Both the position numbers and the translations under genes were made by a program. The notes under the pieces are model-generated. The model made no database searches. It was not told the origin of the DNA and saw only the letters and a program-made list of their open reading frames with translations. Positions 1 through 64,000 of a stretch of DNA of 64,000 nt are shown here, in pieces. Within the stretch, counting starts at the first letter, position 1. Every line of letters begins with the position of its first letter. Source of the DNA: Desertimonas flava (GTDB lineage: Bacteria; Actinomycetota; Acidimicrobiia; Acidimicrobiales; Ilumatobacteraceae); assembly GCF_003426815.1 (NCBI RefSeq), contig NZ_QKYK01000008.1, forward strand, positions 1-64,000, read 5' to 3'.

Positions 1-172
1 TCGCTGCTGCGGGCTCGGGCGGCGTCGCTGCGGTCGGCTCGGTCGGCGTCGCTGCTGCGGGCTCGGGCGGCGTCGCTGCTGCGGGCTCGGGCGGCGTTGC
101 TGCGGCGGTCGGCTCGGTCGGCGTTGCTGCGGCGGTCGGCTCGGTCGGCGTCGCTGCGGTCGGCTCGATCGG
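1..172 (-). repeat. Tandem 21-24 bp repeats coding a PEPA/TEPT tail
   Basis: On the minus strand the tail of the TatB-like gene reads as alternating AATPTEPT and AATPPEPA units of 7-8 residues. On the plus strand the units are seen as recurring GCTGCGGTCGGCTCGGTCGG and GCTGCTGCGGGCTCGGGCGG. The array crosses the window edge, so its full copy number is unknown. Replication slippage is the likely origin. Confidence 0.85.
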
Positions 173-574
173 CGCTTGGGCGACGACGGCCGCTGCATCG
201 ACCTCGGCATCGATCGTCGCCGCCACCTCGGCGGCCTCGGCCGCATCCGCCGACGGAGTCGCTGTCGTGTCGGTGGCCGTCGTGTCAGTAGCCGTCGCGG
301 TCTTGGGCGGCTCGAGCAGCGACTTGACGGCGCCCTTCACCGGGTTCTTGGGCAGCGTGGCGGCCTTCTTGATGGCCGCGGCCGTCTGACGGACCTCGGT
401 GGTGGGCTCGTCGAACCCCTTGCGGACCTCCTCTTGGAAGCCGCTGCTGAGCTTGCGCAGCTCGGCCCACGTCTTGCCGGCCTTGCGCATGGCTTCGGGC
501 AGCTTGTCGGGTCCGAGCACCACCAGAGCGAGGAGCAGGATCACGACGATCTCGCTCCCGGACAGGTTGAACAC
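1..574 (-). CDS. tatB: TatB-like Sec-independent translocase subunit (3' end outside window)
   Basis: The GTG start at 574 gives VFNLSGSEIV, one hydrophobic helix at residues 8-20, the Gly-Pro hinge of TatB-type proteins (VLGPDKLPEA) and an amphipathic charged helix at about 23-45. TatB helps the twin-arginine pathway receive folded cargo at the membrane. TatA proteins usually have FG instead of LGP, so TatB is preferred. From about residue 130 the protein becomes a low-complexity tail of Pro/Glu/Thr/Ala repeats that continues past the left window edge, which is much longer than usual. tatA and tatC lie near pafA in mycobacteria as I recall, so the position fits. Confidence 0.8.
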   Translation of the reverse strand, partial: MFNLSGSEIVVILLLALVVLGPDKLPEAMRKAGKTWAELRKLSSGFQEEVRKGFDEPTTEVRQTAAAIKKAATLPKNPVKGAVKSLLEPPKTATATDTTATDTTATPSADAAEAAEVAATIDAEVDAAAVVAQAPIEPTAATPTEPTAAATPTEPTAAATPPEPAAATPPEPAAATPTEPTAATPPEPAAA

Positions 575-618
575 GTCGCGCAGTCTACGACGGACCTCCC
601 GCCCGCCGCCCGCCCCAC

Positions 619-694
619 GATCTGGGCACCGATCGTGTCATTCGGCGATCCGGACACCGTTTGTGCCAGATCTGCGACGATCGGTGCCCAGATC
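619..694. repeat. Inverted repeat with 18-bp arms (TGCC/GATC family)
   Basis: GATCTGGGCACCGATCGT at 619-636 is the exact reverse complement of the sequence at 677-694. The interior holds CGGACACCGTTTGTGCC, which recurs beyond the neighbouring gene near 1718. The element lies between the start of the TatB-like gene and the 3' end of the DUF559-type gene, so it could also end transcription of the latter. Confidence 0.85.
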
Positions 695-706
695 GGGGGT
701 AGTGGC

Positions 707-1633
707 TCATGCCGGCCGGGAGAGGGCACGCTCCCACCGGACGACGGCCCCGTTGATCACCGACACGACCCACTTCGGGCGGTCGACGAGCGCCCGCCAT
801 GTGATCCGCAGCACGATGTATCCCGCGGCCGCCAGCTCAGCGTCGCGTCGTCGATCCTTCTCGAACGACTCCCGGCGACCGTGAATGGAGAACCCGTCGC
901 ACTCCACGACGATCGGGGTGCCGGTGACGTGGAAATCGACCTCCTTGCCGATGATCACGGCGTGGAACTCCATCGGCGGCAACCCGTAGCGGCGGCGGAG
1001 CCGGTTCATGCGCTTCTCCAGTTCGCTGTCGCGCAGCTTCCCGTCGATCGTCCAGTCCCGAAGCGCCGCCCGGAATGCGACGATGCCGTGGCGCCCCTGA
1101 CGCGAGTGCGAGCACACGGCTCGGTCGAGAGCGCCGGCGCTGGCGAGGCTGTTGGTGAGCACGTGGCCGACCGCTGGGTTCACGCCTGGCTCGTCCACGG
1201 CGCCGAGATCACACAGCGTTCGCAGGATGTTCGTGCAGGGGATGTCGTGGCGATGGCTGGGCCTCAGATCACCCTGATCCCGCGGGCGATGGATCTCCAC
1301 CCCGTGGAGTTGGGCCGATGACCGCCGCCCGCGTCCGGGGAGGATGACGTCGAATGGATCGCCGGTCGGCCTCGGAACGCCCCACAGCCATGCCGCACTT
1401 CGATGAGACGCCATCGCTCCCGGGCCGGCGGCGAGGACGGCGGCATGACAGCGCTGGAGCGAGGAATCCACCGACCCGGCGAGGCGAGCGACGCCTGGGT
1501 AGACGAGGACGAGGTCGTGAGCCCGCACGGCTCGATAGAAGGTGCTTCGCGACAGGCCGGCGTCGACGAACGCGTCGAGCGTGACGAGCGCGTGATGCCG
1601 GCTGGCAAACGTGTCGATGAGGTGAAGCTTCAT
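707..1633 (-). CDS. DUF559-type (Vsr-like) nuclease-domain protein with AbiEi-like N-terminus
   Basis: 308 aa from ATG 1633. GGGGAGG lies only one base before that ATG, so the spacing is tight. Residues 1-50 resemble the winged-helix N-terminus common in actinobacterial AbiEi-like proteins. The C-terminal 110 residues look like the DUF559/Vsr restriction-like fold: SELEKR near 203, EVDF near 231, VVECDG near 242, a basic FEKDRRRDAEL segment and LRITW near 275. In the fold, the Asp at 233 and the Glu at 244 would bind metal. No partner toxin or antitoxin gene is adjacent. The role is unknown: a DNA-repair nuclease, a defence protein or a selfish gene are all possible. Direct repeats flank it on both sides. 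Confidence 0.7.
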   Translation of the reverse strand: MKLHLIDTFASRHHALVTLDAFVDAGLSRSTFYRAVRAHDLVLVYPGVARLAGSVDSSLQRCHAAVLAAGPGAMASHRSAAWLWGVPRPTGDPFDVILPGRGRRSSAQLHGVEIHRPRDQGDLRPSHRHDIPCTNILRTLCDLGAVDEPGVNPAVGHVLTNSLASAGALDRAVCSHSRQGRHGIVAFRAALRDWTIDGKLRDSELEKRMNRLRRRYGLPPMEFHAVIIGKEVDFHVTGTPIVVECDGFSIHGRRESFEKDRRRDAELAAAGYIVLRITWRALVDRPKWVVSVINGAVVRWERALSRPA

Positions 1634-1716
1634 GCCTCCCCGGAGCGCGCGTGCGGGAGCGAAACGGACAAGATTTCTGGGTCCCGCCGACGAGGACGGC
1701 GCTGCCCGCATCGATC

Positions 1717-1796
1717 TGGACACCGTCTGTGCCATCCGTGCGACGATCGGTGCCCAGATCGGCGAATGCCACGATCGGTGCCCGGATCGGCGGGCC
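1717..1796. repeat. Second copy of the TGCC/GATC repeat, 5' side of the DUF559-type gene
   Basis: Positions 1717-1763 closely match 651-697 (GGACACCG, TGTGCCA, then GACGATCGGTGCCCAGATCG). A further partial unit, ACGATCGGTGCCCGGATCGG, follows near 1772. The copies are in the same orientation about 1.07 kb apart and bracket the nuclease-like gene. Confidence 0.85.
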
Positions 1797-1815
1797 GGTA
1801 CGGTGTGGAGTCGTG

Positions 1816-2556
1816 GTGCAACAGCGGCTGCCATCGTTGCTTCCCGAACCGATCGGCTTCGGGCACCGTGGCGCCCGGGCCCACGCCCGGGAGAACACCC
1901 TCGACGCCTTCGCCCTGGGCCTCAAGCTCGGGGCCACCGGCCTGGAGAGCGACGTGTGGGTCACGGCCGATGGCGTGGCCGTGCTCGACCACGACGGCAT
2001 GGTGAAGCGAGGCCTGCGCAAGCGCCCGATCACCGAGATGCGGCGCGACGAGCTTCCCGAGCACATCCCGTCGCTGGGCGAGCTCGTCGACCGCTGCGGG
2101 AGCGGCTACCACCTGTCGCTCGACCTCAAGCAGCCGGGCATCGGGCCCCGTGTCATCGACACCGTCCGGGAGGCCGCGCCCGACCTTCTCCCCCGGCTCT
2201 GGCTGTGTCATCCCGGCGTCGGCGAGCTCGTCGAGCTCCGGCCCCTCGACGACGACGTCAAGCTCGTCAACTCAACCCGCCTCAACCGCCTGGAGCACGG
2301 GCCGGAACGGCGAGCCGCCAACCTCGCCGAGCTCGGCATCGACGCCGTCAACATGCACCACACCGACTGGAACGGCGGCCTGGTCACGCTCTTCCACCGC
2401 TTCGAGCGCATCGCCTTCGCGTGGGACCTGCAGTTCGAGCACCTGCTGCGCCCGCTGATCCGGATGGGCATCGACGGCGTGTTCAGCGATCACGTCGACG
2501 TCATGGTCGACGCCATCGCCGCCGAACCGCCCGACCCCACCCCCGTCCGCTTCTGA
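1816..2556 (+). CDS. Glycerophosphodiester phosphodiesterase
   Basis: 246 aa from GTG 1816, preceded by GGAG at 1807. The frame is open from 1651, but that part is the repeat sequence, so the later start is preferred. The GDPD TIM-barrel motifs are present: FGHRGA at about 15-20 with the catalytic His17 and Arg18, the metal residues in LESDVW (Glu44, Asp46), LDHDG with His59, and SLDLKQPG. The family hydrolyses glycerophosphodiesters to glycerol-3-phosphate and an alcohol. There is no signal peptide, so it is cytosolic and probably acts in phospholipid turnover. It is transcribed toward lepB. Confidence 0.88.
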   Translation: MQQRLPSLLPEPIGFGHRGARAHARENTLDAFALGLKLGATGLESDVWVTADGVAVLDHDGMVKRGLRKRPITEMRRDELPEHIPSLGELVDRCGSGYHLSLDLKQPGIGPRVIDTVREAAPDLLPRLWLCHPGVGELVELRPLDDDVKLVNSTRLNRLEHGPERRAANLAELGIDAVNMHHTDWNGGLVTLFHRFERIAFAWDLQFEHLLRPLIRMGIDGVFSDHVDVMVDAIAAEPPDPTPVRF

Positions 2557-2904
2557 CCAACCATCCGAGTGTCGAACGCCCCGACGGGGGTCCCCCAACA
2601 CTCCGGCGCGCTTCAGCACTCGGATGGGTCAGTCGCCCACCGCGCGGATGGAAACCCGTCGCGAGCCGACCAACACGCAGGCCTATTCCCCAAACGCGCA
2701 GTTGGAGACCGGTCGCGAGACGACCAACGAGCGGGGCGCCGAAGGGGGTGGCTCGGAGGGGGATTCCCCCTCCGATGCGGCGATCAGCGCAGCTTGCTGC
2801 GCCGCCGCCTCTTTCAACTCTTCAGTGCGAGCGAAGCGAGCTCAATCAACCCTCGCCGCAACGGAGCGAGCGAGCGCAGCGAGCGATGCGGAGTGAGGAC
2901 GAAC
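2557..2904. repeat. Convergent intergenic element, copy A (~200 bp at 2704-2904)
   Basis: This 348-bp gap between convergent genes has no credible gene. The part from about 2704 to 2904 matches 13744-13941. Conserved modules are CCGGTCGCGAG followed by GACCAAC, hairpin GGAGGGGGATTCCCCCTCC (2755-2773), hairpin GCGCAGCTTGCTGCGC (2787-2802), GCGAGCGAAGCGAGC, a second GAGCG/GCGAGC segment and a terminal GAGGACGAA. An extra partial unit with GTCGCGAGCCGACCAAC lies near 2660. It probably acts as a structured terminator-like element. Confidence 0.85.
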
Positions 2905-3612
2905 CTACAACCAGCGCCAGTTGCTGGTGGGCCAGAACACGACGAACGCCCGGCCGACGAGATCGTCCTCGTCGATGGCCCCGAGGGCACGCGAGTCCTG
3001 CGACTCGGGGCGGTTGTCGCCCATGACGAAGACGTGACCGTCCTCCACCAGCGTCGGAGCGATCTCCGGCCCGCAGTTGCCCGGCGTGACCACCGTGTCG
3101 TCGAGGTAGGGCTCCTCGAGCACGACGCCGTCGATGGTCACGACGCAGTTGCGCATGGCGATCGTCTCACCGGGCAGGGCGATGACGCGCTTGATCAGGT
3201 CGCGATTCGTGCCCTCGCCGTTGACGGCGCGCTGGTGCAGGACCACCACGTCACCCCGTCGGGGATCGTGGAGCCGATACGAGAGCTTGTTGACGAAGAC
3301 CCGGTCGCCGTCGTGGAGCGTGTAGTCCATCGAGTGGCCGTCGACCACGAAGTGAGCGAGCACGTACGTGCGCACCACGAAGGCGACGATGAGGGCGATG
3401 CCGACGACGACGATCCAGTCGATCAGCCCCCGGGCCCGGCGCTTGCGGCGCCGTGACGCCGCAGCCGCCTCGGTCTCCTCGTCGTCGAACTCGCCGCCAT
3501 CCTCGTCGATCACCGTCGGTGCCGCCTCGGCGTCGGCGAGCTCGAGCGGGTAGGCAGAGGTGGGGTCCGCTCCGGCCGCGGGTGGTTGCGGCGGTTCGAA
3601 AGGATCAGTCAT
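2905..3612 (-). CDS. lepB: Signal peptidase I
   Basis: 235 aa. An acidic, disordered N-terminus (1-50) and an Arg/Lys patch precede one membrane helix at about 63-81. The catalytic Ser94 is in GHSMDYTL and the general base Lys141 in LIKRVIALPGE. GDNR (198-201) and S-x-DSR (204-208) complete the family boxes. It cleaves signal peptides on the outer face of the membrane. One oddity is that the usual SMxPTL reads SMDYTL, with Tyr for Pro, next to the nucleophile. It lies just downstream of pafA on the same strand. Confidence 0.95.
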   Translation of the reverse strand: MTDPFEPPQPPAAGADPTSAYPLELADAEAAPTVIDEDGGEFDDEETEAAAASRRRKRRARGLIDWIVVVGIALIVAFVVRTYVLAHFVVDGHSMDYTLHDGDRVFVNKLSYRLHDPRRGDVVVLHQRAVNGEGTNRDLIKRVIALPGETIAMRNCVVTIDGVVLEEPYLDDTVVTPGNCGPEIAPTLVEDGHVFVMGDNRPESQDSRALGAIDEDDLVGRAFVVFWPTSNWRWL

Positions 3613-3626
3613 GAGGCGTGTGGTTC

Positions 3627-4985
3627 CTACAGCGAATCGATCAGCTTCTCGACCCGTTCGTCGCGGCTCTTGAAGGGATCCTTGCAGAGCACCGTCCGCT
3701 GCGCCTGGTCATTCAGCTTGAGATGCACCCAGTCAACCGTGTAATCCCGCTTGCGCTCTTTCGCCTTGCGAACGAACTCGCCGCGGAGGCGGGCCCGCGT
3801 GGTCTGCGGCGGCTGCTCGACGGCGTTCTCGATGTCGGCGTCGGTGCACATCCGCTCCACGAAGCCTTTGGCCTGCATCTTGTAGAACGGGCTGCGCGGC
3901 CGGCAGACGTCGTGGTACTGCAAGTCGAGGAGCTGGACTCGCGGGTGGCCGAACGGGAGGCCGTGACGCTCGCGGAACGCTTCGAGCAGCTTGTACTTGA
4001 TGACCCAGTCGACCTCGCGGTCGAGCTTCATCGGGTCGTTCTCGATGGTCGAGATGCAGTGCTCCCACATCTCGAGCGCCCGCTGCTCGAGCGGAGGCAG
4101 CCCCCGGGTCTCGGCGTAGCGCAGTGCCCGGTCGAGGTACTCGCGCTGGATGTCGAGGGCGCTCACCTCACGGCCGTTGGCCAGGCGGACCAGGCGGCGA
4201 CAAGTGGTGTCGTGGCTGATCTCGCGGATCGCCCGGATCGGGTTCTCGAGCGTCATGTCCCGCAGCACCACCCGGCGGTCCTCGAGCATCCGCAGCATGA
4301 CGGCTGCCGCGCCGACCTTCACGAACGTCGTGTACTCGCTCATGTTGGAGTCGCCGACGATGACGTGGAGGCGCCGGTAGCGCTCGGCGTCGGCGTGCGG
4401 CTCGTCGCGGGTGTTGATGATCGGCCGGCTGCGCGTGGTGGCCGACGAGACGCCCTCCCAGATGTGCTCGGCCCGCTGGGCGATCGAGTAGGACGCGCCG
4501 CGGGCGGTGTGGAGCACCTTGCCGGCGCCGGTGTAGATCTGCCGGCTGACGAAGAACGGGATGAGCACCTCGGCGTAGTGGGCGATGTCGTCGGAACGCC
4601 GGGTGAGGTAGTTCTCGTGGCAGCCGTAGCTGTTGCCCGCCGAGTCGGTGTTGTTCTTGAACAGGTACACCGTGCCACGGATGGCCTCTTCGGCGAGGCG
4701 CTCCTCGGCCGACGACACGAGGCCCTCGAGGATTCGCTCGCCGGCCTTGTCGTGGACGACGAGGTCGTAGAGCGAGTCGCACTCGGGCGTTGCGTACTCG
4801 GGGTGGGAGCCGACGTCGAGGTACAGGCGGGCGCCGTTCTGCAGGAAGACGTTGGAGCTGCGCCCCCACGACACGACCCGGCGGAACAGGTAGCGGGCCA
4901 CCTCGTCGGGGCTCAGTCGACGCTGGCCCCGGAGCGTGCACGTGACCCCGTACTCGTTCTCGAGTCCGTAGATCCGGCGCTCCAT
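3627..4985 (-). CDS. pafA: Pup--protein ligase PafA
   Basis: 452 aa. The N-terminus [12 protein letters not shown] and the segments [58 protein letters not shown] and [20 protein letters not shown] are characteristic of PafA. Glu9 and Asp57 match the metal/ATP and catalytic residues. It activates the C-terminal Glu of Pup with ATP and joins it to substrate lysines. It is separated from the proteasome genes by the two pxp genes. No pafB or pafC regulator genes follow it in this window, unlike in mycobacteria. Confidence 0.97.
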
Positions 4986-5038
4986 ACCGCGTCACGCTAC
5001 CCCGGCCGGAGTCACTCGGCGGTGCACGGCGGCGAAGC

Positions 5039-6520
5039 TCAGGTACGGCCGCGAAACCGCAGCGTGTCGCCGGGGCGCCGGCGCACCACCTTGGCGAGCT
5101 GGTCGTCGTCGACGACGGCGATCACCGGGTAGCCGCCGGTCGTCGGATGGTCGGCGAGCATGACGATCGGCTGGCCGCTCGGCGGCACCTGAATGGCGCC
5201 GGTGACGAGCCCTTCGCTCGGCAGTTCGCGGCCGATCGTCGCCTCGGTGCGATCGAGGATCGGGCCGATGAGGCGCACGCCGACGCGTGACAGGTCGCTG
5301 GAGACGGTCCACTCGGCGCCGAGCAGCGTGGCGATCGCCTCGTCGGTGAACCAGTCGGCTCGCGGCCCGATCGTGACGTCGACGACGGGGTCGAGCGGGG
5401 CGGGCGGGGCCAGCTCGCCGACGGGTGTGCGCGGGTCGGGCCCGACGGCGACCCGGTCGCCGACCCGTAGCGGCGGAGGTCCGAGCTGGGAGAGGCTGTC
5501 CCAGCTCCGTGAGCCGAGCCGGGCGGGAACCGAGACGCCACCGCGAACGGCGAGCGTCGCCCACGTCTCCCCCGGGCCGGGGTCCACTTGCAGCGTCGCC
5601 CCGGAGGGCAGCGTGGTCACGGCCCCGGACGCCGAGTCGGCCACGACCACCGCGGCCAACACGTCGAACACGAGGCCGCCGAGCGTCTCGATCACCGCGG
5701 CGCCGTCCGGGTTGCCGACGAGGCGATTGAGTCGGCGTCGTTGCGCCTCGTCGACCGCGCCCGCCCGGGGAACGCCCAGGTGAGCGAGTCCGGACCGTCC
5801 GCCGTCCTGGACGGTGGAGCGCCAGCCCGCCGCGGCGACGGCGAGCACGGAGGCGGCGTCCTCGCGATGGTCCCGTCGGCGGGTGGGAGGACGCTGCGGG
5901 GTCGTCGGGAGGACGTCCACGGCGCGGAACCGCACCGCCGCGCCGGGCGGCACGAGCGCCGGCTGCGGATGGTCGGCATCCCACAACACGGCGGTCGTCC
6001 GGCCGAGCAGGTGCCAGCCACCCGGCGAGGCCGTCGGGTACACCGCAGCGAACGCACCGGCGATGGCAACCGAGCCGGCGGTGACCGAGGTGCGGGGAAC
6101 CGAACGGCGGGGCAGGACGAGCGAGGGGTCGAGGCCTTCGAGGTACGAGAAGCCCGGAGAGAAGCCGCAGAACCGGCAGCGGTAGATGGTCGCGGTGTGG
6201 CGACGGACCACCTCGTCCACCGTCAGCCTCGACGCCGTCGCCACCGCCTCGAGGTCCGGGCCGTCGTACACGACCTCGATGTCGACCACCGCTGCGGCCT
6301 CAGCCGGCGGTTCCACCGGGGTGACGGCGAGCGAGGCGACCAGGGCCTCGACCTCGGCCAGATCGGCCCGATCGTGGACGGTGACCAGCACCGTCTCGGC
6401 GGCCGGCACGACCTCGGCGATCCGCTCGTCGTCCAGCGCCCGGATGGCGATGGCGAGGTCGAGCGGAGAGCTGGACGGCGCGATGAGCAGCGCCGCGTGG
6501 CCATATCGCCGCACCTCCAT
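5039..6520 (-). CDS. pxpBC: 5-oxoprolinase, fused PxpB-PxpC subunits
   Basis: 493 aa from ATG 6520. Residues 1-205 are an AHS1/KipI-type domain with CGFSPGFSYLEGL near 118-130. Residues 225-490 are an AHS2/KipA-type domain with STVQDGGRSGLAHLGVPRAG near 235-254. In many bacteria these are separate proteins that with PxpA hydrolyse 5-oxoproline to glutamate using ATP. pxpA lies immediately upstream on the same strand with a 44-bp gap. The older names KipI and KipA (sporulation kinase inhibitor and antagonist) describe homologues and are less likely here. Confidence 0.9.
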   Translation of the reverse strand: MEVRRYGHAALLIAPSSSPLDLAIAIRALDDERIAEVVPAAETVLVTVHDRADLAEVEALVASLAVTPVEPPAEAAAVVDIEVVYDGPDLEAVATASRLTVDEVVRRHTATIYRCRFCGFSPGFSYLEGLDPSLVLPRRSVPRTSVTAGSVAIAGAFAAVYPTASPGGWHLLGRTTAVLWDADHPQPALVPPGAAVRFRAVDVLPTTPQRPPTRRRDHREDAASVLAVAAAGWRSTVQDGGRSGLAHLGVPRAGAVDEAQRRRLNRLVGNPDGAAVIETLGGLVFDVLAAVVVADSASGAVTTLPSGATLQVDPGPGETWATLAVRGGVSVPARLGSRSWDSLSQLGPPPLRVGDRVAVGPDPRTPVGELAPPAPLDPVVDVTIGPRADWFTDEAIATLLGAEWTVSSDLSRVGVRLIGPILDRTEATIGRELPSEGLVTGAIQVPPSGQPIVMLADHPTTGGYPVIAVVDDDQLAKVVRRRPGDTLRFRGRT

Positions 6521-6564
6521 GAGGTCGACACTACGGCCAGGGTCGACTGGACCAGCGTGATCGG

Positions 6565-7323
6565 TCAGTCGGCGAACGGGTAGATGCCGACGCCGGCCGC
6601 TTCGAGCGCGGCGCGTGCCGCGGCGACCAGCGAGACGGCGTCGACGGTGTCGCCGTGGACGCACAGCGACCGTGCGTGCACCGAGATGACGGTCCCGTCG
6701 ATCGTCTCGACCTCGCGGTCGACGGCGAGGCGTACCGCCCGTGCGGCGATCACGTGGAGGTCGGTGACGACCGCCCCGCTCTCGGATCGATCCACCAGGC
6801 GGCCGTCAGGGCGGTACGCCCGGTCGATGAACGCCTCGGGAACGGGCTCCAACCCGGCCGCCTCGGCCGCGGCGAGCAGCGCCGAGCCGGGTGCGCCCAG
6901 GATCGCCAGTGACGGGTCGTACTCGGCGGCCGCGGCGACGACCGCTGCGGCGTGGGTCTCGTCGTCGATGGTGGCGTGGTAGAGCGCCCCGTGCGGCTTG
7001 AGGTAGGCCACCTCGCTGCCCCCGACCTGGGCGAAGGCGTCGAGGGCCCCCAGCTGATAGAGCACGGCGTCACGCAGCTCGGCGTGGCTCATGGCGAGGA
7101 ACCGCCGGCCGAACCCGATGAGGTCGGGGTAGCTCACCTGGGCCCCGATCTTCACCCCGTGCGAGACCGCCGTGGTGCACACCGTGCGCAGCGTCGACGG
7201 GTCGCCGCCGTGGAAGCCGCACGCCACGTTGGCACTGGTGACGAGGCGCAGGATGCTCTCGTCGTCACCGATCGTCCACGCGCCGTAGGACTCCCCCACG
7301 TCGCTGTTGAGATCGATCGCCAT
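6565..7323 (-). CDS. pxpA: 5-oxoprolinase subunit PxpA (LamB/YcsF family)
   Basis: 252 aa from ATG 7323. The LamB/YcsF motifs are present: DLNSDVGESYG at the start, NVACGFHGGDP, GAQVSYPDLIGFGRR and YLKPHGALYH. It is the polysaccharide-deacetylase-like barrel subunit that completes ATP-dependent 5-oxoproline hydrolysis with PxpBC. A dispersed repeat fills the region between prcA and this start. Pyroglutamate arises from N-terminal Gln and Glu of peptides, so a link to proteasome peptide recycling is possible but not shown. Confidence 0.93.
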   Translation of the reverse strand: MAIDLNSDVGESYGAWTIGDDESILRLVTSANVACGFHGGDPSTLRTVCTTAVSHGVKIGAQVSYPDLIGFGRRFLAMSHAELRDAVLYQLGALDAFAQVGGSEVAYLKPHGALYHATIDDETHAAAVVAAAAEYDPSLAILGAPGSALLAAAEAAGLEPVPEAFIDRAYRPDGRLVDRSESGAVVTDLHVIAARAVRLAVDREVETIDGTVISVHARSLCVHGDTVDAVSLVAAARAALEAAGVGIYPFAD

Positions 7324-7487
7324 TACCGCGTTCCGTTCAAGCGATTCGCTGAAGCTCGGTGGCCACGCAGGCCGCCGCGCCGGCAACCCGACAAGCCGGC
7401 TCGGCTGAAGCCTCGGCGGCTAGCGCTCCGGTCGCCTGCCCGCTCGAACGTCGGGACGCTCGCTGCGCTCGCTGACATGGGTCATTC
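7324..7487. repeat. Junction repeat between prcA and pxpA
   Basis: GGCCACGCAGGCCG at 7361-7374 is the shared 14-bp core, and its reverse complement CGGCCTGCGTGGCC can form a CGGCC/GGCCG stem. GACGCTCGCTGCGCTCGCTG near 7453 is the second shared module, also found near 15880 and 15925. No gene was seen in the 164 bp. Confidence 0.8.
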
Positions 7488-8180
7488 CTACGGCGTGAGG
7501 AGGGCGGCGAGGGCGTCGTCGTCGATCCGGCGGAAGCAGCGCCGCGCCTCGCCGCGGGCCAACACGGCGACCTCGAGCTCGGCGACCGGGATGGTGCGGT
7601 CGGGCCCGGCGAGGGCGGCGACTCCGGCCCGCACGGCCACGCCCAGCTCGAGCGTGTCGAACGCTGCGTCGCCGAGCGTCTCAGTGAGCCGGGTGGCGAT
7701 GGCCGACGTGTCCCCACCGAGCACGGTGTGATCGCGCTCGTCCACCACGGTGCCGTCGTAGTTGATGTGGAACAGCTGGTCGCCCTCACTGGTGAGACCG
7801 ACCTCGGCGACGAGGATCTCGACCTCCATCGGCTTCATCTCGTGCGTGAAGATCTGGCCGAGGATCTGGGCGTACTGGTTGGCGAGGCTGCGGGCGTCGA
7901 CGTCGTCCCGGCTGTACTGGAAGCCCTTGAGGTCGGCCGCACGGACACCGGCGACGCGCAGCTGGTCGAACTCGTTGTAACGGCCCACGCCGGCAAAGGC
8001 GATCCGGTCGTAGATCTCCGAGATCTTGCGCAGCGTGGACGACGAGTTCTCGGCGACCATCGCGATACCGTCGGCGTAGCGGACGGCGACGAGGGCGCGA
8101 CCGCGGGCGATGCCCTTGCGGGCGTAGTCGGCCCGGTCCTTCATCACCTGTTCCGGCGCGACGTAGAACGGCATGCTCAT
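7488..8180 (-). CDS. prcA: Proteasome alpha subunit
   Basis: 230 aa. Starts MSMPFYVAPEQVMKDRADYA, as mycobacterial PrcA (MSFPYFISPEQAM...), followed by RKGIARGRALVAVRYADGI, VAENSSSTLRKISEIYDRI and GRYNEFDQLR. The alpha rings gate the 20S core and dock the ATPase Mpa. The stop lies in front of a repeat-filled gap before pxpA. Start ATG 8180 is kept because MSMPF matches the family N-terminus. GAGGAG at 8189-8194 on the minus strand offers a ribosome site. Confidence 0.96.
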   Translation of the reverse strand: MSMPFYVAPEQVMKDRADYARKGIARGRALVAVRYADGIAMVAENSSSTLRKISEIYDRIAFAGVGRYNEFDQLRVAGVRAADLKGFQYSRDDVDARSLANQYAQILGQIFTHEMKPMEVEILVAEVGLTSEGDQLFHINYDGTVVDERDHTVLGGDTSAIATRLTETLGDAAFDTLELGVAVRAGVAALAGPDRTIPVAELEVAVLARGEARRCFRRIDDDALAALLTP

Positions 8181-8277
8181 GAACGGTCACTCCTCGCGGT
8201 CAAGGCGAGGGAGGAGCTTGCTCCGACCGAGGCGTTCAAGCGGCCTGCGTGGCCGGGGAACGCAGTGAGAGGCATGC
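8181..8277. repeat. Junction repeat between prcB and prcA
   Basis: Positions 8201-8265 match 15791-15856 in reverse complement with only about three differences in 65 bp. The core CGGCCTGCGTGGCCGG is at 8241-8256, with GGAGCTTGCTCC forming a small hairpin near 8213. The segment is bounded on the minus strand by two copies of TGAGCATGCC, one at the prcB stop (8271-8280) and one at the prcA start. Confidence 0.88.
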
Positions 8278-9072
8278 TCACGAGAGGCGCTCCTTGATGG
8301 TCGCGGCCATCGTTTCGTAGCGGGCGGCGAGGTCGGCGTCGGACACCCGTGTGAAGCCGTCGGCCGTGATGACGGCGACGACCGGGTAGATGCCGCGGAG
8401 GGCGTCGGGGCCCCCGGTCGCCGAGTCGGCGTCGGCGGCCTCCCACAGCGCCCGGCAGACGAGCTCGACGGCCGCGTCCTGGGTCATGTCGGGGGTCCAG
8501 CCGAGCTTCACCACCGTGCCGGCGTGAAGGCTGCCCGAACCGGTGGCGACGAAGTTCTTCTCCTCGTAGCGACCGCCGGTGACGTCGAAGTCCCACACGC
8601 GTCCGGTCTGGCGACGCAGGTCGTAGCCGCCGAAGATCGGCACGACGGCCAGGCCCGACATCGCCGCCGGCAGGTTGCCGCGGATCATCGCCGAGAGCTG
8701 GTTGGCCTTGCCCTCGAGGCTGAGGTGGGTGCCCTCGACCTTCTCGTAGTGCTCGAGCTGGAGGGCGAACAGGCGCATCATCTCCATCGCCGGACCGGCG
8801 GCGCCGGCGATGGCGACGGCGCTGTAGCGATCGGCTTCGAGCACCTTCTCCATCGAGCGGTGGCTGATGAGGTTCCCCGCCGTGGCGCGGCGGTCGCCGG
8901 CCATCACCACGCCGTCGGCGAAGCGCACGGCGACACACGTGGTGGCGTGGGGGACGGAGCCGGCCGCCGACACATCGCCGGCGGGCGCCAACGGACTGAG
9001 TCCGACGCGGCGGAGCAGTTCGGGAAAACTCGAGCCGGGGTCATCCCCGGCCCGGAAATGGGGCATCGTCAT
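8278..9072 (-). CDS. prcB: Proteasome beta subunit
   Basis: 264 aa with a 43-residue propeptide. The mature enzyme should begin at Thr44 (VPHATTCVAVRFADGVVMAG), with Asp60 and Lys76 at the Asp17 and Lys33 positions of mature numbering. SATGGPD near the end is typical. It is the N-terminal threonine protease of the 20S core. The residue before the catalytic Thr is Ala, where actinobacterial and archaeal subunits normally have Gly (HGTT). The order pup-prcB-prcA is as in mycobacteria. Confidence 0.95.
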   Translation of the reverse strand: MTMPHFRAGDDPGSSFPELLRRVGLSPLAPAGDVSAAGSVPHATTCVAVRFADGVVMAGDRRATAGNLISHRSMEKVLEADRYSAVAIAGAAGPAMEMMRLFALQLEHYEKVEGTHLSLEGKANQLSAMIRGNLPAAMSGLAVVPIFGGYDLRRQTGRVWDFDVTGGRYEEKNFVATGSGSLHAGTVVKLGWTPDMTQDAAVELVCRALWEAADADSATGGPDALRGIYPVVAVITADGFTRVSDADLAARYETMAATIKERLS

Positions 9073-9123
9073 GGTGACTGCAGCGTAGGCGGGCGCACCG
9101 TCAGTGGCGCGCCCTCATGCCGC

Positions 9124-9324
9124 TTACTCGCCGCCCTTTTGCACGTACGACTTGACGAAGTCCTCGGCGTTGGTCTCGAGGACGCCGTCGATCTCGTCGA
9201 GGAGATCGTCGAGCTCGGCCTTGAGCTTCTCGCCGGCTTCGCTGGTCGCCGGCGCGGTTTCGGCGACCTCGGTGGATTCTTCGGTCCGCCCGGTCGACTT
9301 GGACTTCTGCGTGCGTTCGGCCAT
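9124..9324 (-). CDS. pup: Prokaryotic ubiquitin-like protein Pup
   Basis: 66 aa from ATG 9324. GGAGGTGG five bases upstream decides this start over an in-frame ATG at 9339. It has the disordered N-terminus, the Mpa-binding coiled-coil region [19 protein letters not shown] (32-50), and ends YVQKGGE. The C-terminal Glu is encoded directly, so deamidation of a terminal Gln by Dop is not needed before PafA uses it. dop lies 18 bp upstream and prcB 51 bp downstream on the same strand. Confidence 0.96.
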
Positions 9325-9342
9325 GGCCGCCACCTCCATTTC

Positions 9343-10857
9343 CTACGAGCCCAGGCGGGCGAGCAGCTCGGCCGCGGTGGTGCTCTCGTCGATCAACTTA
9401 GCCACGTGCTCTGCGGTTCCGCGCAGCGGCTCCATCATCGGAACCCGGCTGAGTGGCTCGCGTCCGGCGTCGAACACCATCGAGTCCCAGTTGGCGGCGA
9501 CGATGGCGTCGGCGTACTTGTCGAGACAGCGACCCCGGAAGTAGGCCCGGGTCGTGGTGGGCGGGGCGGTCATCGATGCGATCGCGTCGTCGGGGTCGAT
9601 GATCGTCTCCAGCCCGGCGCGGCGGGCGAGGCTGCGGTCGGGTCGCAGGTCGTGATACTGCAGGTCGATCGCCTTCAGACGGGCGTCGCCGACGGACAGG
9701 TCGTGGCGGGCGGCGTAGCCCTCGACGAGGCGGCGCTTGGCCACCCAGTCGACCCACGGCGCGACCGACTCGGGATCGGACTCCAGCCCGGTGAGGACCT
9801 GTTCCCATCGCGTCAGCACGTCGCGGCCGACGTCGGCACCGACGCTGTCGAGCCCGTGGTGCTGCTCGTATTTCTTGGCCGCTTCGAAGAGCCCCCACTG
9901 CACCTCGATCGCCGTCGCCCGGCGGCCGTCGGCCAGCATGATGGTCGCCGTCAGCGACGGATCGTGGCTCACCTGGCGGATCGCCGGCACGGGGTGGGCC
10001 AGCAGCCACTCGTCGCCGAGAACGTCGTCCTCGATCATCGACAGCACGATCTGCGTGGTACCCACCTTGAGGTAGGTGGCAACCTCGGCCATGTTGGCGT
10101 CGCCGACGATGACATGCAGTCGTCGGTACTTCTGGGCGTCGGCGTGAGGCTCGTCGCGCGTGTTGACGATGGGCCGCTTCAGCGTGGTCTCGAGCCCGAT
10201 CTCCTCCTCGAAGAAGTCGGCCCGCTGGCTGAGCTGGAACGGCACGGCGTCGTGGTCGGTGCCGGGCATCTCGATGCCGACCTTGCCGGCGCCGCAGAAC
10301 ACCTGGCGCGTGACGAAGTGGGGCGTGATCTGGCTGGCGAGTCGCCCGAACGGTGTCTGCCGGGCGAGCAGGTAGTTCTCGTGGCAGCCGTAGCTGTTGC
10401 CCTTGCCGTCGGAGTTGTTCTTGTAGACGACGATCTCGCTGCCGCGCGTGGTGGCGGTGCCCTGCACCAGTTGCGCGTTGGCCGCGTCGACCGACACCCG
10501 GATGATCTCCTCGGCGGCACGGTCGAAGCGCACGGCGTCGTAGGCCGTGGTGACCTCGGGGTTGGAGATCTCGGGATGGGCGTGATCGACGTAGTACCGG
10601 GCCCCGTTGGTGAGCACGGCGTTGACGAGCGACGTCTCCAGTTCGGGCACCATGACGTCGTCGAGGTTGAACCCACGGGCGTCGCTCCCCGGGCGCTCGT
10701 CGTTGAAGTCCCAGCCGGTGCGTTGCCGCCCCCGGTCGGTGATGCGGGCCATGTAGGCATTGATCAACAGCGACGAGGCCGAGACCGGGTTGGACTCTCC
10801 CCCGCGCACGATGATGCCGTACTCGGTCTCGATGCCACAGACCTTCGGCAGCGCCAT
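9343..10857 (-). CDS. dop: Depupylase/deamidase Dop
   Basis: 504 aa. A PafA paralogue of the glutamine-synthetase-like fold: VCGIETEYGI (Glu10), YYVDHAHPEISNPE with catalytic Asp91, [20 protein letters not shown] and [20 protein letters not shown]. The insertion at about 43-66 (RGRQRTGWDFNDERPGSDAR) corresponds to the Dop loop that PafA lacks. Dop removes Pup from substrates. Because Pup here already ends in Glu, depupylation is probably its main role. It is divergent from the secreted-protein gene at 10939. Confidence 0.96.
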   Translation of the reverse strand: MALPKVCGIETEYGIIVRGGESNPVSASSLLINAYMARITDRGRQRTGWDFNDERPGSDARGFNLDDVMVPELETSLVNAVLTNGARYYVDHAHPEISNPEVTTAYDAVRFDRAAEEIIRVSVDAANAQLVQGTATTRGSEIVVYKNNSDGKGNSYGCHENYLLARQTPFGRLASQITPHFVTRQVFCGAGKVGIEMPGTDHDAVPFQLSQRADFFEEEIGLETTLKRPIVNTRDEPHADAQKYRRLHVIVGDANMAEVATYLKVGTTQIVLSMIEDDVLGDEWLLAHPVPAIRQVSHDPSLTATIMLADGRRATAIEVQWGLFEAAKKYEQHHGLDSVGADVGRDVLTRWEQVLTGLESDPESVAPWVDWVAKRRLVEGYAARHDLSVGDARLKAIDLQYHDLRPDRSLARRAGLETIIDPDDAIASMTAPPTTTRAYFRGRCLDKYADAIVAANWDSMVFDAGREPLSRVPMMEPLRGTAEHVAKLIDESTTAAELLARLGS

Positions 10858-10938
10858 ACGCGGACGTTATCGGGGCCGGCGCACCGAACGTGGGCATAAC
10901 CGACGCATCCGACGAGGCACCCGTCGTACTGTTCGGCC

Positions 10939-11550
10939 GTGTTCGCTGCTGCCGCCGTCGCCGTCCTCGTTGCCGTCGCACCTGTTTCCCTCCCCGAGCC
11001 CGTCGAGCCGTACCCCGACGTCACGACCGGGGTGCGTGACTCGGAGTGCATCGGCGGCCACTGGTACCTCGACACGGCCGATTACGCCGCTCAGGCCTTG
11101 GCGTTCCTCAACGGGCTGGGGATCCCGGTCGAAGCTCTCGCCTTCCAGGGCACCCAGCACATGGAGATCGACGTCGCCACCGGCGTCTGGTCGATCGACA
11201 CGGCGCTCGTTGCGGAGGGGAGCGTGCTGGGAACTGCCTTCTCGGTGCCCTCGGCGTTCTCGGGCAACGGTGAGTGGGCGTGGTCGGCGAACCCCGGGTC
11301 CGACGAGCTCGCCGCAGGGTACGACCCGCAAGCTCCCGGCGAGAACTTCGTCACGATGGACCTCTGGCTCTGGGGTGTACCACCGGCCGAGGGCGAGACC
11401 GCTGTCGAGCTGCCGCCATTCCTCGACCCCGAGCAGCCCTTCCAGTCCGCGTGCGAGGGCGACACGCTGGCGGTGCGTGCCCCGGACGCTCCGCTGACCG
11501 GGAACTTCGTGCGCGGGGAGAGTCCCGAGACGCCGTCGTCGGCACCGTGA
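10939..11550 (+). CDS. Secreted hypothetical protein
   Basis: 203 aa from GTG 10939. A hydrophobic N-terminal segment (MFAAAAVAVLVAVAPVSLPE) reads as a signal peptide. The mature part is acidic, with two Cys (in SECIGG and QSACEGD) that could form a disulphide. No recognised domain was seen. It sits on the opposite strand between dop and mpa, interrupting an otherwise co-directional cluster, and is convergent with mpa. Confidence 0.65.
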   Translation: MFAAAAVAVLVAVAPVSLPEPVEPYPDVTTGVRDSECIGGHWYLDTADYAAQALAFLNGLGIPVEALAFQGTQHMEIDVATGVWSIDTALVAEGSVLGTAFSVPSAFSGNGEWAWSANPGSDELAAGYDPQAPGENFVTMDLWLWGVPPAEGETAVELPPFLDPEQPFQSACEGDTLAVRAPDAPLTGNFVRGESPETPSSAP

Positions 11551-11616
11551 CGAAACCCACCCGCTAACGGTGAGCCGCTTCGGCAGGACACCGCGGTCCT
11601 CGGTCGCACCTCGCCG

Positions 11617-13305
11617 TCAGAGGTACTGGCCGGTGGCGACCCGCTCGATGGCGCGCCCGCCGGCCGGATCGTCGGCGGCGCCCTCGTTCACCAGGGTGCG
11701 GATGAACACGATGCGCTCGCCCTTCTTGCCCGAGATCTTGGCCCAGTCGTCGGGGTTCGTCGTGTTCGGCAGGTCCTCGTGCTCCTTGTACTCCTGCTTG
11801 ATCGACGCCAGGAGGTCGGCGGTGCACACGCCCTTGGGACCGCCGCTGATGACCCGCTTGATGGCCAGCTTCTTGGCCCGGCGGACGATGTTCTCGATCA
11901 TCGCCCCCGACGAGAAGTCCTTGTAGTACAGGACTTCCTTGTCGCCGTTGGCGTAGGTGACCTCCAAGAAGCGGTTGGCCGTGTCCTCGCGGTACATCTC
12001 GGCGACCGTCGACGTGATCATCTCGGGCACCGACTCCGACTCAGCGATCGGGATCTCGTCGGTGAGGTAGCGCGAGAAGATCTGCGCCGCGGCCTCGCTG
12101 TTGGGGCGCTCGATCTTGATCTTCACGTCGAGGCGGCCGGGGCGCAGGATGGCCGGGTCGATGAGGTCCTCGCGGTTCGTCGCACCGATGACGATGACGT
12201 TGCGCAAGCCCTCGACGCCGTCGATCTCGGCGAGCAGCTGGGGGACGATGGTGGACTCCATGTCGGAGCTGACCCCGGTGCCCCGGGTACGGAACATCGA
12301 GTCCATCTCGTCGAAGAAGACGATGACGGGCCAGCCTTCCTCGCTCTTCTCACGGGCCCGCTGGAACACCAGGCGGATCTGCCGCTCGGTCTCGCCGACG
12401 TACTTGTTGAGCAGCTCTGGGCCCTTGATGTTGATGAAGTAGCTGCGGCCCTTCTCGTCGCCGGTGGCCGAGGCCACCTTCCGGGCGAGGCTGTTGGCCA
12501 CCGCCTTGGCGATGAGCGTCTTGCCGCACCCGGGTGGCCCGTACAGGAGGATCCCCTTGGGCGCCGGCAGGCGGTGCTCGGCGAACAGCTCGGCGTAGAG
12601 GAACGGCAGCTCGACGGCGTCGGCGATCTGCTCGATCTGGTTGTCGAGACCGCCGATGTCCTCGTAGGAGATGTCGGGCACCTCCTCGAGGAGGAGATCC
12701 TCCACCTCAGGTCGAGGCAGCTTCTCGAGCAGCAGGTTCGAGCGGTGGTCGAGCCGCATCGTGTCGCCGGCGCGCAGGTGGATGCCGCGCACCCCGTCGG
12801 CCAGTTCGCAGATGCGCTCCTCGTCGGCCCGGCCCACCACCAGGGCCCGCACGCCGTCCTCGAGCACTTCTTTGATGGTGACCACCTCGCCGGTGACCTC
12901 GGCGGAACGGGCGAGCACGACGTTGAAGCTCTCGTTGAGGACGACCTCGGAGCCGATCTCGAGGGTCTCGAGGTCGATGTCGGGATGCGCCGACACCTTC
13001 ATCTTGCGCCCGTTGGTGAGCACGTCGACGGTCTCGTCGTCGTTCTTGCCGACGACGACGCCGTACGCCGAAGGAGGCTGGGTGAGCTTGTCGACTTCGT
13101 CGCGCAGCGTGGCGATGTGGTCACGCGCCTCGCGCAGGGTGTAGGACAACTTCTCGTTTCGGGCAACCGCCTGCGACAGCTGGCCCTTGGTCTCGAGCAA
13201 CCGCTCCTCGAGTGCACGCATGCGCTTGGGGGCGTCGGCGAGCCGGGCGCGAAGGTGATCGACCTCAGCCGTCAGTGCGGCGATTTGCTCCAGCGAATCC
13301 GCCAC
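11617..13305 (-). CDS. mpa: Proteasome-associated AAA ATPase Mpa/ARC
   Basis: 562 aa from a GTG at 13305, with GAGGAGG five bases upstream. Residues 5-75 form the N-terminal coiled coil that captures Pup, and about 80-200 hold the tandem OB domains. The AAA module has Walker A GPPGCGKT (256-263), Walker [10 protein letters not shown] (327-335) and [17 protein letters not shown] (375-391). The C-terminus GQYL is the proteasome-docking tail seen in mycobacterial Mpa. The hexamer unfolds pupylated substrates into the PrcAB chamber. It is divergent from the ferredoxin gene. Confidence 0.97.
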
Positions 13306-13474
13306 GAGTACCTCCTCGGGTCCGATACCTCAAGTCACGACCCTACACACGTGCCCCGACGACGCGGCGGCATGTTCGTCGGCGCCGCGTGCACAGGCCC
13401 GGCGACGAGGCGGAGTCAGGCGCCACACCCGGCCATCTATGTTTCCACGACCGTCACCGGGTAATCTCCAATTC

Positions 13475-13720
13475 ATGAAGGTCTGGATCGACCAGGATCT
13501 GTGCACGGGTGACGGACTCTGCGAGGAGATCGCCCCGGACGTGTTCACGTTGCTCGACGACGGGCTCGCCTACGTCAAAGAAGGCGACAAGATCTACGCC
13601 ACGGCCAAGGGCAATCCCCAGGGTGCCGAGGGTCTCGCCGAGATTCCCGACGGTCAGCTCGATGCAGTCATCGAGTCCGCCGAGGAATGCCCCGGCGAGT
13701 GCATCTTCATCGAAGCCTGA
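13475..13720 (+). CDS. Small ferredoxin with CxxDxxC motif
   Basis: 81 aa from ATG 13475. Cluster ligands are Cys10, Asp13 and Cys16 (CTGDGLC) plus Cys72 and Cys76 (ECPGECIF). This is the layout of small single-cluster [3Fe-4S]/[4Fe-4S] ferredoxins in which the second Cys of CxxCxxC is replaced by Asp. Cys72 precedes Pro as in the family, and Cys76 is extra. It is probably an electron donor to an unknown oxidoreductase. It is divergently transcribed from mpa across 169 bp. Ferredoxin genes next to the ARC ATPase are, as I recall, common in actinobacteria. Confidence 0.85.
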   Translation: MKVWIDQDLCTGDGLCEEIAPDVFTLLDDGLAYVKEGDKIYATAKGNPQGAEGLAEIPDGQLDAVIESAEECPGECIFIEA

Positions 13721-13942
13721 CCAGCACCCTCGCCGCGCGCCGGCGTGGACCGGTCGCGAGCTGACCAACCCGCGGACGCCGTCGGGGGTTGCTCGAAGGG
13801 GGATTCCCCCTTCGATGCGGCGACGAGCGGAGCTTGCTCCGCCGCCGCTTCTTTCGATTCTTCGTGCGAGCGAAGCGAGCACCAAACAAACTCGCCGCAG
13901 GCGAGCGAGGAGCGAAGCGACGACGCTCGCCGAGGACGAAAC
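13721..13942. repeat. Convergent intergenic element, copy B (~200 bp)
   Basis: Positions 13744-13941 align with 2704-2904. The two stems are conserved by paired changes: GAAGGGGGATTCCCCCTTC (13795-13813) against GGAGGGGGATTCCCCCTCC in copy A, and GCGGAGCTTGCTCCGC (13827-13842) against GCGCAGCTTGCTGCGC. It lies between the convergent ferredoxin and trmI genes, and no gene was seen in it. Confidence 0.88.
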
Positions 13943-14722
13943 TCAGCCGAGGTAGCGGGCGGCGGTGAGGAAGCCGGTGTGGGCGACCATGCGATGGTCG
14001 GGGCGGACGGCTTGGCCTTCGATGTGCCACCCGCGGTGCAACACCTCGAGGGTGCGGGCGTCGATCCACTTGCCCTTCAGGGCCTCGCGGGTCTGGGCGG
14101 CCTGGGTGATCGACGGCGTGTACGCCACGAGGATCCCACCCGGCACCAGCACCTTCTCGGCGTGCGGCGCCACCTGCCAAGGCTCCGGCAGGTCGAGCAG
14201 CACCCGGTCGAAGCCCACGCCGGCGTCGGCCGGGTCGATTCCCTCGTAGCTGTTGCGCAGCTTCACCTCGTAGCGCTCCAGCGCCGACTCGCCGAGGAAC
14301 TCGGCGACGTTGCGCTGGGCGCGTGCCGCGAAGTCCTCACGCAGCTCGTAGCCGACGATCGACACGCCGTAGCGCAGCATCGTCATCGACAGGGCCCCCG
14401 AGCCGACCCCGGTCTCGAACACGCGCAGGCCGGGCGCGATGTCGGCGAGCATGCAGATCGGCGCCAGGTCCTTGGGATAGATCACCTGGGCGCCGCGGGG
14501 CATCTCGATCACGACGTCCTCGAGCGTCGGTCGCAGCACCGTGTACTCGCTGCCTCGCGTCGACCGAACGACGATTCCCTGGCGGCGCCCGACGATGTCG
14601 GCGTGGGGTACGAACCCGTTGTGGCTGTGGAACTCGCCGCCGTCCTTCAGCGTGACGAGATAGCGGCGCTTCTTCGAGTCCAGCAGGATGACCCGGTCGC
14701 CGTGCTGCAATTCGTTGCTCAT
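13943..14722 (-). CDS. trmI: tRNA (adenine-58-N1)-methyltransferase TrmI
   Basis: 259 aa. The N-terminal beta domain (1-75) is followed by the AdoMet motif FETGVGSGALS at 102-112 and LLDLPEPWQV near 176-184, as in Rv2118c-type TrmI. It makes m1A58 in the T-loop of tRNAs. The gene follows ttuA on the same strand, and m1A58 pairs with the nucleotide at position 54 that TtuA thiolates in Thermus. The ATGA of its start is repeated at the ttuA stop 62 bp upstream, with a dispersed repeat core between the copies. Confidence 0.95.
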   Translation of the reverse strand: MSNELQHGDRVILLDSKKRRYLVTLKDGGEFHSHNGFVPHADIVGRRQGIVVRSTRGSEYTVLRPTLEDVVIEMPRGAQVIYPKDLAPICMLADIAPGLRVFETGVGSGALSMTMLRYGVSIVGYELREDFAARAQRNVAEFLGESALERYEVKLRNSYEGIDPADAGVGFDRVLLDLPEPWQVAPHAEKVLVPGGILVAYTPSITQAAQTREALKGKWIDARTLEVLHRGWHIEGQAVRPDHRMVAHTGFLTAARYLG

Positions 14723-14808
14723 CGTCTCCGGCCGTTCCGCTGCGTTCCCCGGCCACGCAGGCCGTGTGCTTGCACGTTGCTCATCGTCTCCGGCCGTTCC
14801 GCTGCGTT
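14714..14808. repeat. 33-bp direct duplication flanking a junction-repeat core
   Basis: Positions 14714-14746 and 14776-14808 are identical over 33 bp, including the minus-strand ATGA that starts trmI and ends ttuA. Between them lies the core GCGTTCCCCGGCCACG (from 14742) and a short linker. This looks like a duplication associated with arrival of the repeat, or a 62-bp tandem duplication. Confidence 0.88.
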
Positions 14809-15785
14809 GTCACCAGTTCCACCGGGACCGGCTCGTGGGCGGCCGACTTCTCGACGATGCGGCAGAACGCACACACACGGGGGGCTCCGCCCTCCGTGGA
14901 TCCCCCAGGGCCGGTCGACCCTCCCGCCGTCGTGGGGGCGCCACAACGCTCGCAGAGGCCCAGGCCCTCGACGACGGTCTGACGCGACTCGGCCAGGATC
15001 GGCGCCATGTTGTCGAGGAAGTTGAGGTAGAACGACGCCTTCGAGCCCGGCGAGCGGGCCTCGACGGCGTTGAGCGTCTCCTTGTACCCGAGGTGTCGGT
15101 TACCGGCCGCCATCGGGCACTCCTCCACCTGGTAGTCGATGCCCCGGACGATGCACCATGCGGCCATCTCCCGTTCGGTCAGGCGCACGAGCGGCTTCAC
15201 CTTGCGGGGGAAGTGCTCGTCGCCGGGCAGCACCGGCAGCTGGCGAGCCAGATAGTCGATGTCCCAGCGCAGCGTGTTGCCGAACAGCACGGCGGCCTCG
15301 TCGTCGAGATTGTGCCCCGTGGCGACGACCGCGTACCCGCCGTCGTGCGCGGCGCGATCGAAGAGGTGGCGCTTCGACGTGCCACACGCCGAGCACGGCA
15401 CCCGCCGGGTCGCCTTCGCCGCGGTCGGCACGTCGTAGCCGTACTCGTCGCGCAGGTCGATCGTGTGCAGCGTGAGGCCGCGCTCGTCGGCGAAGCGCTG
15501 CGCGTACCCGCCGCTCTCGTCGGAGTACTCGCCGATGCCGAGGCCGATATAGACGCCGTCGGCCTGGTAACCGAGGTCGACCAGGAGGTCCCAGACGGCG
15601 AGGCTGTCCTTGCCGCCGCTGACCGCGACGAGCACCCGCTCCCCCGGTTCCAGCATGCGGAAGTCCTTGATCGCCTTCTCCACCTGCCGGCGGCACAGCT
15701 GCTGGAGGTGCTCGCCGCAGAAGTTGGCGTTGTGGCGCGGCAGATCGATGATCGCCGGCGCCTTGCACACCTTGCACTTGCTCAT
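14781..15785 (-). CDS. ttuA: tRNA 2-thiolation enzyme, TtuA family
   Basis: 334 aa from ATG 15785. An N-terminal zinc finger (Cys4, Cys7, Cys23, His26), the PP-loop SGGKDS (56-61), three cluster Cys at 131, 134 and 223, and a C-terminal zinc finger (Cys278, Cys281, Cys305, Cys308). This layout, including cluster Cys spacing within one residue of Thermus TtuA as I recall it, identifies the TtuA rather than the TtcA branch. TtuA adenylates U54 of tRNA and inserts sulfur delivered by the ubiquitin-like TtuB, whose likely homologue is the next gene upstream. The C-terminus ends in a basic RNGRRR tail. Thermophiles use this enzyme for heat stability of tRNA, so its role in this organism is open. 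Confidence 0.88.
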   Translation of the reverse strand: MSKCKVCKAPAIIDLPRHNANFCGEHLQQLCRRQVEKAIKDFRMLEPGERVLVAVSGGKDSLAVWDLLVDLGYQADGVYIGLGIGEYSDESGGYAQRFADERGLTLHTIDLRDEYGYDVPTAAKATRRVPCSACGTSKRHLFDRAAHDGGYAVVATGHNLDDEAAVLFGNTLRWDIDYLARQLPVLPGDEHFPRKVKPLVRLTEREMAAWCIVRGIDYQVEECPMAAGNRHLGYKETLNAVEARSPGSKASFYLNFLDNMAPILAESRQTVVEGLGLCERCGAPTTAGGSTGPGGSTEGGAPRVCAFCRIVEKSAAHEPVPVELVTTQRNGRRR

Positions 15786-15957
15786 TGCTGCTGCGTTCCC
15801 CGGCCACGCAGGCCGCTTGAACGGCTCAGTCGGAGCAAGCTCCTCCATCGCCTTGGCCCGGAGGACCATGGGACGCTCGCTGCGCTCACTGAACTCAGGA
15901 CCGTCCGGGTGTCAGGTACTCCGGGACGCTCGCTGCGCTCGCTGTTGTGCGTCATGA
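15786..15957. repeat. Junction repeat between the TtuB-like gene and ttuA
   Basis: Contains the core GCGTTCCCCGGCCACGCAGG (from 15793), the 65-bp extended match to 8201-8265, and two copies of GACGCTCGCTGCGCTC (near 15872 and 15926). The core ends eight bases before the ttuA ATG. No gene was seen. Confidence 0.85.
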
Positions 15958-16158
15958 TCACTGCATACCGCCACTGATGACGGGGCGGATCTCGACGGTG
16001 TCGCCGTCGTCCAGCCGATCGTCTCCCGGAACGAGCGTGCCGTTGCGGATCACCAGGTGGGCCTCACGACTGAGGCCGAGCTCGTCGAGCAGGGCCGACA
16101 CGGTGCGCGGACCGGAGATCTCGACGGTCCGCCGCGGGTTGCGCAGCAGGACGTTCAC
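15958..16158 (-). CDS. Ubiquitin-fold sulfur carrier, TtuB/ThiS/MoaD-like
   Basis: 66 aa from GTG 16158, overlapping the end of the upstream gene by 4 bp. The length, the beta-grasp pattern (MNVLLRN, then TVSALLDELGL, then VIRNGTLVPGDDRLDDGDTV) and the terminal PVISGG fit the TtuB/ThiS group. The protein does not end at Gly-Gly but at GGMQ, so two residues must be removed before C-terminal thiocarboxylation. Its position beside ttuA argues for TtuB rather than ThiS or MoaD. In Thermus, TtuB also conjugates to proteins. The E1-like activator is not in this window. Confidence 0.82.
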   Translation of the reverse strand: MNVLLRNPRRTVEISGPRTVSALLDELGLSREAHLVIRNGTLVPGDDRLDDGDTVEIRPVISGGMQ

Positions 16159-16415
16159 CTGCGGACTTTCCCCTTGCGGATGATTCGCTTGGGGTGCACG
16201 GTCTCGACGACCAGCGTCTGGTTGGGCTCGAGCTTCTCGACCGACAGGAGCTGGGGCTCCGAACCCATCAGCTTGCGAAGGAGGCGGCGGCCGTAGATGA
16301 CGAAGAACACGACGCGCCACAGCCCGTCGTCGCCGAGCAGCCCCTTGTTGATGCTCTTGCGCCGGGCGTAGGCGGCCAGGGCCAGCATCCGGCCCCGGCG
16401 CCGGTAGCGGGCCAT
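16155..16415 (-). CDS. Small basic hypothetical protein
   Basis: 86 aa, strongly basic at both ends (MARYRRRGRM and RIIRKGKVRR), with a central hydrophobic stretch LWRVVFFVIYGRRLLRKLMG that could lie on a membrane. The C-terminal half, from PQLLSVEKLEPNQTL, may bind nucleic acid or lipid, but no family is recognised. It overlaps the TtuB-like start by 4 bp and is 3 bp from the gene upstream, so all belong to one transcript. Confidence 0.7.
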   Translation of the reverse strand: MARYRRRGRMLALAAYARRKSINKGLLGDDGLWRVVFFVIYGRRLLRKLMGSEPQLLSVEKLEPNQTLVVETVHPKRIIRKGKVRR

Positions 16416-16418
16416 CGA

Positions 16419-16634
16419 TCAGACCCGGCGGATCTCGACGAACGTGGTCTTGCGGCGACCCGAGCGACGACCGAAGAAGAACACCAGCAGCAGCAGCACG
16501 ACCCCGGCGACGGTGGCGACCGTGACCAGGGTGTTCTTGCGGTCTTCCACCTTGCCCTTGAGCCCGGTCTGCACGGCCGCGAAGCCCTGCTCGAGATCGT
16601 CGCGGGTGATGGGGGCCGAGGAACCCTTGGACAT
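16419..16634 (-). CDS. Small single-pass membrane protein
   Basis: 71 aa. A charged N-terminal region (APITRDDLEQGFAAVQTGLK) is followed by one membrane helix (VTVATVAGVVLLLLVFFFG) and a basic GRRSGRRK stop-transfer segment. No recognised family. Its ATG overlaps the stop of the upstream holin-like gene by one base. Confidence 0.72.
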   Translation of the reverse strand: MSKGSSAPITRDDLEQGFAAVQTGLKGKVEDRKNTLVTVATVAGVVLLLLVFFFGRRSGRRKTTFVEIRRV

Positions 16635-16996
16635 CAGTGCTTCTCCCTACTGTTTGCCGGGCGGTCGGAGCCCGGCTTGACGATGCGCAGGTACGCCAGG
16701 GCGAGGAACGCCAGGCAGACGACGAGCACCATGACGTAGGCGAGCCACGAGAGCGACCCGCTGGCGGTGCGCTCGATCTCGGTCTGGAACAGGCGCAGCA
16801 GACCGAGCAGCACGAGCGAGCCGCCAAGCGCGGTCAGCAGGGCGCCCCCGATGCCGAAGCCGAGGAACTTCCCGGCCCCTTTGATGGGTTCGATCGTCTC
16901 CTGTTTGGCGTACGTCTTGACGAGATCGACCACCCCGCCGATGGACGGGTCGCTGAGCTCGGGACGGGCGCGCTTGTCGTCGGATCGGTTCGCCAC
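16634..16996 (-). CDS. Holin-superfamily III-like membrane protein
   Basis: 120 aa with two membrane helices (about 45-68 and 83-105) and a Gly-rich first helix (FLGFGIGGALLTALGGSLVL), resembling chromosomal proteins assigned to the actinobacterial Phage_holin_3_6 family. No phage genes are near, and the gene heads an operon of small proteins leading to the TtuB-like gene and ttuA, so lysis is unlikely. A regulatory or structural membrane role is inferred only. Confidence 0.6.
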   Translation of the reverse strand: MANRSDDKRARPELSDPSIGGVVDLVKTYAKQETIEPIKGAGKFLGFGIGGALLTALGGSLVLLGLLRLFQTEIERTASGSLSWLAYVMVLVVCLAFLALAYLRIVKPGSDRPANSREKH

Positions 16997-17056
16997 GCCG
17001 ACGTTTCTATCAGCTGGAGGGTGCAGAAGCGGCCGATCCCGACCCTGGAAAGCTCG

Positions 17057-19963
17057 TCACACCGGCTCGACGGCGATCTGGATGAACTGGTCGAGCGGCA
17101 GATGCGTGGCGATGAACGCCTGAACGTCGGCCGCGTCCACGCCCGGCAGTGCGTCGAACTTCTCGATGAAGTCGACGGCGTTGCCCTCGGGATCGAGCGC
17201 CCCGGCGAGCAGGGTCTCGATCACGGTCCCATTGTTGACGAACCGGTAGGCCTCGGCGATCTGGGCGGAGGCCTCGTCGAACTCGTCGGCCGTCGGGCCG
17301 GAGGCCGCCAGGTCGGCCAGCTCGGCGATGACGAGGCCGCCGACGGCCTCGATCCGATCGGGTGCACCGCTCACCTCGATCTCGGTCACGATCGTCGGCT
17401 CGGGATCGTTCCGTACGGTGATCGAGGCGTTCGGCGAGTAGGACTCGCCGAGCCGTTCGCGGATGACCTCGATGAGGCGGGCGTCGACCACCTGGGTCAC
17501 GACGTCGAGCGTCGCCTCCAGGGAGGCGTCGGTGTCAGGCACCGGGCTGGTGAACAGCAGCGTGAGATTGGCCGTCTCGCCGGTCCCGGCGTGGACCACC
17601 TCGCGCACGACCCCGTCGGGTGGTGGAGTGTCGAGGTCGACCTCGGGCTCGGCCCCCGGCGACCCGGGCAGCGTGCCGATGTACCGGGCGGCCAGGTCGC
17701 GCAACACGGCGGGATCGAAGTCGCCGGCGAACGTGAAGACCCAGTCGCCGACGTCACCGAAGCGGTCTCGCCACACCCGTTCGACGCCGGCCAGATCGAG
17801 CGTGGCGAAGTCGGCGCCGGTGGGCACCACGTCGAAGCGCGGCTCGTCGCCGTAGCGGGCCGCGTGGAGGGCGTCCGAGCCGGCCGCGCCGGGAGACGTC
17901 GACACGTCGTCGACCACCGGTTGCATGCCCCGCTGCACCTGGGTGAGGGCCACGGGATCGAAGCGCGGCGCGGTGACGTAGAGGTGCACGAGTTGGAAGA
18001 GGGTCTCCAGGTCCGACGACGACGCCCGGCCGGCGAGGTTGTCGGTGTACGGGGTGAGCCAGGCGCTGATCCCCGCGCTGTGGCCGGCCAGGTAGGCCTC
18101 CAGCTCGTTCTGGCTGACGTCACCCACCCCGCTCGACATGACGACGTCGGCGGTCGAGAGGGCGTCGATGACATCCTCGTCGGCCACGAGTGACGTGCCG
18201 CCGAGACTGGCGGCGCCGAACCCCACCTCACCGACGACGATGTCGGTGGGCGCGGCGACGACGCGCGCACCGTTGGGGAAGACCAGCTCGAACGCCTCGT
18301 AGATGCCGGCGTCGCCGCCCGTGGCCTCGCCGTCCGACGTCGGTGCCACCGGCTCGGGCGCGATCATCAGGGCAGCCGGCGCCTCGGCCCCGGTGGCCCG
18401 CGGCTCGATCGGGCGCGAGGCGAGATCGTCGATCATCGCCAGCACGTCGGCCTCGGTCGGCATGTCCGCCTCGTACGCGGCCGGGCTGGAGATGATGACG
18501 TGCGGTGCGCTGTTGTCCCATCGGGCGCGGAAGCGCAGGTCGAGTGCCTCGGGAGTGATCGCGGCGAGCATGTCGGTGGCGGTGGCGTAGAACTCTGCGG
18601 TCGACGGCATCGCCGAGCCGATGAGGAAGTTGGCGACGTAATCGTCGGCGAAGACCTCGTCGGGGGTCGACTCCGCGCTGGCCGCCATCGAGTCGAACGA
18701 GGACTGCAGGCTCGCCCGGGCGACGTCCAGCTCCGTCTGGTCGAATCCGAAGCGGCTCGCTCGCTCGTACTCGTCGAGCAACGCCTGAAGGGTCTCGTCC
18801 ACCCGGTCCGGCCCGGTGAACGCGTAGAGGGCCGGGGCGTCGAGCGAGTCGACGAACGAGTTCGTGCCCGGCACCACGTCGTCGAACGGCGCGCCGCCGG
18901 TCGACGCATCGGCCGAGAGCCGGCGGATGAGCGACTCGAAGATCATCGAATCGAGGATGTCGGCCCGCAGCCGGGCCGTTCCCGAACCCTCGAACGCGGG
19001 CAGCGGCAGGGTCACCTCGACGTCGACGCTCGTCTGATCGGGGTCGCTGTGGAGGGCGAAGGCGGGCTCGATGTCGATGCCGAAAGAGGTGTTCGGCGGC
19101 TTCGGGGCTTCCGGGGTGCGCGGCGTCGCGTCGGCGAAACGACCCTCGATGTCGGCGACGATCGCCTCCGCGTCGATGTCGCCCGTGACGACGATGGCCG
19201 CGTTGTCGGGTCGGTACCAGTCGTCGTAGTACTGGCGCAGCTCGGCGACCGGCACGGCCCCGATCGACTCCGCCGTCCCGATCGGGCTACGCCCTTCGTA
19301 CGCGGTGCCGGCGAGGTAGAGGTCCTCGGCCACGTCGAACAGGCGCCCTCCGACATCTTGGGTGCTGCGGCGCCACTCGTCGGTCACGATGCCCCGTTCG
19401 GCCTCGACCTGGGCCGGGTCGAACGACGCCGCCGTCAGCCACTCGTGGAGCACGTCGAGCCCGATGTCCACCGACTCGTCGTCGTTCGGCACGCTCAGCA
19501 TGTACACCGTCTCGTCGTAGGACGTGTAGGCGTTGATGTCGGCACCGAAGCGGGCGCCGAAGCGGCTGAGCACGTCGATCAGCTCGTTCTCGGGGTACCT
19601 GGCGGTGCCGTTGAAGAGCATGTGCTCGACGAAGTGGGCGACCCCGGAGTTGGGACCGGTCTCGTTCGCGGAACCGGCCCGGATCGCCAGGCGCAGCTCG
19701 GCCTTGCCGCCCGGTTGCTCGTTGTGACGGACGTAGTAGCGCAGCCCGTTGGGCAGCGTGCCCATGCGGACGTCGGGATCGTCGGGGATGGCTGCGTCGG
19801 CCGGATCGAGCAGACCGGGCAGGGCCACGTCGGCACGCGGGGCGGCATCGAGCGTCTGGTCGACCGGTGGTTCCGGTGGCGCGGTGGCCCCCGCAGTGGT
19901 CGCGCCGGCGGCGAGGACCGCCGCCACGATCGGGATCAGATGGCGGCCCAACCCACGTTGCAT
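17057..19963 (-). CDS. Secreted M16 family zinc metallopeptidase
   Basis: 968 aa from ATG 19963. A signal peptide (about 1-28, ending TAGATA) precedes two M16 halves. The inverted zinc motif HFVEH is at 110-114 (His110, Glu113, His114), with the third ligand region VEAERGIVTDEW near 186-197. The second half (about 540-968) lacks the motif, as in pitrilysin-type enzymes, and would serve as the partner domain. Extracytoplasmic peptide degradation is the likely role. No lipobox Cys is present. Confidence 0.9.
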   Translation of the reverse strand: MQRGLGRHLIPIVAAVLAAGATTAGATAPPEPPVDQTLDAAPRADVALPGLLDPADAAIPDDPDVRMGTLPNGLRYYVRHNEQPGGKAELRLAIRAGSANETGPNSGVAHFVEHMLFNGTARYPENELIDVLSRFGARFGADINAYTSYDETVYMLSVPNDDESVDIGLDVLHEWLTAASFDPAQVEAERGIVTDEWRRSTQDVGGRLFDVAEDLYLAGTAYEGRSPIGTAESIGAVPVAELRQYYDDWYRPDNAAIVVTGDIDAEAIVADIEGRFADATPRTPEAPKPPNTSFGIDIEPAFALHSDPDQTSVDVEVTLPLPAFEGSGTARLRADILDSMIFESLIRRLSADASTGGAPFDDVVPGTNSFVDSLDAPALYAFTGPDRVDETLQALLDEYERASRFGFDQTELDVARASLQSSFDSMAASAESTPDEVFADDYVANFLIGSAMPSTAEFYATATDMLAAITPEALDLRFRARWDNSAPHVIISSPAAYEADMPTEADVLAMIDDLASRPIEPRATGAEAPAALMIAPEPVAPTSDGEATGGDAGIYEAFELVFPNGARVVAAPTDIVVGEVGFGAASLGGTSLVADEDVIDALSTADVVMSSGVGDVSQNELEAYLAGHSAGISAWLTPYTDNLAGRASSSDLETLFQLVHLYVTAPRFDPVALTQVQRGMQPVVDDVSTSPGAAGSDALHAARYGDEPRFDVVPTGADFATLDLAGVERVWRDRFGDVGDWVFTFAGDFDPAVLRDLAARYIGTLPGSPGAEPEVDLDTPPPDGVVREVVHAGTGETANLTLLFTSPVPDTDASLEATLDVVTQVVDARLIEVIRERLGESYSPNASITVRNDPEPTIVTEIEVSGAPDRIEAVGGLVIAELADLAASGPTADEFDEASAQIAEAYRFVNNGTVIETLLAGALDPEGNAVDFIEKFDALPGVDAADVQAFIATHLPLDQFIQIAVEPV

Positions 19964-19986
19964 GCCGGAAAGGTACTGCTCGCCGG

Positions 19987-20640
19987 TCACTCGGCCGTCG
20001 GCGGGCCACCGAGGCGGAAGCGCAGGGCCGCCTCGAGGTCGTCGAAGACGCCGGCGAGCGTGGCGACGCGCGACGCAACCGTCGGCGCCTGGAGCACCTG
20101 GAAGCGGTCGGCGGCACCCAGCGGCACCGCCGTGGCGAGCTGATAGCCGGCGGCGACCACGTCGGTCGACAGCTGCAGTCGTGGCGCGACCTTGAGACCC
20201 GCACGCGGGTTGACCTGGGCGGCCAGGCCGCGGATCACCGGCACGCGCTCGGCGAGGGTGGCGAGCTGGGCGGCGATCTGCCCGAGGTCGTCGTCGCCCG
20301 GTCCCTTGTCGGGCCAGTCCTCCACGTCGGCGATCGGGTACGGATCGTCGGGCAGCCATTCGAGCACGCTGACGCGCCGGACGGCCGCTGCGACGATGTT
20401 GAAGCGGCCGGCGCCGAGCGGAGCGACGTTGCGCAACGAGACGACGGTGCCGATCGATGTCCGCTCGTCGCCACCTCCCACCTCGCTGCCCCGCTCGATG
20501 AGCACGATGGCGAACTCCGGGGCCCCGTCACCGGCGAGGCAGTCGAGCACGAGCCGGCGGTAGCGGGGCTCGAAGACGCGCAGCGGCATCATCTCGCCCG
20601 GCAGCACCACGTTGCCGAGGGGGAACATCGCCATCTTCAT
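19987..20640 (-). CDS. LON substrate-binding domain protein
   Basis: 217 aa from ATG 20640. FPLGNVVLPGEMMPLRVFEP is the typical start of the Lon N-terminal (LON/ATP_bind) domain, followed by YRRLVLDCL, FAIVLIERGSEVGGGD and GTVVSLRN. No ATPase or protease domain follows, so this is the stand-alone form of the family, whose function is unsettled. It is 8 bp downstream of dacB on the same strand. Confidence 0.88.
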   Translation of the reverse strand: MKMAMFPLGNVVLPGEMMPLRVFEPRYRRLVLDCLAGDGAPEFAIVLIERGSEVGGGDERTSIGTVVSLRNVAPLGAGRFNIVAAAVRRVSVLEWLPDDPYPIADVEDWPDKGPGDDDLGQIAAQLATLAERVPVIRGLAAQVNPRAGLKVAPRLQLSTDVVAAGYQLATAVPLGAADRFQVLQAPTVASRVATLAGVFDDLEAALRFRLGGPPTAE

Positions 20641-20648
20641 GGAGCCGC

Positions 20649-22160
20649 CTACCCGCCCACCGGCCCGAGCGGGGCGGAGGCGGCCGACGAGTAGGTCGCC
20701 AGCATGTCGCCGAGGGCCAGCCAGATCGGCTGGTTGTTGACGATCTCGGCGTAGTTGACCGTCGGGCTGTTGAGGATGAGCGAGAACTGGATCGTGCCGC
20801 TGCCCGTCGGCACGTAGCCCGACAGAGACTTCGACGAGGGGATGTCGTCGTTGTACGGCGGGTTGCTGAGCGACCCGGTCTTGGCCTGCATCACCCCGGC
20901 CATCGGGGTGTCGAGGAAGTCGTCGGCGAGCGTGCCCGTCTCGCCGGCCACGGGAAGGGCGCTGCCGAACGCGTCGGTCGGCGAATGCATGCGGAGCACC
21001 TGGATGATCGCCCGGCACGTCACCCGGTTGGCTGCGCTCAGCCCCGAGCCGTCGGCGATGACGAACGGGGCCGTGTCGATGCCGAGCTCCTGGAGTGCCG
21101 TCGTCATCGCGGCGATGCCCGCGGTGCGGGAGCCTCCTGCACCCGTCGCGACGCCGAGCTCCTTGAGCAGCAGCTCGGCGGTGTTGTTGTCGCTCGTCGA
21201 CAGCATCTCGGCGATCACGCCGGTGAGCGGCGTCGACGTGATGGACGTGACGACGGTGGCCTCGGCCGGGGCCGTGCCGTTCGAGGGCTCGCCGGCCACC
21301 GTCACGCCTCTCGCCTGGAGCAGTCGGGTGAGTTCGGCCGCCGCACCCCGAGCGGGAGACTCGGACACGGTCCATTCCCCGCCCGCCATCGTGCGGGCGT
21401 CGTTGGCCATCAGTCCCGACAGCGGCCCGGCCTCGGCGACGCGGATGTCGTTCGTCCACTCCTCGTAGTACGTCTCGTCGTCGTAGCGCGACCCGTCGCC
21501 GACGACGCCGCCGGTGATCTGCGTGACGCCGGCAGCGACGATCTGCTCGGCGAGGGCGTCGAGCCGCGTGGCGTCGTCGGGGATCGGATAGCCGATGATG
21601 TCGCCGTCCCACTCCGGGCTGGTGAGGAGGGGGTCGCCGCCACCCACGAGGTACAGGTCGCCGTTGACGACCCCGCCCGCCACGGCGGTGGCGCGCACCT
21701 CGGTGGTGAACACGTGGTCGGGACCGAGGATGTGGAGTGCGGCCGCCGCGGTGAGCAGCTTCTGGTTGCTCGCCGGGATGACGGCGAGGTCGGGGTTGTG
21801 GCCGCCGACGTCGATGCCGTCCACCTCGACGGCGAGGCACGAGGTGCCGTCGAGCGTGCCGGCGAACGCGCCGACCTGCTGGGCGAAGGCGTCGCCGTTG
21901 AGCTCGCGGGCGATCAGCCCGGGCACCCGGCGGAACGACAACAGCGGAGTCTGCAACGGTGCCGGTGCGACCGGCGGCGGCGATCCCGGCGCCGTCGTCG
22001 GCGGCAACGACACGTCGGCCGAGCCGCCTCCCCCGTCACCGGCCGTGAGTCGCCAGATGCCCAGCAACGCGGCGGCGGGCACGAGGACCAGGACGGCGAG
22101 GGTCGCCAGCGGGTTCCCTCCGCGCCGCGCCGGCCCGAGCGACTGTCGCGGCCTGTTCAT
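20649..22160 (-). CDS. dacB: D-alanyl-D-alanine carboxypeptidase/endopeptidase (PBP4, peptidase S13)
   Basis: 503 aa. An N-terminal membrane anchor (about 17-37) and a Pro-rich linker lead to the S13 fold. Motif 1 is SNQK (Ser131, Lys134), motif 2 SDN (323-325) and motif 3 KTG (427-429). The enzyme trims peptidoglycan stem peptides on the outer side of the membrane. Its ATG overlaps the stop of the acyl-CoA synthetase gene (ATGA), so the two are translationally coupled despite unrelated functions. Confidence 0.93.
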   Translation of the reverse strand: MNRPRQSLGPARRGGNPLATLAVLVLVPAAALLGIWRLTAGDGGGGSADVSLPPTTAPGSPPPVAPAPLQTPLLSFRRVPGLIARELNGDAFAQQVGAFAGTLDGTSCLAVEVDGIDVGGHNPDLAVIPASNQKLLTAAAALHILGPDHVFTTEVRATAVAGGVVNGDLYLVGGGDPLLTSPEWDGDIIGYPIPDDATRLDALAEQIVAAGVTQITGGVVGDGSRYDDETYYEEWTNDIRVAEAGPLSGLMANDARTMAGGEWTVSESPARGAAAELTRLLQARGVTVAGEPSNGTAPAEATVVTSITSTPLTGVIAEMLSTSDNNTAELLLKELGVATGAGGSRTAGIAAMTTALQELGIDTAPFVIADGSGLSAANRVTCRAIIQVLRMHSPTDAFGSALPVAGETGTLADDFLDTPMAGVMQAKTGSLSNPPYNDDIPSSKSLSGYVPTGSGTIQFSLILNSPTVNYAEIVNNQPIWLALGDMLATYSSAASAPLGPVGG

Positions 22161-24382
22161 TCAGCTCCGGCGATCGAGTTGCGGTATCGGGCGTAGCGCC
22201 AGAGGTGCCCGAGGGCGGTGACGGCCCGGTTGCCGCTCGGATAGCAGAGCCGGCCGCTCGCCCGGACGGCGGCGGGGCCGGCGTTGTCGGGATCGGCGAC
22301 GGCGAGCTCGGTGGCGGTGAGGATCGGCTTGTCGGTGGCGTCGCTGAGCGCAGCGGCAGCTTCGGCGAAGCGGGTGTCCTGACGCTCGTGGTACTCGACG
22401 ATGCGGGCGAGGCCGTGGTCGGGGAAGAAGCGACCCTCGCGCATCGTGCGCGCCTGGTTCGACTGGATGCCGAGACCGAGATAGACGACCGCGTCGACGT
22501 CGTCGTGCTCGGCTACGAGGCGCATCACCTCGGGAATCGTGTCACGTGTCTCGCCGCCGGCGCAGTCAATGGGGTTGTTCTTGCTCCACCGCGGCGGCAG
22601 CAGCTGGTCGATCGCGTCACGCAGGTCGTCGGGCAGGGCGAGCAGCTCGAGGTCGCGATCGCGTGTGACGGCGTCGGACGTCACGACGCCCCATCCCCCG
22701 GCCGTGGTGAGGATGGCGACGCGGGGCCCCTTCGGCAGCGGCTGCGTGGCGAACGTCGCGGCGGCCTCGAACGCCTCCTCCACGGTGGCGGCGCGGGTGA
22801 TGCCCGCGGCGCGACACTCGCCGTCGAAGATCTTGTCGTTGGCGGCGAGGGCGCCGGTGTGGCTGGCCGCCGCGCGTGCGCCTCCTTCGGTGGCGCCGCC
22901 CTTGAGGAGCACGAGCGGCTTGCGGGCGGCGGCGCCGGCGAGCTGATCGAACAGGCCGCGCCCGTCGGAGATGCCCTCGAGGTAGGCGAGGCCGACTCGC
23001 GTGGCGTCATCGGCGGCGTAGAAGTCGAGGTAGTCGGCAACCGACACCGCGGCGGCGTTGCCGGCCGACACGGCACGGGAGATGCCGACGCCGGTGGACC
23101 GCGCGTAGTTGAGGAAGCTGGAGACGAAGTTGCCACTCTGGCTGGCCACGCCGATGTGGCCGGCCGGCGGATACGGCGCCACGATCTGCGCGCACAGGGC
23201 AGCCGGGGTGCTGACGACGCCTTGGCCGTTGGGGCCGGCGAGCAGGATGCCGAGCTCGTCGGCGAGGGCGATCAGGTCGGCTTCGGCGCGCCTGCCCTCC
23301 TCCCCCGCCTCACCGTAGCCGGCCGAGGTCAGGAACGCCGCCCGCACACCCTTCGCCGCGCACGCCCGCAGCAGGTCGGGGTTGGCGGAGGCCGGGGTGC
23401 AGACGAACACGAGGTCGATGGCGCCGTCGGGCAGCTCGGCCACGTCGGCGACGGTGCGGATCCCGAGCACCTCCTCGCCCTGCAGGTTGGTGCCGTAGAC
23501 GCCGCCGGCGTACCCCGACGCCAACAGGTTGTGCAGGGACACGAACCCGAACTTGCCGGGATGCGTGGACGCCCCGGCGATCAGCACGCCCCGCGGCTCG
23601 AACAGCGCCCCGAACTGCTCGGTGGTCGGCTTGGCACGATTCTCAGCCGTCTGTGGTTGCATTTTTGCAACCACAGGCGGCTGAGAATTGGAATCCTGCG
23701 TCAGTTCGACGAGCGCGTCGACGGCGACGGGCCGGCCGTCGGCACCCACGATCAGGGGGTTGACGTCGATGCTGGCGATGTCGGGACGGTCGGTGATCGC
23801 CTGGCCCAGGCCGACGAGCGTGGTCACGAGCACGTCCCGGTCCACCGCCGCCTCGCCCCGGAACGGGCCGAGCAGCGCCTGGGTGGCGAGGTCGTCGATC
23901 ATCCCGGCCGCCGTGGCCGGCGACACGGGTGCCGGGCGGAACACGACGTCGGCCACCGCTTCGGCCAGGATGCCGCCGACCCCGAGCATCACCGTTGCAC
24001 CGAACTGGGGGTCGCGCAGGACGCCGACGATCAGCTCCCGATTGCCCTTCACCATCGGCGCGACGAGGACGGCGACGTCGCCGTCGTCGGGCGTGGCGGC
24101 AGCCAGCAGCTCGTCGGCCGCCACCTGAACGGCCGATGCGTCACCGAGGTTGAGGCGGACGAGGCCGCGCTCGGTCTTGTGGGCGATGGCGTCACCGTTG
24201 AGCTTGGCGACCACCGGGAAACCCAACTCGGCCGCGGCCTTGGCGGCCTCGGCGGGTGTGGCGGCGACGCGCTCGCCGGCGATCGGCACGCCGTAGCCGG
24301 CGAGCAACTCCTTGGACGCCGTCTCCGACAGCGTCCGGGTCGCAGGAGCGGGACTCGCGGTGGGGGCAGACGTCTCGTGCAC
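22157..24382 (-). CDS. ADP-forming acyl-CoA synthetase, permuted (ATP-grasp first)
   Basis: 741 aa from GTG 24382. An upstream in-frame ATG at 24481 would run into the divergent gene's start, so it is less likely. Residues 20-240 are an ATP-grasp domain (VVAKLNGDAIAHKTERGLV, IDVNPLIV). Residues 265 onward are a CoA-binding domain (PRGVLIAGAS, GKFGF) and succinyl-CoA-synthetase-like ligase domains (ASQSGNFVSS, LKGGATEGGARAAASHTGAL with the phospho-acceptor His). Many homologues have the opposite order. The linker between the parts is coded by a long palindrome at 23639-23688. The acid substrate cannot be read from the sequence. Confidence 0.85.
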   Translation of the reverse strand: MHETSAPTASPAPATRTLSETASKELLAGYGVPIAGERVAATPAEAAKAAAELGFPVVAKLNGDAIAHKTERGLVRLNLGDASAVQVAADELLAAATPDDGDVAVLVAPMVKGNRELIVGVLRDPQFGATVMLGVGGILAEAVADVVFRPAPVSPATAAGMIDDLATQALLGPFRGEAAVDRDVLVTTLVGLGQAITDRPDIASIDVNPLIVGADGRPVAVDALVELTQDSNSQPPVVAKMQPQTAENRAKPTTEQFGALFEPRGVLIAGASTHPGKFGFVSLHNLLASGYAGGVYGTNLQGEEVLGIRTVADVAELPDGAIDLVFVCTPASANPDLLRACAAKGVRAAFLTSAGYGEAGEEGRRAEADLIALADELGILLAGPNGQGVVSTPAALCAQIVAPYPPAGHIGVASQSGNFVSSFLNYARSTGVGISRAVSAGNAAAVSVADYLDFYAADDATRVGLAYLEGISDGRGLFDQLAGAAARKPLVLLKGGATEGGARAAASHTGALAANDKIFDGECRAAGITRAATVEEAFEAAATFATQPLPKGPRVAILTTAGGWGVVTSDAVTRDRDLELLALPDDLRDAIDQLLPPRWSKNNPIDCAGGETRDTIPEVMRLVAEHDDVDAVVYLGLGIQSNQARTMREGRFFPDHGLARIVEYHERQDTRFAEAAAALSDATDKPILTATELAVADPDNAGPAAVRASGRLCYPSGNRAVTALGHLWRYARYRNSIAGAE
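23639..23688. repeat. Long palindrome inside the acyl-CoA synthetase gene
   Basis: Two 23-bp arms (23639-23661 and 23666-23688) flank a TTTT loop. On the plus strand the left arm holds TCTCAGCCGTCTGTGGTTGC and the right arm is its complement apart from one G.T-type position. It encodes SQPPVVAKMQPQTAEN in the linker between the ATP-grasp and CoA-binding parts, with the frame kept open. Confidence 0.92.
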
Positions 24383-24479
24383 GCGGTCACCGTAGCCAGG
24401 CACCTCTGCCGCGGCTGAGATCGTGCCGGTGGCCGAATCGTTCAAGACGGCGTGGCGTCGGTCACCGTAGCCTCGGCCC

Positions 24480-24887
24480 ATGAGTCCTCGATTCGATCTC
24501 GTCGGCATCGTCACGGCCGATCTCACCGCCTCGCTCGCGTTCTACCGACGCCTCGGTCTGGACATCCCCGACGGCGCCGAGAACGAGCCCCACGTCGAGA
24601 CGACCTTGCCCGGCGGCGTGCGCCTGGCGTGGGACCCGGAGTCGACGATCGCCGCGTTCGACCCCTCCGGGCCGCGCAACCCGAACGGCCGCATCGGCCT
24701 GGCCTTCTTGTGCGACGATCCGGCCGAGGTCGATCGCGTCCATGCCGAACTCGTGGCCGCCGGCGCCCGTAGTCATCTCGAGCCGTTCGACGCCTTCTGG
24801 GGTCAGCGCTACGCCACGGTGTTCGACCCCGATGGCAACACCGTCGACCTCTTCGCGCCGACGTCGAGCGGCGACGCCGACGGCTGA
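24480..24887 (+). CDS. VOC (glyoxalase/dioxygenase fold) protein
   Basis: 135 aa. The paired beta-alpha-beta-beta-beta pattern of the VOC fold is visible: FDLVGIVTADLTASLAFYRRLG at the start and RYATVFDPDGNTVDLFAP at the end, where Glu/His metal positions usually occur. Specific metal ligands are not certain, and family members range from dioxygenases to antibiotic-binding proteins. It is divergent from the acyl-CoA synthetase gene and convergent with the thioesterase gene. Confidence 0.82.
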   Translation: MSPRFDLVGIVTADLTASLAFYRRLGLDIPDGAENEPHVETTLPGGVRLAWDPESTIAAFDPSGPRNPNGRIGLAFLCDDPAEVDRVHAELVAAGARSHLEPFDAFWGQRYATVFDPDGNTVDLFAPTSSGDADG

Positions 24888-24914
24888 CCCCGAGGTGCGT
24901 CCTCGCCGCGCCCG

Positions 24915-25370
24915 TCAGCCCGGCAGGCGGACGCTGAACGTGGTCACGGCCTTGGCGATCAGCCGGCCGCTGGTGTCGAACGCCTCGCTCTCGCCGAAGA
25001 TCGTCCGCTTGCCCTGGCGCACCACCCATCCTTCGGCGATGGCATCGCCCTCGGTGACGGCGCCGATGAACTGCACGTGGAGGTCGACGGTCGAGTACTG
25101 GCTCTTGGGCGGCAGCATCGCGCCGATCGCCGGCACGAGCGCCGAGTCGAGCAGCGTGGCGATCGCTCCGCCGTGCATGATCCCGGCCGCCTGGAGGAGG
25201 TCGGGCTTGAACGGCAGCCGCAGCCGGCAGTAGCCGCGGCGGACCTCTTCGACCTGGAGGCCGAGGAACGCCGGGAACGTCCCGGATCCGGGCTTGCCGA
25301 ACTTGCGCCATCGGGCGTCACTCTCGGCGTCGACGGGCTCGAATTGCTCGGCACGGGGGAAGTCGGGCAT
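24915..25370 (-). CDS. PaaI-type hotdog thioesterase
   Basis: 151 aa, one hotdog domain. AAGIMHGGAIATLLDSA holds the helix and the Gly-Gly turn of PaaI-type acyl-CoA thioesterases, followed by STVDLHVQFIGAV. A metabolic acyl-CoA hydrolase is likely, with substrate unknown. It lies between the VOC gene and a TetR gene, the latter 74 bp upstream on the same strand. Confidence 0.88.
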   Translation of the reverse strand: MPDFPRAEQFEPVDAESDARWRKFGKPGSGTFPAFLGLQVEEVRRGYCRLRLPFKPDLLQAAGIMHGGAIATLLDSALVPAIGAMLPPKSQYSTVDLHVQFIGAVTEGDAIAEGWVVRQGKRTIFGESEAFDTSGRLIAKAVTTFSVRLPG

Positions 25371-25444
25371 CGGCGCACCGTAGCGAGTCCTCGCCGTCCC
25401 GAGCCATGTCGGGCCGCGGTGCCGCGGCGACCGACGGCGGTCGA

Positions 25445-26044
25445 TCAGGGAACGAGGGCGGAGCGGAAGAAGGCGAGGATGTGGTCGCGCCGCTGGGCGA
25501 GCGCCCGCGGGTCGAGCGGGTCGATGTCGAGCAGCCCTTCGAGGAACGGGGCGTCGCTGAAGTAGCTGAGCAGCGCTCCGTAGCCGGTGAGGAGGAGCTG
25601 GGACGGATCCTGCTCGCGGAACGTCCCCTTGGTCATCTCGCGCCGGAAGTAGTCGACCGCCTGGTCGAACATCGGGCGCAGCACCCCGGCCAGATCGATA
25701 CCGAGGTGACCGCCGCCGTCGATCGCCTCACGGCGGACCAGGCGGACGTATTCGGGGTTGTCGGCGAAGTACTTGAAGCCGGCGCTGAGCACCAGCTCGA
25801 CCTTGGGCCAGCCGACCGTCGGTGACTCGACGGCGACGTGCAGGCGCTCGAACCAATCCGACAGGAGCCGTTCGAACACCTCGCCGTACAGCGCTTCCTT
25901 GGACGGGAAGTGGTGCAGGAGGCTCGGCCGGCGGATCCCGACCCCGGCGGCGATGTCGTTGAGCGATGTGCCCTCGTAGCCGTTGAGGGCGAAGCAGTTG
26001 ACCGCCTCGTCGAGGATGATCTCCCGTGTGCTGCGAGCCGGCAT
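25445..26044 (-). CDS. TetR-family regulator, divergent from the desaturase
   Basis: 199 aa from ATG 26044. A GTG at 26137 would add 31 low-complexity residues, and neither start has a clear ribosome site. The helix-turn-helix is at about 20-48 ([21 protein letters not shown]). The rest is a helical ligand-binding domain, resembling regulators that sense acyl-CoA. A perfect 18-bp palindrome lies before the divergent desaturase. The arrangement recalls Pseudomonas DesT, a TetR repressor of a desaturase, so a lipid-responsive repressor is inferred. Confidence 0.88.
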
Positions 26045-26165
26045 GCCATGGGCAGCAGTGGCGGTGAGGCTGCGCCGCTCCGCTCGCACGGACGACGACG
26101 GGTCGCCGGTGGCGTCCGGTCGCGGTACAGGGGGCACGCCGAGAGCGTATCTCTTGGCGACTCGC

Positions 26166-26183
26166 CTACCTACTGGTAGGTAG
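26166..26183. promoter_or_regulatory. Candidate TetR operator, 18-bp palindrome
   Basis: CTACCTACTGGTAGGTAG is a perfect inverted repeat (arms CTACCTAC and GTAGGTAG with TG between), 19 bp before the desaturase ATG and upstream of the TetR gene. The position fits steric control of both genes. Confidence 0.78.
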
Positions 26184-26202
26184 ATCCAGCTACAGTGACG
26201 CG

Positions 26203-27117
26203 ATGCGCACTGTCCTTGTCGCCCTGGTGGTCGGCGTCGGCATCTCGCTGATCGCCAACATGGCCACGACCGTCTACCTGCACCGGGCCCTGTCTCACCG
26301 AGCGCTCACACTGCGCGCGCCAGCGGCTCATGCCTTCCGGTTCGTGTTGTGGATCTCCACGGGGATCCGGCCCCGCCAGTGGGTCGCCGTGCACCGCAAA
26401 CACCATGCGTTCACCGACGTCGAGGGCGATCCCCACTCGCCCGTGCTCCACGGCTGGGTCACCGTGCAGATGAAGAACCTGGTGATGTACCGGCGCGAGG
26501 CCCACAACCCCGAGACCATCGAGCGCTACGCCAAGGATCTCCCCGCCGACCGACTCGACCGGGTCCTGTACGACCGGGCCCTCGTCGGCCTCGGCATCGG
26601 TGTGGCACTGCTGTGCCTCGTCTTCGGCTGGCAGGTGGGGCTGCTCGCCGCCTTCGTCCACGTCAACATGTACCTGGGAGGTTCGGCGGCGGTGAACGCG
26701 ATCGGCCACCACTTCGGCCGCCGTCCCTACGACAACAACGCCGGGAACCTCCAGTGGCTGGCCTTCCTCACCGCGGGTGAGGGGCTGCACAACAACCATC
26801 ACGCCAAGCCGACGTCGGCCCGCCTGTCGCATCGTTGGTACGAGATCGATCCGGGCTGGTGGCTGATCAAGGCACTGACGTCGATGCGCCTCGCCAAGGT
26901 GCGCGTGATGTCCGGCGCCGCCAACGGATTCGCCGCCGCTCGGGACCGGGCCAGCAACGCCGCCCACGTGGCCAAGGCGAGGGCCAGCGCCGCCGCCGAA
27001 GCCGCCTCGTCGGCCGCGTCGGCCGCGGCGACCCACGTCGCCGAAGCCGCCGCGACGGCCAAGTCCGCCGCGGCGTCCGCGGTCAACTCGCCGGCGCCCT
27101 CCAACTCCAACGCCTGA
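26203..27117 (+). CDS. Membrane fatty acyl-CoA desaturase
   Basis: 304 aa. It has the three His boxes of Delta9-type membrane desaturases: HRALSH (27-32), HRKHH (64-68) and GEGLHNNHH near 193-201, among four hydrophobic helices. The diiron enzyme would insert a cis double bond into acyl chains. The last 75 residues are an Ala-rich, probably helical tail ([20 protein letters not shown]), unusual for the family. It is likely repressed by the divergent TetR protein through the operator upstream. Confidence 0.92.
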
Positions 27118-27221
27118 CGCTTCGGCACCGCGCAGCCGGCTCCTCGCTCGGGACGTGGCGGCGTGGGGTCGAGATCGTGCCGCATTCCGGGACGGCCAGC
27201 GCCTCGCGCGATCCTGTTCGA
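27118..27221. repeat. Near-palindromic TGCC/GATC repeat copy
   Basis: GATCGTGCCGCATTCCGGGA, followed by a CAGCGCC-like stretch, matches copies near 35630, 35797 and 35850. It lies between the 3' ends of the convergent desaturase and queA genes. Confidence 0.8.
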
Positions 27222-28232
27222 TCAGGCGTGCCGGTCGAGCAGCGTCGCGTCGCCGAAGGACAAGAAGCGGTAGTCGTTGGCCATCGCCTCGGCGTAGAGC
27301 CGGCGCCAGCGCCCGCCGATCACCGCCTCGACCAGCATCAGCAGGGTCGTGCGGGGCATGTGGAAGTTCGTCATCAGCACGTCGACCACCTGGACGGGAG
27401 AGCCGGCGTGGAGGAACAGCTCCGTGCGACCCTCGAGGCGCCCCGTGGCTCGTGCGCTCTCGAGCGCCCGCACCGACGTCGTGCCCACAGCCACGACGCG
27501 CCGGGCGTCGGTCACGGCCTGCCAGGTCTCGGCGGGGACGCGGTACCGCTCGCTGTGCATGCGATGGTCGAGCGGGTCGGCTTCGGTGACGGGGGCGAAC
27601 GTGTCGAGACCGACCACCAGCTCCACCCGCCGGACGTCGATGCCGCGATCGGCGATCGCGGCGAACACGTCGTCGGTCAGGTGCAGGCCTGCTGTGGGCG
27701 CGGCAGCCGAGCCTGGAGTCGCGGCGTAGACCGTCTGGTATCGCTCGGGCCGGTCGAGCTTGGTGTGGATGTAGGGCGGCAACGGCATCTCGCCGTGGCG
27801 GGCCAGCACGTCGAGGACATCGCCCTCGCCGAGCACCGTGACGGTGAATGTGTCGCCGGCTTCGGTCCGTTCGCCGATGGCGACGACCGCGTCGCCGGAC
27901 GGCGCGTAGAGCACCGAGCCGGCCGGCAGCTTCCTGGCCGGCCGGACGAGCGCCTCCCACTCCCGACGCTCGGCGTCTCGGGGCTCGAGGAGCAACACCT
28001 CGCTTGCTCCCCCGGTCGCACGACGGAGGCGAAGCCGGGCCGGGATGACCTTGGTCTCGTTGACCACCAGCACGTCGCCGTCCCGCAGCAGCGACGGCAG
28101 GTCGCGCACGTGCAGGTGGTCGGGGTCGGCGTCCCCCCGATCGACGAGCAGCTTGGCGGCGTCACGCGGCTCGATCGGCTCCTGGGCGATCCGTCCCGGA
28201 TCGAGCGGGTAGTCGAGATCCTCCAGGCGCAT
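27222..28232 (-). CDS. queA: S-adenosylmethionine:tRNA ribosyltransferase-isomerase
   Basis: 336 aa from ATG 28232. QueA landmarks: MRLEDLDYPLDPGRIAQEPI at the start, LLRDGDVLVVNETKVIPARL, PLPPYIHTKLDRPERYQTVY, APTAGLHLT and TNFHMPRTTLLMLVEAV. It transfers the ribosyl part of AdoMet to preQ1 at tRNA position 34 in queuosine synthesis. It is divergent from the dienelactone hydrolase gene with only 24 bp between start codons. No other queuosine gene is in the window. Confidence 0.96.
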   Translation of the reverse strand: MRLEDLDYPLDPGRIAQEPIEPRDAAKLLVDRGDADPDHLHVRDLPSLLRDGDVLVVNETKVIPARLRLRRATGGASEVLLLEPRDAERREWEALVRPARKLPAGSVLYAPSGDAVVAIGERTEAGDTFTVTVLGEGDVLDVLARHGEMPLPPYIHTKLDRPERYQTVYAATPGSAAAPTAGLHLTDDVFAAIADRGIDVRRVELVVGLDTFAPVTEADPLDHRMHSERYRVPAETWQAVTDARRVVAVGTTSVRALESARATGRLEGRTELFLHAGSPVQVVDVLMTNFHMPRTTLLMLVEAVIGGRWRRLYAEAMANDYRFLSFGDATLLDRHA

Positions 28233-28256
28233 GGAGGTGAGGCTACGGTCGTTCGC

Positions 28257-28979
28257 ATGGCAGCCGATCGGGTGACGCAGCGGGTGGACACGATCTCGTT
28301 CGGCGAGGCCGGTTCGATGGACCTTCACGTCTGGACGCCCGCGATCGTGCCCGCACCGGCGGTCCTCCTGGTGCAGGAGATCTTCGGTGTCGGCCCCTAC
28401 ATCCGCTCGGTGGCCGAACGCCTCGCCGAGGCCGGCTACCTCGTCGGTGCCCCCGACATCTTCTGGCGCTTCCACCCCGGCTGGGTCGCCGAAGCGACGC
28501 CCGAGGGGACCCAGGCGTCGATCGGCAAGGTCGCCGAGCTCGACGTGAACCAGGCGATCGACGACTGCGGCGCAGCGCTGACCCACCTCGCCGGGCTCGA
28601 CGATGTCGAGGGCGTGCCGGCCGTCCTCGGCTTCTGCCTGGGCGGCACCATCGCCTACGGGGTGGCCGCCCGCTTCGAGCCGTCGGCGTGCGTGAGCTAC
28701 TACGGCTCCGGCGTGCCGGCGCTGCTCGACCAACTGGCATCGGTGACGTGCCCGACGCTCTTCCACTTCGGGAGCGCCGACCCATACATCCCCGGCGCTT
28801 CGATCGAGGCGCTGGCCGAGGCCGCCGCGGCGTTCCCACACATGGCGGTCAACGTCGAGATCGCCGGGCACGCGTTCGACAACCCGGCCCCGATGTACCA
28901 CGACGAGGCGGCGGCCCGCGCCGCCTGGTCGAAGACGATGGCGTTCCTCAGCCAGCACCTTCCCGTGCGGTCGGGCTGA
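28257..28979 (+). CDS. Dienelactone hydrolase family protein
   Basis: 240 aa alpha/beta hydrolase. The Cys-type nucleophile elbow is GFCLGG (Cys127), with Asp175 (SADPYIP) and His205 (AGHAFDN), and Glu41 after LLVQE as in dienelactone hydrolase. The natural substrate is unknown because no aromatic-catabolism genes are near. Its 3' end overlaps the antisense ArsR gene by 32 bp. Confidence 0.9.
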   Translation: MAADRVTQRVDTISFGEAGSMDLHVWTPAIVPAPAVLLVQEIFGVGPYIRSVAERLAEAGYLVGAPDIFWRFHPGWVAEATPEGTQASIGKVAELDVNQAIDDCGAALTHLAGLDDVEGVPAVLGFCLGGTIAYGVAARFEPSACVSYYGSGVPALLDQLASVTCPTLFHFGSADPYIPGASIEALAEAAAAFPHMAVNVEIAGHAFDNPAPMYHDEAAARAAWSKTMAFLSQHLPVRSG

Positions 28980-29286
28980 GACCGGCGAGACGCCGAGCCC
29001 GGCGATCCCAGCCGGCGCTCGTGCCGAGCAGCCAGGCCACGGCCTCGGCAAGGCGCTCTGTGGTAGCCCGGTAGTGCACCTCGCGGCCGGCCCGTTCGGC
29101 GGCCACCAGACCGGCTTCCTCGAGCGCCTTGAGGTGCTTCACGATGGCCTGGCGGGTGAACGGGAACGCCTCGGCGAGCACCGTCGCCGACTGCGGCCCG
29201 GTGTGGACGAGTCGTTGGAGGACGTCGCGGCGGGTGGGGTCGGCGAGGGCGTCGAACAGCTCGTCGAGCGGACGCCGCCCGGTCAC
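28948..29286 (-). CDS. ArsR-family regulator
   Basis: 112 aa from GTG 29286. A winged helix (DELFDALADPTRRDVLQRLV, then FPFTRQAIVKHLKALEEAGLV) of the metal-independent ArsR group that lacks CxC metal ligands. The stop of the upstream SRPBCC gene overlaps this GTG (GTGA), a pairing seen often in actinobacteria. The likely DNA sites are the GCAAC-N6-GTTGC palindromes in front of the pair and of clpP. Confidence 0.9.
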   Translation of the reverse strand: MTGRRPLDELFDALADPTRRDVLQRLVHTGPQSATVLAEAFPFTRQAIVKHLKALEEAGLVAAERAGREVHYRATTERLAEAVAWLLGTSAGWDRRARRLAGLSPTAREGAG

Positions 29287-29708
29287 ACCCGGGTCGTCGC
29301 TCGCGCGCGCATCCACACGCAACACGCCCGCACCTCCCAGGCGATCGAGGCCGTCGCCGCCGCCGTGGCGACCGGCGGGAACACCTCGACGATGCGCAGG
29401 ACCGAGCGTGACACTGACTCGACGACCGTCAGCTCGACGGACGAGGCGAGATCGGGCCGATCGGTGGGCCACCAGGCGAACCGCACACTGCCGTCCGGGT
29501 CGACGGACGACACGCCGACGGTGCGCTCCTCTCCCCCGTCGACCACCGTGCCACCCGCACCTGGGGCCACCTTCACGGCGGCTTCGTCGACCAGCCAGTC
29601 GGCCCATCGTTCACCGTCGGCGATCAGGTCCCACAGCTCGCCGGCCGGGAGGTCGAGTTCGATGTCGCGCGTGACGACGGTGGGCTCGGATGCAGTCACG
29701 TCAGCCAT
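29283..29708 (-). CDS. SRPBCC (AHSA1-like) protein
   Basis: 141 aa from ATG 29708. [26 protein letters not shown] is the usual start of AHSA1/polyketide-cyclase-like START folds that bind hydrophobic ligands. It is translationally coupled to the ArsR gene, so it may bind or modify the signal the regulator senses. Confidence 0.85.
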
Positions 29709-29722
29709 CCCCACACGATACC

Positions 29723-29788
29723 GCAACCTGGCGGTTGCACCTCGGACCGACACGGGATACCGTTATGTGCAACCCGTCAGTTGCACAT
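29723..29788. promoter_or_regulatory. Paired operators and clpP promoter
   Basis: GCAACCTGGCGGTTGC (29723-29738) and TGCAACCCGTCAGTTGCA (29767-29784, arms extending to 29765 and 29788) share GCAAC-N6-GTTGC, 46 bp apart. A promoter TTGCAC (29735-29740), 17-bp spacer, TACCGT (29758-29763) points at clpP. The first site overlaps its -35 and the second its start point, so the ArsR protein probably controls both directions. Confidence 0.72.
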
Positions 29789-29803
29789 CAGGAGAATGCC
29801 CCC

Positions 29804-30418
29804 ATGCTGATCCCCACCGTCATCGAGTCCAGCTCCCGCGGTGAGCGGGCCTACGACATCTACTCGCGGCTCCTCGGCCAGCGCATCGTCTTCCTCGGCA
29901 CGGCGATCGACGACAACGTCGCCAACCTGATCGTGGCCCAGCTGATCCACCTCGAGTCGGAGAGCCCCGACTCGGACATCTCCCTCTACATCAACTCGCC
30001 GGGCGGCGACATGACCGGTCTGTTCGCCATCCACGACACGATGCAGTACATCGCGCCGGACGTCGCCACCATCTGCGTCGGGCAGGCCTCGTCGGCCGCC
30101 GCCGTACTGCTGGCTGCCGGGGCGCCCGGCAAGCGCTCGACGCTCCCCAACGCCCGCATCATGATCCACCAGCCCCACGGCGGCGCCCAGGGCCAGTCGG
30201 TCGACATGGAGCTGGCCGTGCGCGAGATGGTCGAGATGCGCACCCGCATGGTCGAGATCCTCGCCAAGTCCACCGGCCAGGACATCGCCAAGATCGCCGC
30301 CGACATCGACCGCGACTACACCGTGCGCGGCAGCGAGGCCGTCGCCTACGGTCTCGTCGACGACGTGATCGAGCGCCGCCAGCTGGCCAGCGCCGCCCAG
30401 GCCGTCGTCGCCGCCTGA
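29804..30418 (+). CDS. clpP: ATP-dependent Clp protease proteolytic subunit
   Basis: 204 aa with AGGAG nine bases before ATG 29804. The triad is Ser97 (GQASSAA), His122 (MIHQPHGG) and Asp171 (DRDYTV), at the E. coli numbering. It forms the barrel protease that works with Clp ATPases. It is not next to clpX or a second clpP, so it is a solitary copy. The operator arrangement upstream suggests ArsR/SRPBCC control. Confidence 0.96.
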
Positions 30419-30425
30419 GCTCGCG

Positions 30426-30472
30426 CTGAGGGCGTTACGGTTGGTGCCTGGCACCAACCGTAACGCCCTCAG
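30426..30472. terminator. 23-bp perfect palindrome between clpP and ruvB
   Basis: Arms 30426-30448 and 30450-30472 are exact complements around a single T, with the centre GGTTGGTGCCTGGCACCAAC. It covers the ruvB stop codon and lies 7 bp after the clpP stop, so it should terminate both convergent transcripts. There is no T-run. Confidence 0.85.
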
Positions 30473-31500
30473 CCGAACAGGCCGGGCTGGTCGTCGGGGC
30501 GTTTGGGCGGTATGAGGCCGAGGTGGTCGAAGGCGGCGGGCATCGCTACCCGGCCGCGAGGGGTGCGGGCGATCAGTCCGAGCTGGATGAGGAACGGCTC
30601 GTAGACATCCTCGACCGTCTCGGTCTGTTCGCCGACGGCGATCGCCAGCGTCGACAGCCCGACGGGGCCGCCGCGGAACTGCTGGCACAGCGCAGTCAGC
30701 ACCGCTCGGTCGGCCTTGTCGAGACCGCGCTCGTCGACCCCGAACACCGACAGCCCATCGCGTGCCGTGGTGGCGTCGATGGTGCCGTCGCCGCGCACCT
30801 CGGCATAGTCCCGCACCCGGCGCAGGAGCCGGTTGGCGATGCGCGGCGTGCCCCGTGAGCGCCGGGCGATCTCCCAGGCGCCGTCGGTGTCGATGCGAAC
30901 GTCGAGGATGCCGGCCGCGCGGGTGACGATGGCCTGCAGCTCGTCGGACTCGTAATACTCGAGGCGGGCGACGAGACCGAAGCGGTCGCGGAGCGGACCG
31001 GTGATCATGCCCGTCCGGGTGGTGGCGCCGACGAGCGTGAACGGGGGCAACGTGAGACGGATGCTCGACGCCGCCGGCCCCTTGCCCACCACGATGTCGA
31101 GCTGGAAGTCCTCCATCGCCGGGTAGAGGATCTCCTCGACCGAGCGGGAGAGGCGGTGGATCTCGTCGACGAACAGCACGTCGCGCTCGCCCAGCTTGGT
31201 GAGGATCGCCGCGAGGTCGCCCGCCCGCTCGAGCGCGGGACCGGACGTGACGTGCAGGCCGACCCCCATCTCGGCGGCGACGATGGTGGCCAGCGTCGTC
31301 TTGCCCAGTCCCGGCGGTCCGGCGAACAGCAGATGGTCGACCGCCTGGTCGCGGCGCCGTGCCGCCTCGAGCACGATGCTCAGGTGCTCCTTCAGCTCGC
31401 GCTGGCCGACGAACTCGTCGAGGTGCCGGGGCCGCAGTCCCGCCTCGAGGGCCTCCTCGCCGTCGCTGGTGACGCGGGGTTCGAGGAACTCGTCACGCAC
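30469..31500 (-). CDS. ruvB: Holliday junction branch-migration helicase RuvB
   Basis: 343 aa from GTG 31500, with GGGAG six bases before. Walker A GPPGLGKT (61-68), Walker [10 protein letters not shown], the sensor segment [10 protein letters not shown] and the C-terminal winged helix ([21 protein letters not shown]). The start overlaps the ruvA stop by 8 bp. It drives branch migration with RuvA. Confidence 0.97.
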
Positions 31501-32095
31501 GGCGCGCTCCCAGCAGCTTGAGCGCGTCACGCAAGACGGTGGACGCGTCGCCGGCCGGCGCTGTGGACTCGGCACCGAGCTCGCGGACCGTGTCGCGGAT
31601 CTCTTCGGGGCTGTAGCCGAGACCGGCGAGCGCCTCGCGCACAGCGCCCATCACCGAGCCGGCCGAGCCGTCGCCGGTCTCGCCGAGCATCGGCAGCGAG
31701 AGGCGGTCGCGCAGTTCGACGAGCAGGCGCTGGGCCGTCTTGGGCCCGACGCCGGACACCGCCTTGAGGGCGCCGACGTCGTTGCCGGCGACGATGTCGA
31801 CGAGCGCGGCCGGCGGGTAGGTGGCGAGGATCGCCATCGCCATCGCCGGACCGACGCCGTGGGTGGCGATGAGCGTCCTGAACGTCGTGACCTCGTCGCG
31901 CCCGAGGAACCCGAAGAGGGCCTGGTCGCCCTCACGGATGTGGTGGTGGATGTAGAGGAACGCCGCCGACGTCGGTTCGAGCTCGGCGAGGGTTCGCGGT
32001 GTGACGGCGACCTCGTAGCCGACCCCTCCGACGTCGATGAGGACGGTGGAGTCGCCCCAGCGCTCGAGCACCTGTCCCCGCAGCGAGCCGATCAT
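31493..32095 (-). CDS. ruvA: Holliday junction DNA helicase subunit RuvA
   Basis: 200 aa from ATG 32095. Begins [10 protein letters not shown] as RuvA does, with helix-hairpin-helix segments ([20 protein letters not shown]) and a C-terminal domain (GYSPEEI). It binds the four-way junction and loads RuvB. Its ATG overlaps the ruvC stop (ATGA). Confidence 0.97.
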
Positions 32096-32607
32096 CGACC
32101 GGCCGCCTTGCGGACGCGATCTCGCATCGGCGCGGTGGCGAGATGGCACAACGCGAGGGCGGCGGCGTCGGCCGCGTCGGCCGGCTGCGGTGGACGCGTG
32201 AGGCGAAGTCGGGCCTGGACCATCTTCTGCACCTGCTCCTTCGGCGCTCCGCCCCAGCCGGCGATGGCGCTCTTGACCTCGTTGGGGGTGTATTGGGCGA
32301 CCTCGCAGCCGGCCGTGGCGGCCTCGGCGAGGGCGAGCCCACTGGCTTGGCCGACGCTCATCGCCGTGCGCACGTTGACCTGGAAGAACACGTGCTCGAC
32401 GGCCACCGCGTGCGGTTGGTACTCGGCGATCAGCGACGCCAGCTCCTTGCGGAGGGCGGCGAGACGCTGGGGCAGCGCATCGGACGGTGGCGTGCGGATG
32501 ACGCCCATCGCCATCGCCGTGGGACCGGACCGGTCGACGACGGCGTAGCCGCAGCGCGTCAGGCCGGGGTCGATGCCGAGGACCCGGAACTGCGACGCGG
32601 CGAACAC
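32092..32607 (-). CDS. ruvC: Holliday junction resolvase RuvC
   Basis: 171 aa from GTG 32607. Catalytic acids are Asp13 (GIDPG), Glu71 (VEHVFFQ), Asp144 and Asp147 (PADAADA). NEVKSAIAGWGGAPKEQVQKM is typical. It cuts the junction held by RuvAB and is the first gene of ruvCAB. Confidence 0.97.
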   Translation of the reverse strand: MFAASQFRVLGIDPGLTRCGYAVVDRSGPTAMAMGVIRTPPSDALPQRLAALRKELASLIAEYQPHAVAVEHVFFQVNVRTAMSVGQASGLALAEAATAGCEVAQYTPNEVKSAIAGWGGAPKEQVQKMVQARLRLTRPPQPADAADAAALALCHLATAPMRDRVRKAAGR

Positions 32608-32657
32608 AGGTTCGCAGGCTAGCGCACCACCCCGAGCGCGGGGTGTATCCCCGTGCG

Positions 32658-32688
32658 GTAACAGATGGTGCCAGGCACCATCTGTTAC
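32658..32688. terminator. 15-bp perfect palindrome after the peroxiredoxin gene
   Basis: GTAACAGATGGTGCC (32658-32672) and its exact complement (32674-32688) flank a single A. The TGGTGCC-W-GGCACCA centre and the GTAAC/GTTAC ends resemble the palindrome after clpP. It is the likely terminator of the peroxiredoxin-yebC transcript. Confidence 0.82.
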
Positions 32689-32696
32689 GGCGAGGC

Positions 32697-33158
32697 TCAG
32701 AGCGAGCGGAGGACGGCGACGAGCTCGGTGGCCGGGCGGAACGTGAGCCCGGCGATGGCTTTGTGGGCGTAGCGCACGATGCCGTCGGCGTCGATGACGA
32801 AGACGCTGCGTCGCGGGAACCCGATGGGACCGAGGGTGCCGTACGCCCGGGCCACGGCCTTCTCGGTGTCGGCGAGCAGCGGGAACTTGAACCCGTACTT
32901 CGTGGAGAAGCGCTCGTGGCTCTCGAGGCCCTGCGGCGAGACCCCGAGCACCTGGGCGTCGAGCTCGTTGAACGACTCGAGTCCGTCGTTGTAGTCGTTG
33001 AGCTGCTTCGTGCAGACCGACGTGTCGTCGCCTGGGTAGAAGGCGAGCACGACGGGGCGGCCGCGGAAGTCGGCCAGGGAGTAGTCGGCCACCCCACCGC
33101 CTGGGGCGGTGCCCGGCAACGTGAAGGCCGGGGCGGTGTCGCCGACCGAGATGCTCAT
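32697..33158 (-). CDS. Peroxiredoxin (Bcp/AhpE-like)
   Basis: 153 aa. The peroxidatic Cys49 sits in YPGDDTSVCTKQL (P-x3-T-x2-C). No second nearby Cys is seen, so a one-Cys mechanism with a separate thiol donor is likely. It detoxifies peroxides in the cytosol. Its ATG overlaps the yebC stop by one base (TGATG). Confidence 0.93.
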   Translation of the reverse strand: MSISVGDTAPAFTLPGTAPGGGVADYSLADFRGRPVVLAFYPGDDTSVCTKQLNDYNDGLESFNELDAQVLGVSPQGLESHERFSTKYGFKFPLLADTEKAVARAYGTLGPIGFPRRSVFVIDADGIVRYAHKAIAGLTFRPATELVAVLRSL

Positions 33159-33910
33159 CAGTCGTCGGCCAGCGCGGCCATCACCTCGTCGGCGATGTCG
33201 AAGTTGGCGAACACGTCCTGCACGTCGTCATTGTCCTCGAACGCCTCGATGATCCGCAACACCTTGCGGGCCTCCTCGGCTGTGGCGATCGGGACGAGGT
33301 TGTCCGAGACGAGCGGCGTGTCGGCCGACTCGATGGCGAACCCGGCGTCCTCGAGCGCCTGGCGGACGTCGAACGTCGCCGACGGCTCGGTGCGCACCGT
33401 CCACGTGTCGCCGTCGCGGGCCACGTCCTCGGCGCCGGCGTCGATGGCCGCCATCATCAGCTCGTCCTCGTCAGCCGCGCCGTCGACCTGGATGAGGCCG
33501 CGCCGGGCGAACTGCCACGACACGGACCCAGGCTCGGCCATCGACCCGCCGAGCTTGCTGAACACACCACGAACCTCGGCGCCGGTGCGGTTGCGGTTGT
33601 CGGTGAGCACCTCGATGAGCATCGCCACGCCGCCGGGCGCGTAGCCCTCGTAGGTGATCGACTCGTACGTGCCGCCGTCACCCTCGCCGGTACCGCGCTT
33701 GATGGCCCGATCGATGGCGTCGTTGGTCATCTGCGCGCCCCTGGCCTTCTGCACCGCCGTGCGGAGCGTCGGGTTGGCGTCGATGTCGCCGCCCCCGGCG
33801 CGCGCCGAGACCTCGATCTGGCGGGCCAGCTTGGCGAAGAGCTTGCCGCGAGCCTTGTCGGCGGCGCCCTTCTTGTGCTTGATGGTTGCCCATTTGGAAT
33901 GACCGGACAT
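33158..33910 (-). CDS. yebC: YebC/PmpR-type regulator
   Basis: 250 aa. MSGHSKWATIKHKKGAADK is diagnostic for the YebC family, with KLARQIEVSARAGGGD and TDNRNRTGAEVR further on. Members are transcription regulators, and recent work links some to ribosome stalling relief. yebC next to ruvC is conserved widely, though here the peroxiredoxin gene intervenes. Confidence 0.95.
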   Translation of the reverse strand: MSGHSKWATIKHKKGAADKARGKLFAKLARQIEVSARAGGGDIDANPTLRTAVQKARGAQMTNDAIDRAIKRGTGEGDGGTYESITYEGYAPGGVAMLIEVLTDNRNRTGAEVRGVFSKLGGSMAEPGSVSWQFARRGLIQVDGAADEDELMMAAIDAGAEDVARDGDTWTVRTEPSATFDVRQALEDAGFAIESADTPLVSDNLVPIATAEEARKVLRIIEAFEDNDDVQDVFANFDIADEVMAALADD

Positions 33911-33911
33911 G

Positions 33912-34568
33912 TCAGTTCGTGCTTCCCGTGTGACTGGAGTGGGTGGGATCGGTGGGTGTGGAGCCCTCGAGGAGGCCGAGGAACTGCCCGTGGAGCCGGG
34001 CGTCGGCGGTGAGCTCCGGATGGAAACTGGCGGCGACGATGGAGCCGTGGCGAACGAGTACCGGCTCGCCGTCGTGCCGGGCGAGCACCTCGACACCGTC
34101 ACCGACCGCCTCGATCCGCGGGGCGCGGATGAAGACACCGTGGAATGGGGTGTCGAGGCCGGCGACCACGAGCTCGGTCTCGAAGCTGGCGATCTGACGA
34201 CCGTAGCCGTTGCGCCGGACCGTGATGTCGAGCGCCCCGAAGTGCCGCTGGTCGTCACGCCCATCACGGATCGTTCCGGCCAGCAGGATCATGCCGGCGC
34301 ACGTGGCGAACACGGGCATGCCGTCGTCGATGCGCTTGGCGATGGGGTCGAACAGCTCGGACGACGTGAGCAGGTTCGACATCGTGGTGGACTCGCCACC
34401 CGGCATCACCAGGCCGTCGACCATCCGCAGTTCGATCGGCGTGCGCACCTCGCGCACGGACGCGCCGAGGGCGCGCAGCCGGTCAGCGTGGGCCCGGAAC
34501 GCTCCCTGCAGCGCCAGGACGCCGACCGTCGGCGTTCCCCGGCCACGCAGGCCGATCACCGGATCCAC
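33912..34568 (-). CDS. pdxT: Pyridoxal 5'-phosphate synthase glutaminase PdxT
   Basis: 218 aa from GTG 34568, with GGAG seven bases before. Class-I glutaminase residues: PGGES (56-60), Cys90 (FATCAGMILLAG) and the late His/Glu in ASFHPELTAD. It supplies ammonia to PdxS in vitamin B6 synthesis. The first 12 residues (MDPVIGLRGRGT) precede the usual start VGVLALQG and are encoded by the dispersed junction-repeat core at 34532-34554, so the repeat has become coding sequence. Confidence 0.94.
   Translation of the reverse strand: MDPVIGLRGRGTPTVGVLALQGAFRAHADRLRALGASVREVRTPIELRMVDGLVMPGGESTTMSNLLTSSELFDPIAKRIDDGMPVFATCAGMILLAGTIRDGRDDQRHFGALDITVRRNGYGRQIASFETELVVAGLDTPFHGVFIRAPRIEAVGDGVEVLARHDGEPVLVRHGSIVAASFHPELTADARLHGQFLGLLEGSTPTDPTHSSHTGSTN
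34532..34554. repeat. Junction-repeat core inside the pdxT 5' end
   Basis: GCGTTCCCCGGCCACGCAGG and three more matching bases equal the cores at 14742 and 15793 exactly. It is the only one of the five cores found in a reading frame. Confidence 0.88.
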
Positions 34569-34601
34569 CTGGGGGCTCCGACGGGTACTGCGGCATGCGG
34601 G

Positions 34602-35510
34602 CTACCAGCCCCGCCCGGCGAAGCGCTGGGTCTCGTTGATCTCGTCCATGGCGATGCCCGTCATCGGGGCACCGAGGCCGCGACTCACCTTGGTGAGGAT
34701 GGCCGCGTCGCGGAAGTGCGTGGTGGCCTCGACGATGGCCTTGGCGCGGGGCGCCGGATCGTCGCTCTTGAAGATGCCCGAGCCGACGAAGACCGCCTGG
34801 GCGCCGAGCTGCATCGCCATCGCCGCGTCGGCCGGGGTGGCGATGCCGCCGGCGCAGAACAGCGGGACGGGAAGCTCGCCGGCGGCGGCGACTTCCTGCA
34901 CGAGCGGGAGGGGCGCCTGCAGCTGCTTGGCCCAGTCGAACAGTTCGGCCGAGTCGGCCTGGCCGAGCTTGCGGATGTCGCCGAGGATCGAGCGAAGGTG
35001 GCGGACCGCTTCGACGATGTTGCCGGTACCGGCCTCGCCCTTGGAGCGGATCATCGCCGCGCCCTCGGAGATGCGGCGCAGCGCCTCGCCGAGGTTGGTG
35101 GCTCCACAGACGAACGGCACGTCGAACGCCCACTTGTCGATGTGGTGCGACTCGTCGGCCGGGGTGAGCACCTCGGACTCGTCGACGAAGTCGACGCCCA
35201 TCGACTGGAGGATCTGGGCCTCGACGAAGTGACCGATGCGGGCCTTGGCCATGACGGGGATCGACACGGCCTGCTGGATGCCGTCGATCATCTCCGGATC
35301 GCTCATACGGGCGACGCCGCCGTCGCGGCGGATGTCGGCGGGCACACGCTCGAGGGCCATGACGGCGCAGGCGCCGGCGTCCTCTGCGATCTTGGCCTGC
35401 TCGGGCGTGACGACGTCCATGATGACGCCGCCCTTGAGCATCTCGGCGAGCCCCCGCTTGACGGGGAACGTGCCGGTGCTGCTGGCGTTGCTGGATTCGC
35501 CCGAACTCAT
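34602..35510 (-). CDS. pdxS: Pyridoxal 5'-phosphate synthase lyase PdxS
   Basis: 302 aa TIM barrel. [53 protein letters not shown] with the Schiff-base Lys89, and [15 protein letters not shown] are the family landmarks. It condenses ribose 5-phosphate, glyceraldehyde 3-phosphate and ammonia to PLP with PdxT, whose gene starts 33 bp downstream. Confidence 0.97.
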
Positions 35511-35907
35511 GGGAACAATCGTACCGACCGCTCCTCTGGTTCACCTGGTCTGATAGCGCTCCTGAACCGCCCGGACGGCCGGCAGTTGCCGCATCGTCGA
35601 TCGCAGCCGCGCGTGAGGTCGAGATCGTGCCGGATTCCGCGACGGTCCGCGCCTCAAGCGTTGGCGTTGCGGTCGCGGCCGGGTTCGGCTCTGTGGCGGG
35701 TGCGGTTGCTTGCCTCGAGGGCGGAGGTGCTGGGTTGCGGCGGTGCTGCGCGGCCCGGCTCCGTCATGGGTCGAGACGGGCGCGTGAGGCTGGGATCGTG
35801 CCGGAATCCGGGCCGATCAGCGCCAGCCACCGCCGACAGCCCGCGTGAGGCCGGGATCGTGCCGCAATCTGGGACGATCAGCGCCTCACGCCGCCCAAGG
35901 CCTCCGG
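35511..35907. repeat. Gap with three copies of the near-palindromic TGCC/GATC repeat
   Basis: No credible gene in 397 bp. Three units of about 50 bp occur near 35620, 35785 and 35846, each of the form GCGTGAGG, GATCGTGCC, AT-bearing spacer, GG(G)ACGATC, CGCCTCA. In the third the ends GCGTGAGGC and GCGCCTCACGC pair, and the inner GATCGTGCC and GGGACGATC almost pair, so the unit can fold as one long hairpin. Confidence 0.85.
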
Positions 35908-36852
35908 TCAGGTGGCCGGGAGTGGCCCGACGAGCTCGACCCACGTGCGGCCGGGGGTCAGCGTGATCGGCGCCCCGGCGGCGTCGGTGAGGGTGAACGG
36001 ATCGGTTCGGGTCGCCCGGGACCACTCCCCTGTCACGGCGACGCCGTTGCGGTACACGACGACCGGGCCCGACCCGACGGTGAACGCTTCAGGGCTCCGA
36101 CTGTCGGCCGCGCTCCATACGTATTCCACGCCGAGCACCACGACGTTGTCGGTGCTGACCCACGAATCGTCGCCGAGCGTGTGCTGTGCCCCGTGCTGCT
36201 GGCGGAAGTACGTCTCGGCCTCCACGTCGTACTCCCACGTGACCGGCACGGCGGCGAAGGCGATGTCGATGAACGAGGCCGCCTCGCCGGCGGGCACCGC
36301 GACGTCGTGGTCGAACGGCGCGGTCGCTGGCGCGGCGTCGCCGGCGAGCTCGAACAGCTCGGACGTGTTGGCGAACAGGTTGTGCGGGGCGGGGTACACG
36401 TCGTCACGGAACATGCCGTCGCCCTGGCCGAGCACGACGAAATCGGTCGCCGCCAGGGCCGACACCACGGCCTCGTTGCCGCCCGACGTGGCGAGCACCA
36501 CGCCTCCGAGCGACGCGAGGAGGTCGATCTCGGTGGTGCGGGCGCTGCGGATCGGCCCCACGGGGTCGGACCCCCCGGAGTTGAACACGGCGGCGAGTCG
36601 GGTCGTGCCCTCGGCTTCGTACTCGAAGACGATGTCGGCGTCGTCGAGCCCGGACTGCCGGTACGCCGTGTCACCACAGCAGTTGTCGATCGTGACCACG
36701 AGTGCCGGTCGCCCCGCGGTTGCCGGATCGTCGACCGGCAGCCCGGTCAGCGGGTACACGCCGTCACCGGACGGCACGGTGGCGGACGCGATCGTGGCCG
36801 GCGCCACGAGGGCGCCGGCCACGATCGGCAGGATCCATGTGGCGGCCCTCAT
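35908..36852 (-). CDS. DUF3048 (YerB-like) exported protein, paralogue 1
   Basis: 314 aa from ATG 36852 with a signal peptide (1-25). PLTGLPVDDPATAGRPALVV, VFEYEAEGTTRLAAVFNSG and DPVGPIRSARTTEIDLLASL mark the N-terminal domain. TLTPGRTWVELV near the end marks the DUF3048_C domain. It has no lipobox. Function is not known. Its neighbour upstream is a paralogue in the same order, so a tandem duplication is likely. Confidence 0.88.
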   Translation of the reverse strand: MRAATWILPIVAGALVAPATIASATVPSGDGVYPLTGLPVDDPATAGRPALVVTIDNCCGDTAYRQSGLDDADIVFEYEAEGTTRLAAVFNSGGSDPVGPIRSARTTEIDLLASLGGVVLATSGGNEAVVSALAATDFVVLGQGDGMFRDDVYPAPHNLFANTSELFELAGDAAPATAPFDHDVAVPAGEAASFIDIAFAAVPVTWEYDVEAETYFRQQHGAQHTLGDDSWVSTDNVVVLGVEYVWSAADSRSPEAFTVGSGPVVVYRNGVAVTGEWSRATRTDPFTLTDAAGAPITLTPGRTWVELVGPLPAT

Positions 36853-36889
36853 GGGGCCACCGTACCGTTGCTCCCGGTCGCCGCCGTCC

Positions 36890-36989
36890 GGAGGGTATCC
36901 ACCCACCTCGGGCGGCGAACCGGAGGGTATGTACCCCACCGAAGCGTCAGGTATTTACCCTCCGGTGCGAGAGGGGGTAAATACCCTCC
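36890..36989. promoter_or_regulatory. Cluster of four GGAGGGTAT/TACCCTCC motifs
   Basis: GGAGGGTATCCACCC (36890-36904) and GGAGGGTATGTACCC (36922-36936) are direct copies. GGTATTTACCCTCC (36950-36963) and GGGTAAATACCCTCC (36975-36989) are the same motif inverted. The last two also form an 11-bp stem (GGTATTTACCC with GGGTAAATACC). The cluster lies upstream of DUF3048 paralogue 1 and downstream of paralogue 2, so it is an operator cluster or a terminator. Confidence 0.72.
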
Positions 36990-37004
36990 CGTTGTTCTGG
37001 GGGG

Positions 37005-38072
37005 TCAGGCGGGGGTGTCGCCGATGGAGGCGCCGGTCTCGGCCAGCTCGACGACGGTGCGGCCGGGCGTGAGCACGATCGGGTTGCCGCTGCCGTCGGT
37101 GAGTGTGAAGGGCTGCGAGGCGTCCTCGCGCGTCCAGGTGCCCTCGGTCTTCAGGCCGTTGGCGTACACGACGGCGGGGCCGGTGCCGGTGGTCTGCGCC
37201 TCCGGGTTGCCGTCGGACGAGTTGCCGTACGGCACGACCAGGACGATCACGTTGTTGGTGCTGAACTGGCCCGTGGTGGTGTCGTGCGTGTCGCCGTTCA
37301 CGGAACGCAGGAACAGCCCCTGGGCCGCGTCCCACGTCCACTCGACGTTGCGCCCGGCCATGTCGACGTTCATCGACGACACCGGCGAACCGGCCGGGGT
37401 GCCGTACTCGAACTGGGGCACCGCTTCGCCGGACTCACCGGCGAGGGCGAAGAACTCCGACGTGTTGCCGAACAGGTTGTGCGGGGCCGACCGGCTGCCG
37501 TCGCGGAACATGCCGTTCCCCTGGGTGAGCAGCGTCCAGCCGGTGGCCTGAAGGGCGCCGACGACCGTGTCGTTGCCACCGGAGAAGGCGAAGATCGGAT
37601 CGTTGTAGCTGCTGAACAGGGCGACGTCCTGCACGCGACCCGAGCGGATCGGCCCGACGGGATCGGAGTCGGTGGAGTTGAACACGGCGGCGAAGCGCGT
37701 GGCCCCCTCGACGATCTCCTCGAAGACGATGTCGGCCTCGTTGAGCCCGGCCTGGGGCTGGGCGTTGACGTTGTCGATCTTGACGATCAGGGCCGGACGG
37801 GGCGTGTAGTCGGCGGGGGCGACCACGCCGGTCAACGGGTAGGTCACGGCCGGGGCCGCCGTGGTGGTGGGCGCCTCGGTGGTGGTCGTCGCCTCGGTGG
37901 TGGTGGGCGCGTCGGTGGTGGCCGTGGTGGCGGGGGCCGCGGACGACGCGCCAGCGGCGGGCTCCGAATCGGGCGGCGCGGAGGTGGCGCCGGCGACACC
38001 GGCCGACACGGCGAGTGTGCCGACGGCGACGGCGGCGATGAGACGGGCGGAGATGAGGCGGCGGGCCTTCAT
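37005..38072 (-). CDS. DUF3048 (YerB-like) exported protein, paralogue 2
   Basis: 355 aa with a signal peptide (about 1-30), a Thr/Ala-rich linker (35-75) and the same two domains as its neighbour: YPLTGVVAPADYTPRPALIV, VFEEIVEGATRFAAVFNST, DPVGPIRSGRVQDVALFSSY and VLTPGRTVVELAE. It is exported and probably attached near the envelope through the flexible linker. Function is unknown. Confidence 0.88.
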   Translation of the reverse strand: MKARRLISARLIAAVAVGTLAVSAGVAGATSAPPDSEPAAGASSAAPATTATTDAPTTTEATTTTEAPTTTAAPAVTYPLTGVVAPADYTPRPALIVKIDNVNAQPQAGLNEADIVFEEIVEGATRFAAVFNSTDSDPVGPIRSGRVQDVALFSSYNDPIFAFSGGNDTVVGALQATGWTLLTQGNGMFRDGSRSAPHNLFGNTSEFFALAGESGEAVPQFEYGTPAGSPVSSMNVDMAGRNVEWTWDAAQGLFLRSVNGDTHDTTTGQFSTNNVIVLVVPYGNSSDGNPEAQTTGTGPAVVYANGLKTEGTWTREDASQPFTLTDGSGNPIVLTPGRTVVELAETGASIGDTPA

Positions 38073-38078
38073 GGTGGG

Positions 38079-38984
38079 TTACAGCTCCTTCAGCAGTGCG
38101 ATGCGCTCTTCGAGCGGAGGATGGGTGTCGAAGAGACGGTGGACCGACCCTAGGCGGCCTCGATCGCCGACGCCGGACATTGGTTGTTCGATCCACATGT
38201 GAGCGGTCGCAGTACTAGCCGAGTGCGTGACGGTTGTGTCGTCGCGCAGCTTCTCGAGCGCCGAGATCAGCCCCGGGGGGTAGCGCGTGAGCTGGCAGGC
38301 GGAGACGTCGGCCAGGGTCTCGCGCTTGCGCGAGATTGCCGCCTGCATCGCCCTGGCGATGATCGGGGCGAGGATCAACAGGGCGAAGCCGAAGATGGCG
38401 AAGAACGGGTTGCCGTTGTCGTGGTCGCCCTGGCGGCGGTTGCGACCGCCGTTCCACCACATCGTGCGGATGGCGATGTCGGTGATCAGCGCCACGGTGC
38501 CGACCAGGGTGACCGCGAGCGTGGCGACGAGGATGTCGTAGTTCTTGATGTGCGACAGCTCGTGGGCGATCACGCCCTCGAGCTCGACGCGGTTGAGCTT
38601 CTCGAGGAGTCCGGTGGTGACGGCGATCGCCGCGTGGTCGGGGTTGCGGCCGGTGGCGAAGGCGTTGGGCGCCGGGTCGTCGACGATGTAGATGCCCGGC
38701 TGGGGGAGGCCGCTGGCGATGCACAGCCCTTCCACGAGGTTGTAGAGACGCCGGTACACCTCGGGGTCGGCGGGTTTGGCGCGCGACACGGCCAGGGCGA
38801 TCTTGTCGGCCTTCCAGTACGACGTGAACGCCATGATGGCGGCGATGACGAGCGCGATCGCCATGCCCCACGGACCGAAGCCGGCGAGGTAGCCGGCCGC
38901 CGCGCCGATGAGGATGGCGACGAGCACGAAGCCGACCACCAGGCCGGCCGAGCGACGTTTGTTGGAGCGGATCTGTTCGAACAT
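38079..38984 (-). CDS. htpX: Membrane metalloprotease HtpX
   Basis: 301 aa M48 peptidase with zinc motif HELSH (141-145), helices at about 13-33 and 38-54 and two more after the motif, and ETLADVSACQLTRYP with the third ligand Glu. It degrades misfolded membrane proteins. lemA is upstream on the same strand, a pairing common for these two families. DUF3048 paralogue 2 follows 6 bp after the stop. Confidence 0.94.
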   Translation of the reverse strand: MFEQIRSNKRRSAGLVVGFVLVAILIGAAAGYLAGFGPWGMAIALVIAAIMAFTSYWKADKIALAVSRAKPADPEVYRRLYNLVEGLCIASGLPQPGIYIVDDPAPNAFATGRNPDHAAIAVTTGLLEKLNRVELEGVIAHELSHIKNYDILVATLAVTLVGTVALITDIAIRTMWWNGGRNRRQGDHDNGNPFFAIFGFALLILAPIIARAMQAAISRKRETLADVSACQLTRYPPGLISALEKLRDDTTVTHSASTATAHMWIEQPMSGVGDRGRLGSVHRLFDTHPPLEERIALLKEL

Positions 38985-39069
38985 CAGCGGGCCTCAGCGC
39001 AGGGCAGCGGCGTGCGGGCGCGCCGGATGAGCGGCTCGCCGTGCCGGCGAGAGCGGATGGCAGCCACGG

Positions 39070-39624
39070 TCAGAAACTGACGTTGGGAGCGGTGCGCGCA
39101 GCCTCGTCGGCCTCGAAGTACTCGCGACGCTCGAACTTCAGCAACCGGGCGTAGAACACCGTCGGGAACTGCTGGAGCTTGTTGTTGTAGGCCAGCACGC
39201 TGTCGTTGTAGAACTGCCGCGCGTAGGCGACACGACCCTCGGTGGCGGTGAGCTCTTCCTGCAACTGGAGGAAGTTCTGGTTGGCCTTGAGGTCGGGATA
39301 GGCCTCGCCGAGGGCGAAGATCGACTTGAGGGCGCCAGACAGCTGGTTGTCGGCCTCGGCCTGGGCGTGCGGCGTGTTGGGCGCGGCGATGGCGGCGTTG
39401 CGGGCCTGGATGACCTTCTCGAGCGTGGCCTGCTCGTGGGCGGCGTAGCCCTTGACGGTCTCGACGAGGTTGGGGATGAGATCGAGGCGGCGCTTCAGCT
39501 GCACGTCGATCTGGGACCAGGCGTTCTCGATCTGGTTGCGTCGCCGGATGAGGCCGTTGTAGGCGGCCACGAGGTACACGGCGATCAGCACCACGATCAC
39601 GCCGATGATGATGAGAGCGATCAT
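39070..39624 (-). CDS. lemA: LemA family protein
   Basis: 184 aa. One N-terminal membrane helix (1-22) is followed by the helical LemA domain: YNGLIRRRNQIENAWSQIDV, RLDLIPNLVETVKGYAAHE and ARQFYNDSVLAYNNKLQQFP. Members are membrane-anchored proteins of unknown action, usually coupled to M48 proteases such as HtpX downstream here. Confidence 0.94.
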   Translation of the reverse strand: MIALIIIGVIVVLIAVYLVAAYNGLIRRRNQIENAWSQIDVQLKRRLDLIPNLVETVKGYAAHEQATLEKVIQARNAAIAAPNTPHAQAEADNQLSGALKSIFALGEAYPDLKANQNFLQLQEELTATEGRVAYARQFYNDSVLAYNNKLQQFPTVFYARLLKFERREYFEADEAARTAPNVSF

Positions 39625-39717
39625 GGCGAGTCAGTGTACGGCTCGCCGCCATCCCGATCGTGGACATAGCCGGGACCCGGCCCGCCCAAGCGGCCTGACG
39701 GCCTAGCCTCACCGCCC

Positions 39718-40827
39718 ATGCCGCGCAATCCCTCCGTGCTGCGCATCGGTCTCGTGTCGCCCTACAGCCTCACGGTGCCGGGCGGCGTGCAGGCCCAGGT
39801 GATCGGCTTGGCCAGGGAGCTGCGCCGGCGGGGCCACGAAGCACGGGTGCTCGGACCGTGCGACGGACCCCCGCCCGAATCGTTCGTCACGCCGCTCGGT
39901 AACAGCCTGCCGACGGCGGCCAACGGCTCGATCGCTCCCCTGGCGCCCGACGCCCCGGCCGCGCTGCGCACCATCCGCGCCCTGCGCGACGAGGAGTTCG
40001 ACGTCGTCCACGTGCACGAGCCCCTCGCTCCCGGTCCGTCGATGACCTCGGTCGTGCTGCGCAGCGCGCCGCTGGTCGGCACGTTCCACGCCGCCGGCAC
40101 GTCGGCCAGCTATCGCGTGTTCACCCCGTTCCTCCGCCGGCTGCTGCGCAACCTCGACTGCAAGGTCGTCGTGTCGAAGGACGCGCTCGATCTGGTCGAG
40201 TCCCACCTCGGCGGCAACGGCTACCGGGTGCTGTTCAACGGCGTCGACATCGCGTCGATCGAGTCGGCCACGCCGATGCCGGCGGTGGCGCCGACGATCT
40301 TCTTCTGCGGTCGTCACGAGGAGCGCAAGGGCCTCGCCGTGCTGCTCGACGCCTTTGCCGAGCTGCCACCCGAGGCCCGGCTGTGGATCGCCAGCGACGG
40401 TCCCGACACGCCCATGCTCAGGGCGCGCACCACGGGCGACGAGCGGATCAGCTGGCTCGGGCGCATCGACGACACCGAGAAGTTCGCCCGGCTGCGCGGC
40501 GCGACAGTCTTCTGCGCCCCCTCTCTCCACGGCGAGTCGTTCGGCGTCGTGCTCATCGAAGCGATGGCGGCCGGGACGCCGGTCGTCGCCAGCTCGCTCG
40601 ACGGCTACCGCAACGTCGCCACCGACGGCGTCGATTCGATCCTCGTCCCGCCGGGCGACGTGCACGCCCTCGCCGACGCGCTGCAGCGGACGCTCAGCGA
40701 TGCGGCGCTGCGCGAGCGGCTGCGCATCGCCGGCTCGAGCCGGGCCCACGATTTCTCGATGCGCCATCTCGCCGACGAGTACGTGGCGATCTACCGCGAG
40801 CTGATCGACCGGCCCCCGCGCCTCTGA
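39718..40827 (+). CDS. pimA: GT4 glycosyltransferase, PimA-like
   Basis: 369 aa. Resembles mycobacterial PimA through the length: RIGLVSPYSLTVPGGVQAQV, VVHVHEPLAPGPSM, GTFHAAGTS, FFCGRHEERKGLAVLLDAF and the GT4 donor motif GESFGVVLIEAMAAGTPVVAS (E-x7-E). PimA adds the first mannose to phosphatidylinositol. The symbol is given by similarity and a different acceptor cannot be excluded. Confidence 0.82.
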   Translation: MPRNPSVLRIGLVSPYSLTVPGGVQAQVIGLARELRRRGHEARVLGPCDGPPPESFVTPLGNSLPTAANGSIAPLAPDAPAALRTIRALRDEEFDVVHVHEPLAPGPSMTSVVLRSAPLVGTFHAAGTSASYRVFTPFLRRLLRNLDCKVVVSKDALDLVESHLGGNGYRVLFNGVDIASIESATPMPAVAPTIFFCGRHEERKGLAVLLDAFAELPPEARLWIASDGPDTPMLRARTTGDERISWLGRIDDTEKFARLRGATVFCAPSLHGESFGVVLIEAMAAGTPVVASSLDGYRNVATDGVDSILVPPGDVHALADALQRTLSDAALRERLRIAGSSRAHDFSMRHLADEYVAIYRELIDRPPRL

Positions 40828-40901
40828 CCGCCGGTGACCGAGGCGCCGTCGCGGGAGGCCGTGCCACCATCGACGACGGTCCCGGAGGTACCGTCGGGGC
40901 G

Positions 40902-41645
40902 ATGGACCGCCGGCGTCGCCTTCGGATTGACGCGGGACTGGTCGCCCTCGCCGCGATCGGTGCGCTCGCCGGCTGCAGCGCGATCACCGAGGGCGGCGCC
41001 AACGACACGCTCGCCCCGCTGCCTCCTCCGGGTCAGGGAGCGATCGTGACACAGGCACCCCTGCCTCCGGCCGAGACGTCGGCGGCCACGACGTCCGCGC
41101 CCGGCACCGTGGCCGACGACGACAGCGACCCCACGTCCGTCGCCGGCCGGTACCTGAACGCGGTGGCCACGAACAACGCCGCCGCGGCGGCCGCCCTGCA
41201 GACCGGCGAGACCGACCCGAACACGTTCACCTGGGCGGTCGCCACCTACGAGACCACGGTGAGCGTGGCCGGCGATGGGGCCTGGGGCAGCCCGTCCTGC
41301 GCGGCGCCGGCCGGGACGACGGTGAGATGCACCTGGATGCAGAACGATCCGGGGACGTCGTTGGTGTTGGTGTCCGACGGGACGTCCTGGCGGGTCTCCC
41401 ATCCGCTGGCGGTGCCTGCGTCGGGGCCGCCGGCATCGATCGGCCAGGCCTGCATCGTCGGCGACAAGGGCGTGAACTTCCGCGGCGGCCCCGGCACGGG
41501 ATGGCCACGGTTCGAACAGCTGCCCCCGGGTACCTGCATGTCGGTGCTCGACGCCACCGTCACCGACTCCGAGGGCGCCTGGCGCCTCGTCGATGCCGAC
41601 GGCCGGCTCGGATGGTTGGTCGAGCGCGTGCTGCGCTTCCAATGA
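40902..41645 (+). CDS. Lipoprotein with C-terminal SH3-like domain
   Basis: 247 aa. Lipobox ALAGC with Cys25 after a hydrophobic helix, then a Pro/Thr-rich linker (30-70) and a C-terminal SH3b-like part (CIVGDKGVNFRGGPGTGWPRF, then LGWLVERVL) typical of cell-wall-binding modules. Surface-anchored. Its stop overlaps the start of the beta-propeller gene (ATGA). Confidence 0.8.
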   Translation: MDRRRRLRIDAGLVALAAIGALAGCSAITEGGANDTLAPLPPPGQGAIVTQAPLPPAETSAATTSAPGTVADDDSDPTSVAGRYLNAVATNNAAAAAALQTGETDPNTFTWAVATYETTVSVAGDGAWGSPSCAAPAGTTVRCTWMQNDPGTSLVLVSDGTSWRVSHPLAVPASGPPASIGQACIVGDKGVNFRGGPGTGWPRFEQLPPGTCMSVLDATVTDSEGAWRLVDADGRLGWLVERVLRFQ

Positions 41646-42901
41646 TCCCGGTCCGGGCGATCGCCACGCTGGCCGCAGTCGCGACCCTGGGTGGCCTTGC
41701 GCCCGCCGCCGGCGCCGGGCCGACGCCACCGGGCGATGGTCCCGTCCGCGAGCCGGTCGAGACCTGGAGCACCGAGATCGCCTGTGCGCCGCCCGCAGGA
41801 TCGCAGCGCACATGCACCCTAGGGTTCGGCAACGGAGCGGTGTACCTGTTCGAACACGACCGTCCGGACGCCCCCGGTCAAGGGCGCCTGCGGTCGCTCG
41901 ATCCCGTGACGGGCGTGGAGCAGTGGTCGGTCGACACGGCGCCGGCCGAGCGGCTCACGGTGTCCCACGAGGTGATCGTGCTCGGCGACAAGACCCACGT
42001 GGAGGTCGTCGACGCCGAGAGCGGCACCTCCAACTTCACGCGTTCGGGCCGCCTCGTCGAGGTCAACGACTACGGCGTCGTGCTCGTCGAATCACCGCCG
42101 GCCGCCGACGGGGCCCGCTCGATCGAGGCCGTCGACGGAACGACGGGCGCCACGAGGTGGACCGTCGAGCCGGGGTTCGACGTCGGGGCCGTCTGCCGCG
42201 ACATCGTCGTGCTCGTCTCCGCCGCGGGGACCCCGCCCCGGCCGTTCGAGGTGGTCGAGCACCACACCGGCGTCACGCGCTGGTCGGGCGAGGAGCCGTT
42301 CGACCCGATGACCGACATGCTCCGGTGCAACGGACCGTGGCTCTACACGACCGACCGCGAGGCCCTCACCGAGTGGGACTCGGTGGTGGGCTGGCTGAAC
42401 TGGGAGACGCCGATCGACGGCGGGGCGACCGCAGTCGAGATCTACCGCGACGTCGCCCTCGTCAGCGGCTCGGCCGACGACACCGTGACCGCCGTGAAGC
42501 GCGAGACGGGCGAGGTGGTCTGGAGTCAACCCGCCGACGTGCTCGGCGCGGTGGTGTCGACGCGTGCTCGGCTGCGCCGAGACGATTCGACGGTGTTCGT
42601 GGTCCCACCACTCACCGGCGAGGTGACGGATCGCATCGAGCTTCCCGACGGCGGGGACTCGGTCCGTTTCGTGGCCGCCTCGGAGTGCCGTCTCGTCGTG
42701 GCCTCAGGGCCGACGGTCACCACCTTCGGCGTGCGGGATCTCGTCGAGACCTGGTCGCTCGTCCTCGAGGAGACGCCGGGCGACATCGGCGTGGCGTCGG
42801 GAACGCTCGTCGTGCGCCTCGGCGATCGCGTCCTGGGGTACCGCTCGCCCGCCGACGCGGGGATCACGGCATCCGATGCGACGCCACCGTGCACGTTCTG
42901 A
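41642..42901 (+). CDS. Exported PQQ-like beta-propeller protein
   Basis: 419 aa with a signal peptide (1-26). Repeated segments such as LDPVTGVEQWSVD, VDGTTGATRWTVE, EHHTGVTRWSGEE and KRETGEVVWSQPA are PQQ-type propeller blades. No PQQ-dehydrogenase active site was recognised. It probably works as a scaffold at the cell surface with the upstream lipoprotein, with which it is coupled. Confidence 0.84.
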   Translation: MIPVRAIATLAAVATLGGLAPAAGAGPTPPGDGPVREPVETWSTEIACAPPAGSQRTCTLGFGNGAVYLFEHDRPDAPGQGRLRSLDPVTGVEQWSVDTAPAERLTVSHEVIVLGDKTHVEVVDAESGTSNFTRSGRLVEVNDYGVVLVESPPAADGARSIEAVDGTTGATRWTVEPGFDVGAVCRDIVVLVSAAGTPPRPFEVVEHHTGVTRWSGEEPFDPMTDMLRCNGPWLYTTDREALTEWDSVVGWLNWETPIDGGATAVEIYRDVALVSGSADDTVTAVKRETGEVVWSQPADVLGAVVSTRARLRRDDSTVFVVPPLTGEVTDRIELPDGGDSVRFVAASECRLVVASGPTVTTFGVRDLVETWSLVLEETPGDIGVASGTLVVRLGDRVLGYRSPADAGITASDATPPCTF

Positions 42902-42914
42902 CGCACGCGTGCGT
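42901..42914. promoter_or_regulatory. Candidate TetR operator (14-bp palindrome)
   Basis: ACGCACGCGTGCGT is a perfect palindrome 33 bp before the TetR start at 42948 and directly after the propeller gene. Autoregulation by the TetR protein is inferred from position. Confidence 0.6.
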
Positions 42915-42947
42915 GTACGTTCGCGGGCGGGCAGACAGGGGCATCGG

Positions 42948-43556
42948 ATGACCACCCGGCGGACACAGGCCGAGCGCAGCGCTGAGACGATCGAGGCCTT
43001 GATCGTGGCGACGCTGCGCACCCTCGAGGAAGTCGGGTACACCCGGGCGACCACCGAGGAGATCGCCCGTCGCGCCGGCGTGTCGCAGGGCGCGCTGTTC
43101 CACCACTTCGACACCCGGATCGACCTCATCGCGGCGGCAGTGCACCGCCACGAGGCCACGGTGGTCCGCATCATCGACGAAGCGGTGGCGTTCGTCGGCG
43201 CCCACGGCTTCGGCGTCAACGACGATCCCGTGGTCTTCATCGAGGCGTTCGTCGCCCAGGTCCAGCATCCCCGCAACGCCGCCCTCCTCGAGGCCCTGCT
43301 CGGGGCCCGCGGCGACGATCAGCTGCGCGACGACCTCCACCGGGTGGTCGATCGGATCTTCGATTCGGTGCGTCCACTGATCATGCGGCACCCCAGCTTC
43401 TCCGGTCTGTCGTCCCAGGCGCTCGACCAGTGGATCCACCTGTTCCGCGACTACCTCGCCGGAGACGCCATGTGGAAAGCCGTCGGGCTTCCAGGTGAGG
43501 CCGAGCGCGACCGTCTCCAGGCGCTGGCGGAGTTCGCCCGGCGTCTCGCCGCGTGA
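42948..43556 (+). CDS. TetR-family regulator
   Basis: 202 aa from ATG 42948. The helix-turn-helix is in TRATTEEIARRAGVSQGALFHHF (about 33-55). The C-terminal helical domain is of unknown ligand. It sits beside a second TetR gene of similar size, with which its N-terminus shares the AGVSQG-LF-HF pattern, so a duplication followed by divergence is possible. Confidence 0.9.
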   Translation: MTTRRTQAERSAETIEALIVATLRTLEEVGYTRATTEEIARRAGVSQGALFHHFDTRIDLIAAAVHRHEATVVRIIDEAVAFVGAHGFGVNDDPVVFIEAFVAQVQHPRNAALLEALLGARGDDQLRDDLHRVVDRIFDSVRPLIMRHPSFSGLSSQALDQWIHLFRDYLAGDAMWKAVGLPGEAERDRLQALAEFARRLAA

Positions 43557-43583
43557 GGTTGCATCTTGAATTGCGGGAATTGG

Positions 43584-43733
43584 TTGTGGATCTCCCTACC
43601 AAGAGTTACAGTGTCGTTGCTCGCAATCTTTGGCAGCCCTCGTTCGGAACCACTGGCGGAAGTGGCTCCGGACACTGCCAGGTCAGGTAGAACCACCAGG
43701 GCGACGCGGCGGATCGCCTTCGGTGGTTCTACC
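43584..43733 (+). promoter_or_regulatory. Promoter and two-hairpin leader before the second TetR gene
   Basis: TTGTGG (43584-43589), a 17-bp spacer and TACAGT (43607-43612) form a sigma70-type promoter in an AT-richer stretch. Downstream are hairpin 43631-43680 (TGGCAG...CTGCCA, with inner CGGAACCACT and AGTGGCTCCG) and hairpin 43686-43733 (GGTAGAACCACC with its exact complement). Both share GAACCAC. This could be a leader of the next gene or a small RNA. Confidence 0.6.
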
Positions 43734-43765
43734 CCGAGCACCCTCCCCCGCTGCGTCGGGCTCCC

Positions 43766-44401
43766 GTGACCCAACCGCGCCCCCGGATGACCCAGGCCGA
43801 GCGCCGGGCCCGCACGGTCGCCCTCATCCTCCAGGCGACGATCGATGCGATCATCGAGCTCGGCGTCGACGGCGCGACGATTCGCGAGATCTGTGATCGC
43901 GCCGGAGTCTCGCAGGGTGGGCTCTTCCGGCACTTCCGGACCCGCAACGACGTGCTCCTCGCCGCCCTGGAACTGGTCCAGGAGCGCCAGACCGAGGCCG
44001 TGGCGGCGGTGGTCGCGGCGACCGAGGATCCCACCGACGACGGGTGGCTCGAGGCGCTGGCGCGGCGCGCCGATCACCCGGAGAACCTCGTCCGGTTCGA
44101 TCTGCTGCTCGCCGCTCGGACCGACCCCGACCTGCAACCCCGCGTGGCCCAGCTGCTCGCCGAGCAGGACGAGATGCTGTACGCCGCGGCGATCGTCCAT
44201 CCCGTGTTCTCGAGGTTGTCGGACCGGTCACGGCGGTGCTGGGTCGACATCCTGCGACGTGTCGTGCAGGGCGGTGCGCTCAACCGCATGATCGACGTGG
44301 ACGTCGGCACGGTGTCGGAGCGGGCGGCCACCCTGATCGCCCTGTTCCAGTCGCTCGAAGCGGCCGATGCGGCCGGCGCCGCAGGCGCGGACGGAACCTG
44401 A
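43766..44401 (+). CDS. TetR-family regulator
   Basis: 211 aa from GTG 43766 (ATG 43787 is an alternative). Helix-turn-helix in GATIREICDRAGVSQGGLFRHF. The C-terminus is an Ala-rich segment. It has its own promoter region with two strong hairpins in the 5' leader, which is unusual for a TetR gene. It is convergent with the DUF167 gene. Confidence 0.88.
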   Translation: MTQPRPRMTQAERRARTVALILQATIDAIIELGVDGATIREICDRAGVSQGGLFRHFRTRNDVLLAALELVQERQTEAVAAVVAATEDPTDDGWLEALARRADHPENLVRFDLLLAARTDPDLQPRVAQLLAEQDEMLYAAAIVHPVFSRLSDRSRRCWVDILRRVVQGGALNRMIDVDVGTVSERAATLIALFQSLEAADAAGAAGADGT

Positions 44402-44410
44402 CGGGTTCGG

Positions 44411-44740
44411 TCAGCGGCCGGCGACAGGGCTACCGGCCGGCCGGCCGGCAGCCGTCAATCGATCGGCGCGGCTGGTTCGAACGACCTGGTTGACGCGGAC
44501 GGTCTTGTCCCGCGACCGGTGCCCGGACACCAGCTCGACCCGGCGGCGCGGCACGCCGAAGTGATGGGCGAGCGCCCGGCACACGGCTTCGTTCGCCTGG
44601 TCGTCGACCGGCGCCGAGCGGGTGCGGACGACGAGCCGACCGGCCCGCTCCCCGCCCACCTCGTCGCGGCTCGCCCGCGGGATCACCCTGATGTCGACGT
44701 CGATCGAGTCCTCGGCGGGGACGTTGAGACTGCGCCTCAT
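44411..44740 (-). CDS. DUF167 (YggU-like) protein
   Basis: 109 aa from ATG 44740. IDVDIRVIPRASRDEVGGE, VVRTRSAPVDDQANEAVCRALA and RVELVSGHRSRDKTVRV match the DUF167 pattern. Function is unknown. The C-terminus adds a basic, Gly-rich tail. Confidence 0.87.
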   Translation of the reverse strand: MRRSLNVPAEDSIDVDIRVIPRASRDEVGGERAGRLVVRTRSAPVDDQANEAVCRALAHHFGVPRRRVELVSGHRSRDKTVRVNQVVRTSRADRLTAAGRPAGSPVAGR

Positions 44741-44902
44741 GCTCCCAGTCAACTCCTCCCGGCGGCCCGTCCGCCAGCGTTCGGCGCGGCGGGCTCGCCC
44801 GTACCTGCAACACTGGGCGGCGACAACCTGACACCCCGGAGCGGAGCCGCGCTGTCGCGTGCAGTCGTCCGGGCCGGGGCGCCGCACCGAAAGGAGTCCT
44901 CA

Positions 44903-45076
44903 ATGGGCTTTCTCGACAAGCTTCGCAACCTCATCGGCGGCAACAAGACCAAGGTGAAACAGGGCATCGACAAGGCGTCGGACACCGTCGAGTCGAAGGT
45001 CGGCGCCAAGCACGCCGACAAGGTCGAGAACGTGGCCGAGAAGGCCAAGGACGTCGTCGACAAGCTTCCCGAGTAG
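44903..45076 (+). CDS. MT0933-like small antitoxin-family protein
   Basis: 57 aa with AAGGAG six bases before ATG 44903. MGFLDKLRNLIGG, then KVKQGIDKASDTVESKVG and HADKVENVAEKAKDVVDKL, is the amphipathic helix pattern of the MT0933_antitox family (Rv0909 type). The Rv0910-like SRPBCC partner toxin is not adjacent, so an antitoxin role is not supported by context. It could be a small stress protein. Confidence 0.8.
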   Translation: MGFLDKLRNLIGGNKTKVKQGIDKASDTVESKVGAKHADKVENVAEKAKDVVDKLPE

Positions 45077-45090
45077 GCGGCGCCCGCCGT

Positions 45091-47364
45091 TCAGACGATC
45101 CCGGCGAGGGCGGCCTGGAGCAACGGCCGGAACCACACCGCAGCAGCCGTCGTGAGGTGATCGGCATCGCGGAACAGGAGGATGTCGCCGAGGATGACCG
45201 GGCACTCGGTCGCCGTACAGAGCCAGTCGGTGGTGTCGACGAACCGCCCGCCATACCGCGCGGTCACCGCGCGCTCCACCTCGTGCCGGCTCGTGGGGGC
45301 CACGTCGGCGCGGTCGGAGTTGCACGCCGACGCACTGGTCACGTGGGCCGACAGGCAGTCGGCCGGGTTGCGCGACGACGGCGGGTTGTCGCCGAGGACG
45401 ACGAGGTTCGCCGTGTGCTGGGCCACCCGCGCGAGCGTGTCGTCGAAGCCGGCGGCCCACTCGTCGTCGTCGTTCGGGTAGCCCGCCCACGCCGTCACGA
45501 TCACGGCATCGGGCCGTTCGGTGGCGAGAAAGTCGATCACCGCGTCCCTCCAGACCGGACACGTCCGGGAGAGGGTGTTCGTGGGGATCGACACCGCCGC
45601 GGTCGGGCAGCCACCCTTGGTGAGCACGACCAGCTCGAACCCCCGGTCGTTGGCGATCGCCTCGAGGGCCGGGAACCACTGGGCGGCATGCGAGTCGCCA
45701 TAGAGGACGACCGACGTGGCGGAACCGACCGCGCCGTACCGGCAGGGCGTGAGGTCGGACTCGACCCCGATGGCCACACAGTCGTCGGCGTAGATCGAGG
45801 CCTTGTCGTTGCCGGCGGCCGCCAGTGACGGCTGGAGGTTCGACGGCACGTCGTCGACCGTCAAGGCGGCGTCGAGGACGGCCCGGTTGGCTGCAACCAG
45901 GGTGGCGAGGTCGGCGGTGCCGCCTGCAGCCAGCGCAGCAGGAGTGACCGGGGAGACCCCAGTGGTGGGGGTGGTGGTGGGGGTGGTGACCGCCGAGGTG
46001 GTGTCCGGAACGGTCGGACCTGGCGCGGTGGCGACGCCGGGCTGGACGATGCCCACCGGAGCCACCGGCGTCGCGGTGGTCGGGGCCGCGACGACGGAGA
46101 GGTCGAGCACGGGGGCGGCGGCCGCCTCTCCCCCGTCGAGACGCGACGTGCCCGATCCCGCCACGGTGCCGGCGACAAGTGCGGCCGCGCACAGGGACGC
46201 ACCGAGCGCCAGTCCGCGCGCCGGCCGGACCGCCAACCAGGACGAGTGCCGGACGGGCGCCTCGATGAAGCGGACCGACGCCACGGCGAGACCGACCGCG
46301 CCGGCCAGGATCACGACCCGCACGCCGAGCGGCTGCTCGCCGTAGCGGGCCTCGGCGAGGACGAGCGGCGGCCAGTGCCAGAGATAGATGGCGTAGGAGT
46401 GCTTGCCGATCCACTGGGCGACGGGGTGGCGGAGGGCGACGACGGGGCCCGTTGCCGGGCCGCCGTCCCCACCGGCCGCCAGCACGAGCACCGTGGAGAG
46501 CACGGGGAGCAGCGCCGCCGTTCCCGGGAACCGGGTGGTGTCGTCGTATCCGAACACGGCGACCGCGATGCCTGCGATCCCGAACCAGCCGAGGACGGCA
46601 CGGACGCCGGGGGCCACGGTGCGCCACGCCGGCCCGACGAGGGCCACCGCCGCACCGCACAGCAACTCCCCCATCCGGGCCGGCAGGAGGTAGTACGCCT
46701 CGGTGGGCCGGTGCGATGTCATCCACACCGACGCGAGCAACGAGATGAGGATGCCCGCGCCGATGACGACGGCGAGCAGCCGGCGGTACTGCCGCGGCCG
46801 GCGTGTGAGGGCCACGAGGACGAGCGGCCACAACAGGTAGAACTGCTCCTCGACGGCGAGCGACCAGAAGTGCAGGAGCGGTGACGGGGCGTCGGCGAAG
46901 TAGCCGGTCTCGCGCCCGGCGAACACGAAGTTCGACACGAACGCGCCTGCCGCCACGGCGTCGCCGGCGAGCGTGCGCATGGCGAGCGGCGACAGCATCA
47001 CCCGACCGGCGGCGACGGTGACGAGCAACACCAGTGCCGACGCCGGCAGCAGCCGCCGGGCCCGGCGCGCCCAGAACCCGGGCAGCGAGATCGAACCGTC
47101 GTCGGCGAGCTCGCGCAGCAGGAGCCGCGTGATCAGATAGCCCGAGACCACGAAGAACACGTCGACGCCCACGTAGCCGCCCGACACCACGTCGATGCGG
47201 AGGTGGAACAAGACGACGACGACCACGGCGACGGCCCGCAAGCCTTCGACGTCGGCCCGGAACGAGCCGCTGGCGACGCCGTCGAGCTGACGCCGGACCG
47301 CGCGCCGACGTCGAGCGTCGGCCGTCACGCGGCGAGGCGAGATCAGACCCCCGGCGCTCGTCAT
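45091..47364 (-). CDS. OatA-like O-acyltransferase (acyltransferase-3 plus SGNH)
   Basis: 757 aa. An acyltransferase-3 membrane domain with about ten helices (ADVEGLRAVAVVVVVLFHL, GGYVGVDVFFVVSGYLI, HFWSLAVEEQFYLLWPLVL), a Thr/Pro linker near 450-480 and an extracellular SGNH domain with GDSHAAQWFPAL and, at the end, DADHLT with the Asp-x-x-His pair. Such proteins O-acylate cell-wall or surface glycans. A target here cannot be named. Confidence 0.92.
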   Translation of the reverse strand: MTSAGGLISPRRVTADARRRRAVRRQLDGVASGSFRADVEGLRAVAVVVVVLFHLRIDVVSGGYVGVDVFFVVSGYLITRLLLRELADDGSISLPGFWARRARRLLPASALVLLVTVAAGRVMLSPLAMRTLAGDAVAAGAFVSNFVFAGRETGYFADAPSPLLHFWSLAVEEQFYLLWPLVLVALTRRPRQYRRLLAVVIGAGILISLLASVWMTSHRPTEAYYLLPARMGELLCGAAVALVGPAWRTVAPGVRAVLGWFGIAGIAVAVFGYDDTTRFPGTAALLPVLSTVLVLAAGGDGGPATGPVVALRHPVAQWIGKHSYAIYLWHWPPLVLAEARYGEQPLGVRVVILAGAVGLAVASVRFIEAPVRHSSWLAVRPARGLALGASLCAAALVAGTVAGSGTSRLDGGEAAAAPVLDLSVVAAPTTATPVAPVGIVQPGVATAPGPTVPDTTSAVTTPTTTPTTGVSPVTPAALAAGGTADLATLVAANRAVLDAALTVDDVPSNLQPSLAAAGNDKASIYADDCVAIGVESDLTPCRYGAVGSATSVVLYGDSHAAQWFPALEAIANDRGFELVVLTKGGCPTAAVSIPTNTLSRTCPVWRDAVIDFLATERPDAVIVTAWAGYPNDDDEWAAGFDDTLARVAQHTANLVVLGDNPPSSRNPADCLSAHVTSASACNSDRADVAPTSRHEVERAVTARYGGRFVDTTDWLCTATECPVILGDILLFRDADHLTTAAAVWFRPLLQAALAGIV

Positions 47365-47457
47365 CGGATGCGAACGCTATTTTCCCGGCGCGCTCAGATC
47401 GCGGATGCCGCCGGCGCGGCCCTCTCGGGGCGGGACCGACGTTGTAGGTTCGGCCCG

Positions 47458-48174
47458 GTGACGCGCTCGACCTGGACCCTCGTGGCCGCGGGCGCACTGG
47501 CGGCGACGGTGGTGGTGTGGTCGGCAGCCGCCTCCGACGTGGAGTTGTGGCATGACGCTCCGCCTCGGGATCGAACCGAGCAGCGGGTCGACGGCGAGCC
47601 CGAGCCGGTCGAGGTTCCCGAGGTGCTCCCGGAGATGCCCGATGAGCCCGCTGAACCCGGTGACGGTCCCGACCTGTCGTTGCCCATCATGGTCGTGCTC
47701 GGCATCGGCGCCGTTGCCGTACTGGTGCTCATCGTGCGGTGGCTCGTCCGGCTCGCCGGCGGCGGTCGTCGACGTCGGCGCCCGCCGCCAGAGATCGTGC
47801 CGCTGCCCGAGGTGGACCTCGCCGACGCGGTCGACGAGGTCGCAGACGACCTCCACCAGCGCTTGGCGAGCGGCACGCCACGCAACGCGATCGTCCGCTG
47901 CTGGATCGTTCTCGAGGAGGCGGTGGCGGCAACCGGGACGGGACGCCTCGCATCGGAGACGTCGGCCGAGTTCACGGCGCGCGTCATCGGGGAGCGCTCG
48001 GTCGACGCAACGGCGATCGGTGACCTGGCAGCGCTGTACCGGGAAGCCCGGTTCTCCCGGCACTCGCTGGCCGAGCACCACCGCCAGGCGGCGGTGGCCG
48101 CCGTCGAGCGGCTGCGGCAACAGCTGCGGGCGACCACCGACGCAGCCGCCGCTGAGCCGGCGCCTACTCCATGA
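47458..48174 (+). CDS. DUF4129 membrane protein
   Basis: 238 aa from GTG 47458. N-terminal helix (1-25), an acidic loop, a second helix (about 78-98), then a C-terminal helical DUF4129-like region (PRNAIVRCWIVLEEAVAATG...TSAEFTARVI). Family members usually sit with MoxR and DUF58 genes, as here. It is the first gene of a five-gene operon and overlaps the next by 4 bp (ATGA). Confidence 0.8.
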   Translation: MTRSTWTLVAAGALAATVVVWSAAASDVELWHDAPPRDRTEQRVDGEPEPVEVPEVLPEMPDEPAEPGDGPDLSLPIMVVLGIGAVAVLVLIVRWLVRLAGGGRRRRRPPPEIVPLPEVDLADAVDEVADDLHQRLASGTPRNAIVRCWIVLEEAVAATGTGRLASETSAEFTARVIGERSVDATAIGDLAALYREARFSRHSLAEHHRQAAVAAVERLRQQLRATTDAAAAEPAPTP

Positions 48175-48602
48175 GCACGTGGATGGCCCGCCTCGCCGGC
48201 GTCGCGGCGATCTGGGCCGTCGTCGTCGTGCCGATGATCCTGCTCGGCATGGGGCCGCGCCCGGTGCTGCTGGCACTGATCGCCGCCGGTCTCGCCGCGA
48301 CGGTGTTCTGCGCAGTCGACCTGCTGGCCACCGCCGAGCCGGTGCGGTGGCCGCGGCCGATGCGCTCGCCGCCGCGGCCACTCGAGGACCCGCGCGCCAA
48401 CCAGCTGCTCCGCATGATCGAGGCGGCGCCTGACGACCCCAAGCGTGCCGCGGCGCTCCGCGGCGTGTTGGCCGGGCTGTCGGCCCGGCCCGCGGGCGAT
48501 GCCGGCGACCCTGTGGCCGACGCCGCCGCCGACGAGCGCCCGCTGCGTCACGCCGAGATCGACCAGATGGTCAGGAGGATCGAAACAGATGGACGCCACT
48601 GA
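48171..48602 (+). CDS. Small membrane protein of the MoxR operon
   Basis: 143 aa with two helices (about 7-25 and 30-52) and a soluble acidic tail. No recognised domain. It overlaps the MoxR start by 14 bp. An accessory role of the MoxR/DUF58 complex is inferred. Confidence 0.72.
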   Translation: MSTWMARLAGVAAIWAVVVVPMILLGMGPRPVLLALIAAGLAATVFCAVDLLATAEPVRWPRPMRSPPRPLEDPRANQLLRMIEAAPDDPKRAAALRGVLAGLSARPAGDAGDPVADAAADERPLRHAEIDQMVRRIETDGRH

Positions 48603-49605
48603 GCGGGCGGGCGACGACGCGCCGACCCGCCGTGAGATCGACGTGGAGGCGGCATCGCGGCTCGCCAACGACGTGCTCGACGAGGTGGAGCGGGCGGTGG
48701 TCGGCAAGCGGACGGCGCTCAGCCAGGTCTTGGCCGCGGTGCTCGCCGGTGGCCACGTGCTGGTCGAGGACCTTCCGGGACTCGGCAAGACCCTGGCCGC
48801 CCGCTCGTTCGCCCAGACGCTCGGGCTGACGTTCAAGCGGGCCCAGTTCACGCCCGACCTGCTGCCGGCGGATCTAACCGGTTCGTTCATCTTCGATCAA
48901 CGAACGTCCACGTTCGAGTTCCGGCGCGGCCCGATCTTCGCCGGGCTGCTGCTCGCCGACGAGATCAACCGCACGCCGCCGAAGACGCAGTCGGCCCTGC
49001 TGGAGGCGATGCAGGAGCGTCAGGTGACCGTCGAGGGACAGACGTTCACCCTCGACTCGCCGTTCCACGTCATCGCCACGAGCAACCCGATCGAGTACGA
49101 GGGCACGTACCCGCTCCCAGAGGCCCAGCTCGACCGGTTCCTCGCCCGGATCAGTTTCGGGTATCCGACCCGCGACGAGGAGTGGGACGTCCTGCGTCGC
49201 CGCGTCGAGCGCCGTCGGGAGGAGCAGCAACTCCGTGCGGTGACCGACGGTCCAGGTGTGTTGGCGATGCAGGCGGCCGTCGAGACGGTCACCGTGGACG
49301 ATTCCGTGGGGCGCTACTGCGTCGAGCTGGCATCGGCGACCCGTCGCCACCCCAGCGTGCTGGTCGGTGCATCACCGCGAGGGTCCCTGGCGCTGTTGCT
49401 GCTGGCCCGGGCGAGGGCGGTGATCGCCGGGCGGGACTACGTCACGCCCGAGGACGTCAAGGAGGTCGCCGTCGGCGGCCTGGCCCATCGCATCACCATC
49501 AAGCCCGAGCTGTGGATGAGCGCGGCGTCGGGCACCACGGTGGTGAACGACGTGCTGGACTCGACGCCATCGCCGGCGCCACTCGATCCCACCGGCGTGC
49601 CGTGA
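48589..49605 (+). CDS. MoxR-family AAA ATPase
   Basis: 338 aa from ATG 48589, with AGGAGG ten bases before. Walker A EDLPGLGKT, FTPDLLPADLTG, Walker B LLADEINR, the sensor segment VIATSNPIEYEGTYPLPEAQLDRF and the lid. MoxR ATPases assemble or mature partner proteins, often with vWA/DUF58 proteins such as the next gene. Its stop overlaps that GTG (GTGA). Confidence 0.95.
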   Translation: MDATERAGDDAPTRREIDVEAASRLANDVLDEVERAVVGKRTALSQVLAAVLAGGHVLVEDLPGLGKTLAARSFAQTLGLTFKRAQFTPDLLPADLTGSFIFDQRTSTFEFRRGPIFAGLLLADEINRTPPKTQSALLEAMQERQVTVEGQTFTLDSPFHVIATSNPIEYEGTYPLPEAQLDRFLARISFGYPTRDEEWDVLRRRVERRREEQQLRAVTDGPGVLAMQAAVETVTVDDSVGRYCVELASATRRHPSVLVGASPRGSLALLLLARARAVIAGRDYVTPEDVKEVAVGGLAHRITIKPELWMSAASGTTVVNDVLDSTPSPAPLDPTGVP

Positions 49606-50912
49606 CCGCGGGCTTCGCCGGCGGAGGCTGGCGTCCGACGGCGACCCACGCGCGCGCCGTGATCGGTGCCGCCGCGGGCATGGTGATCGCCGTCGTCGCC
49701 GGTCGCCCGGCGCTGGCGGTGATCTCGTTCCCGTTGGCCGTGGTCGCCGTGTGGTCGGTCGCCACCCGGCCATCGGGACGGCCGAGTGCCGACGCCTCCC
49801 TCGCCCACCGGACCGTCCGCGAGGGCGAGGCCACCGTGTGGCGGGCTCGTCTCACCGGCACCGAGGCCGCCGACCGGCTGGCGTTCACGCTGTCGTACGA
49901 GCCGGCGTTCGACACCGACCCCGACACCGGTGCCGGCACGGTCGCGGCCGACGGCACCGCCGAGGCCACCGTGACCGTGGCCGTGCGTTCGAACCGCTGG
50001 GGCCGGCGGGTGGTCGGCGGCGGGTTGATCGCGGCCGAGTCCTCGTTCGGCGCGTTCCGCTTCGGTCCGGCGTCGCTGCCACCCCTGCCGCTCGACACCT
50101 TGCCGCTGCCGGCGGTTTTCGACAACGCTGCGCCCGTGCCCGATCCGCAAGGACTCGTCGGCGCCAACCACTCGCGCCGCCAGGGTGACGGCACCGAGTT
50201 CGCCACCATCCGGCCGTTCACCACCGGGGACCGCCTGCGCCGGGTCCACTGGCCGGTGTCGCTCCGGACCGGGATGTTGCACGTGGCGGCCACGTACGTC
50301 GACGTGGACACCAACGTGCAGATCGTCGTCGACGCCACGAGCGACGTCGGGGCGAGCGAGGGCATCGATGGCGAGGCGAGCAGCCTCGACCGCACCGTGC
50401 GTGCCGCCGGCGCCCTGGCCGAGCATTTCCTGCGCCGGGGCGACCGCGTCGGCCTGCGCACATCGGGCACCCAACGGTTCGTCAACGTGCCGGTGTCGAG
50501 CGGGGTGTCGCACCTGCTGCGCATCCTCGCCGAGCTGTCGACCCTCGACGCCGGCGCGACGCGGGATCGACGCTGGTCGAAACAGCCGGCGGGCATCGAG
50601 CCGGGCGGGCTGCTGATCGTGCTGTCGCCCTTGCTCTCGCCCGCCGCGCTCGAGCAGGTGGCGTCACTGGCGGTGCGTCACGCACGCCTCGTCGTGGTCG
50701 ACACCCTGCCCGACGACATCGTGCCGCAGGCTGCGGCCTTCGGCACGGCGAGGGCCCTGGCGTGGCGCATCCGACTCCTCGAGCGATCGGTGCAGATCGC
50801 CGAGTTGGCCCGGGCCGGCGTACCGGTCACCGCCTGGCGGGGGCCCGGCAGTCTCGACACGGTGCTGCGCGACCTGGCGCGACGGGCGGCCGCGCCACGG
50901 TTGGCCCGATGA
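49602..50912 (+). CDS. DUF58 protein (MoxR partner)
   Basis: 436 aa from GTG 49602. Two N-terminal helices (about 16-50), then a beta-rich region and the DUF58 signature GDGTEFATIRPFTTGDRLRR followed by VHW. A vWA-like fold with DATSDVGAS (MIDAS-like Asp) follows. Such proteins are MoxR clients or partners in envelope function. Confidence 0.9.
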   Translation: MTAGFAGGGWRPTATHARAVIGAAAGMVIAVVAGRPALAVISFPLAVVAVWSVATRPSGRPSADASLAHRTVREGEATVWRARLTGTEAADRLAFTLSYEPAFDTDPDTGAGTVAADGTAEATVTVAVRSNRWGRRVVGGGLIAAESSFGAFRFGPASLPPLPLDTLPLPAVFDNAAPVPDPQGLVGANHSRRQGDGTEFATIRPFTTGDRLRRVHWPVSLRTGMLHVAATYVDVDTNVQIVVDATSDVGASEGIDGEASSLDRTVRAAGALAEHFLRRGDRVGLRTSGTQRFVNVPVSSGVSHLLRILAELSTLDAGATRDRRWSKQPAGIEPGGLLIVLSPLLSPAALEQVASLAVRHARLVVVDTLPDDIVPQAAAFGTARALAWRIRLLERSVQIAELARAGVPVTAWRGPGSLDTVLRDLARRAAAPRLAR

Positions 50913-51466
50913 GGAACGTCTTCCGCCCGGCGCCGGCCGGACCGCCGGTCACTCCGCCGCCGGGCGCGTCGATGGCCCGCTGGCAGCTCCCGCTGCGCGC
51001 CCTCATCCTGCTCCTACCGCTGGGCGCCGTCGCCGCGGCACGCGGAGCGGCACCTGGACTGCTCATCGTCCTCGTCGTCGCCGGCGCAGCGGTCGCGGCT
51101 GGGTACCCCGACACGCCCGCCGGTCTCGGGGTGGTGATCCTGGTCGGCTGGCTGTGGTGCACGCAGGTCGACGCGGACGTCACCGGGTGGACGCTGGTGG
51201 CTGCCCTGTCGGTCGGAGCGTTCCACGTGACGACCGCCTTCGCCGCCGTGCTCCCTGCGGGCGCGGCGTGGGACACCGAGTCGGCGCGGCGCTGGCTCCA
51301 CCGGCTCGCCGTCGTGCTCGCGGCGACGACGGCGATGTGGGCAGTCGCGTTCGGGGTCAGCCGGACCGGCACGGTGCCCAACGCCATCCTGCTCGGCGCC
51401 GGCCTGGTGATCGCGACCGGTCTGGCCGCGATGCTGCTCGCCCGCAGCGTGGGGCCGGACCAGTAG
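50909..51466 (+). CDS. Polytopic membrane protein, last gene of the MoxR operon
   Basis: 185 aa with about five membrane helices and a Pro-rich N-terminus (1-25). Overlaps the DUF58 stop (ATGA). No family recognised. Confidence 0.75.
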   Translation: MRNVFRPAPAGPPVTPPPGASMARWQLPLRALILLLPLGAVAAARGAAPGLLIVLVVAGAAVAAGYPDTPAGLGVVILVGWLWCTQVDADVTGWTLVAALSVGAFHVTTAFAAVLPAGAAWDTESARRWLHRLAVVLAATTAMWAVAFGVSRTGTVPNAILLGAGLVIATGLAAMLLARSVGPDQ

Positions 51467-52126
51467 TCAGGCGTCGCCGCGAAGGTCCCGCGAGAGGGAC
51501 GAATCGAGCATCATCACGCCCTCACCCTCGGCGGATGTCAGGCGGTCGTAGGCGTCGTCGGCCCGGGCGATCTCGTCGGTGTGGAACGACACGATGCTCA
51601 GCTCGCGCTCGGTCGGCACGACGAACGTCTGCCGGTACGCGTCGCTTCCACCCATCCCGGCGAAGGCCGCCCAGATGGCGCCGAACGCCCCGAGCAGCAC
51701 AGCGCCACCGATCGCCGATGCCGCGGGCGCGACGTCGTCGATGGCGAGGCCGAGTCCGGCGCCTGCGGCACCACCGATCAACGCGCCGACACCACCGCCG
51801 ACGAGCAGGCGAGGCCCGACGCCGTCGGTGGCGCCCGCCTCGTCCACCCTGTCGCCCGTGGCCTCGGTGTTCTCGCCCGACATGACGACGACACCGATGC
51901 GGTCCTCGCTCGTCAGCTTCTCCACCGACTCGAGGGCGAGGACGAGCTTGCGTGCCTCGTCGGCGGAACCGACGACGGCGATGACGTTGCACCGCTGGGG
52001 CACGGGAAGCGGCTCGGAAACCGACGCCACCGTCAGCGAGGGGGCGATGCGGCGGGCCAGCTGCACGAGCGGCGAGCGATCGATCTCGGGCGCTCCGCCG
52101 GTTCCGGGATGGGGGCTCAGCTTCAC
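51467..52126 (-). CDS. Gly-rich membrane-associated stress-like protein
   Basis: 219 aa from GTG 52126. Middle segment LVGGGVGALIGGAAGAGLGL and GGAVLLGAFGAIWAAFAGMG are glycine-zipper helices. The flanking parts (CNVIAVVGSADEARKLVLAL and TERELSIVSFHTDE) could be ferredoxin-like. General-stress YflT-like proteins have similar build, but the match is weak. It is followed upstream on the same strand by a universal stress protein gene. Confidence 0.7.
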   Translation of the reverse strand: MKLSPHPGTGGAPEIDRSPLVQLARRIAPSLTVASVSEPLPVPQRCNVIAVVGSADEARKLVLALESVEKLTSEDRIGVVVMSGENTEATGDRVDEAGATDGVGPRLLVGGGVGALIGGAAGAGLGLAIDDVAPAASAIGGAVLLGAFGAIWAAFAGMGGSDAYRQTFVVPTERELSIVSFHTDEIARADDAYDRLTSAEGEGVMMLDSSLSRDLRGDA

Positions 52127-52184
52127 GGCAAGTCCGTACCCGGGTCGCTCGGCGGGCAGACGCTGTGCCGCCGGTCCCGGATGC

Positions 52185-52652
52185 TCACGAGCTCGCCGCC
52201 TTGGCGAGCAGGACGGGCACGTTGGCGCGCTTGGCGACCTCGGGACCGACCGGCGGATCGATGAGGCGCGACAACCAGCCGCGCTGGTGCCACCCGACCA
52301 CGATCGCGTCGGCGCGATGGCGGTCGGCCGCGTCGACGATGGCGGCGGCCGGGTCGCCGATCTGGCCGAGTCCCTTGGTCGGCTCGAGGCCGGCCCGCTG
52401 AGCCTCGTTGAGGGCCTCCTCCGCCGCAACCTGGCGGGCGGCCTCGGCGTCTTCCTCGGTTGCGCCCAACGCCTCGTACCGCCAGACGGCACCCCACGCG
52501 AGGGCGTCGCCGACCACCGGCGTGGTGGCCGCCGGCGCCTCGAAGACGTTGATCGCCAGGTACTCGGCGTCGGGACCGAACAGGCGGCGCGACTGCTCAG
52601 CTGCGGCGATCGACTCATCGCTGCCATCGAGGGCGACCAGGATCCGTGTCAT
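52185..52652 (-). CDS. Universal stress protein
   Basis: 155 aa. RILVALDGSDESIAAAEQ at the start and ADAIVVGWHQRGWLSRLI, then VAKRANVPVLL, at the end. The usual ATP loop G-x2-G-x9-G-S/T is imperfect here (GWHQRGW), so nucleotide binding is uncertain. Confidence 0.9.
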   Translation of the reverse strand: MTRILVALDGSDESIAAAEQSRRLFGPDAEYLAINVFEAPAATTPVVGDALAWGAVWRYEALGATEEDAEAARQVAAEEALNEAQRAGLEPTKGLGQIGDPAAAIVDAADRHRADAIVVGWHQRGWLSRLIDPPVGPEVAKRANVPVLLAKAASS

Positions 52653-52681
52653 GGTCGGTTCGTACCCGCCCTGACGGGCGC

Positions 52682-53656
52682 CTACTCATCCGCTCGATGT
52701 GAACCGCCGGATTCGACGGAGACCCGGTCGAGCAGCGAGGTCACCGCTTCCATGGTCGCCGAACCGAGGCCGTGACGCAGGACGTTCGTCGCCGCTGCGG
52801 CGAGGGCGAGGCGGAACTGCGTGGACACGTCGAGGCCTGCCTGCCGGGCCCCGGCGAGGGCGGCGGTGAACGAATCACCGGCTCCCCGCGACTCCACCGT
52901 CCGCAGGGTCGGGCCCTTGCCCGTGAACGATCCCTCGGTGGTCAGCGCGAACGCACCGGCGTCGGCGAGTGTGACGAAGACGTCGGCGCCGGACCGCTCG
53001 CGAAGCGCTTGCGCCCGTCCGCCGAGGTCGTCGGGGGCGACGCCGCCGAGGCCGTCCAGCGCCGACAGCTCGTTGTCGGCGATCTTGAGCACGTCGATGC
53101 CACCGTCGATGGTGGCGAGCAGTTCGGGCCCGGAGAGGTCGGCCACCACCGTCACGCCGACGGCTTTCAGCCCGCCGGCGAGCGCGGTGAAGAACGACGG
53201 CTTGACGGTCTCGTGACCGTTCGATCCGGTGACCACGACGAGCCCGGATTCGAGGCCGGCGGCAACGGTCGCCGCCAGCAGGTCGTCGACGGTGTGACGG
53301 TCGAGTGGGGTCGGCGCCTCTTCGGCGACCCGCCGACGGGTGCCGCTGCGCCGGTCGTCGATGTAGCTGCCACCGGCACCGGCGGCGGCGATCACGCGCA
53401 GGTCGATCTCGTCGCGTGCCATCGCGGCCGCCACTCCGGCCATCTCTCCCCCGCACGTCGTCACCATGATGGGTTGGGCGCCCAGCGAGTGGAGCATCGT
53501 GGCGACCCAGTACCCCTGGCCGGCGGCGTGGACGTGGACCTCGTCGCCGCCGTCCGGTCCGGCCTCGATCGTCACGCTCACCAGCAGGGCGGGCGACACG
53601 ATGACGACGGGACGCCCGGCGAGCCGGTCGACGAGCCGCTGGTCGGCGTCACCCAT
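52682..53656 (-). CDS. PfkB-family carbohydrate kinase
   Basis: 324 aa. The C-terminal signature ESRGAGDSFTAALAGA holds the anion hole and catalytic Asp, with VLKIADNELSAL and the FVTLADAGAFAL segment upstream. The N-terminus (VDRLAGRPVVIVSPALLVSV) is atypical. The substrate (fructose phosphate, ribose or another sugar) cannot be read. Confidence 0.86.
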   Translation of the reverse strand: MGDADQRLVDRLAGRPVVIVSPALLVSVTIEAGPDGGDEVHVHAAGQGYWVATMLHSLGAQPIMVTTCGGEMAGVAAAMARDEIDLRVIAAAGAGGSYIDDRRSGTRRRVAEEAPTPLDRHTVDDLLAATVAAGLESGLVVVTGSNGHETVKPSFFTALAGGLKAVGVTVVADLSGPELLATIDGGIDVLKIADNELSALDGLGGVAPDDLGGRAQALRERSGADVFVTLADAGAFALTTEGSFTGKGPTLRTVESRGAGDSFTAALAGARQAGLDVSTQFRLALAAAATNVLRHGLGSATMEAVTSLLDRVSVESGGSHRADE

Positions 53657-53668
53657 CGGCCGCGGTGC

Positions 53669-53977
53669 TCAGTCCATGACGAACGCCGTGTCGAGCCCGG
53701 TCAGCTCGATCAGGCGCCGCAGGGCGTCACTGGCGTCATGCAGATGAAGGCTGGCGCCGTCGGCGCGAAGCCGCTCGCTCAACCGGACGAGGACACGTAG
53801 TCCGGCCGAGTCGACGAACGTGAGGCCGGACACGTCGAGGTGCCCGTCGAGCCCGGACGGCAGTCCGCCGAGGACACCGTCGGCCAAGGAGGCACCGAAC
53901 GCGTCGAGCTCACCGGCGAGCGTGAACCCGCCACCGGCCCGATCGCTCACCGTGACTCGATCCCCCATGTCCGCCAT
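53669..53977 (-). CDS. STAS anti-sigma factor antagonist
   Basis: 102 aa from ATG 53977, with GAGGAGG four bases before, deciding against an in-frame ATG at 53968. The phosphorylation-site motif is FVDSAGLRVLVRL, with Ser in DSAG as in RsbV/SpoIIAA. When unphosphorylated it would bind a kinase-type anti-sigma factor, freeing sigma. Two such anti-sigma genes and two sigma genes lie within 3.5 kb. Confidence 0.92.
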   Translation of the reverse strand: MADMGDRVTVSDRAGGGFTLAGELDAFGASLADGVLGGLPSGLDGHLDVSGLTFVDSAGLRVLVRLSERLRADGASLHLHDASDALRRLIELTGLDTAFVMD

Positions 53978-54129
53978 TCTGCCTCCTCGACGACGGAAGC
54001 GGAGGATGCCGCAACCGATCGGGCAGGACCATACCCGGTGCCGGGCGACCGTAGACCTCTCTGGCGCGCTGTGCTGCCGACGGCCGGTCTCGGGTACGGG
54101 GCGGCCCGTGACAGGCGAAGCTGCGACGA

Positions 54130-54178
54130 TGATGCTGTGTCGGTGATGCTGTGTCTGTGATGCTGTGGCGGTGATGCG
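54130..54178. repeat. 14-bp tandem repeat, three and a half copies
   Basis: TGATGCTGTGTCGG units at 54130, 54144 and 54158 (with single-base changes) and a partial fourth end at the start of the next gene. Because 14 is not a multiple of three, the repeated ATGs fall in different frames. Confidence 0.9.
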
Positions 54179-54698
54179 AGACGCCGATCTGCGCGAGCTC
54201 GACGATCTGGCGGATCGCGACGAGCTCCGCAGGCGGTACTACGGGTTGCTCCAGGAGCTGCGAGTCGTGCTGCCCGGCGTCCAGGTGCTCCTGGCGTTCC
54301 TCTTGACGGCCCCGTTCACGGATCGCTTCGAGCAGCTTGATGATGCCGGGCGCGCGGCCTACACCGTCGCGCTCGCCGCGTCCCTCGGTGCCGTGGTGTG
54401 TCTGCTCACCCCCACGGTGTTCCACCGGGTCGCCCTGCGCACCGAGCGCACCGCCCGGCTCGCGTGGGGCGTCCGGCTCACGCTCGTCGGCGTCTCCCTG
54501 CTCGCCGTCTCGTTGCTCGCCGCGTTGTGGTGTGTGGTCCGGTACGTCTACGGCACCGCGGCCGGCTGGGTGTTCACGGGGGCCGGGGCCGTCTTGGTGA
54601 TTTCGCTCTGGCTCGTCCTCCCCCTCACCGCAGGACGGGCCGGCACCGGCGGGGCCGCCACGCCCCCGCCCGGTTCGGAGCCAGGCGGTCGACCGTGA
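54174..54698 (+). CDS. DUF6328 family membrane protein
   Basis: 174 aa from ATG 54174 (GTG 54165 in frame is an alternative). RRRYYGLLQELRVVLPGVQV, FLLTAPFTDRF and FHRVALRTERTARLAW match DUF6328, with four membrane helices. Function unknown. Confidence 0.8.
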   Translation: MRDADLRELDDLADRDELRRRYYGLLQELRVVLPGVQVLLAFLLTAPFTDRFEQLDDAGRAAYTVALAASLGAVVCLLTPTVFHRVALRTERTARLAWGVRLTLVGVSLLAVSLLAALWCVVRYVYGTAAGWVFTGAGAVLVISLWLVLPLTAGRAGTGGAATPPPGSEPGGRP

Positions 54699-54732
54699 GC
54701 GTGCGCGGAACGCGGCATCGGTACGCTGCCGG

Positions 54733-55239
54733 ATGTGCGATGTCCCCGCGGGTTCGATGTCGAGCAACGGCACCCGTGAGAGCGAGCAGGCCGCGGGGCA
54801 GATCATGACCGCCGACGGCCGTGACGGACACGTCGTCGACCTCCGCCTCGCCCTGTCGGCGCACGCCCCCGGTGAAGCTCGCGATCGCGCCGGTTCCTGG
54901 CTCGACGCCGTCGGCGCGCATCCCGATCTGCAGCGGGATGTGTTGATCGCGGTGTCCGAGCTGGTGACCAACGCCGTCACGCACGCGGCATCCGCCCCGC
55001 ACGTGCTGCTGACGGCGGACGGGCGTCATCTCCGCGTCGAGGTCCGAGACGACAGTGCCGACCCGCCGATCCGCAGGGAGGGCACGTCCGCCGGTGGGTT
55101 CGGGGTCCGTCTGGTCGGTGAGCTCGCGGTTCGGTGGGGGTGGACCCCGATCGCCGGCGGCGGTAAGGCGGTGTGGGCGGAGTTCGACACCGACCGCACG
55201 CGCACCGCGCGGGGTGACGCCGCCGATGGCGCGCAGTGA
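54733..55239 (+). CDS. Anti-sigma regulatory ATPase (RsbW-like)
   Basis: 168 aa from ATG 54733 (54757 and 54805 are alternatives). HATPase features: VLIAVSELVTNAVTHAAS (N-box), RVEVRDDSADPP (G1) and GGFGVRLVGELAVRWGW (G2). Such kinases bind sigma and phosphorylate STAS partners. It overlaps the sigma gene by 14 bp, so this is likely its cognate pair. Confidence 0.88.
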   Translation: MCDVPAGSMSSNGTRESEQAAGQIMTADGRDGHVVDLRLALSAHAPGEARDRAGSWLDAVGAHPDLQRDVLIAVSELVTNAVTHAASAPHVLLTADGRHLRVEVRDDSADPPIRREGTSAGGFGVRLVGELAVRWGWTPIAGGGKAVWAEFDTDRTRTARGDAADGAQ

Positions 55240-55978
55240 TCGCTCGCCCACCACGTCCGGCGACGACGCCGAGGAGTGGCGAGAGTACCTGAGCTCGCGT
55301 GACCGCCGTCTGCGCAACGTCATCGTCGAACGGCACCTCGGATTGGCCCACCACATCGCCCGGCGGTTCGGCGGCACCGGCGACGACGATCTCCACCAGG
55401 TCGCCATGCTCGCTCTCGTCCGCGCCGTCGAGCGCTTCGATCCCGAGCGAGCCGTGTCGTTCTCGACGTTCGCGGGCGCCACGATCGAAGGGGCCATCAA
55501 GCAGCATCGTGAACGGGTGGGCTGGCCCGTCGGGGTCCCTCGCCGGCTCCGCCGCATCGCTCTCGACGTGGGCTCGGCGAGAGCCGAGCTCGAACAGCGG
55601 CTCGGCCGCTCGCCGACGGTCGGTGAGCTCGCGGCCCGTCTCGGGGCCTCCGTGGACGAGGTGTTGGAGGCGCTCGCCGCGGCCCGCACGCGTGCCTCGA
55701 GCGGCGTCGATCACCTCGACAGCGCCCCGGCACCGGGTGGCGGCGACGCGCTCGACGATCCCACCAGCCGGGTCGCGATCGACCGGACGGAGATCGACGC
55801 CCTGCTCGCCACGTTGACGGACACCGAGCGGCGGGTGTTCGAACTGCGCTTCGTGGACCAGCTCCTCCAGGACCAGATCGCCGACGTCGTCGGTGTCTCG
55901 CAGATGCAGGTGTCGCGCATCATCCGCCGCTGCGTCGCCGCCCTTCAGGAGCGCACCTCGATCGCCGACGGATCGTGA
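55226..55978 (+). CDS. SigB/SigF-type sigma factor (first)
   Basis: 250 aa from ATG 55226. Region 2 (VERHLGLAHHIARRFGGTG, then HQVAMLALVRAVERFDPERA and FSTFAGATIEGAIKQH), region 3 (RSPTVGELAARLGASVDEV) and region 4 (LTDTERRVFELRFVDQLLQ, QIADVVGVSQMQVSRIIRR). It is of the stress/sporulation SigB/F/G class and is probably held by the RsbW-like protein encoded just upstream. Confidence 0.93.
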   Translation: MARSDRSPTTSGDDAEEWREYLSSRDRRLRNVIVERHLGLAHHIARRFGGTGDDDLHQVAMLALVRAVERFDPERAVSFSTFAGATIEGAIKQHRERVGWPVGVPRRLRRIALDVGSARAELEQRLGRSPTVGELAARLGASVDEVLEALAAARTRASSGVDHLDSAPAPGGGDALDDPTSRVAIDRTEIDALLATLTDTERRVFELRFVDQLLQDQIADVVGVSQMQVSRIIRRCVAALQERTSIADGS

Positions 55979-56046
55979 ACGTCCAGGTAGATCGACAACT
56001 TCGGAAATGATGTTTGCGGCCGAGCCGTCCGGCGAACCCTCTCCAC

Positions 56047-56811
56047 ATGACCATCACCGAGCCCGCACCGACGTCGGACCTCCAGCGCTTTGCCGAGCTC
56101 AAGGCCACCAACTGCCCGAAGCTGCGCGACGAGCTGATCCTCGAACACCGTTGGATCGCCGAACGTTGTGCGGCACGGCTGGCCAACCGCGGCGAGCCCT
56201 ACGAAGATCTCCTCCAGGCAGGCCTCCTCGCCCTGGTGAAGGCCCTCGACCGCTTCGATCCCGAGCATGGGTCGAGCTTCCCCCGCTACGCCATCCCGAG
56301 CGTGAACGGCGAGCTGCGCCGGCACTTCCGCGATCACACGTGGCGGATGTCGGTGTCGCGCCGGGCGAAGGATCTCACGTCCTCGGTGAACATGGCGTCC
56401 GACGCCCTGCACCAGAGCCTCGGGCGGTCGCCGACGCCGTCGGAGATCGCCGAGTTCCTGAATCGACCGGTCGACCACGTGCTCGAGGCGCTCGATGCCC
56501 GTCGTGCCTACCGGCCCGACTCCACGGCGGCGACGTTGACCGGAGACGGGACGAGCACACTCGACGACGTGATCGGCGCCGCCGATCCGGAGGTGGCCTC
56601 GGCCGCCGACCGCGTGGCGCTGATGGCCGCCGCCCGCCGGCTCGACGAGCGGAGGCGGATGATCCTGTTGTGGCGGTTCTACGAGGGCTGCACACAGGCC
56701 GAGATCGGCGAACGCCTCGGCATCGGCCAGGTCCAGGTGTCACGCCTCCTCCGCTCGGCGTTGAAGGAGATGGAGTCCACCCTCCGTGAGCGGCGCGCCG
56801 ACGCCGCCTGA
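56047..56811 (+). CDS. SigB/SigF-type sigma factor (second)
   Basis: 254 aa from ATG 56047 (ATG 56014 is in frame but less likely). Region 2 (HRWIAERCAARLANRGEPYE, LLQAGLLALVKALDRFDPEH), region 3 (RSPTPSEIAEFLNRPVDHV) and region 4 (LDERRRMILLWRFYEGCTQA, IGERLGIGQVQVSRLLRSAL). A paralogue of the first. The convergent anti-sigma gene lies 12 bp beyond its stop. Confidence 0.93.
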   Translation: MTITEPAPTSDLQRFAELKATNCPKLRDELILEHRWIAERCAARLANRGEPYEDLLQAGLLALVKALDRFDPEHGSSFPRYAIPSVNGELRRHFRDHTWRMSVSRRAKDLTSSVNMASDALHQSLGRSPTPSEIAEFLNRPVDHVLEALDARRAYRPDSTAATLTGDGTSTLDDVIGAADPEVASAADRVALMAAARRLDERRRMILLWRFYEGCTQAEIGERLGIGQVQVSRLLRSALKEMESTLRERRADAA

Positions 56812-56823
56812 CCTGGCGCTCGC

Positions 56824-57237
56824 TCAGGCCCGGGTGAGCGACGACGACTTCTCGAGCGAGAAGCCGCCGGCGTTCAGCGTGCATCGATCCACCACTGCGG
56901 CGACGATGCGCCGAGCCAACGGATCGACGGCGTCGGTCGACAGCCCCCCGTCGATTGAGCCGTCGACCCCGAGGAACGCCGGGGCGGCACGGGTGATGGT
57001 GAAGGCGAGCCGGATCGACGAGCCGTCCGACGCGTTGGAGATGAGCACGGCGGCGGCCTCGTCGACCGCCATACGAAGCTCTTCGATGTCGTCGACGGTG
57101 AAGTCGAGATCCGTGGCCAGGGCGGCAGCGACGAGGCGGACCGCAGAGAGATAGCGCGGGTCGGCGGGGACGGTGAGCCGGACGACTTCGGGCGCCTCGC
57201 TCGTCTTCCCTTGCTCGTCCGATGTCACCAGGTGCAT
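56824..57237 (-). CDS. Anti-sigma factor-type ATPase
   Basis: 137 aa from ATG 57237. VRLTVPADPRYLSAVRLVAA and DFTVDDIEELRMAVDEAAAV (N-box with Glu and Asp) match HATPase-type anti-sigma factors. The C-terminus lacks a clear G2 box, so ATP binding may be weak. It is on the opposite strand to the sigma genes and ends 12 bp from the second. Confidence 0.85.
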   Translation of the reverse strand: MHLVTSDEQGKTSEAPEVVRLTVPADPRYLSAVRLVAAALATDLDFTVDDIEELRMAVDEAAAVLISNASDGSSIRLAFTITRAAPAFLGVDGSIDGGLSTDAVDPLARRIVAAVVDRCTLNAGGFSLEKSSSLTRA

Positions 57238-57392
57238 CTTGGCAGACCCCGCTCTCTCTCTCCACGACTGGCCCTCCCGGTCGTGGGAGCGCTCGCCGTC
57301 GCCGTACCCGGCTCGGGGGCAGTTCAACGGCCGACTCTCTCGCCCCGGATCGTCGCGGATCAGGGTCGAGCGCGACGGGTATGTGCGACCGC

Positions 57393-58361
57393 ATGATCCA
57401 GTTCGGCTACACGCTGTCATCGGAGGAGCACGCGCCGTCCCTGCTCGTGGACAATGCGGTGCGCGCCGAGGAGCTCGGCTTCTCGTTCCTGTCGCTCTCG
57501 GACCACTACCACCCGTGGGTGAGCGAGCAGGGCCACAGCCCGTTCGCCTGGACGGTGCTGGGGGCGATCGCCGCTCGCACCTCGACGATCGACGTGGGCG
57601 TCGGCGTCACCTGCCCCATCATGCGCATCCATCCGGCCGTGGTGGCCCATGCCGCGGCGACCACGGCGCTGCTGTTCGAGGGACGCTTCTTCTTCGGCGT
57701 CGGCACCGGGGAGGCACTCAACGAGCACATCACCGGCGAACGATGGCCGGTGCCCGAGATCCGCAGGGAGATGCTCGAGGAGGCGGTCGTCGTGATGCGG
57801 TGCCTCTGGACGGGCGAGACGATCGACCACCATGGGACCTACTTCACGGTGGAGAACGCCCGCCTCTTCGATCCGCCCGCCGAGGACATCCCGGTGATCG
57901 TGTCGGGCTTCGGCGATGCTGCCGTCGACCTGGCGGCAGCCATCGGTGACGGCTACTGGGGCCATTCCCCCGACCCGGATGCGGTCGACCGCTTCGCCAA
58001 GAGCGGCGGGAAGGGGCCGCGCTACTCGCAGATCCACGTCTGTTGGGCCGAGGACGCCTCCGACGCCCGGGCGACGGTGCATCGGGTCTGGCCCAACGCC
58101 GGCCTCAGCGGGCAGCTCTCCCAGGACCTGCCGACGTGGACGCACTTCGAGCAGGCGGTCGAGACGGTGCGCGAGGAGGACGCCACGGCGAGTGTGCCCT
58201 GCGGTCCCGACGTGGAGGAGTTCGTCGACGCGACCCGGAAGTTCGGCGACGCCGGCTACGACCATGTGTACTTCCACCAGATCGGCCCGGACCAGGCCGG
58301 CTTCATGTCCTTCTGGGAACGTGAGCTCCGCCCTGCGCTCGACGAACGGCTCGCCGCGTGA
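57393..58361 (+). CDS. F420-type LLM-class oxidoreductase (TIGR03557-like)
   Basis: 322 aa from ATG 57393 (ATG 57381 adds four residues). Luciferase-like barrel: IQFGYTLSSEEHAPSLLVDN, SLSDHYHPWVSEQGHSPFAW, VGVGVTCPIMRIHPAVVAHA and GRFFFGVGTGEALNEHITG. Near the Mycobacterium F420-dependent glucose-6-phosphate dehydrogenase type. Substrate unknown. Confidence 0.88.
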   Translation: MIQFGYTLSSEEHAPSLLVDNAVRAEELGFSFLSLSDHYHPWVSEQGHSPFAWTVLGAIAARTSTIDVGVGVTCPIMRIHPAVVAHAAATTALLFEGRFFFGVGTGEALNEHITGERWPVPEIRREMLEEAVVVMRCLWTGETIDHHGTYFTVENARLFDPPAEDIPVIVSGFGDAAVDLAAAIGDGYWGHSPDPDAVDRFAKSGGKGPRYSQIHVCWAEDASDARATVHRVWPNAGLSGQLSQDLPTWTHFEQAVETVREEDATASVPCGPDVEEFVDATRKFGDAGYDHVYFHQIGPDQAGFMSFWERELRPALDERLAA

Positions 58362-58381
58362 GCGTTCCGCTCTGAGCGCGG

Positions 58382-59344
58382 TCACTCGGTGAGCAGCTCG
58401 GCGACCGCCTCCTCACGCACCGCACGGCCCGACGCCTGCGGGTCGATCGTCTCACCGGCCTCGAAGTGTTCGATCACCCTCGGGTCGATGTACGCGGACC
58501 GCGCCACGGCAGGCGTGTCCCCCAGCACCTCGGCCACGTGGTCGGCGGCTTCCTTCACCGCCCGGCGCGGCGCGCCGTCGCCGTTCGCCGCGGCGAGCGC
58601 GGCAGCCGCTTCCACCGTGGCATGCCACGTCCGGAAGTCCTTGCTCGTGGCGTCGGCTCCGAGGAGACGTTTGACGTAGTCGCCGATGTCGCGCGAGGTG
58701 ATGTCCCGCCAGCGCCGACCGTCTCGGTAGGCGAGGAGCTGCGGGCCTCCCCCGCGCCGGCGCAGCAGTTCCCCGACCACCTCGCTCAGCCGGCGATCGG
58801 TGACCGTGACCCGCCGGCGCTGCGACGACTTGGCCGGATAGTCGAACATGATCGAGTCACCGTCGATCGTGACGTGGCGCTTCTCCACCGTCGCCAACCC
58901 GTAGCTGCCGTACCGCGCCGTGTACTCCTCGCCGCCGACCCGGAACACCCCGAGGTCGAGCAGCAGGAACGCCGTGGCCAACGCCTTGTCCTTCGTCATC
59001 GTGTCGGCGCCGAGGTGCCGGCGGGCCGTCCGCCGGGCTGCGGGAAGGCGGCCGGCGACGTCGACGACGCGGTCGTGCTTCTCGCGATCACGACGGTCGC
59101 GCCACTCCGGGTGGTAGAGGTACTGCCGCCGCCCCGCCTCATCGACGCCCACCGCCTGCAGGTGGCCGTTCGGGAACGGGCAGATCCAGACCTCGGTCCA
59201 CGCCGGAGGGATGACGAGCGCCTTGCAGCGTGCGATGTCGTCGGGCCCCAGGCTCGTGCCGTCATGGGCGAGATACCGAAAGCCGCGCCCGCACCGGCGA
59301 CGCGTCCATCCGGGTACATCCGGGGAGACCTGCCGCAACCTCAT
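58382..59344 (-). CDS. DNA topoisomerase IB
   Basis: 320 aa from ATG 59344. TopIB landmarks: GFRYLAHDGTSLGPDDIARC, IPPAWTEVWICPFPNGHLQA, VFRVGGEEYTARYGSYGL and LLGADATSKDFRTWHATVEA, with the catalytic Tyr in ARSAYIDPRVI. Relaxes supercoils through a 3'-phosphotyrosine. It is divergent from Ku. Confidence 0.93.
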   Translation of the reverse strand: MRLRQVSPDVPGWTRRRCGRGFRYLAHDGTSLGPDDIARCKALVIPPAWTEVWICPFPNGHLQAVGVDEAGRRQYLYHPEWRDRRDREKHDRVVDVAGRLPAARRTARRHLGADTMTKDKALATAFLLLDLGVFRVGGEEYTARYGSYGLATVEKRHVTIDGDSIMFDYPAKSSQRRRVTVTDRRLSEVVGELLRRRGGGPQLLAYRDGRRWRDITSRDIGDYVKRLLGADATSKDFRTWHATVEAAAALAAANGDGAPRRAVKEAADHVAEVLGDTPAVARSAYIDPRVIEHFEAGETIDPQASGRAVREEAVAELLTE

Positions 59345-59480
59345 CAGTCCGATCCTTCGTCCGCCGTCGCTGGCACGGCGCCTCCGTACCCAGCCCGTCG
59401 ACGAGCCAGGCGTCCCGCCCGGGGTCTTACCAGATGGTTGCCAGATGGTTGCCCGGTGGCGAAGCGGGTACTCAACGGCC

Positions 59481-60302
59481 ATGGCGAGACCCGTGTGGAC
59501 CGGCTCGATCGGCTTCGGCTTGGTGAACGTGCCGGTGCGCGCGTTCACCGCCGTTCGTGACCACGACGTGCACTTCCACCAGCTCGACGCCAAGACCGGA
59601 TCGCGGATCCGCTACCGGAAGGTGGCCGAGGAAACCGGCAAGGAGGTGGAGCAGGACGACATCGAGATGGGCTTCGAGGTGTCACGCGGGAAGTACGTGA
59701 CGTTCGAGCGCAAGGAGCTCGAGGACCTCCGCCCGGAGTCCACCCGCACGATCGAGGTGACCGACTTCGTCGCCCTCGACGATGTCGACCCGATCTACTA
59801 CGAGCGCACGTACTGGCTCGCTCCGGGGAGTGACGCCGCCAAACGGCCGTACCAACTCCTGCTCGCCGCGATGGAGGACCGCGAGCGGGTGGCGATCGGG
59901 ACGGTGACGATGCGCAACAAGCCGTCGCTGGTGGCCGTCCGTCCGCTCGACGGCGTGTTGGCGATGTCGACGATGCACTTCGCCGACGAGATCGTCGATC
60001 GCCGGGACATCGACGACCTGCCGACCCGTCGCTCGAAGCCGGCGGCCAAGGAACTGCGCATGGCCACCCAGCTGATCGACGCCCTGACCGCCGATTGGAA
60101 GCCCGAGCAGTACGACGACACGTACGCCGACGAGCTCCGGGATCGCATCGAGCGCAAGGAGCGCGGCGACGAGATCGTCGAGGCGGAGTCCGACGAGGCT
60201 CCGTCGAAGAAGGTCATCGACCTCGCCGAGGCCCTCGAGCGGAGCCTCGGCGAGGCGAGTGGCAAGCGCCGCAAGCCGGCCAGGAAGCGGCGGGCCAGCT
60301 GA
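59481..60302 (+). CDS. ku: Bacterial Ku protein
   Basis: 273 aa from ATG 59481. MARPVWTGSIGFGLVNVPVR, FHQLDAKTGSRIRYRKV and DDVDPIYYERTYWLAP are typical of bacterial Ku, with a basic C-terminal tail (GKRRKPARKRRAS) as in many. It binds DNA ends for non-homologous joining. LigD is not in this window, but topoisomerase IB is next door. Confidence 0.95.
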   Translation: MARPVWTGSIGFGLVNVPVRAFTAVRDHDVHFHQLDAKTGSRIRYRKVAEETGKEVEQDDIEMGFEVSRGKYVTFERKELEDLRPESTRTIEVTDFVALDDVDPIYYERTYWLAPGSDAAKRPYQLLLAAMEDRERVAIGTVTMRNKPSLVAVRPLDGVLAMSTMHFADEIVDRRDIDDLPTRRSKPAAKELRMATQLIDALTADWKPEQYDDTYADELRDRIERKERGDEIVEAESDEAPSKKVIDLAEALERSLGEASGKRRKPARKRRAS

Positions 60303-60316
60303 CGGCCTGCTGACCG

Positions 60317-60733
60317 TCAGCCGTTGGCCGGCGCCGCGCTGATGTCGGCGAGCACCGACTGCGGCTCGCGTTCGCGGGCGAGGTCGCCGAGCGAGACGAT
60401 CCCGACCGCCTGATCGCCGTCGACCACCGGCAGCCGCCGCAGCGCCCGGGAACGCATCAGTTCGACAGCGCTCTCCACGGAGTCGTCGGCCTGGGCGGTG
60501 ACGAGCTCGCCGGAGAACACGTTGCCGACCGCGGTGCTCGGGTCGGCGGCCTCGGCAAGACACCGGACGACGAGGTCCCGGTCGGTGACGATCCCGCGCA
60601 GGGTGCCGTCGGTGGTGACGAGCACGGTTCCGATGTCCTTGTCACGCATCAGCTGTGCGGCTTCGGCGAGCGATGCACTGCTCGGGCACGCCACGAGATC
60701 GGTCGTCATCACATCACGGAGTGTCTGGGTCAT
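60317..60733 (-). CDS. Two-CBS-domain protein
   Basis: 138 aa, two CBS domains: DVMTTDLVACPSSASLAEAA, IVTDRDLVVRCLAE and then TAQADDSVESAVELM, RRLPVVDGDQAVGIVSLGDL. Binds adenosyl ligands and usually serves as an energy-sensing regulator. Converges with Ku at 14 bp. Confidence 0.93.
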   Translation of the reverse strand: MTQTLRDVMTTDLVACPSSASLAEAAQLMRDKDIGTVLVTTDGTLRGIVTDRDLVVRCLAEAADPSTAVGNVFSGELVTAQADDSVESAVELMRSRALRRLPVVDGDQAVGIVSLGDLAREREPQSVLADISAAPANG

Positions 60734-60992
60734 GGCCCCTCCATTGCTTGGTGGCTCCGGTCGCGGTGCCGACGGACCGCCCCGCCCGGAGGCGGCGGAT
60801 CCTCACGGGCGGGACGGCACGGCTGCCATCTCTCGGAGATAGCTCGGTGACCGACGTCCCGGCGCAGCGAGTCGGCTGCTCCGGAACATGGTCGAACGGC
60901 ACCGTTGCCATTCGTGTACCCAGGAGGGGCCGATCGCAGTCCCGGTACTTGCGCGTCTCACTCGTCACCGGCGCCTCTGCGGGCCGGCTCGG

Positions 60993-61598
60993 TCATTGGC
61001 CGGCGTGGAGGGGCGGATGGTCCAGCACCCGCGGGCGGTATTCCACGAGCTGGATGCGGTCGTCGAACGTGCGGTGCTCGGTCATGTCGAGGGCCACATC
61101 GGGGTAGCCGTCGTAGATGCGCTCCGCCCCCGTGGCGCCGGTGATCACGGGGAACATGCCGACGCGGAAGCGATCGACGAGTCCGGCTCGCAGCAGCGAC
61201 CGGGCGAGGCTGAGGCTCCCGATCGTGCTGAGCAGGCCGGGTTCGGTCTCCTTCAGCTCCCGCACGGCCTCGACGGCGTCGCCGCGCACGAGGGTGCTGT
61301 TGGCCCACGTGAGCGGTTCCTCCAGCGTCGAGGAGAACACCACCTTGCGCGCCTTGGTGAGCCCGTCGACGCTTTCTTCCTCCTCGGGGCGGAACTCGGC
61401 CTGCCCGTCGGGCACCTGGCCGGCGGCGAAGCCGGACATCAGCCGGTACGTGTTGGCGCCCATGAGGTAGGTGACCTCCGGCTGCTCGCCCAGCCAGGCG
61501 AGGTACTCCGGACCTTCCAGGCCCCAGAAGCCGGGCCATCCGTCGCCTGACGCGTAGCCGTCCAGAGAGGTGATGAAGTCGACCAGCAGCTCGCCCAT
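60993..61598 (-). CDS. DHFR-family (RibD C-terminal-like) reductase
   Basis: 201 aa. LLVDFITSLDGYASGDGWPG at the start, YLMGANTYRLMSGF, KVVFSSTLEEPLTWANSTLV and FPVITGATGAERIY. The family includes reductases of pterin or pyrimidine substrates, with none assignable. The 259 bp before the next gene (60734-60992) hold nothing recognised. Confidence 0.88.
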   Translation of the reverse strand: MGELLVDFITSLDGYASGDGWPGFWGLEGPEYLAWLGEQPEVTYLMGANTYRLMSGFAAGQVPDGQAEFRPEEEESVDGLTKARKVVFSSTLEEPLTWANSTLVRGDAVEAVRELKETEPGLLSTIGSLSLARSLLRAGLVDRFRVGMFPVITGATGAERIYDGYPDVALDMTEHRTFDDRIQLVEYRPRVLDHPPLHAGQ

Positions 61599-61714
61599 CG
61601 TTCGTGTCCTTTCGCAGGGGTGTCGCAGTCCCGCTCCGGGGGATCACCGCAGCGGCACCAGCAACGACGCTCCCCACCGCGCGAACTCATCGCGGCACGC
61701 CGCGGTCGGACGTT

Positions 61715-62086
61715 CTACTGCGGCTGTTCGACGGGTGCCGGGTTGATCCGACGGCTGGCCAGATCGACCTCGACCCGGCCGGCGTCGGTGACCCTGACCG
61801 AATAGACCGGCTGGCACTGCTGCTTGGTCGCTTCCCAGCCGGTGTCGAGGGCGAACGCCCACTGGTGGCCGGGACAGACGAGGCGGTCGCGGAGCACGAC
61901 GCCCTTGTTGAGCTCACGCTGGCGGTGGATGCACACGTTGTCGAGGGCGAACAGGCGACCCTCGTGGGCGACGACGACGATCTCGTCGTCGCCGACCGAC
62001 ACGACGGTGCGACGTCGGCGTTCCACCTCGCTCAGGTCGCCGACGTCATGCCAGGTGGACGCCGGAGCAGCGGTCTCGTCAGTCAT
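61715..62086 (-). CDS. Rieske [2Fe-2S] ferredoxin
   Basis: 123 aa from ATG 62086. The Rieske ligands are CIHRQREL (C-x-H) and CPGHQWAF (C-x2-H), in the fold WHDVGDLSEV...DNV. No membrane helix, so it is a soluble Rieske ferredoxin. Its ATG overlaps the preceding ferredoxin stop (ATGA). Confidence 0.92.
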   Translation of the reverse strand: MTDETAAPASTWHDVGDLSEVERRRRTVVSVGDDEIVVVAHEGRLFALDNVCIHRQRELNKGVVLRDRLVCPGHQWAFALDTGWEATKQQCQPVYSVRVTDAGRVEVDLASRRINPAPVEQPQ

Positions 62087-62466
62087 GCCGTGTCGTCCTC
62101 CGACAGCCATCGCTTGGTCAGCCGCTCGCTCGCCGCCGAGGGCAGCGACCGGTCCACGGCCCGCTCGTCGAGCGGCTTCTGGTCCGGATCCCACGTGAGC
62201 GCGCAGTCGCCGGAGACGTAGGTCTGGCAGGCGAGGCGCCATCCCTGATCGAGGAGCTCACCCAGGCGATCCCGCTCGCGCCGGCGCGGCGGACTGAGAC
62301 TGTCCATCCCCTCGGTGACGTACACCCGGTCGGTGCCGCAGTTGCCGCTCGCGCAACGGAACGGCACGCCGCACTCGTTGCGGATGGCGACGCGGAGCAG
62401 GTTGACGTCGTCGCCGTCGGGGAAGTCGACGGCGGCGTTGGTGGTGAGGAACTTGATCGTCGGCAC
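62083..62466 (-). CDS. Fer2-type ferredoxin with a substituted third ligand
   Basis: 127 aa from GTG 62466. FPDGDDVNLLRVAIRNECGV, then FRCASGNCGTDRVYV, resembles the [2Fe-2S] loop C-x4-C-x2-C. The third Cys (in CGTC of homologues) is Asp, and an extra Cys lies six residues before the first. The distal Cys is in LACQTYV. Cluster binding is therefore unsure. It sits between a diiron-type enzyme and a Rieske protein. Confidence 0.8.
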   Translation of the reverse strand: MPTIKFLTTNAAVDFPDGDDVNLLRVAIRNECGVPFRCASGNCGTDRVYVTEGMDSLSPPRRRERDRLGELLDQGWRLACQTYVSGDCALTWDPDQKPLDERAVDRSLPSAASERLTKRWLSEDDTA

Positions 62467-62491
62467 GGCCGGCGCGTCCGCGACTGCCGGC

Positions 62492-63214
62492 TCAGCTGGC
62501 CGCGGCGGCTTCGAGGTCGGGGGCGACGTACGTGTCGTACAGCGCCTTGGTGTAGGAGAAGCGCATCTCGGCGCCGGCCCGCACGAGGTCGAGGCAACGC
62601 TCCTGCAGCTCCGGGGTGTCGGCGTAGTCGAGGACGATCTGGTAACCGCGCTCGCCGTGCACCTCGTCGGACGTGATGTGCAGGTCGAAGAACTCGGCCT
62701 CCTCCTCGGTGAAGCCGTAGGTGTCGAGGAGCGGCGGGAGCTGCTTGCGGTAGATGGTCGGCACCTGCGACTCGAGGCCGACGACGAGGGCGGCCGTGGC
62801 GACGGCGAAGTGCTCGCGCATGGCGACGGCGTAGCACCAGCCCTGCAGGCCACGGGTGACGGCGTTCATGTTGCGGGGGTCGACGACCCGCTCGCGGGTG
62901 GTGCCGCAGGCCTCGGCGAAGCGGATGAGCAGATCGGTGTGGCGGATGTCGGACAGCTCCTCCTCGTACATGTTCTGGAGGAGGAAGTCCTTGGCGTCGG
63001 TGGCGTGGTCGGGGGTGTTGGCGTAGATGTAGCCGAGGTAGTCGGCGAACGGGCCGACGTAGTGGTAATGGTTCTCGGCCCAGCGGGCGAAGTGATGACG
63101 CTGGAGCTCACCGTTCGCCCATGCCAGGCTGAACGATGCGTTCTTGGCCTCACGGCCCTTGATGGCGTCTTCCAGCGCGAGGCGGAAGTCGTCCTTGGAG
63201 AGCAACGCAGACAT
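62492..63214 (-). CDS. TenA/PqqC-like iron-containing redox enzyme
   Basis: 240 aa from ATG 63214, all-helical. QNMYEEELSDIRHTDLLIRF and DLHITSDEVHGERGYQIVLD supply Glu and His residues matching the diiron site of CADD-type heme-oxygenase-like proteins. Members include CADD (p-aminobenzoate synthesis) and UndA, and the substrate here is unknown. The two ferredoxin genes follow directly, suggesting an electron-transfer route to it. Confidence 0.85.
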   Translation of the reverse strand: MSALLSKDDFRLALEDAIKGREAKNASFSLAWANGELQRHHFARWAENHYHYVGPFADYLGYIYANTPDHATDAKDFLLQNMYEEELSDIRHTDLLIRFAEACGTTRERVVDPRNMNAVTRGLQGWCYAVAMREHFAVATAALVVGLESQVPTIYRKQLPPLLDTYGFTEEEAEFFDLHITSDEVHGERGYQIVLDYADTPELQERCLDLVRAGAEMRFSYTKALYDTYVAPDLEAAAAS

Positions 63215-63276
63215 GACGGTGGTCCTTTCGTCGAGCGGCCGGGTCCGGCAGGTCGATCGACCACGCCGGCGCTTTC

Positions 63277-63289
63277 GTATACTGTATAC
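63277..63289. promoter_or_regulatory. Palindrome GTATACTGTATAC, promoter/operator
   Basis: GTATACTGTATAC is an odd-centred perfect palindrome between two divergent genes. TATACT (63285-63290) is a good -10 for the plus-strand gene, whose GTG starts seven bases later. The minus-strand direction offers TATACG similarly. A GntR-type operator is a guess. Confidence 0.68.
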
Positions 63290-63296
63290 TTTCTGC

Positions 63297-63713
63297 GTGG
63301 CGATGCAAGTGGATCTCTCCGTGCGTGATTGGGTGGCGGCCTGGGGCGCCGAGGTGGCGGCCGTCGAGCTGACGGCGGCCCGAGCCCGGTTCGACGATGA
63401 CGTGGTGGGCTTCGGCACCTACGCCGGGGTGGTGCGCGGCATCGACGCCCTGCACGACGACCAGTGGTCGAAGGTGTGGCCGACGATCGCCGACTTCCGG
63501 TTCCTCGTCGACGAGATGGCCACGCTGGTGTCGCCCGACGGCCTCCAGGCCGTAGCCGTGGTGCCGTGGACGTCGACCGGCTTCGACGCCGACGGTGCGG
63601 CGTTCGACCGTCCCGGCCGGGCCACCATCGTGCTGCAACGCGCCGACGCCGAGTCGGCGTGGTCCGGCGTGCACACCCACTTCTCGCTCGTGCCGACGCC
63701 GGCGCGACCGTAG
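63297..63713 (+). CDS. SnoaL/NTF2-like hypothetical protein
   Basis: 138 aa from GTG 63297, likely leaderless because TATACT ends seven bases before. ATG 63303 is the alternative. MQVDLSVRDWVAAWGAEV, FDDDVVGFGTYAGVVRGIDA and WSGVHTHFSLVP fit an NTF2-like cone. Divergent from the diiron operon. Confidence 0.8.
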   Translation: MAMQVDLSVRDWVAAWGAEVAAVELTAARARFDDDVVGFGTYAGVVRGIDALHDDQWSKVWPTIADFRFLVDEMATLVSPDGLQAVAVVPWTSTGFDADGAAFDRPGRATIVLQRADAESAWSGVHTHFSLVPTPARP

Positions 63714-63731
63714 GCGCCGACCGGGGGCACG

Positions 63732-64000
63732 ATGTCGGCCAGGGAGACCAGGGACAGCAGGAACGCCAGGAACGCCAGGAACGGCAGGGATGCCGTGGAC
63801 GTGATGGCCGAGCAGTGCACCGGGCGCGGGGCCTCCGGCGTCGTGTGCGCCGCCGCTCCCCTGGCGGCGCAGGCCGGGGCGGCCGCGTTGCGCGACGGAG
63901 GCAACGCCTTCGACGCCGTCGTCGCCGCCGGCCTGGCCGAGACGGTCCTGTTGCCATCGAAGTGCGGCCTCGGCGGCGACCTCGTCGCCATCGCCGTCGT
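63732..64000 (+). CDS. Gamma-glutamyltransferase (N-terminal part, runs off window)
   Basis: GASGVVCAAAPLAAQAGAAA, LRDGGNAFDAVVAAGLAETV and LPSKCGLGGDLVA match the N-terminus of the GGT family. ATG 63732 (GGGGG four bases before) is used. ATG 63804 is the alternative. The upstream 24 residues include a 9-bp tandem repeat coding RNARNARNG. The catalytic Thr lies beyond the window. Confidence 0.82.
   Translation, partial: MSARETRDSRNARNARNGRDAVDVMAEQCTGRGASGVVCAAAPLAAQAGAAALRDGGNAFDAVVAAGLAETVLLPSKCGLGGDLVAIAV
63758..63789. repeat. 9-bp tandem repeat CAGGAACGC, three copies
   Basis: CAGGAACGC at 63758, 63767 and (last base changed) 63776 with a partial fourth. It codes for Arg-Asn-Ala units if the upstream start of the next gene is used. 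Confidence 0.9.

Follow-up and report, generated by a model that had tools for sequence, protein, structure and literature searches.

The window analysed here, the whole 64,000-nucleotide stretch of Desertimonas flava DNA, contains what we consider, at a probability of roughly 0.7, to be an operon for tRNA thiolation of the TtuA/TtuB type, in an actinobacterium that is probably mesophilic. Its three genes, upstream of the Pup-proteasome genes and like them on the minus strand, follow the order that the first-pass annotation had given them: a ubiquitin-like, TtuB-like sulfur carrier (15958–16158; 66 aa, GTG start, ending VISGG-MQ), TtuA of the tRNA U54 2-sulfurtransferase type (14781–15785; 334 aa plus stop) and the tRNA m1A58 methyltransferase TrmI (13943–14722; 259 aa).

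Identity of the three proteins

The window TtuA is 51% identical to Thermus TtuA, and its best PDB match is the T. thermophilus enzyme (5b4e, 1.2e-82). Pfam TtuA_LIM_N is over cut-off (9.8e-10) and ATP_bind_3 barely so (27.3 vs 27). The residue numbering proposed earlier for two zinc fingers and three cluster cysteines proved correct: the zinc ligands are Cys4, Cys7, Cys23 and His26, and Cys278, Cys281, Cys305 and Cys308, while Cys131, Cys134 and Cys223 are equivalent to Thermus 130, 133 and 222. The PP-loop SGGKDS occupies residues 56–61, and Lys138 corresponds to the catalytic K137 of Thermus, a position that is Lys in 136/136 TtuA rows of our comparison and Arg in the single NcsA used. Assignment to the TtuA type, with carrier and TrmI, is supported by this residue, by alignment scores (281 bits against Thermus TtuA, 218 against archaeal TtuA, 76 against NcsA) and by phylogeny, which had been suggested as a check: the window sequence clusters with Thermus and other bacterial TtuA and away from archaeal PH0300, in a quick LG+G4 tree whose root is one long-branched NcsA and which alone cannot test TtuA monophyly. 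The NCBIfam equivalog NF049949, the name of which refers to the Pyrococcus type, gives 239 bits, below its cut-off of 450; this cut-off is reached by none of 148 genomes of the class and none of 396 Actinomycetota genomes.

The carrier belongs to the beta-grasp ThiS family (PF02597 1.7e-10, over cut-off) and its best PDB match is TtuB (5ztb, 3.6e-7). Its C-terminus is GG-MQ and not GG, and the Met-Gln tail would have to be trimmed for it to qualify as TtuB. TrmI matches Rv2118c best in the PDB (1i9g, 3.1e-60), with Pfam GCD14 and TrmI-like_N both over cut-off.

Organisation of the locus

The first-pass annotation had treated 13943–16996 as the operon. The trio does lie there, but the span also takes in three upstream minus-strand frames. 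The first, p86 (16155–16415; 86 aa), shares 4 bases with the carrier gene, has no family match and was seen by BLAST in 5/30 class loci. The second, p71 (16419–16634; 71 aa), has one hydrophobic stretch by eye and no reliable family; it is present in 17 of 19 loci lacking TtuA and therefore falls outside the thiolation cassette. The third, p120 (16634–16996; 120 aa), shows weak similarity to actinobacterial Holin-X (PF07332 2.5e-5, under cut-off) and is present in 18 of the same 19 loci.

A gap of 172 bases separates the carrier gene from ttuA in the window, in place of the 4-base overlap found in 56 of 112 rows with separate genes. Exact copies of a 22-base repeat lie on the minus strand immediately upstream of ttuA (15793–15814) and upstream of trmI (14742–14763); the window holds four exact copies, with none expected. 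Past trmI there is a terminator-like hairpin on the minus strand (13890–13909; two overlapping matches), a weak signal, since shuffled sequence is expected to give 1.2 such matches and the region gives three. No tRNA genes were found within the window, an Rfam search of 13000–17300 gave no match, and neither did a sigma-70 promoter scan of 13700–17300.

Between trmI and the proteasome genes, on the opposite strand, lies a 4Fe-4S ferredoxin gene (13475–13720, plus strand; Fer4_15 1.3e-17; start picked by eye), which recurs in 33/36 long stretches from the class. Beyond it, all on the minus strand, follow the proteasomal ATPase Arc/Mpa (11617–13305; TIGR03689 3.7e-224), Dop (9343–10857; TIGR03688 8.3e-169) and Pup (9127–9312; PF05639 6.1e-22; ending GGE).

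Carrier tails, fusions and predicted maturation

Residues beyond Gly-Gly are present in 27/31 carriers of the class. The 136 different TtuA rows comprise 81 with a tailed carrier, 16 with carrier and TtuA fused, 27 with a carrier ending in GG and 12 without an adjacent carrier; among the last, rows L153, L168, L170, L195 and L196 sit at contig ends. The fusions, found in Nitriliruptoria and some other actinobacteria, are single open frames, and 14 of the 16 distinct ones have no ATG, GTG or TTG from GG to the first zinc-finger Cys. In a model of a fused protein built from aligned input (mean pLDDT 88) the GG (62–63) lies inside a low-confidence linker (61–64); this model was used in place of a single-sequence fold with pLDDT 34. 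Multiple fusion origins (three changes by parsimony, or two without two rows containing an internal ATG) were considered and dropped, because a single grouping of the 14 strict fusions is not rejected (p-AU 0.585). A literature search, mostly of records without text passages, returned no report of a carrier–TtuA fusion or of TtuA in actinobacteria.

In Thermus the C-terminal carboxylate of TtuB binds the TtuA cluster iron (PMC7138817, in excerpt), and a JAMM of Deinococcus cleaves a MoaD-MoaE fusion, releasing its glycine (PMC8832034, in excerpt). Since TtuB presents a free C-terminus to the cluster, we predict that the tailed carrier is matured by a JAMM-type protease. The genome encodes one JAMM (a single PF14464 match) with an intact H-S/T-H-x7-S-x2-D motif, HSHTHTEPYPSPTD, and a rhodanese-E1, both outside the window. 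Among the 60 genomes of the class with TtuA, profile-search listings give a JAMM match in 58 and a clear E1 in 56.

We therefore envisage the following pathway. The carrier would be made as a precursor with the residues past Gly-Gly seen in its sequence; the JAMM metalloprotease may clip these, and the rhodanese-E1 would, by analogy with the Thermus and Urm1 pathways, adenylate and thiocarboxylate the freed glycine. The remaining steps are established in Thermus and would apply here by homology: TrmI makes m1A58, which favours thiolation of U54, and TtuA binds the carrier C-terminus via its 4Fe-4S cluster and activates U54 with ATP, the sulfur being placed at C2. The odds seem to us even for the broader proposal that in mesophilic actinobacteria the carrier is a masked precursor (with a short tail, or as Ubl-GG-TtuA) whose diglycine, once freed by JAMM, switches on a pathway giving thiolated U54 in bacteria outside hot habitats, possibly without TrmFO. 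Such masking may be likened to the cutting of ubiquitin from ribosomal-protein fusions in eukaryotes; if this is true, bacteria would have, in a carrier activated by a protease, a simple counterpart of ubiquitin precursor processing, and such carriers, in some lineages fused to TtuA, would lend themselves readily to tests of JAMM specificity.

It is also possible, if rather doubtful, that there is no dedicated processing and that tails and fusions, arising where genes overlap or merge, are neutral. Tails may arise simply by gene overlap, as in 55/84 cases the tailed carrier gene shares 4 bases with the start of the TtuA gene, and tail state shifts often on the tree (16 changes). Of 54 rows with a tailed or fused carrier, 50 have a JAMM; of 23 whose carrier ends in GG, 14 do (Fisher p 0.0016, 77 rows; an earlier test on 41 rows gave p 0.034), after dropping the 12 of 136 rows without an adjacent carrier and with 47 carrier rows, mostly from genomes outside the JAMM search, given no JAMM state. 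The four tailed rows without a JAMM match are all from MAGs. The association loses significance with phylogenetically independent pairs (median p 0.5), and we take the correlation to back processing weakly. What argues against neutrality is that GG is kept at the end of the carrier core in 130/130 rows (duplicates counted), every fusion included, that binding the cluster iron as Thermus TtuB does requires a terminal glycine that is free, and that all five named fused genomes encode JAMM.

Distribution of the carrier–TtuA cassette

TtuA occurs in 60/148 genomes of the class and 84/396 Actinomycetota genomes. Carrier, TtuA and TrmI follow in this order in 30/30 class loci (the best-scoring 30 of the 60 TtuA genomes), thus the arrangement is not due to chance, and TrmI is clear in 45/50 additional TtuA genomes. 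By BLAST and HMM the carrier is present in 17/17 long TtuA stretches and absent from 19/19 stretches lacking TtuA; these 19 were chosen among class genomes with Pup but without TtuA, and all of them keep TrmI, Arc, Dop and Pup. Carrier and TtuA are gained or lost jointly, as a two-gene cassette.

This joint behaviour bears on whether the enzyme might instead thiolate another tRNA position (e.g. U34, like NcsA) or use free sulfide, with the carrier mainly serving another pathway such as cysteine synthesis. No equivalog model is reached at cut-off; four Nitrospira-type TtuA genes for which upstream sequence was at hand (L151, L162, L173, L182) have no adjoining carrier; and the JAMM gene of this genome, which has four ThiS-family matches, adjoins a cysteine synthase (CysM-like) gene with no carrier gene between, and so may serve another carrier. 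However, carrier and TtuA go missing together and also occur fused, the enzyme scores far higher against TtuA of Thermus and archaea than against NcsA and has Lys at the catalytic position where the NcsA used has Arg, and it adjoins TrmI, the product of which favours U54 thiolation in Thermus (PMC7912444, in excerpt). We consider the alternative improbable.

The first-pass annotation had also proposed a link between the carrier, as a protein tag, and Pup. In place of the 7 kb that it gave, the distance to Pup is 5.5 kb for TtuA and 6.6 kb for the carrier, and all 17 long TtuA stretches share the neighbourhood. In Thermus, TtuA and TtuC are both conjugation targets of TtuB, and this conjugation is altered when the JAMM is mutated (PMC3980101, in excerpt); the conjugation lysine K137 is the one invariant in our rows, although catalysis accounts for it too (PMC7138817, in excerpt), and the Thermus conjugation sites K226 and K229 are Ala and Arg in the window. 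The link is rejected as very improbable: the 19 Pup loci without TtuA retain TrmI and lack the carrier, which in the window contains no lysine, Pup occurs in 111/148 class genomes compared to 60 with TtuA, and the weak terminator-like site and the opposed ferredoxin gene separate the two groups. We gave no weight to class-wide co-occurrence of TtuA and Pup, since, among the genomes listed, those of one family (f14), roughly 1 Mb in size, have neither. The Pup cluster is a neighbour via TrmI and not a partner.

U54 methylation and growth temperature

In Thermus the substrate of TtuA is m5U54, made by TrmFO. There was no TrmFO match in this genome, and none over cut-off in 41 genomes, which gave two weak short matches. 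The genome does contain an RlmD-type methylase, and Trm2 is predicted for m5U in M. tuberculosis (PMC10531406, in excerpt). That U54 lacks the 5-methyl group was considered and, with an RlmD-type methylase present, is not concluded.

The window falls in a 13-row tree clade that includes loci titled Ilumatobacter and Ilumatobacteraceae, which we take to be mesophiles, and according to record titles many TtuA-bearing genomes of this group come from lakes, peat and sludge. The host is probably of a moderate-temperature lineage. A 2-thio group at U54 is described as specific to thermophiles. The modification m5s2U54 has been reported as 'not from mesophiles' (PMC6313347, in excerpt), and to this extent the earlier surprise at thiolation genes in a mesophile is justified; within the group and the phylum, at the frequencies given above, they are common. 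If our reading is true, 2-thio-U54 would be more than an adaptation to heat, and what it does in temperate bacteria would have to be explained in another way.

Comparison with known systems

Mycobacteria presumably share the placement of TrmI (Rv2118c) next to the Pup-proteasome genes; we know of no carrier–TtuA cassette in that neighbourhood. QbsE and HcyS are carriers with residues past Gly-Gly trimmed by JAMM, serving siderophore and methionine pathways. They resemble the window carrier in their short tail and in the JAMM encoded in the genome, but the window carrier adjoins TtuA. The archaeal U34 thiolases NcsA/Ncs6 share the PP-loop, the three cluster Cys and the zinc fingers, although they are distant in sequence, NcsA has Arg for the catalytic Lys, and its target is the anticodon.

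The TtuA-TtuB-TtuC-TrmI pathway of Thermus thermophilus (m5s2U54) has the same TtuA catalytic and zinc residues, a TtuB-like carrier, TrmI, and an E1 and a JAMM, which in the present case are encoded elsewhere in the genome. The window system differs in its carrier tail, its E1 with a rhodanese domain, its Pup-proteasome neighbours, the lack of a TrmFO match and its probably mesophilic lineage.

Carriers are known fused to or beside their enzymatic partners, as in ThiS-ThiG, MoaD-MoaE and ThiS-sulfite reductase (PMC1779556) and, in archaea, ThiS beside PP-loop enzymes and a Ubl-Cgi121 fusion (PMC2948915); the excerpts of these two papers contain no carrier–TtuA fusion. The closest parallel to the fusions is the JAMM-matured MoaD-MoaE of Deinococcus radiodurans (PMC8832034, in excerpt), in which a carrier is likewise fused ahead of the enzyme it feeds; in the actinobacterial proteins the partner is the tRNA thiolase TtuA, and the corresponding cut after Gly-Gly is a prediction.

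The operon and its genes

The minus strand of 13943-16996 carries, in transcriptional order, p120, p71, p86 (small genes of 120, 71 and 86 aa), carrier, TtuA and TrmI. The carrier/TtuA/TrmI operon claimed by the first-pass annotation was confirmed. Each product falls in its family by a search of solved structures, with which Pfam agrees: the 66-aa ubiquitin-like carrier (15958-16158, minus strand) with TtuB (3.6e-7), TtuA (14781-15785, minus strand) with T. thermophilus TtuA (1.2e-82) and TrmI (13943-14722, minus strand) with Rv2118c (3.1e-60). TtuA is 51% identical to its Thermus counterpart, and a residue comparison found the cluster, zinc-finger and PP-loop residues, K137 and D161 to be identical and K226 and K229 not conserved; the match to the NCBIfam equivalog model for TtuA (4.7e-71) stays below the model cut-off. 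Judged from sequence, the proposed role in tRNA modification is well supported. The C-terminal zinc ribbon of the window TtuA has a longer insert than that of Thermus TtuA (23 residues, Cys281-Cys305), and the TtuA at L023 also has a long insert.

A terminator-like hairpin (a weak signal) follows trmI, and a ferredoxin gene lies on the opposite strand between trmI and Arc. Four exact copies of the 22-base repeat GGCCTGCGTGGCCGGGGAACGC lie in the window (8242-8263, 14742-14763, 15793-15814 and 34532-34553) compared to 0 expected, two of them just upstream of start codons in the carrier-TtuA-TrmI operon. Repeats resembling GCGAGCGAAGCGAGC (up to two mismatches) number seven within 2827-15942, compared to 1.0 expected.

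A two-gene cassette beside the Pup cluster

The order carrier, TtuA, TrmI was conserved in all 30 Acidimicrobiia loci read, the best-scoring 30 of 60 TtuA genomes. Among Pup neighbourhoods that we picked for comparison (excluding the short fragment L072), all 17 long stretches bearing TtuA contain carrier, TrmI, Arc, Dop and Pup, while all 19 lacking TtuA contain TrmI, Arc, Dop and Pup, and neither BLAST nor an HMM search (E up to 10) recovered a carrier in any of them; p120 is kept in 18 and p71 in 17 of these 19. As carrier and TtuA are missing together while TrmI, Arc, Dop and Pup stay, the two belong together as a cassette adjoining TrmI, and the proteasome cluster is independent of them. 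The link between Pup and carrier tagging suggested initially is therefore not supported. The window carrier contains no lysine, as do 20 of 126 carrier cores (duplicates kept). Pup (9127-9312, minus strand) terminates in GGE, thus deamidation by Dop before ligation should be unnecessary.

Distribution of TtuA

A TtuA model search identified real TtuA in 60 of 148 Acidimicrobiia genomes (E 1.2e-29 or better). Matches at E 1e-40 or better occur in 84 of 396 Actinomycetota genomes; 16 of these score only 1e-44 to 1e-49 and may be partial or belong to a different subgroup. When named genomes were scanned, at least 539 relatives were confirmed, of which 80 were kept; among those listed are Nitrospira moscoviensis, Chloroflexota, Rokubacteria, known thermophiles and acidimicrobial MAGs, the last being from lakes, fens, bogs and sludge to judge by record titles, our sole source for habitat. 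In the tree, the window's 13-row clade comprises loci titled Ilumatobacter and Ilumatobacteraceae and others titled Acidimicrobiaceae. Two TtuA-like genes are present in one 1.3 Mb genome (G390, L186), and two acidimicrobial-type operons (L119, L129) lie on contigs titled Bifidobacterium breve, titles that look wrong.

Of 50 further TtuA genomes (those behind L134-L144, L146-L167 and L169-L185), 45 have a clear TrmI (E 1.3e-15 or better), three have no match and two a weak one only, which fits the description of m1A58, in a review, as a determinant of U54 thiolation (PMC7912444). TrmFO exceeded the cut-off in 27 of these 50 and had no match in the seven actinobacterial genomes among them (G176-G181, G187); in a set of 41 genomes that includes the window's, none reached the cut-off, and the sole m5U-type methylase match in the window's genome scores as RlmD. 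For Sulfolobus, the same review gives s2U at position 54 and trmA as absent (PMC7912444); the original paper left both U and pseudouridine possible (PMC7668247).

Carrier tails, fusions and expected processing

All 130 carrier rows have Gly-Gly as the last two residues of the core, and the window carrier ends GG-MQ. Tails of 1 to 64 residues follow Gly-Gly in 27 of 31 Acidimicrobiia carriers, the window's included, the other four being GG-ending. The 136 different TtuA rows comprise 81 with tailed carriers, 27 GG-ending, 16 fused to TtuA in one open frame and 12 without an adjacent carrier, at least five of the last sitting at contig ends. Nitrospira-type TtuA genes (L151, L162, L173, L182) have no carrier gene found adjacent, unlike most others; at L153 and L170 the contig is cut too near TtuA to judge. 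Tail state is labile within the window's family, with GG-ending carriers in G002, G027 and G071 (rows L059, L060 and L064). A 4-base overlap with the TtuA start occurs in 55 of 84 tailed genes; in the window a 172-base gap containing the 22-base repeat separates the two. The 64-residue tail at L021 has a second copy of EIRPVISGG near its end.

Among the 18 fused loci (16 distinct) are three from named Nitriliruptoria genomes (L136, L137, L146) and one from a genome assembled as a single contig (L202). In 14 of the 16 there is no ATG, GTG or TTG between Gly-Gly and the first zinc-finger cysteine; two have an ATG. One fusion, modelled with AlphaFold from an alignment (mean pLDDT 88), has Gly-Gly (62-63) in a low-confidence linker, and the model's best matches in the PDB are chains of Thermus TtuA, mostly from TtuA-TtuB entries.

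In Thermus, the carboxylate at the C-terminus of TtuB is a ligand of the free iron in the TtuA cluster (PMC7138817), and residues after Gly-Gly should therefore block the reaction; processing of the carrier would be expected in tailed and fused systems. Published reports describe a Deinococcus MoaD-MoaE fusion cut by a JAMM protease to give a terminal glycine (PMC8832034) and a Thermus JAMM mutant with thiouridine reduced by about 50% (PMC3980101). The window's genome encodes a rhodanese-E1 and a single PF14464 protein, whose JAMM motif is intact. The E1 protein (L055, 1040-2209) has an N-terminal rhodanese domain followed by a ThiF domain; at L054 (4732-6410) the JAMM gene is followed by a CysM-like gene after only some 100 bases, an interval that holds no carrier (CysO) gene. 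JAMM is present in 50 of 54 tailed or fused rows compared to 14 of 23 GG-ending rows (Fisher p 0.0016), an association to which independent pairs lent no significant support, and in all five named fused genomes. As far as our searches went, the tail beside TtuA and the carrier-TtuA fusion are variants undescribed in the literature searched, of a kind of system that is already known.
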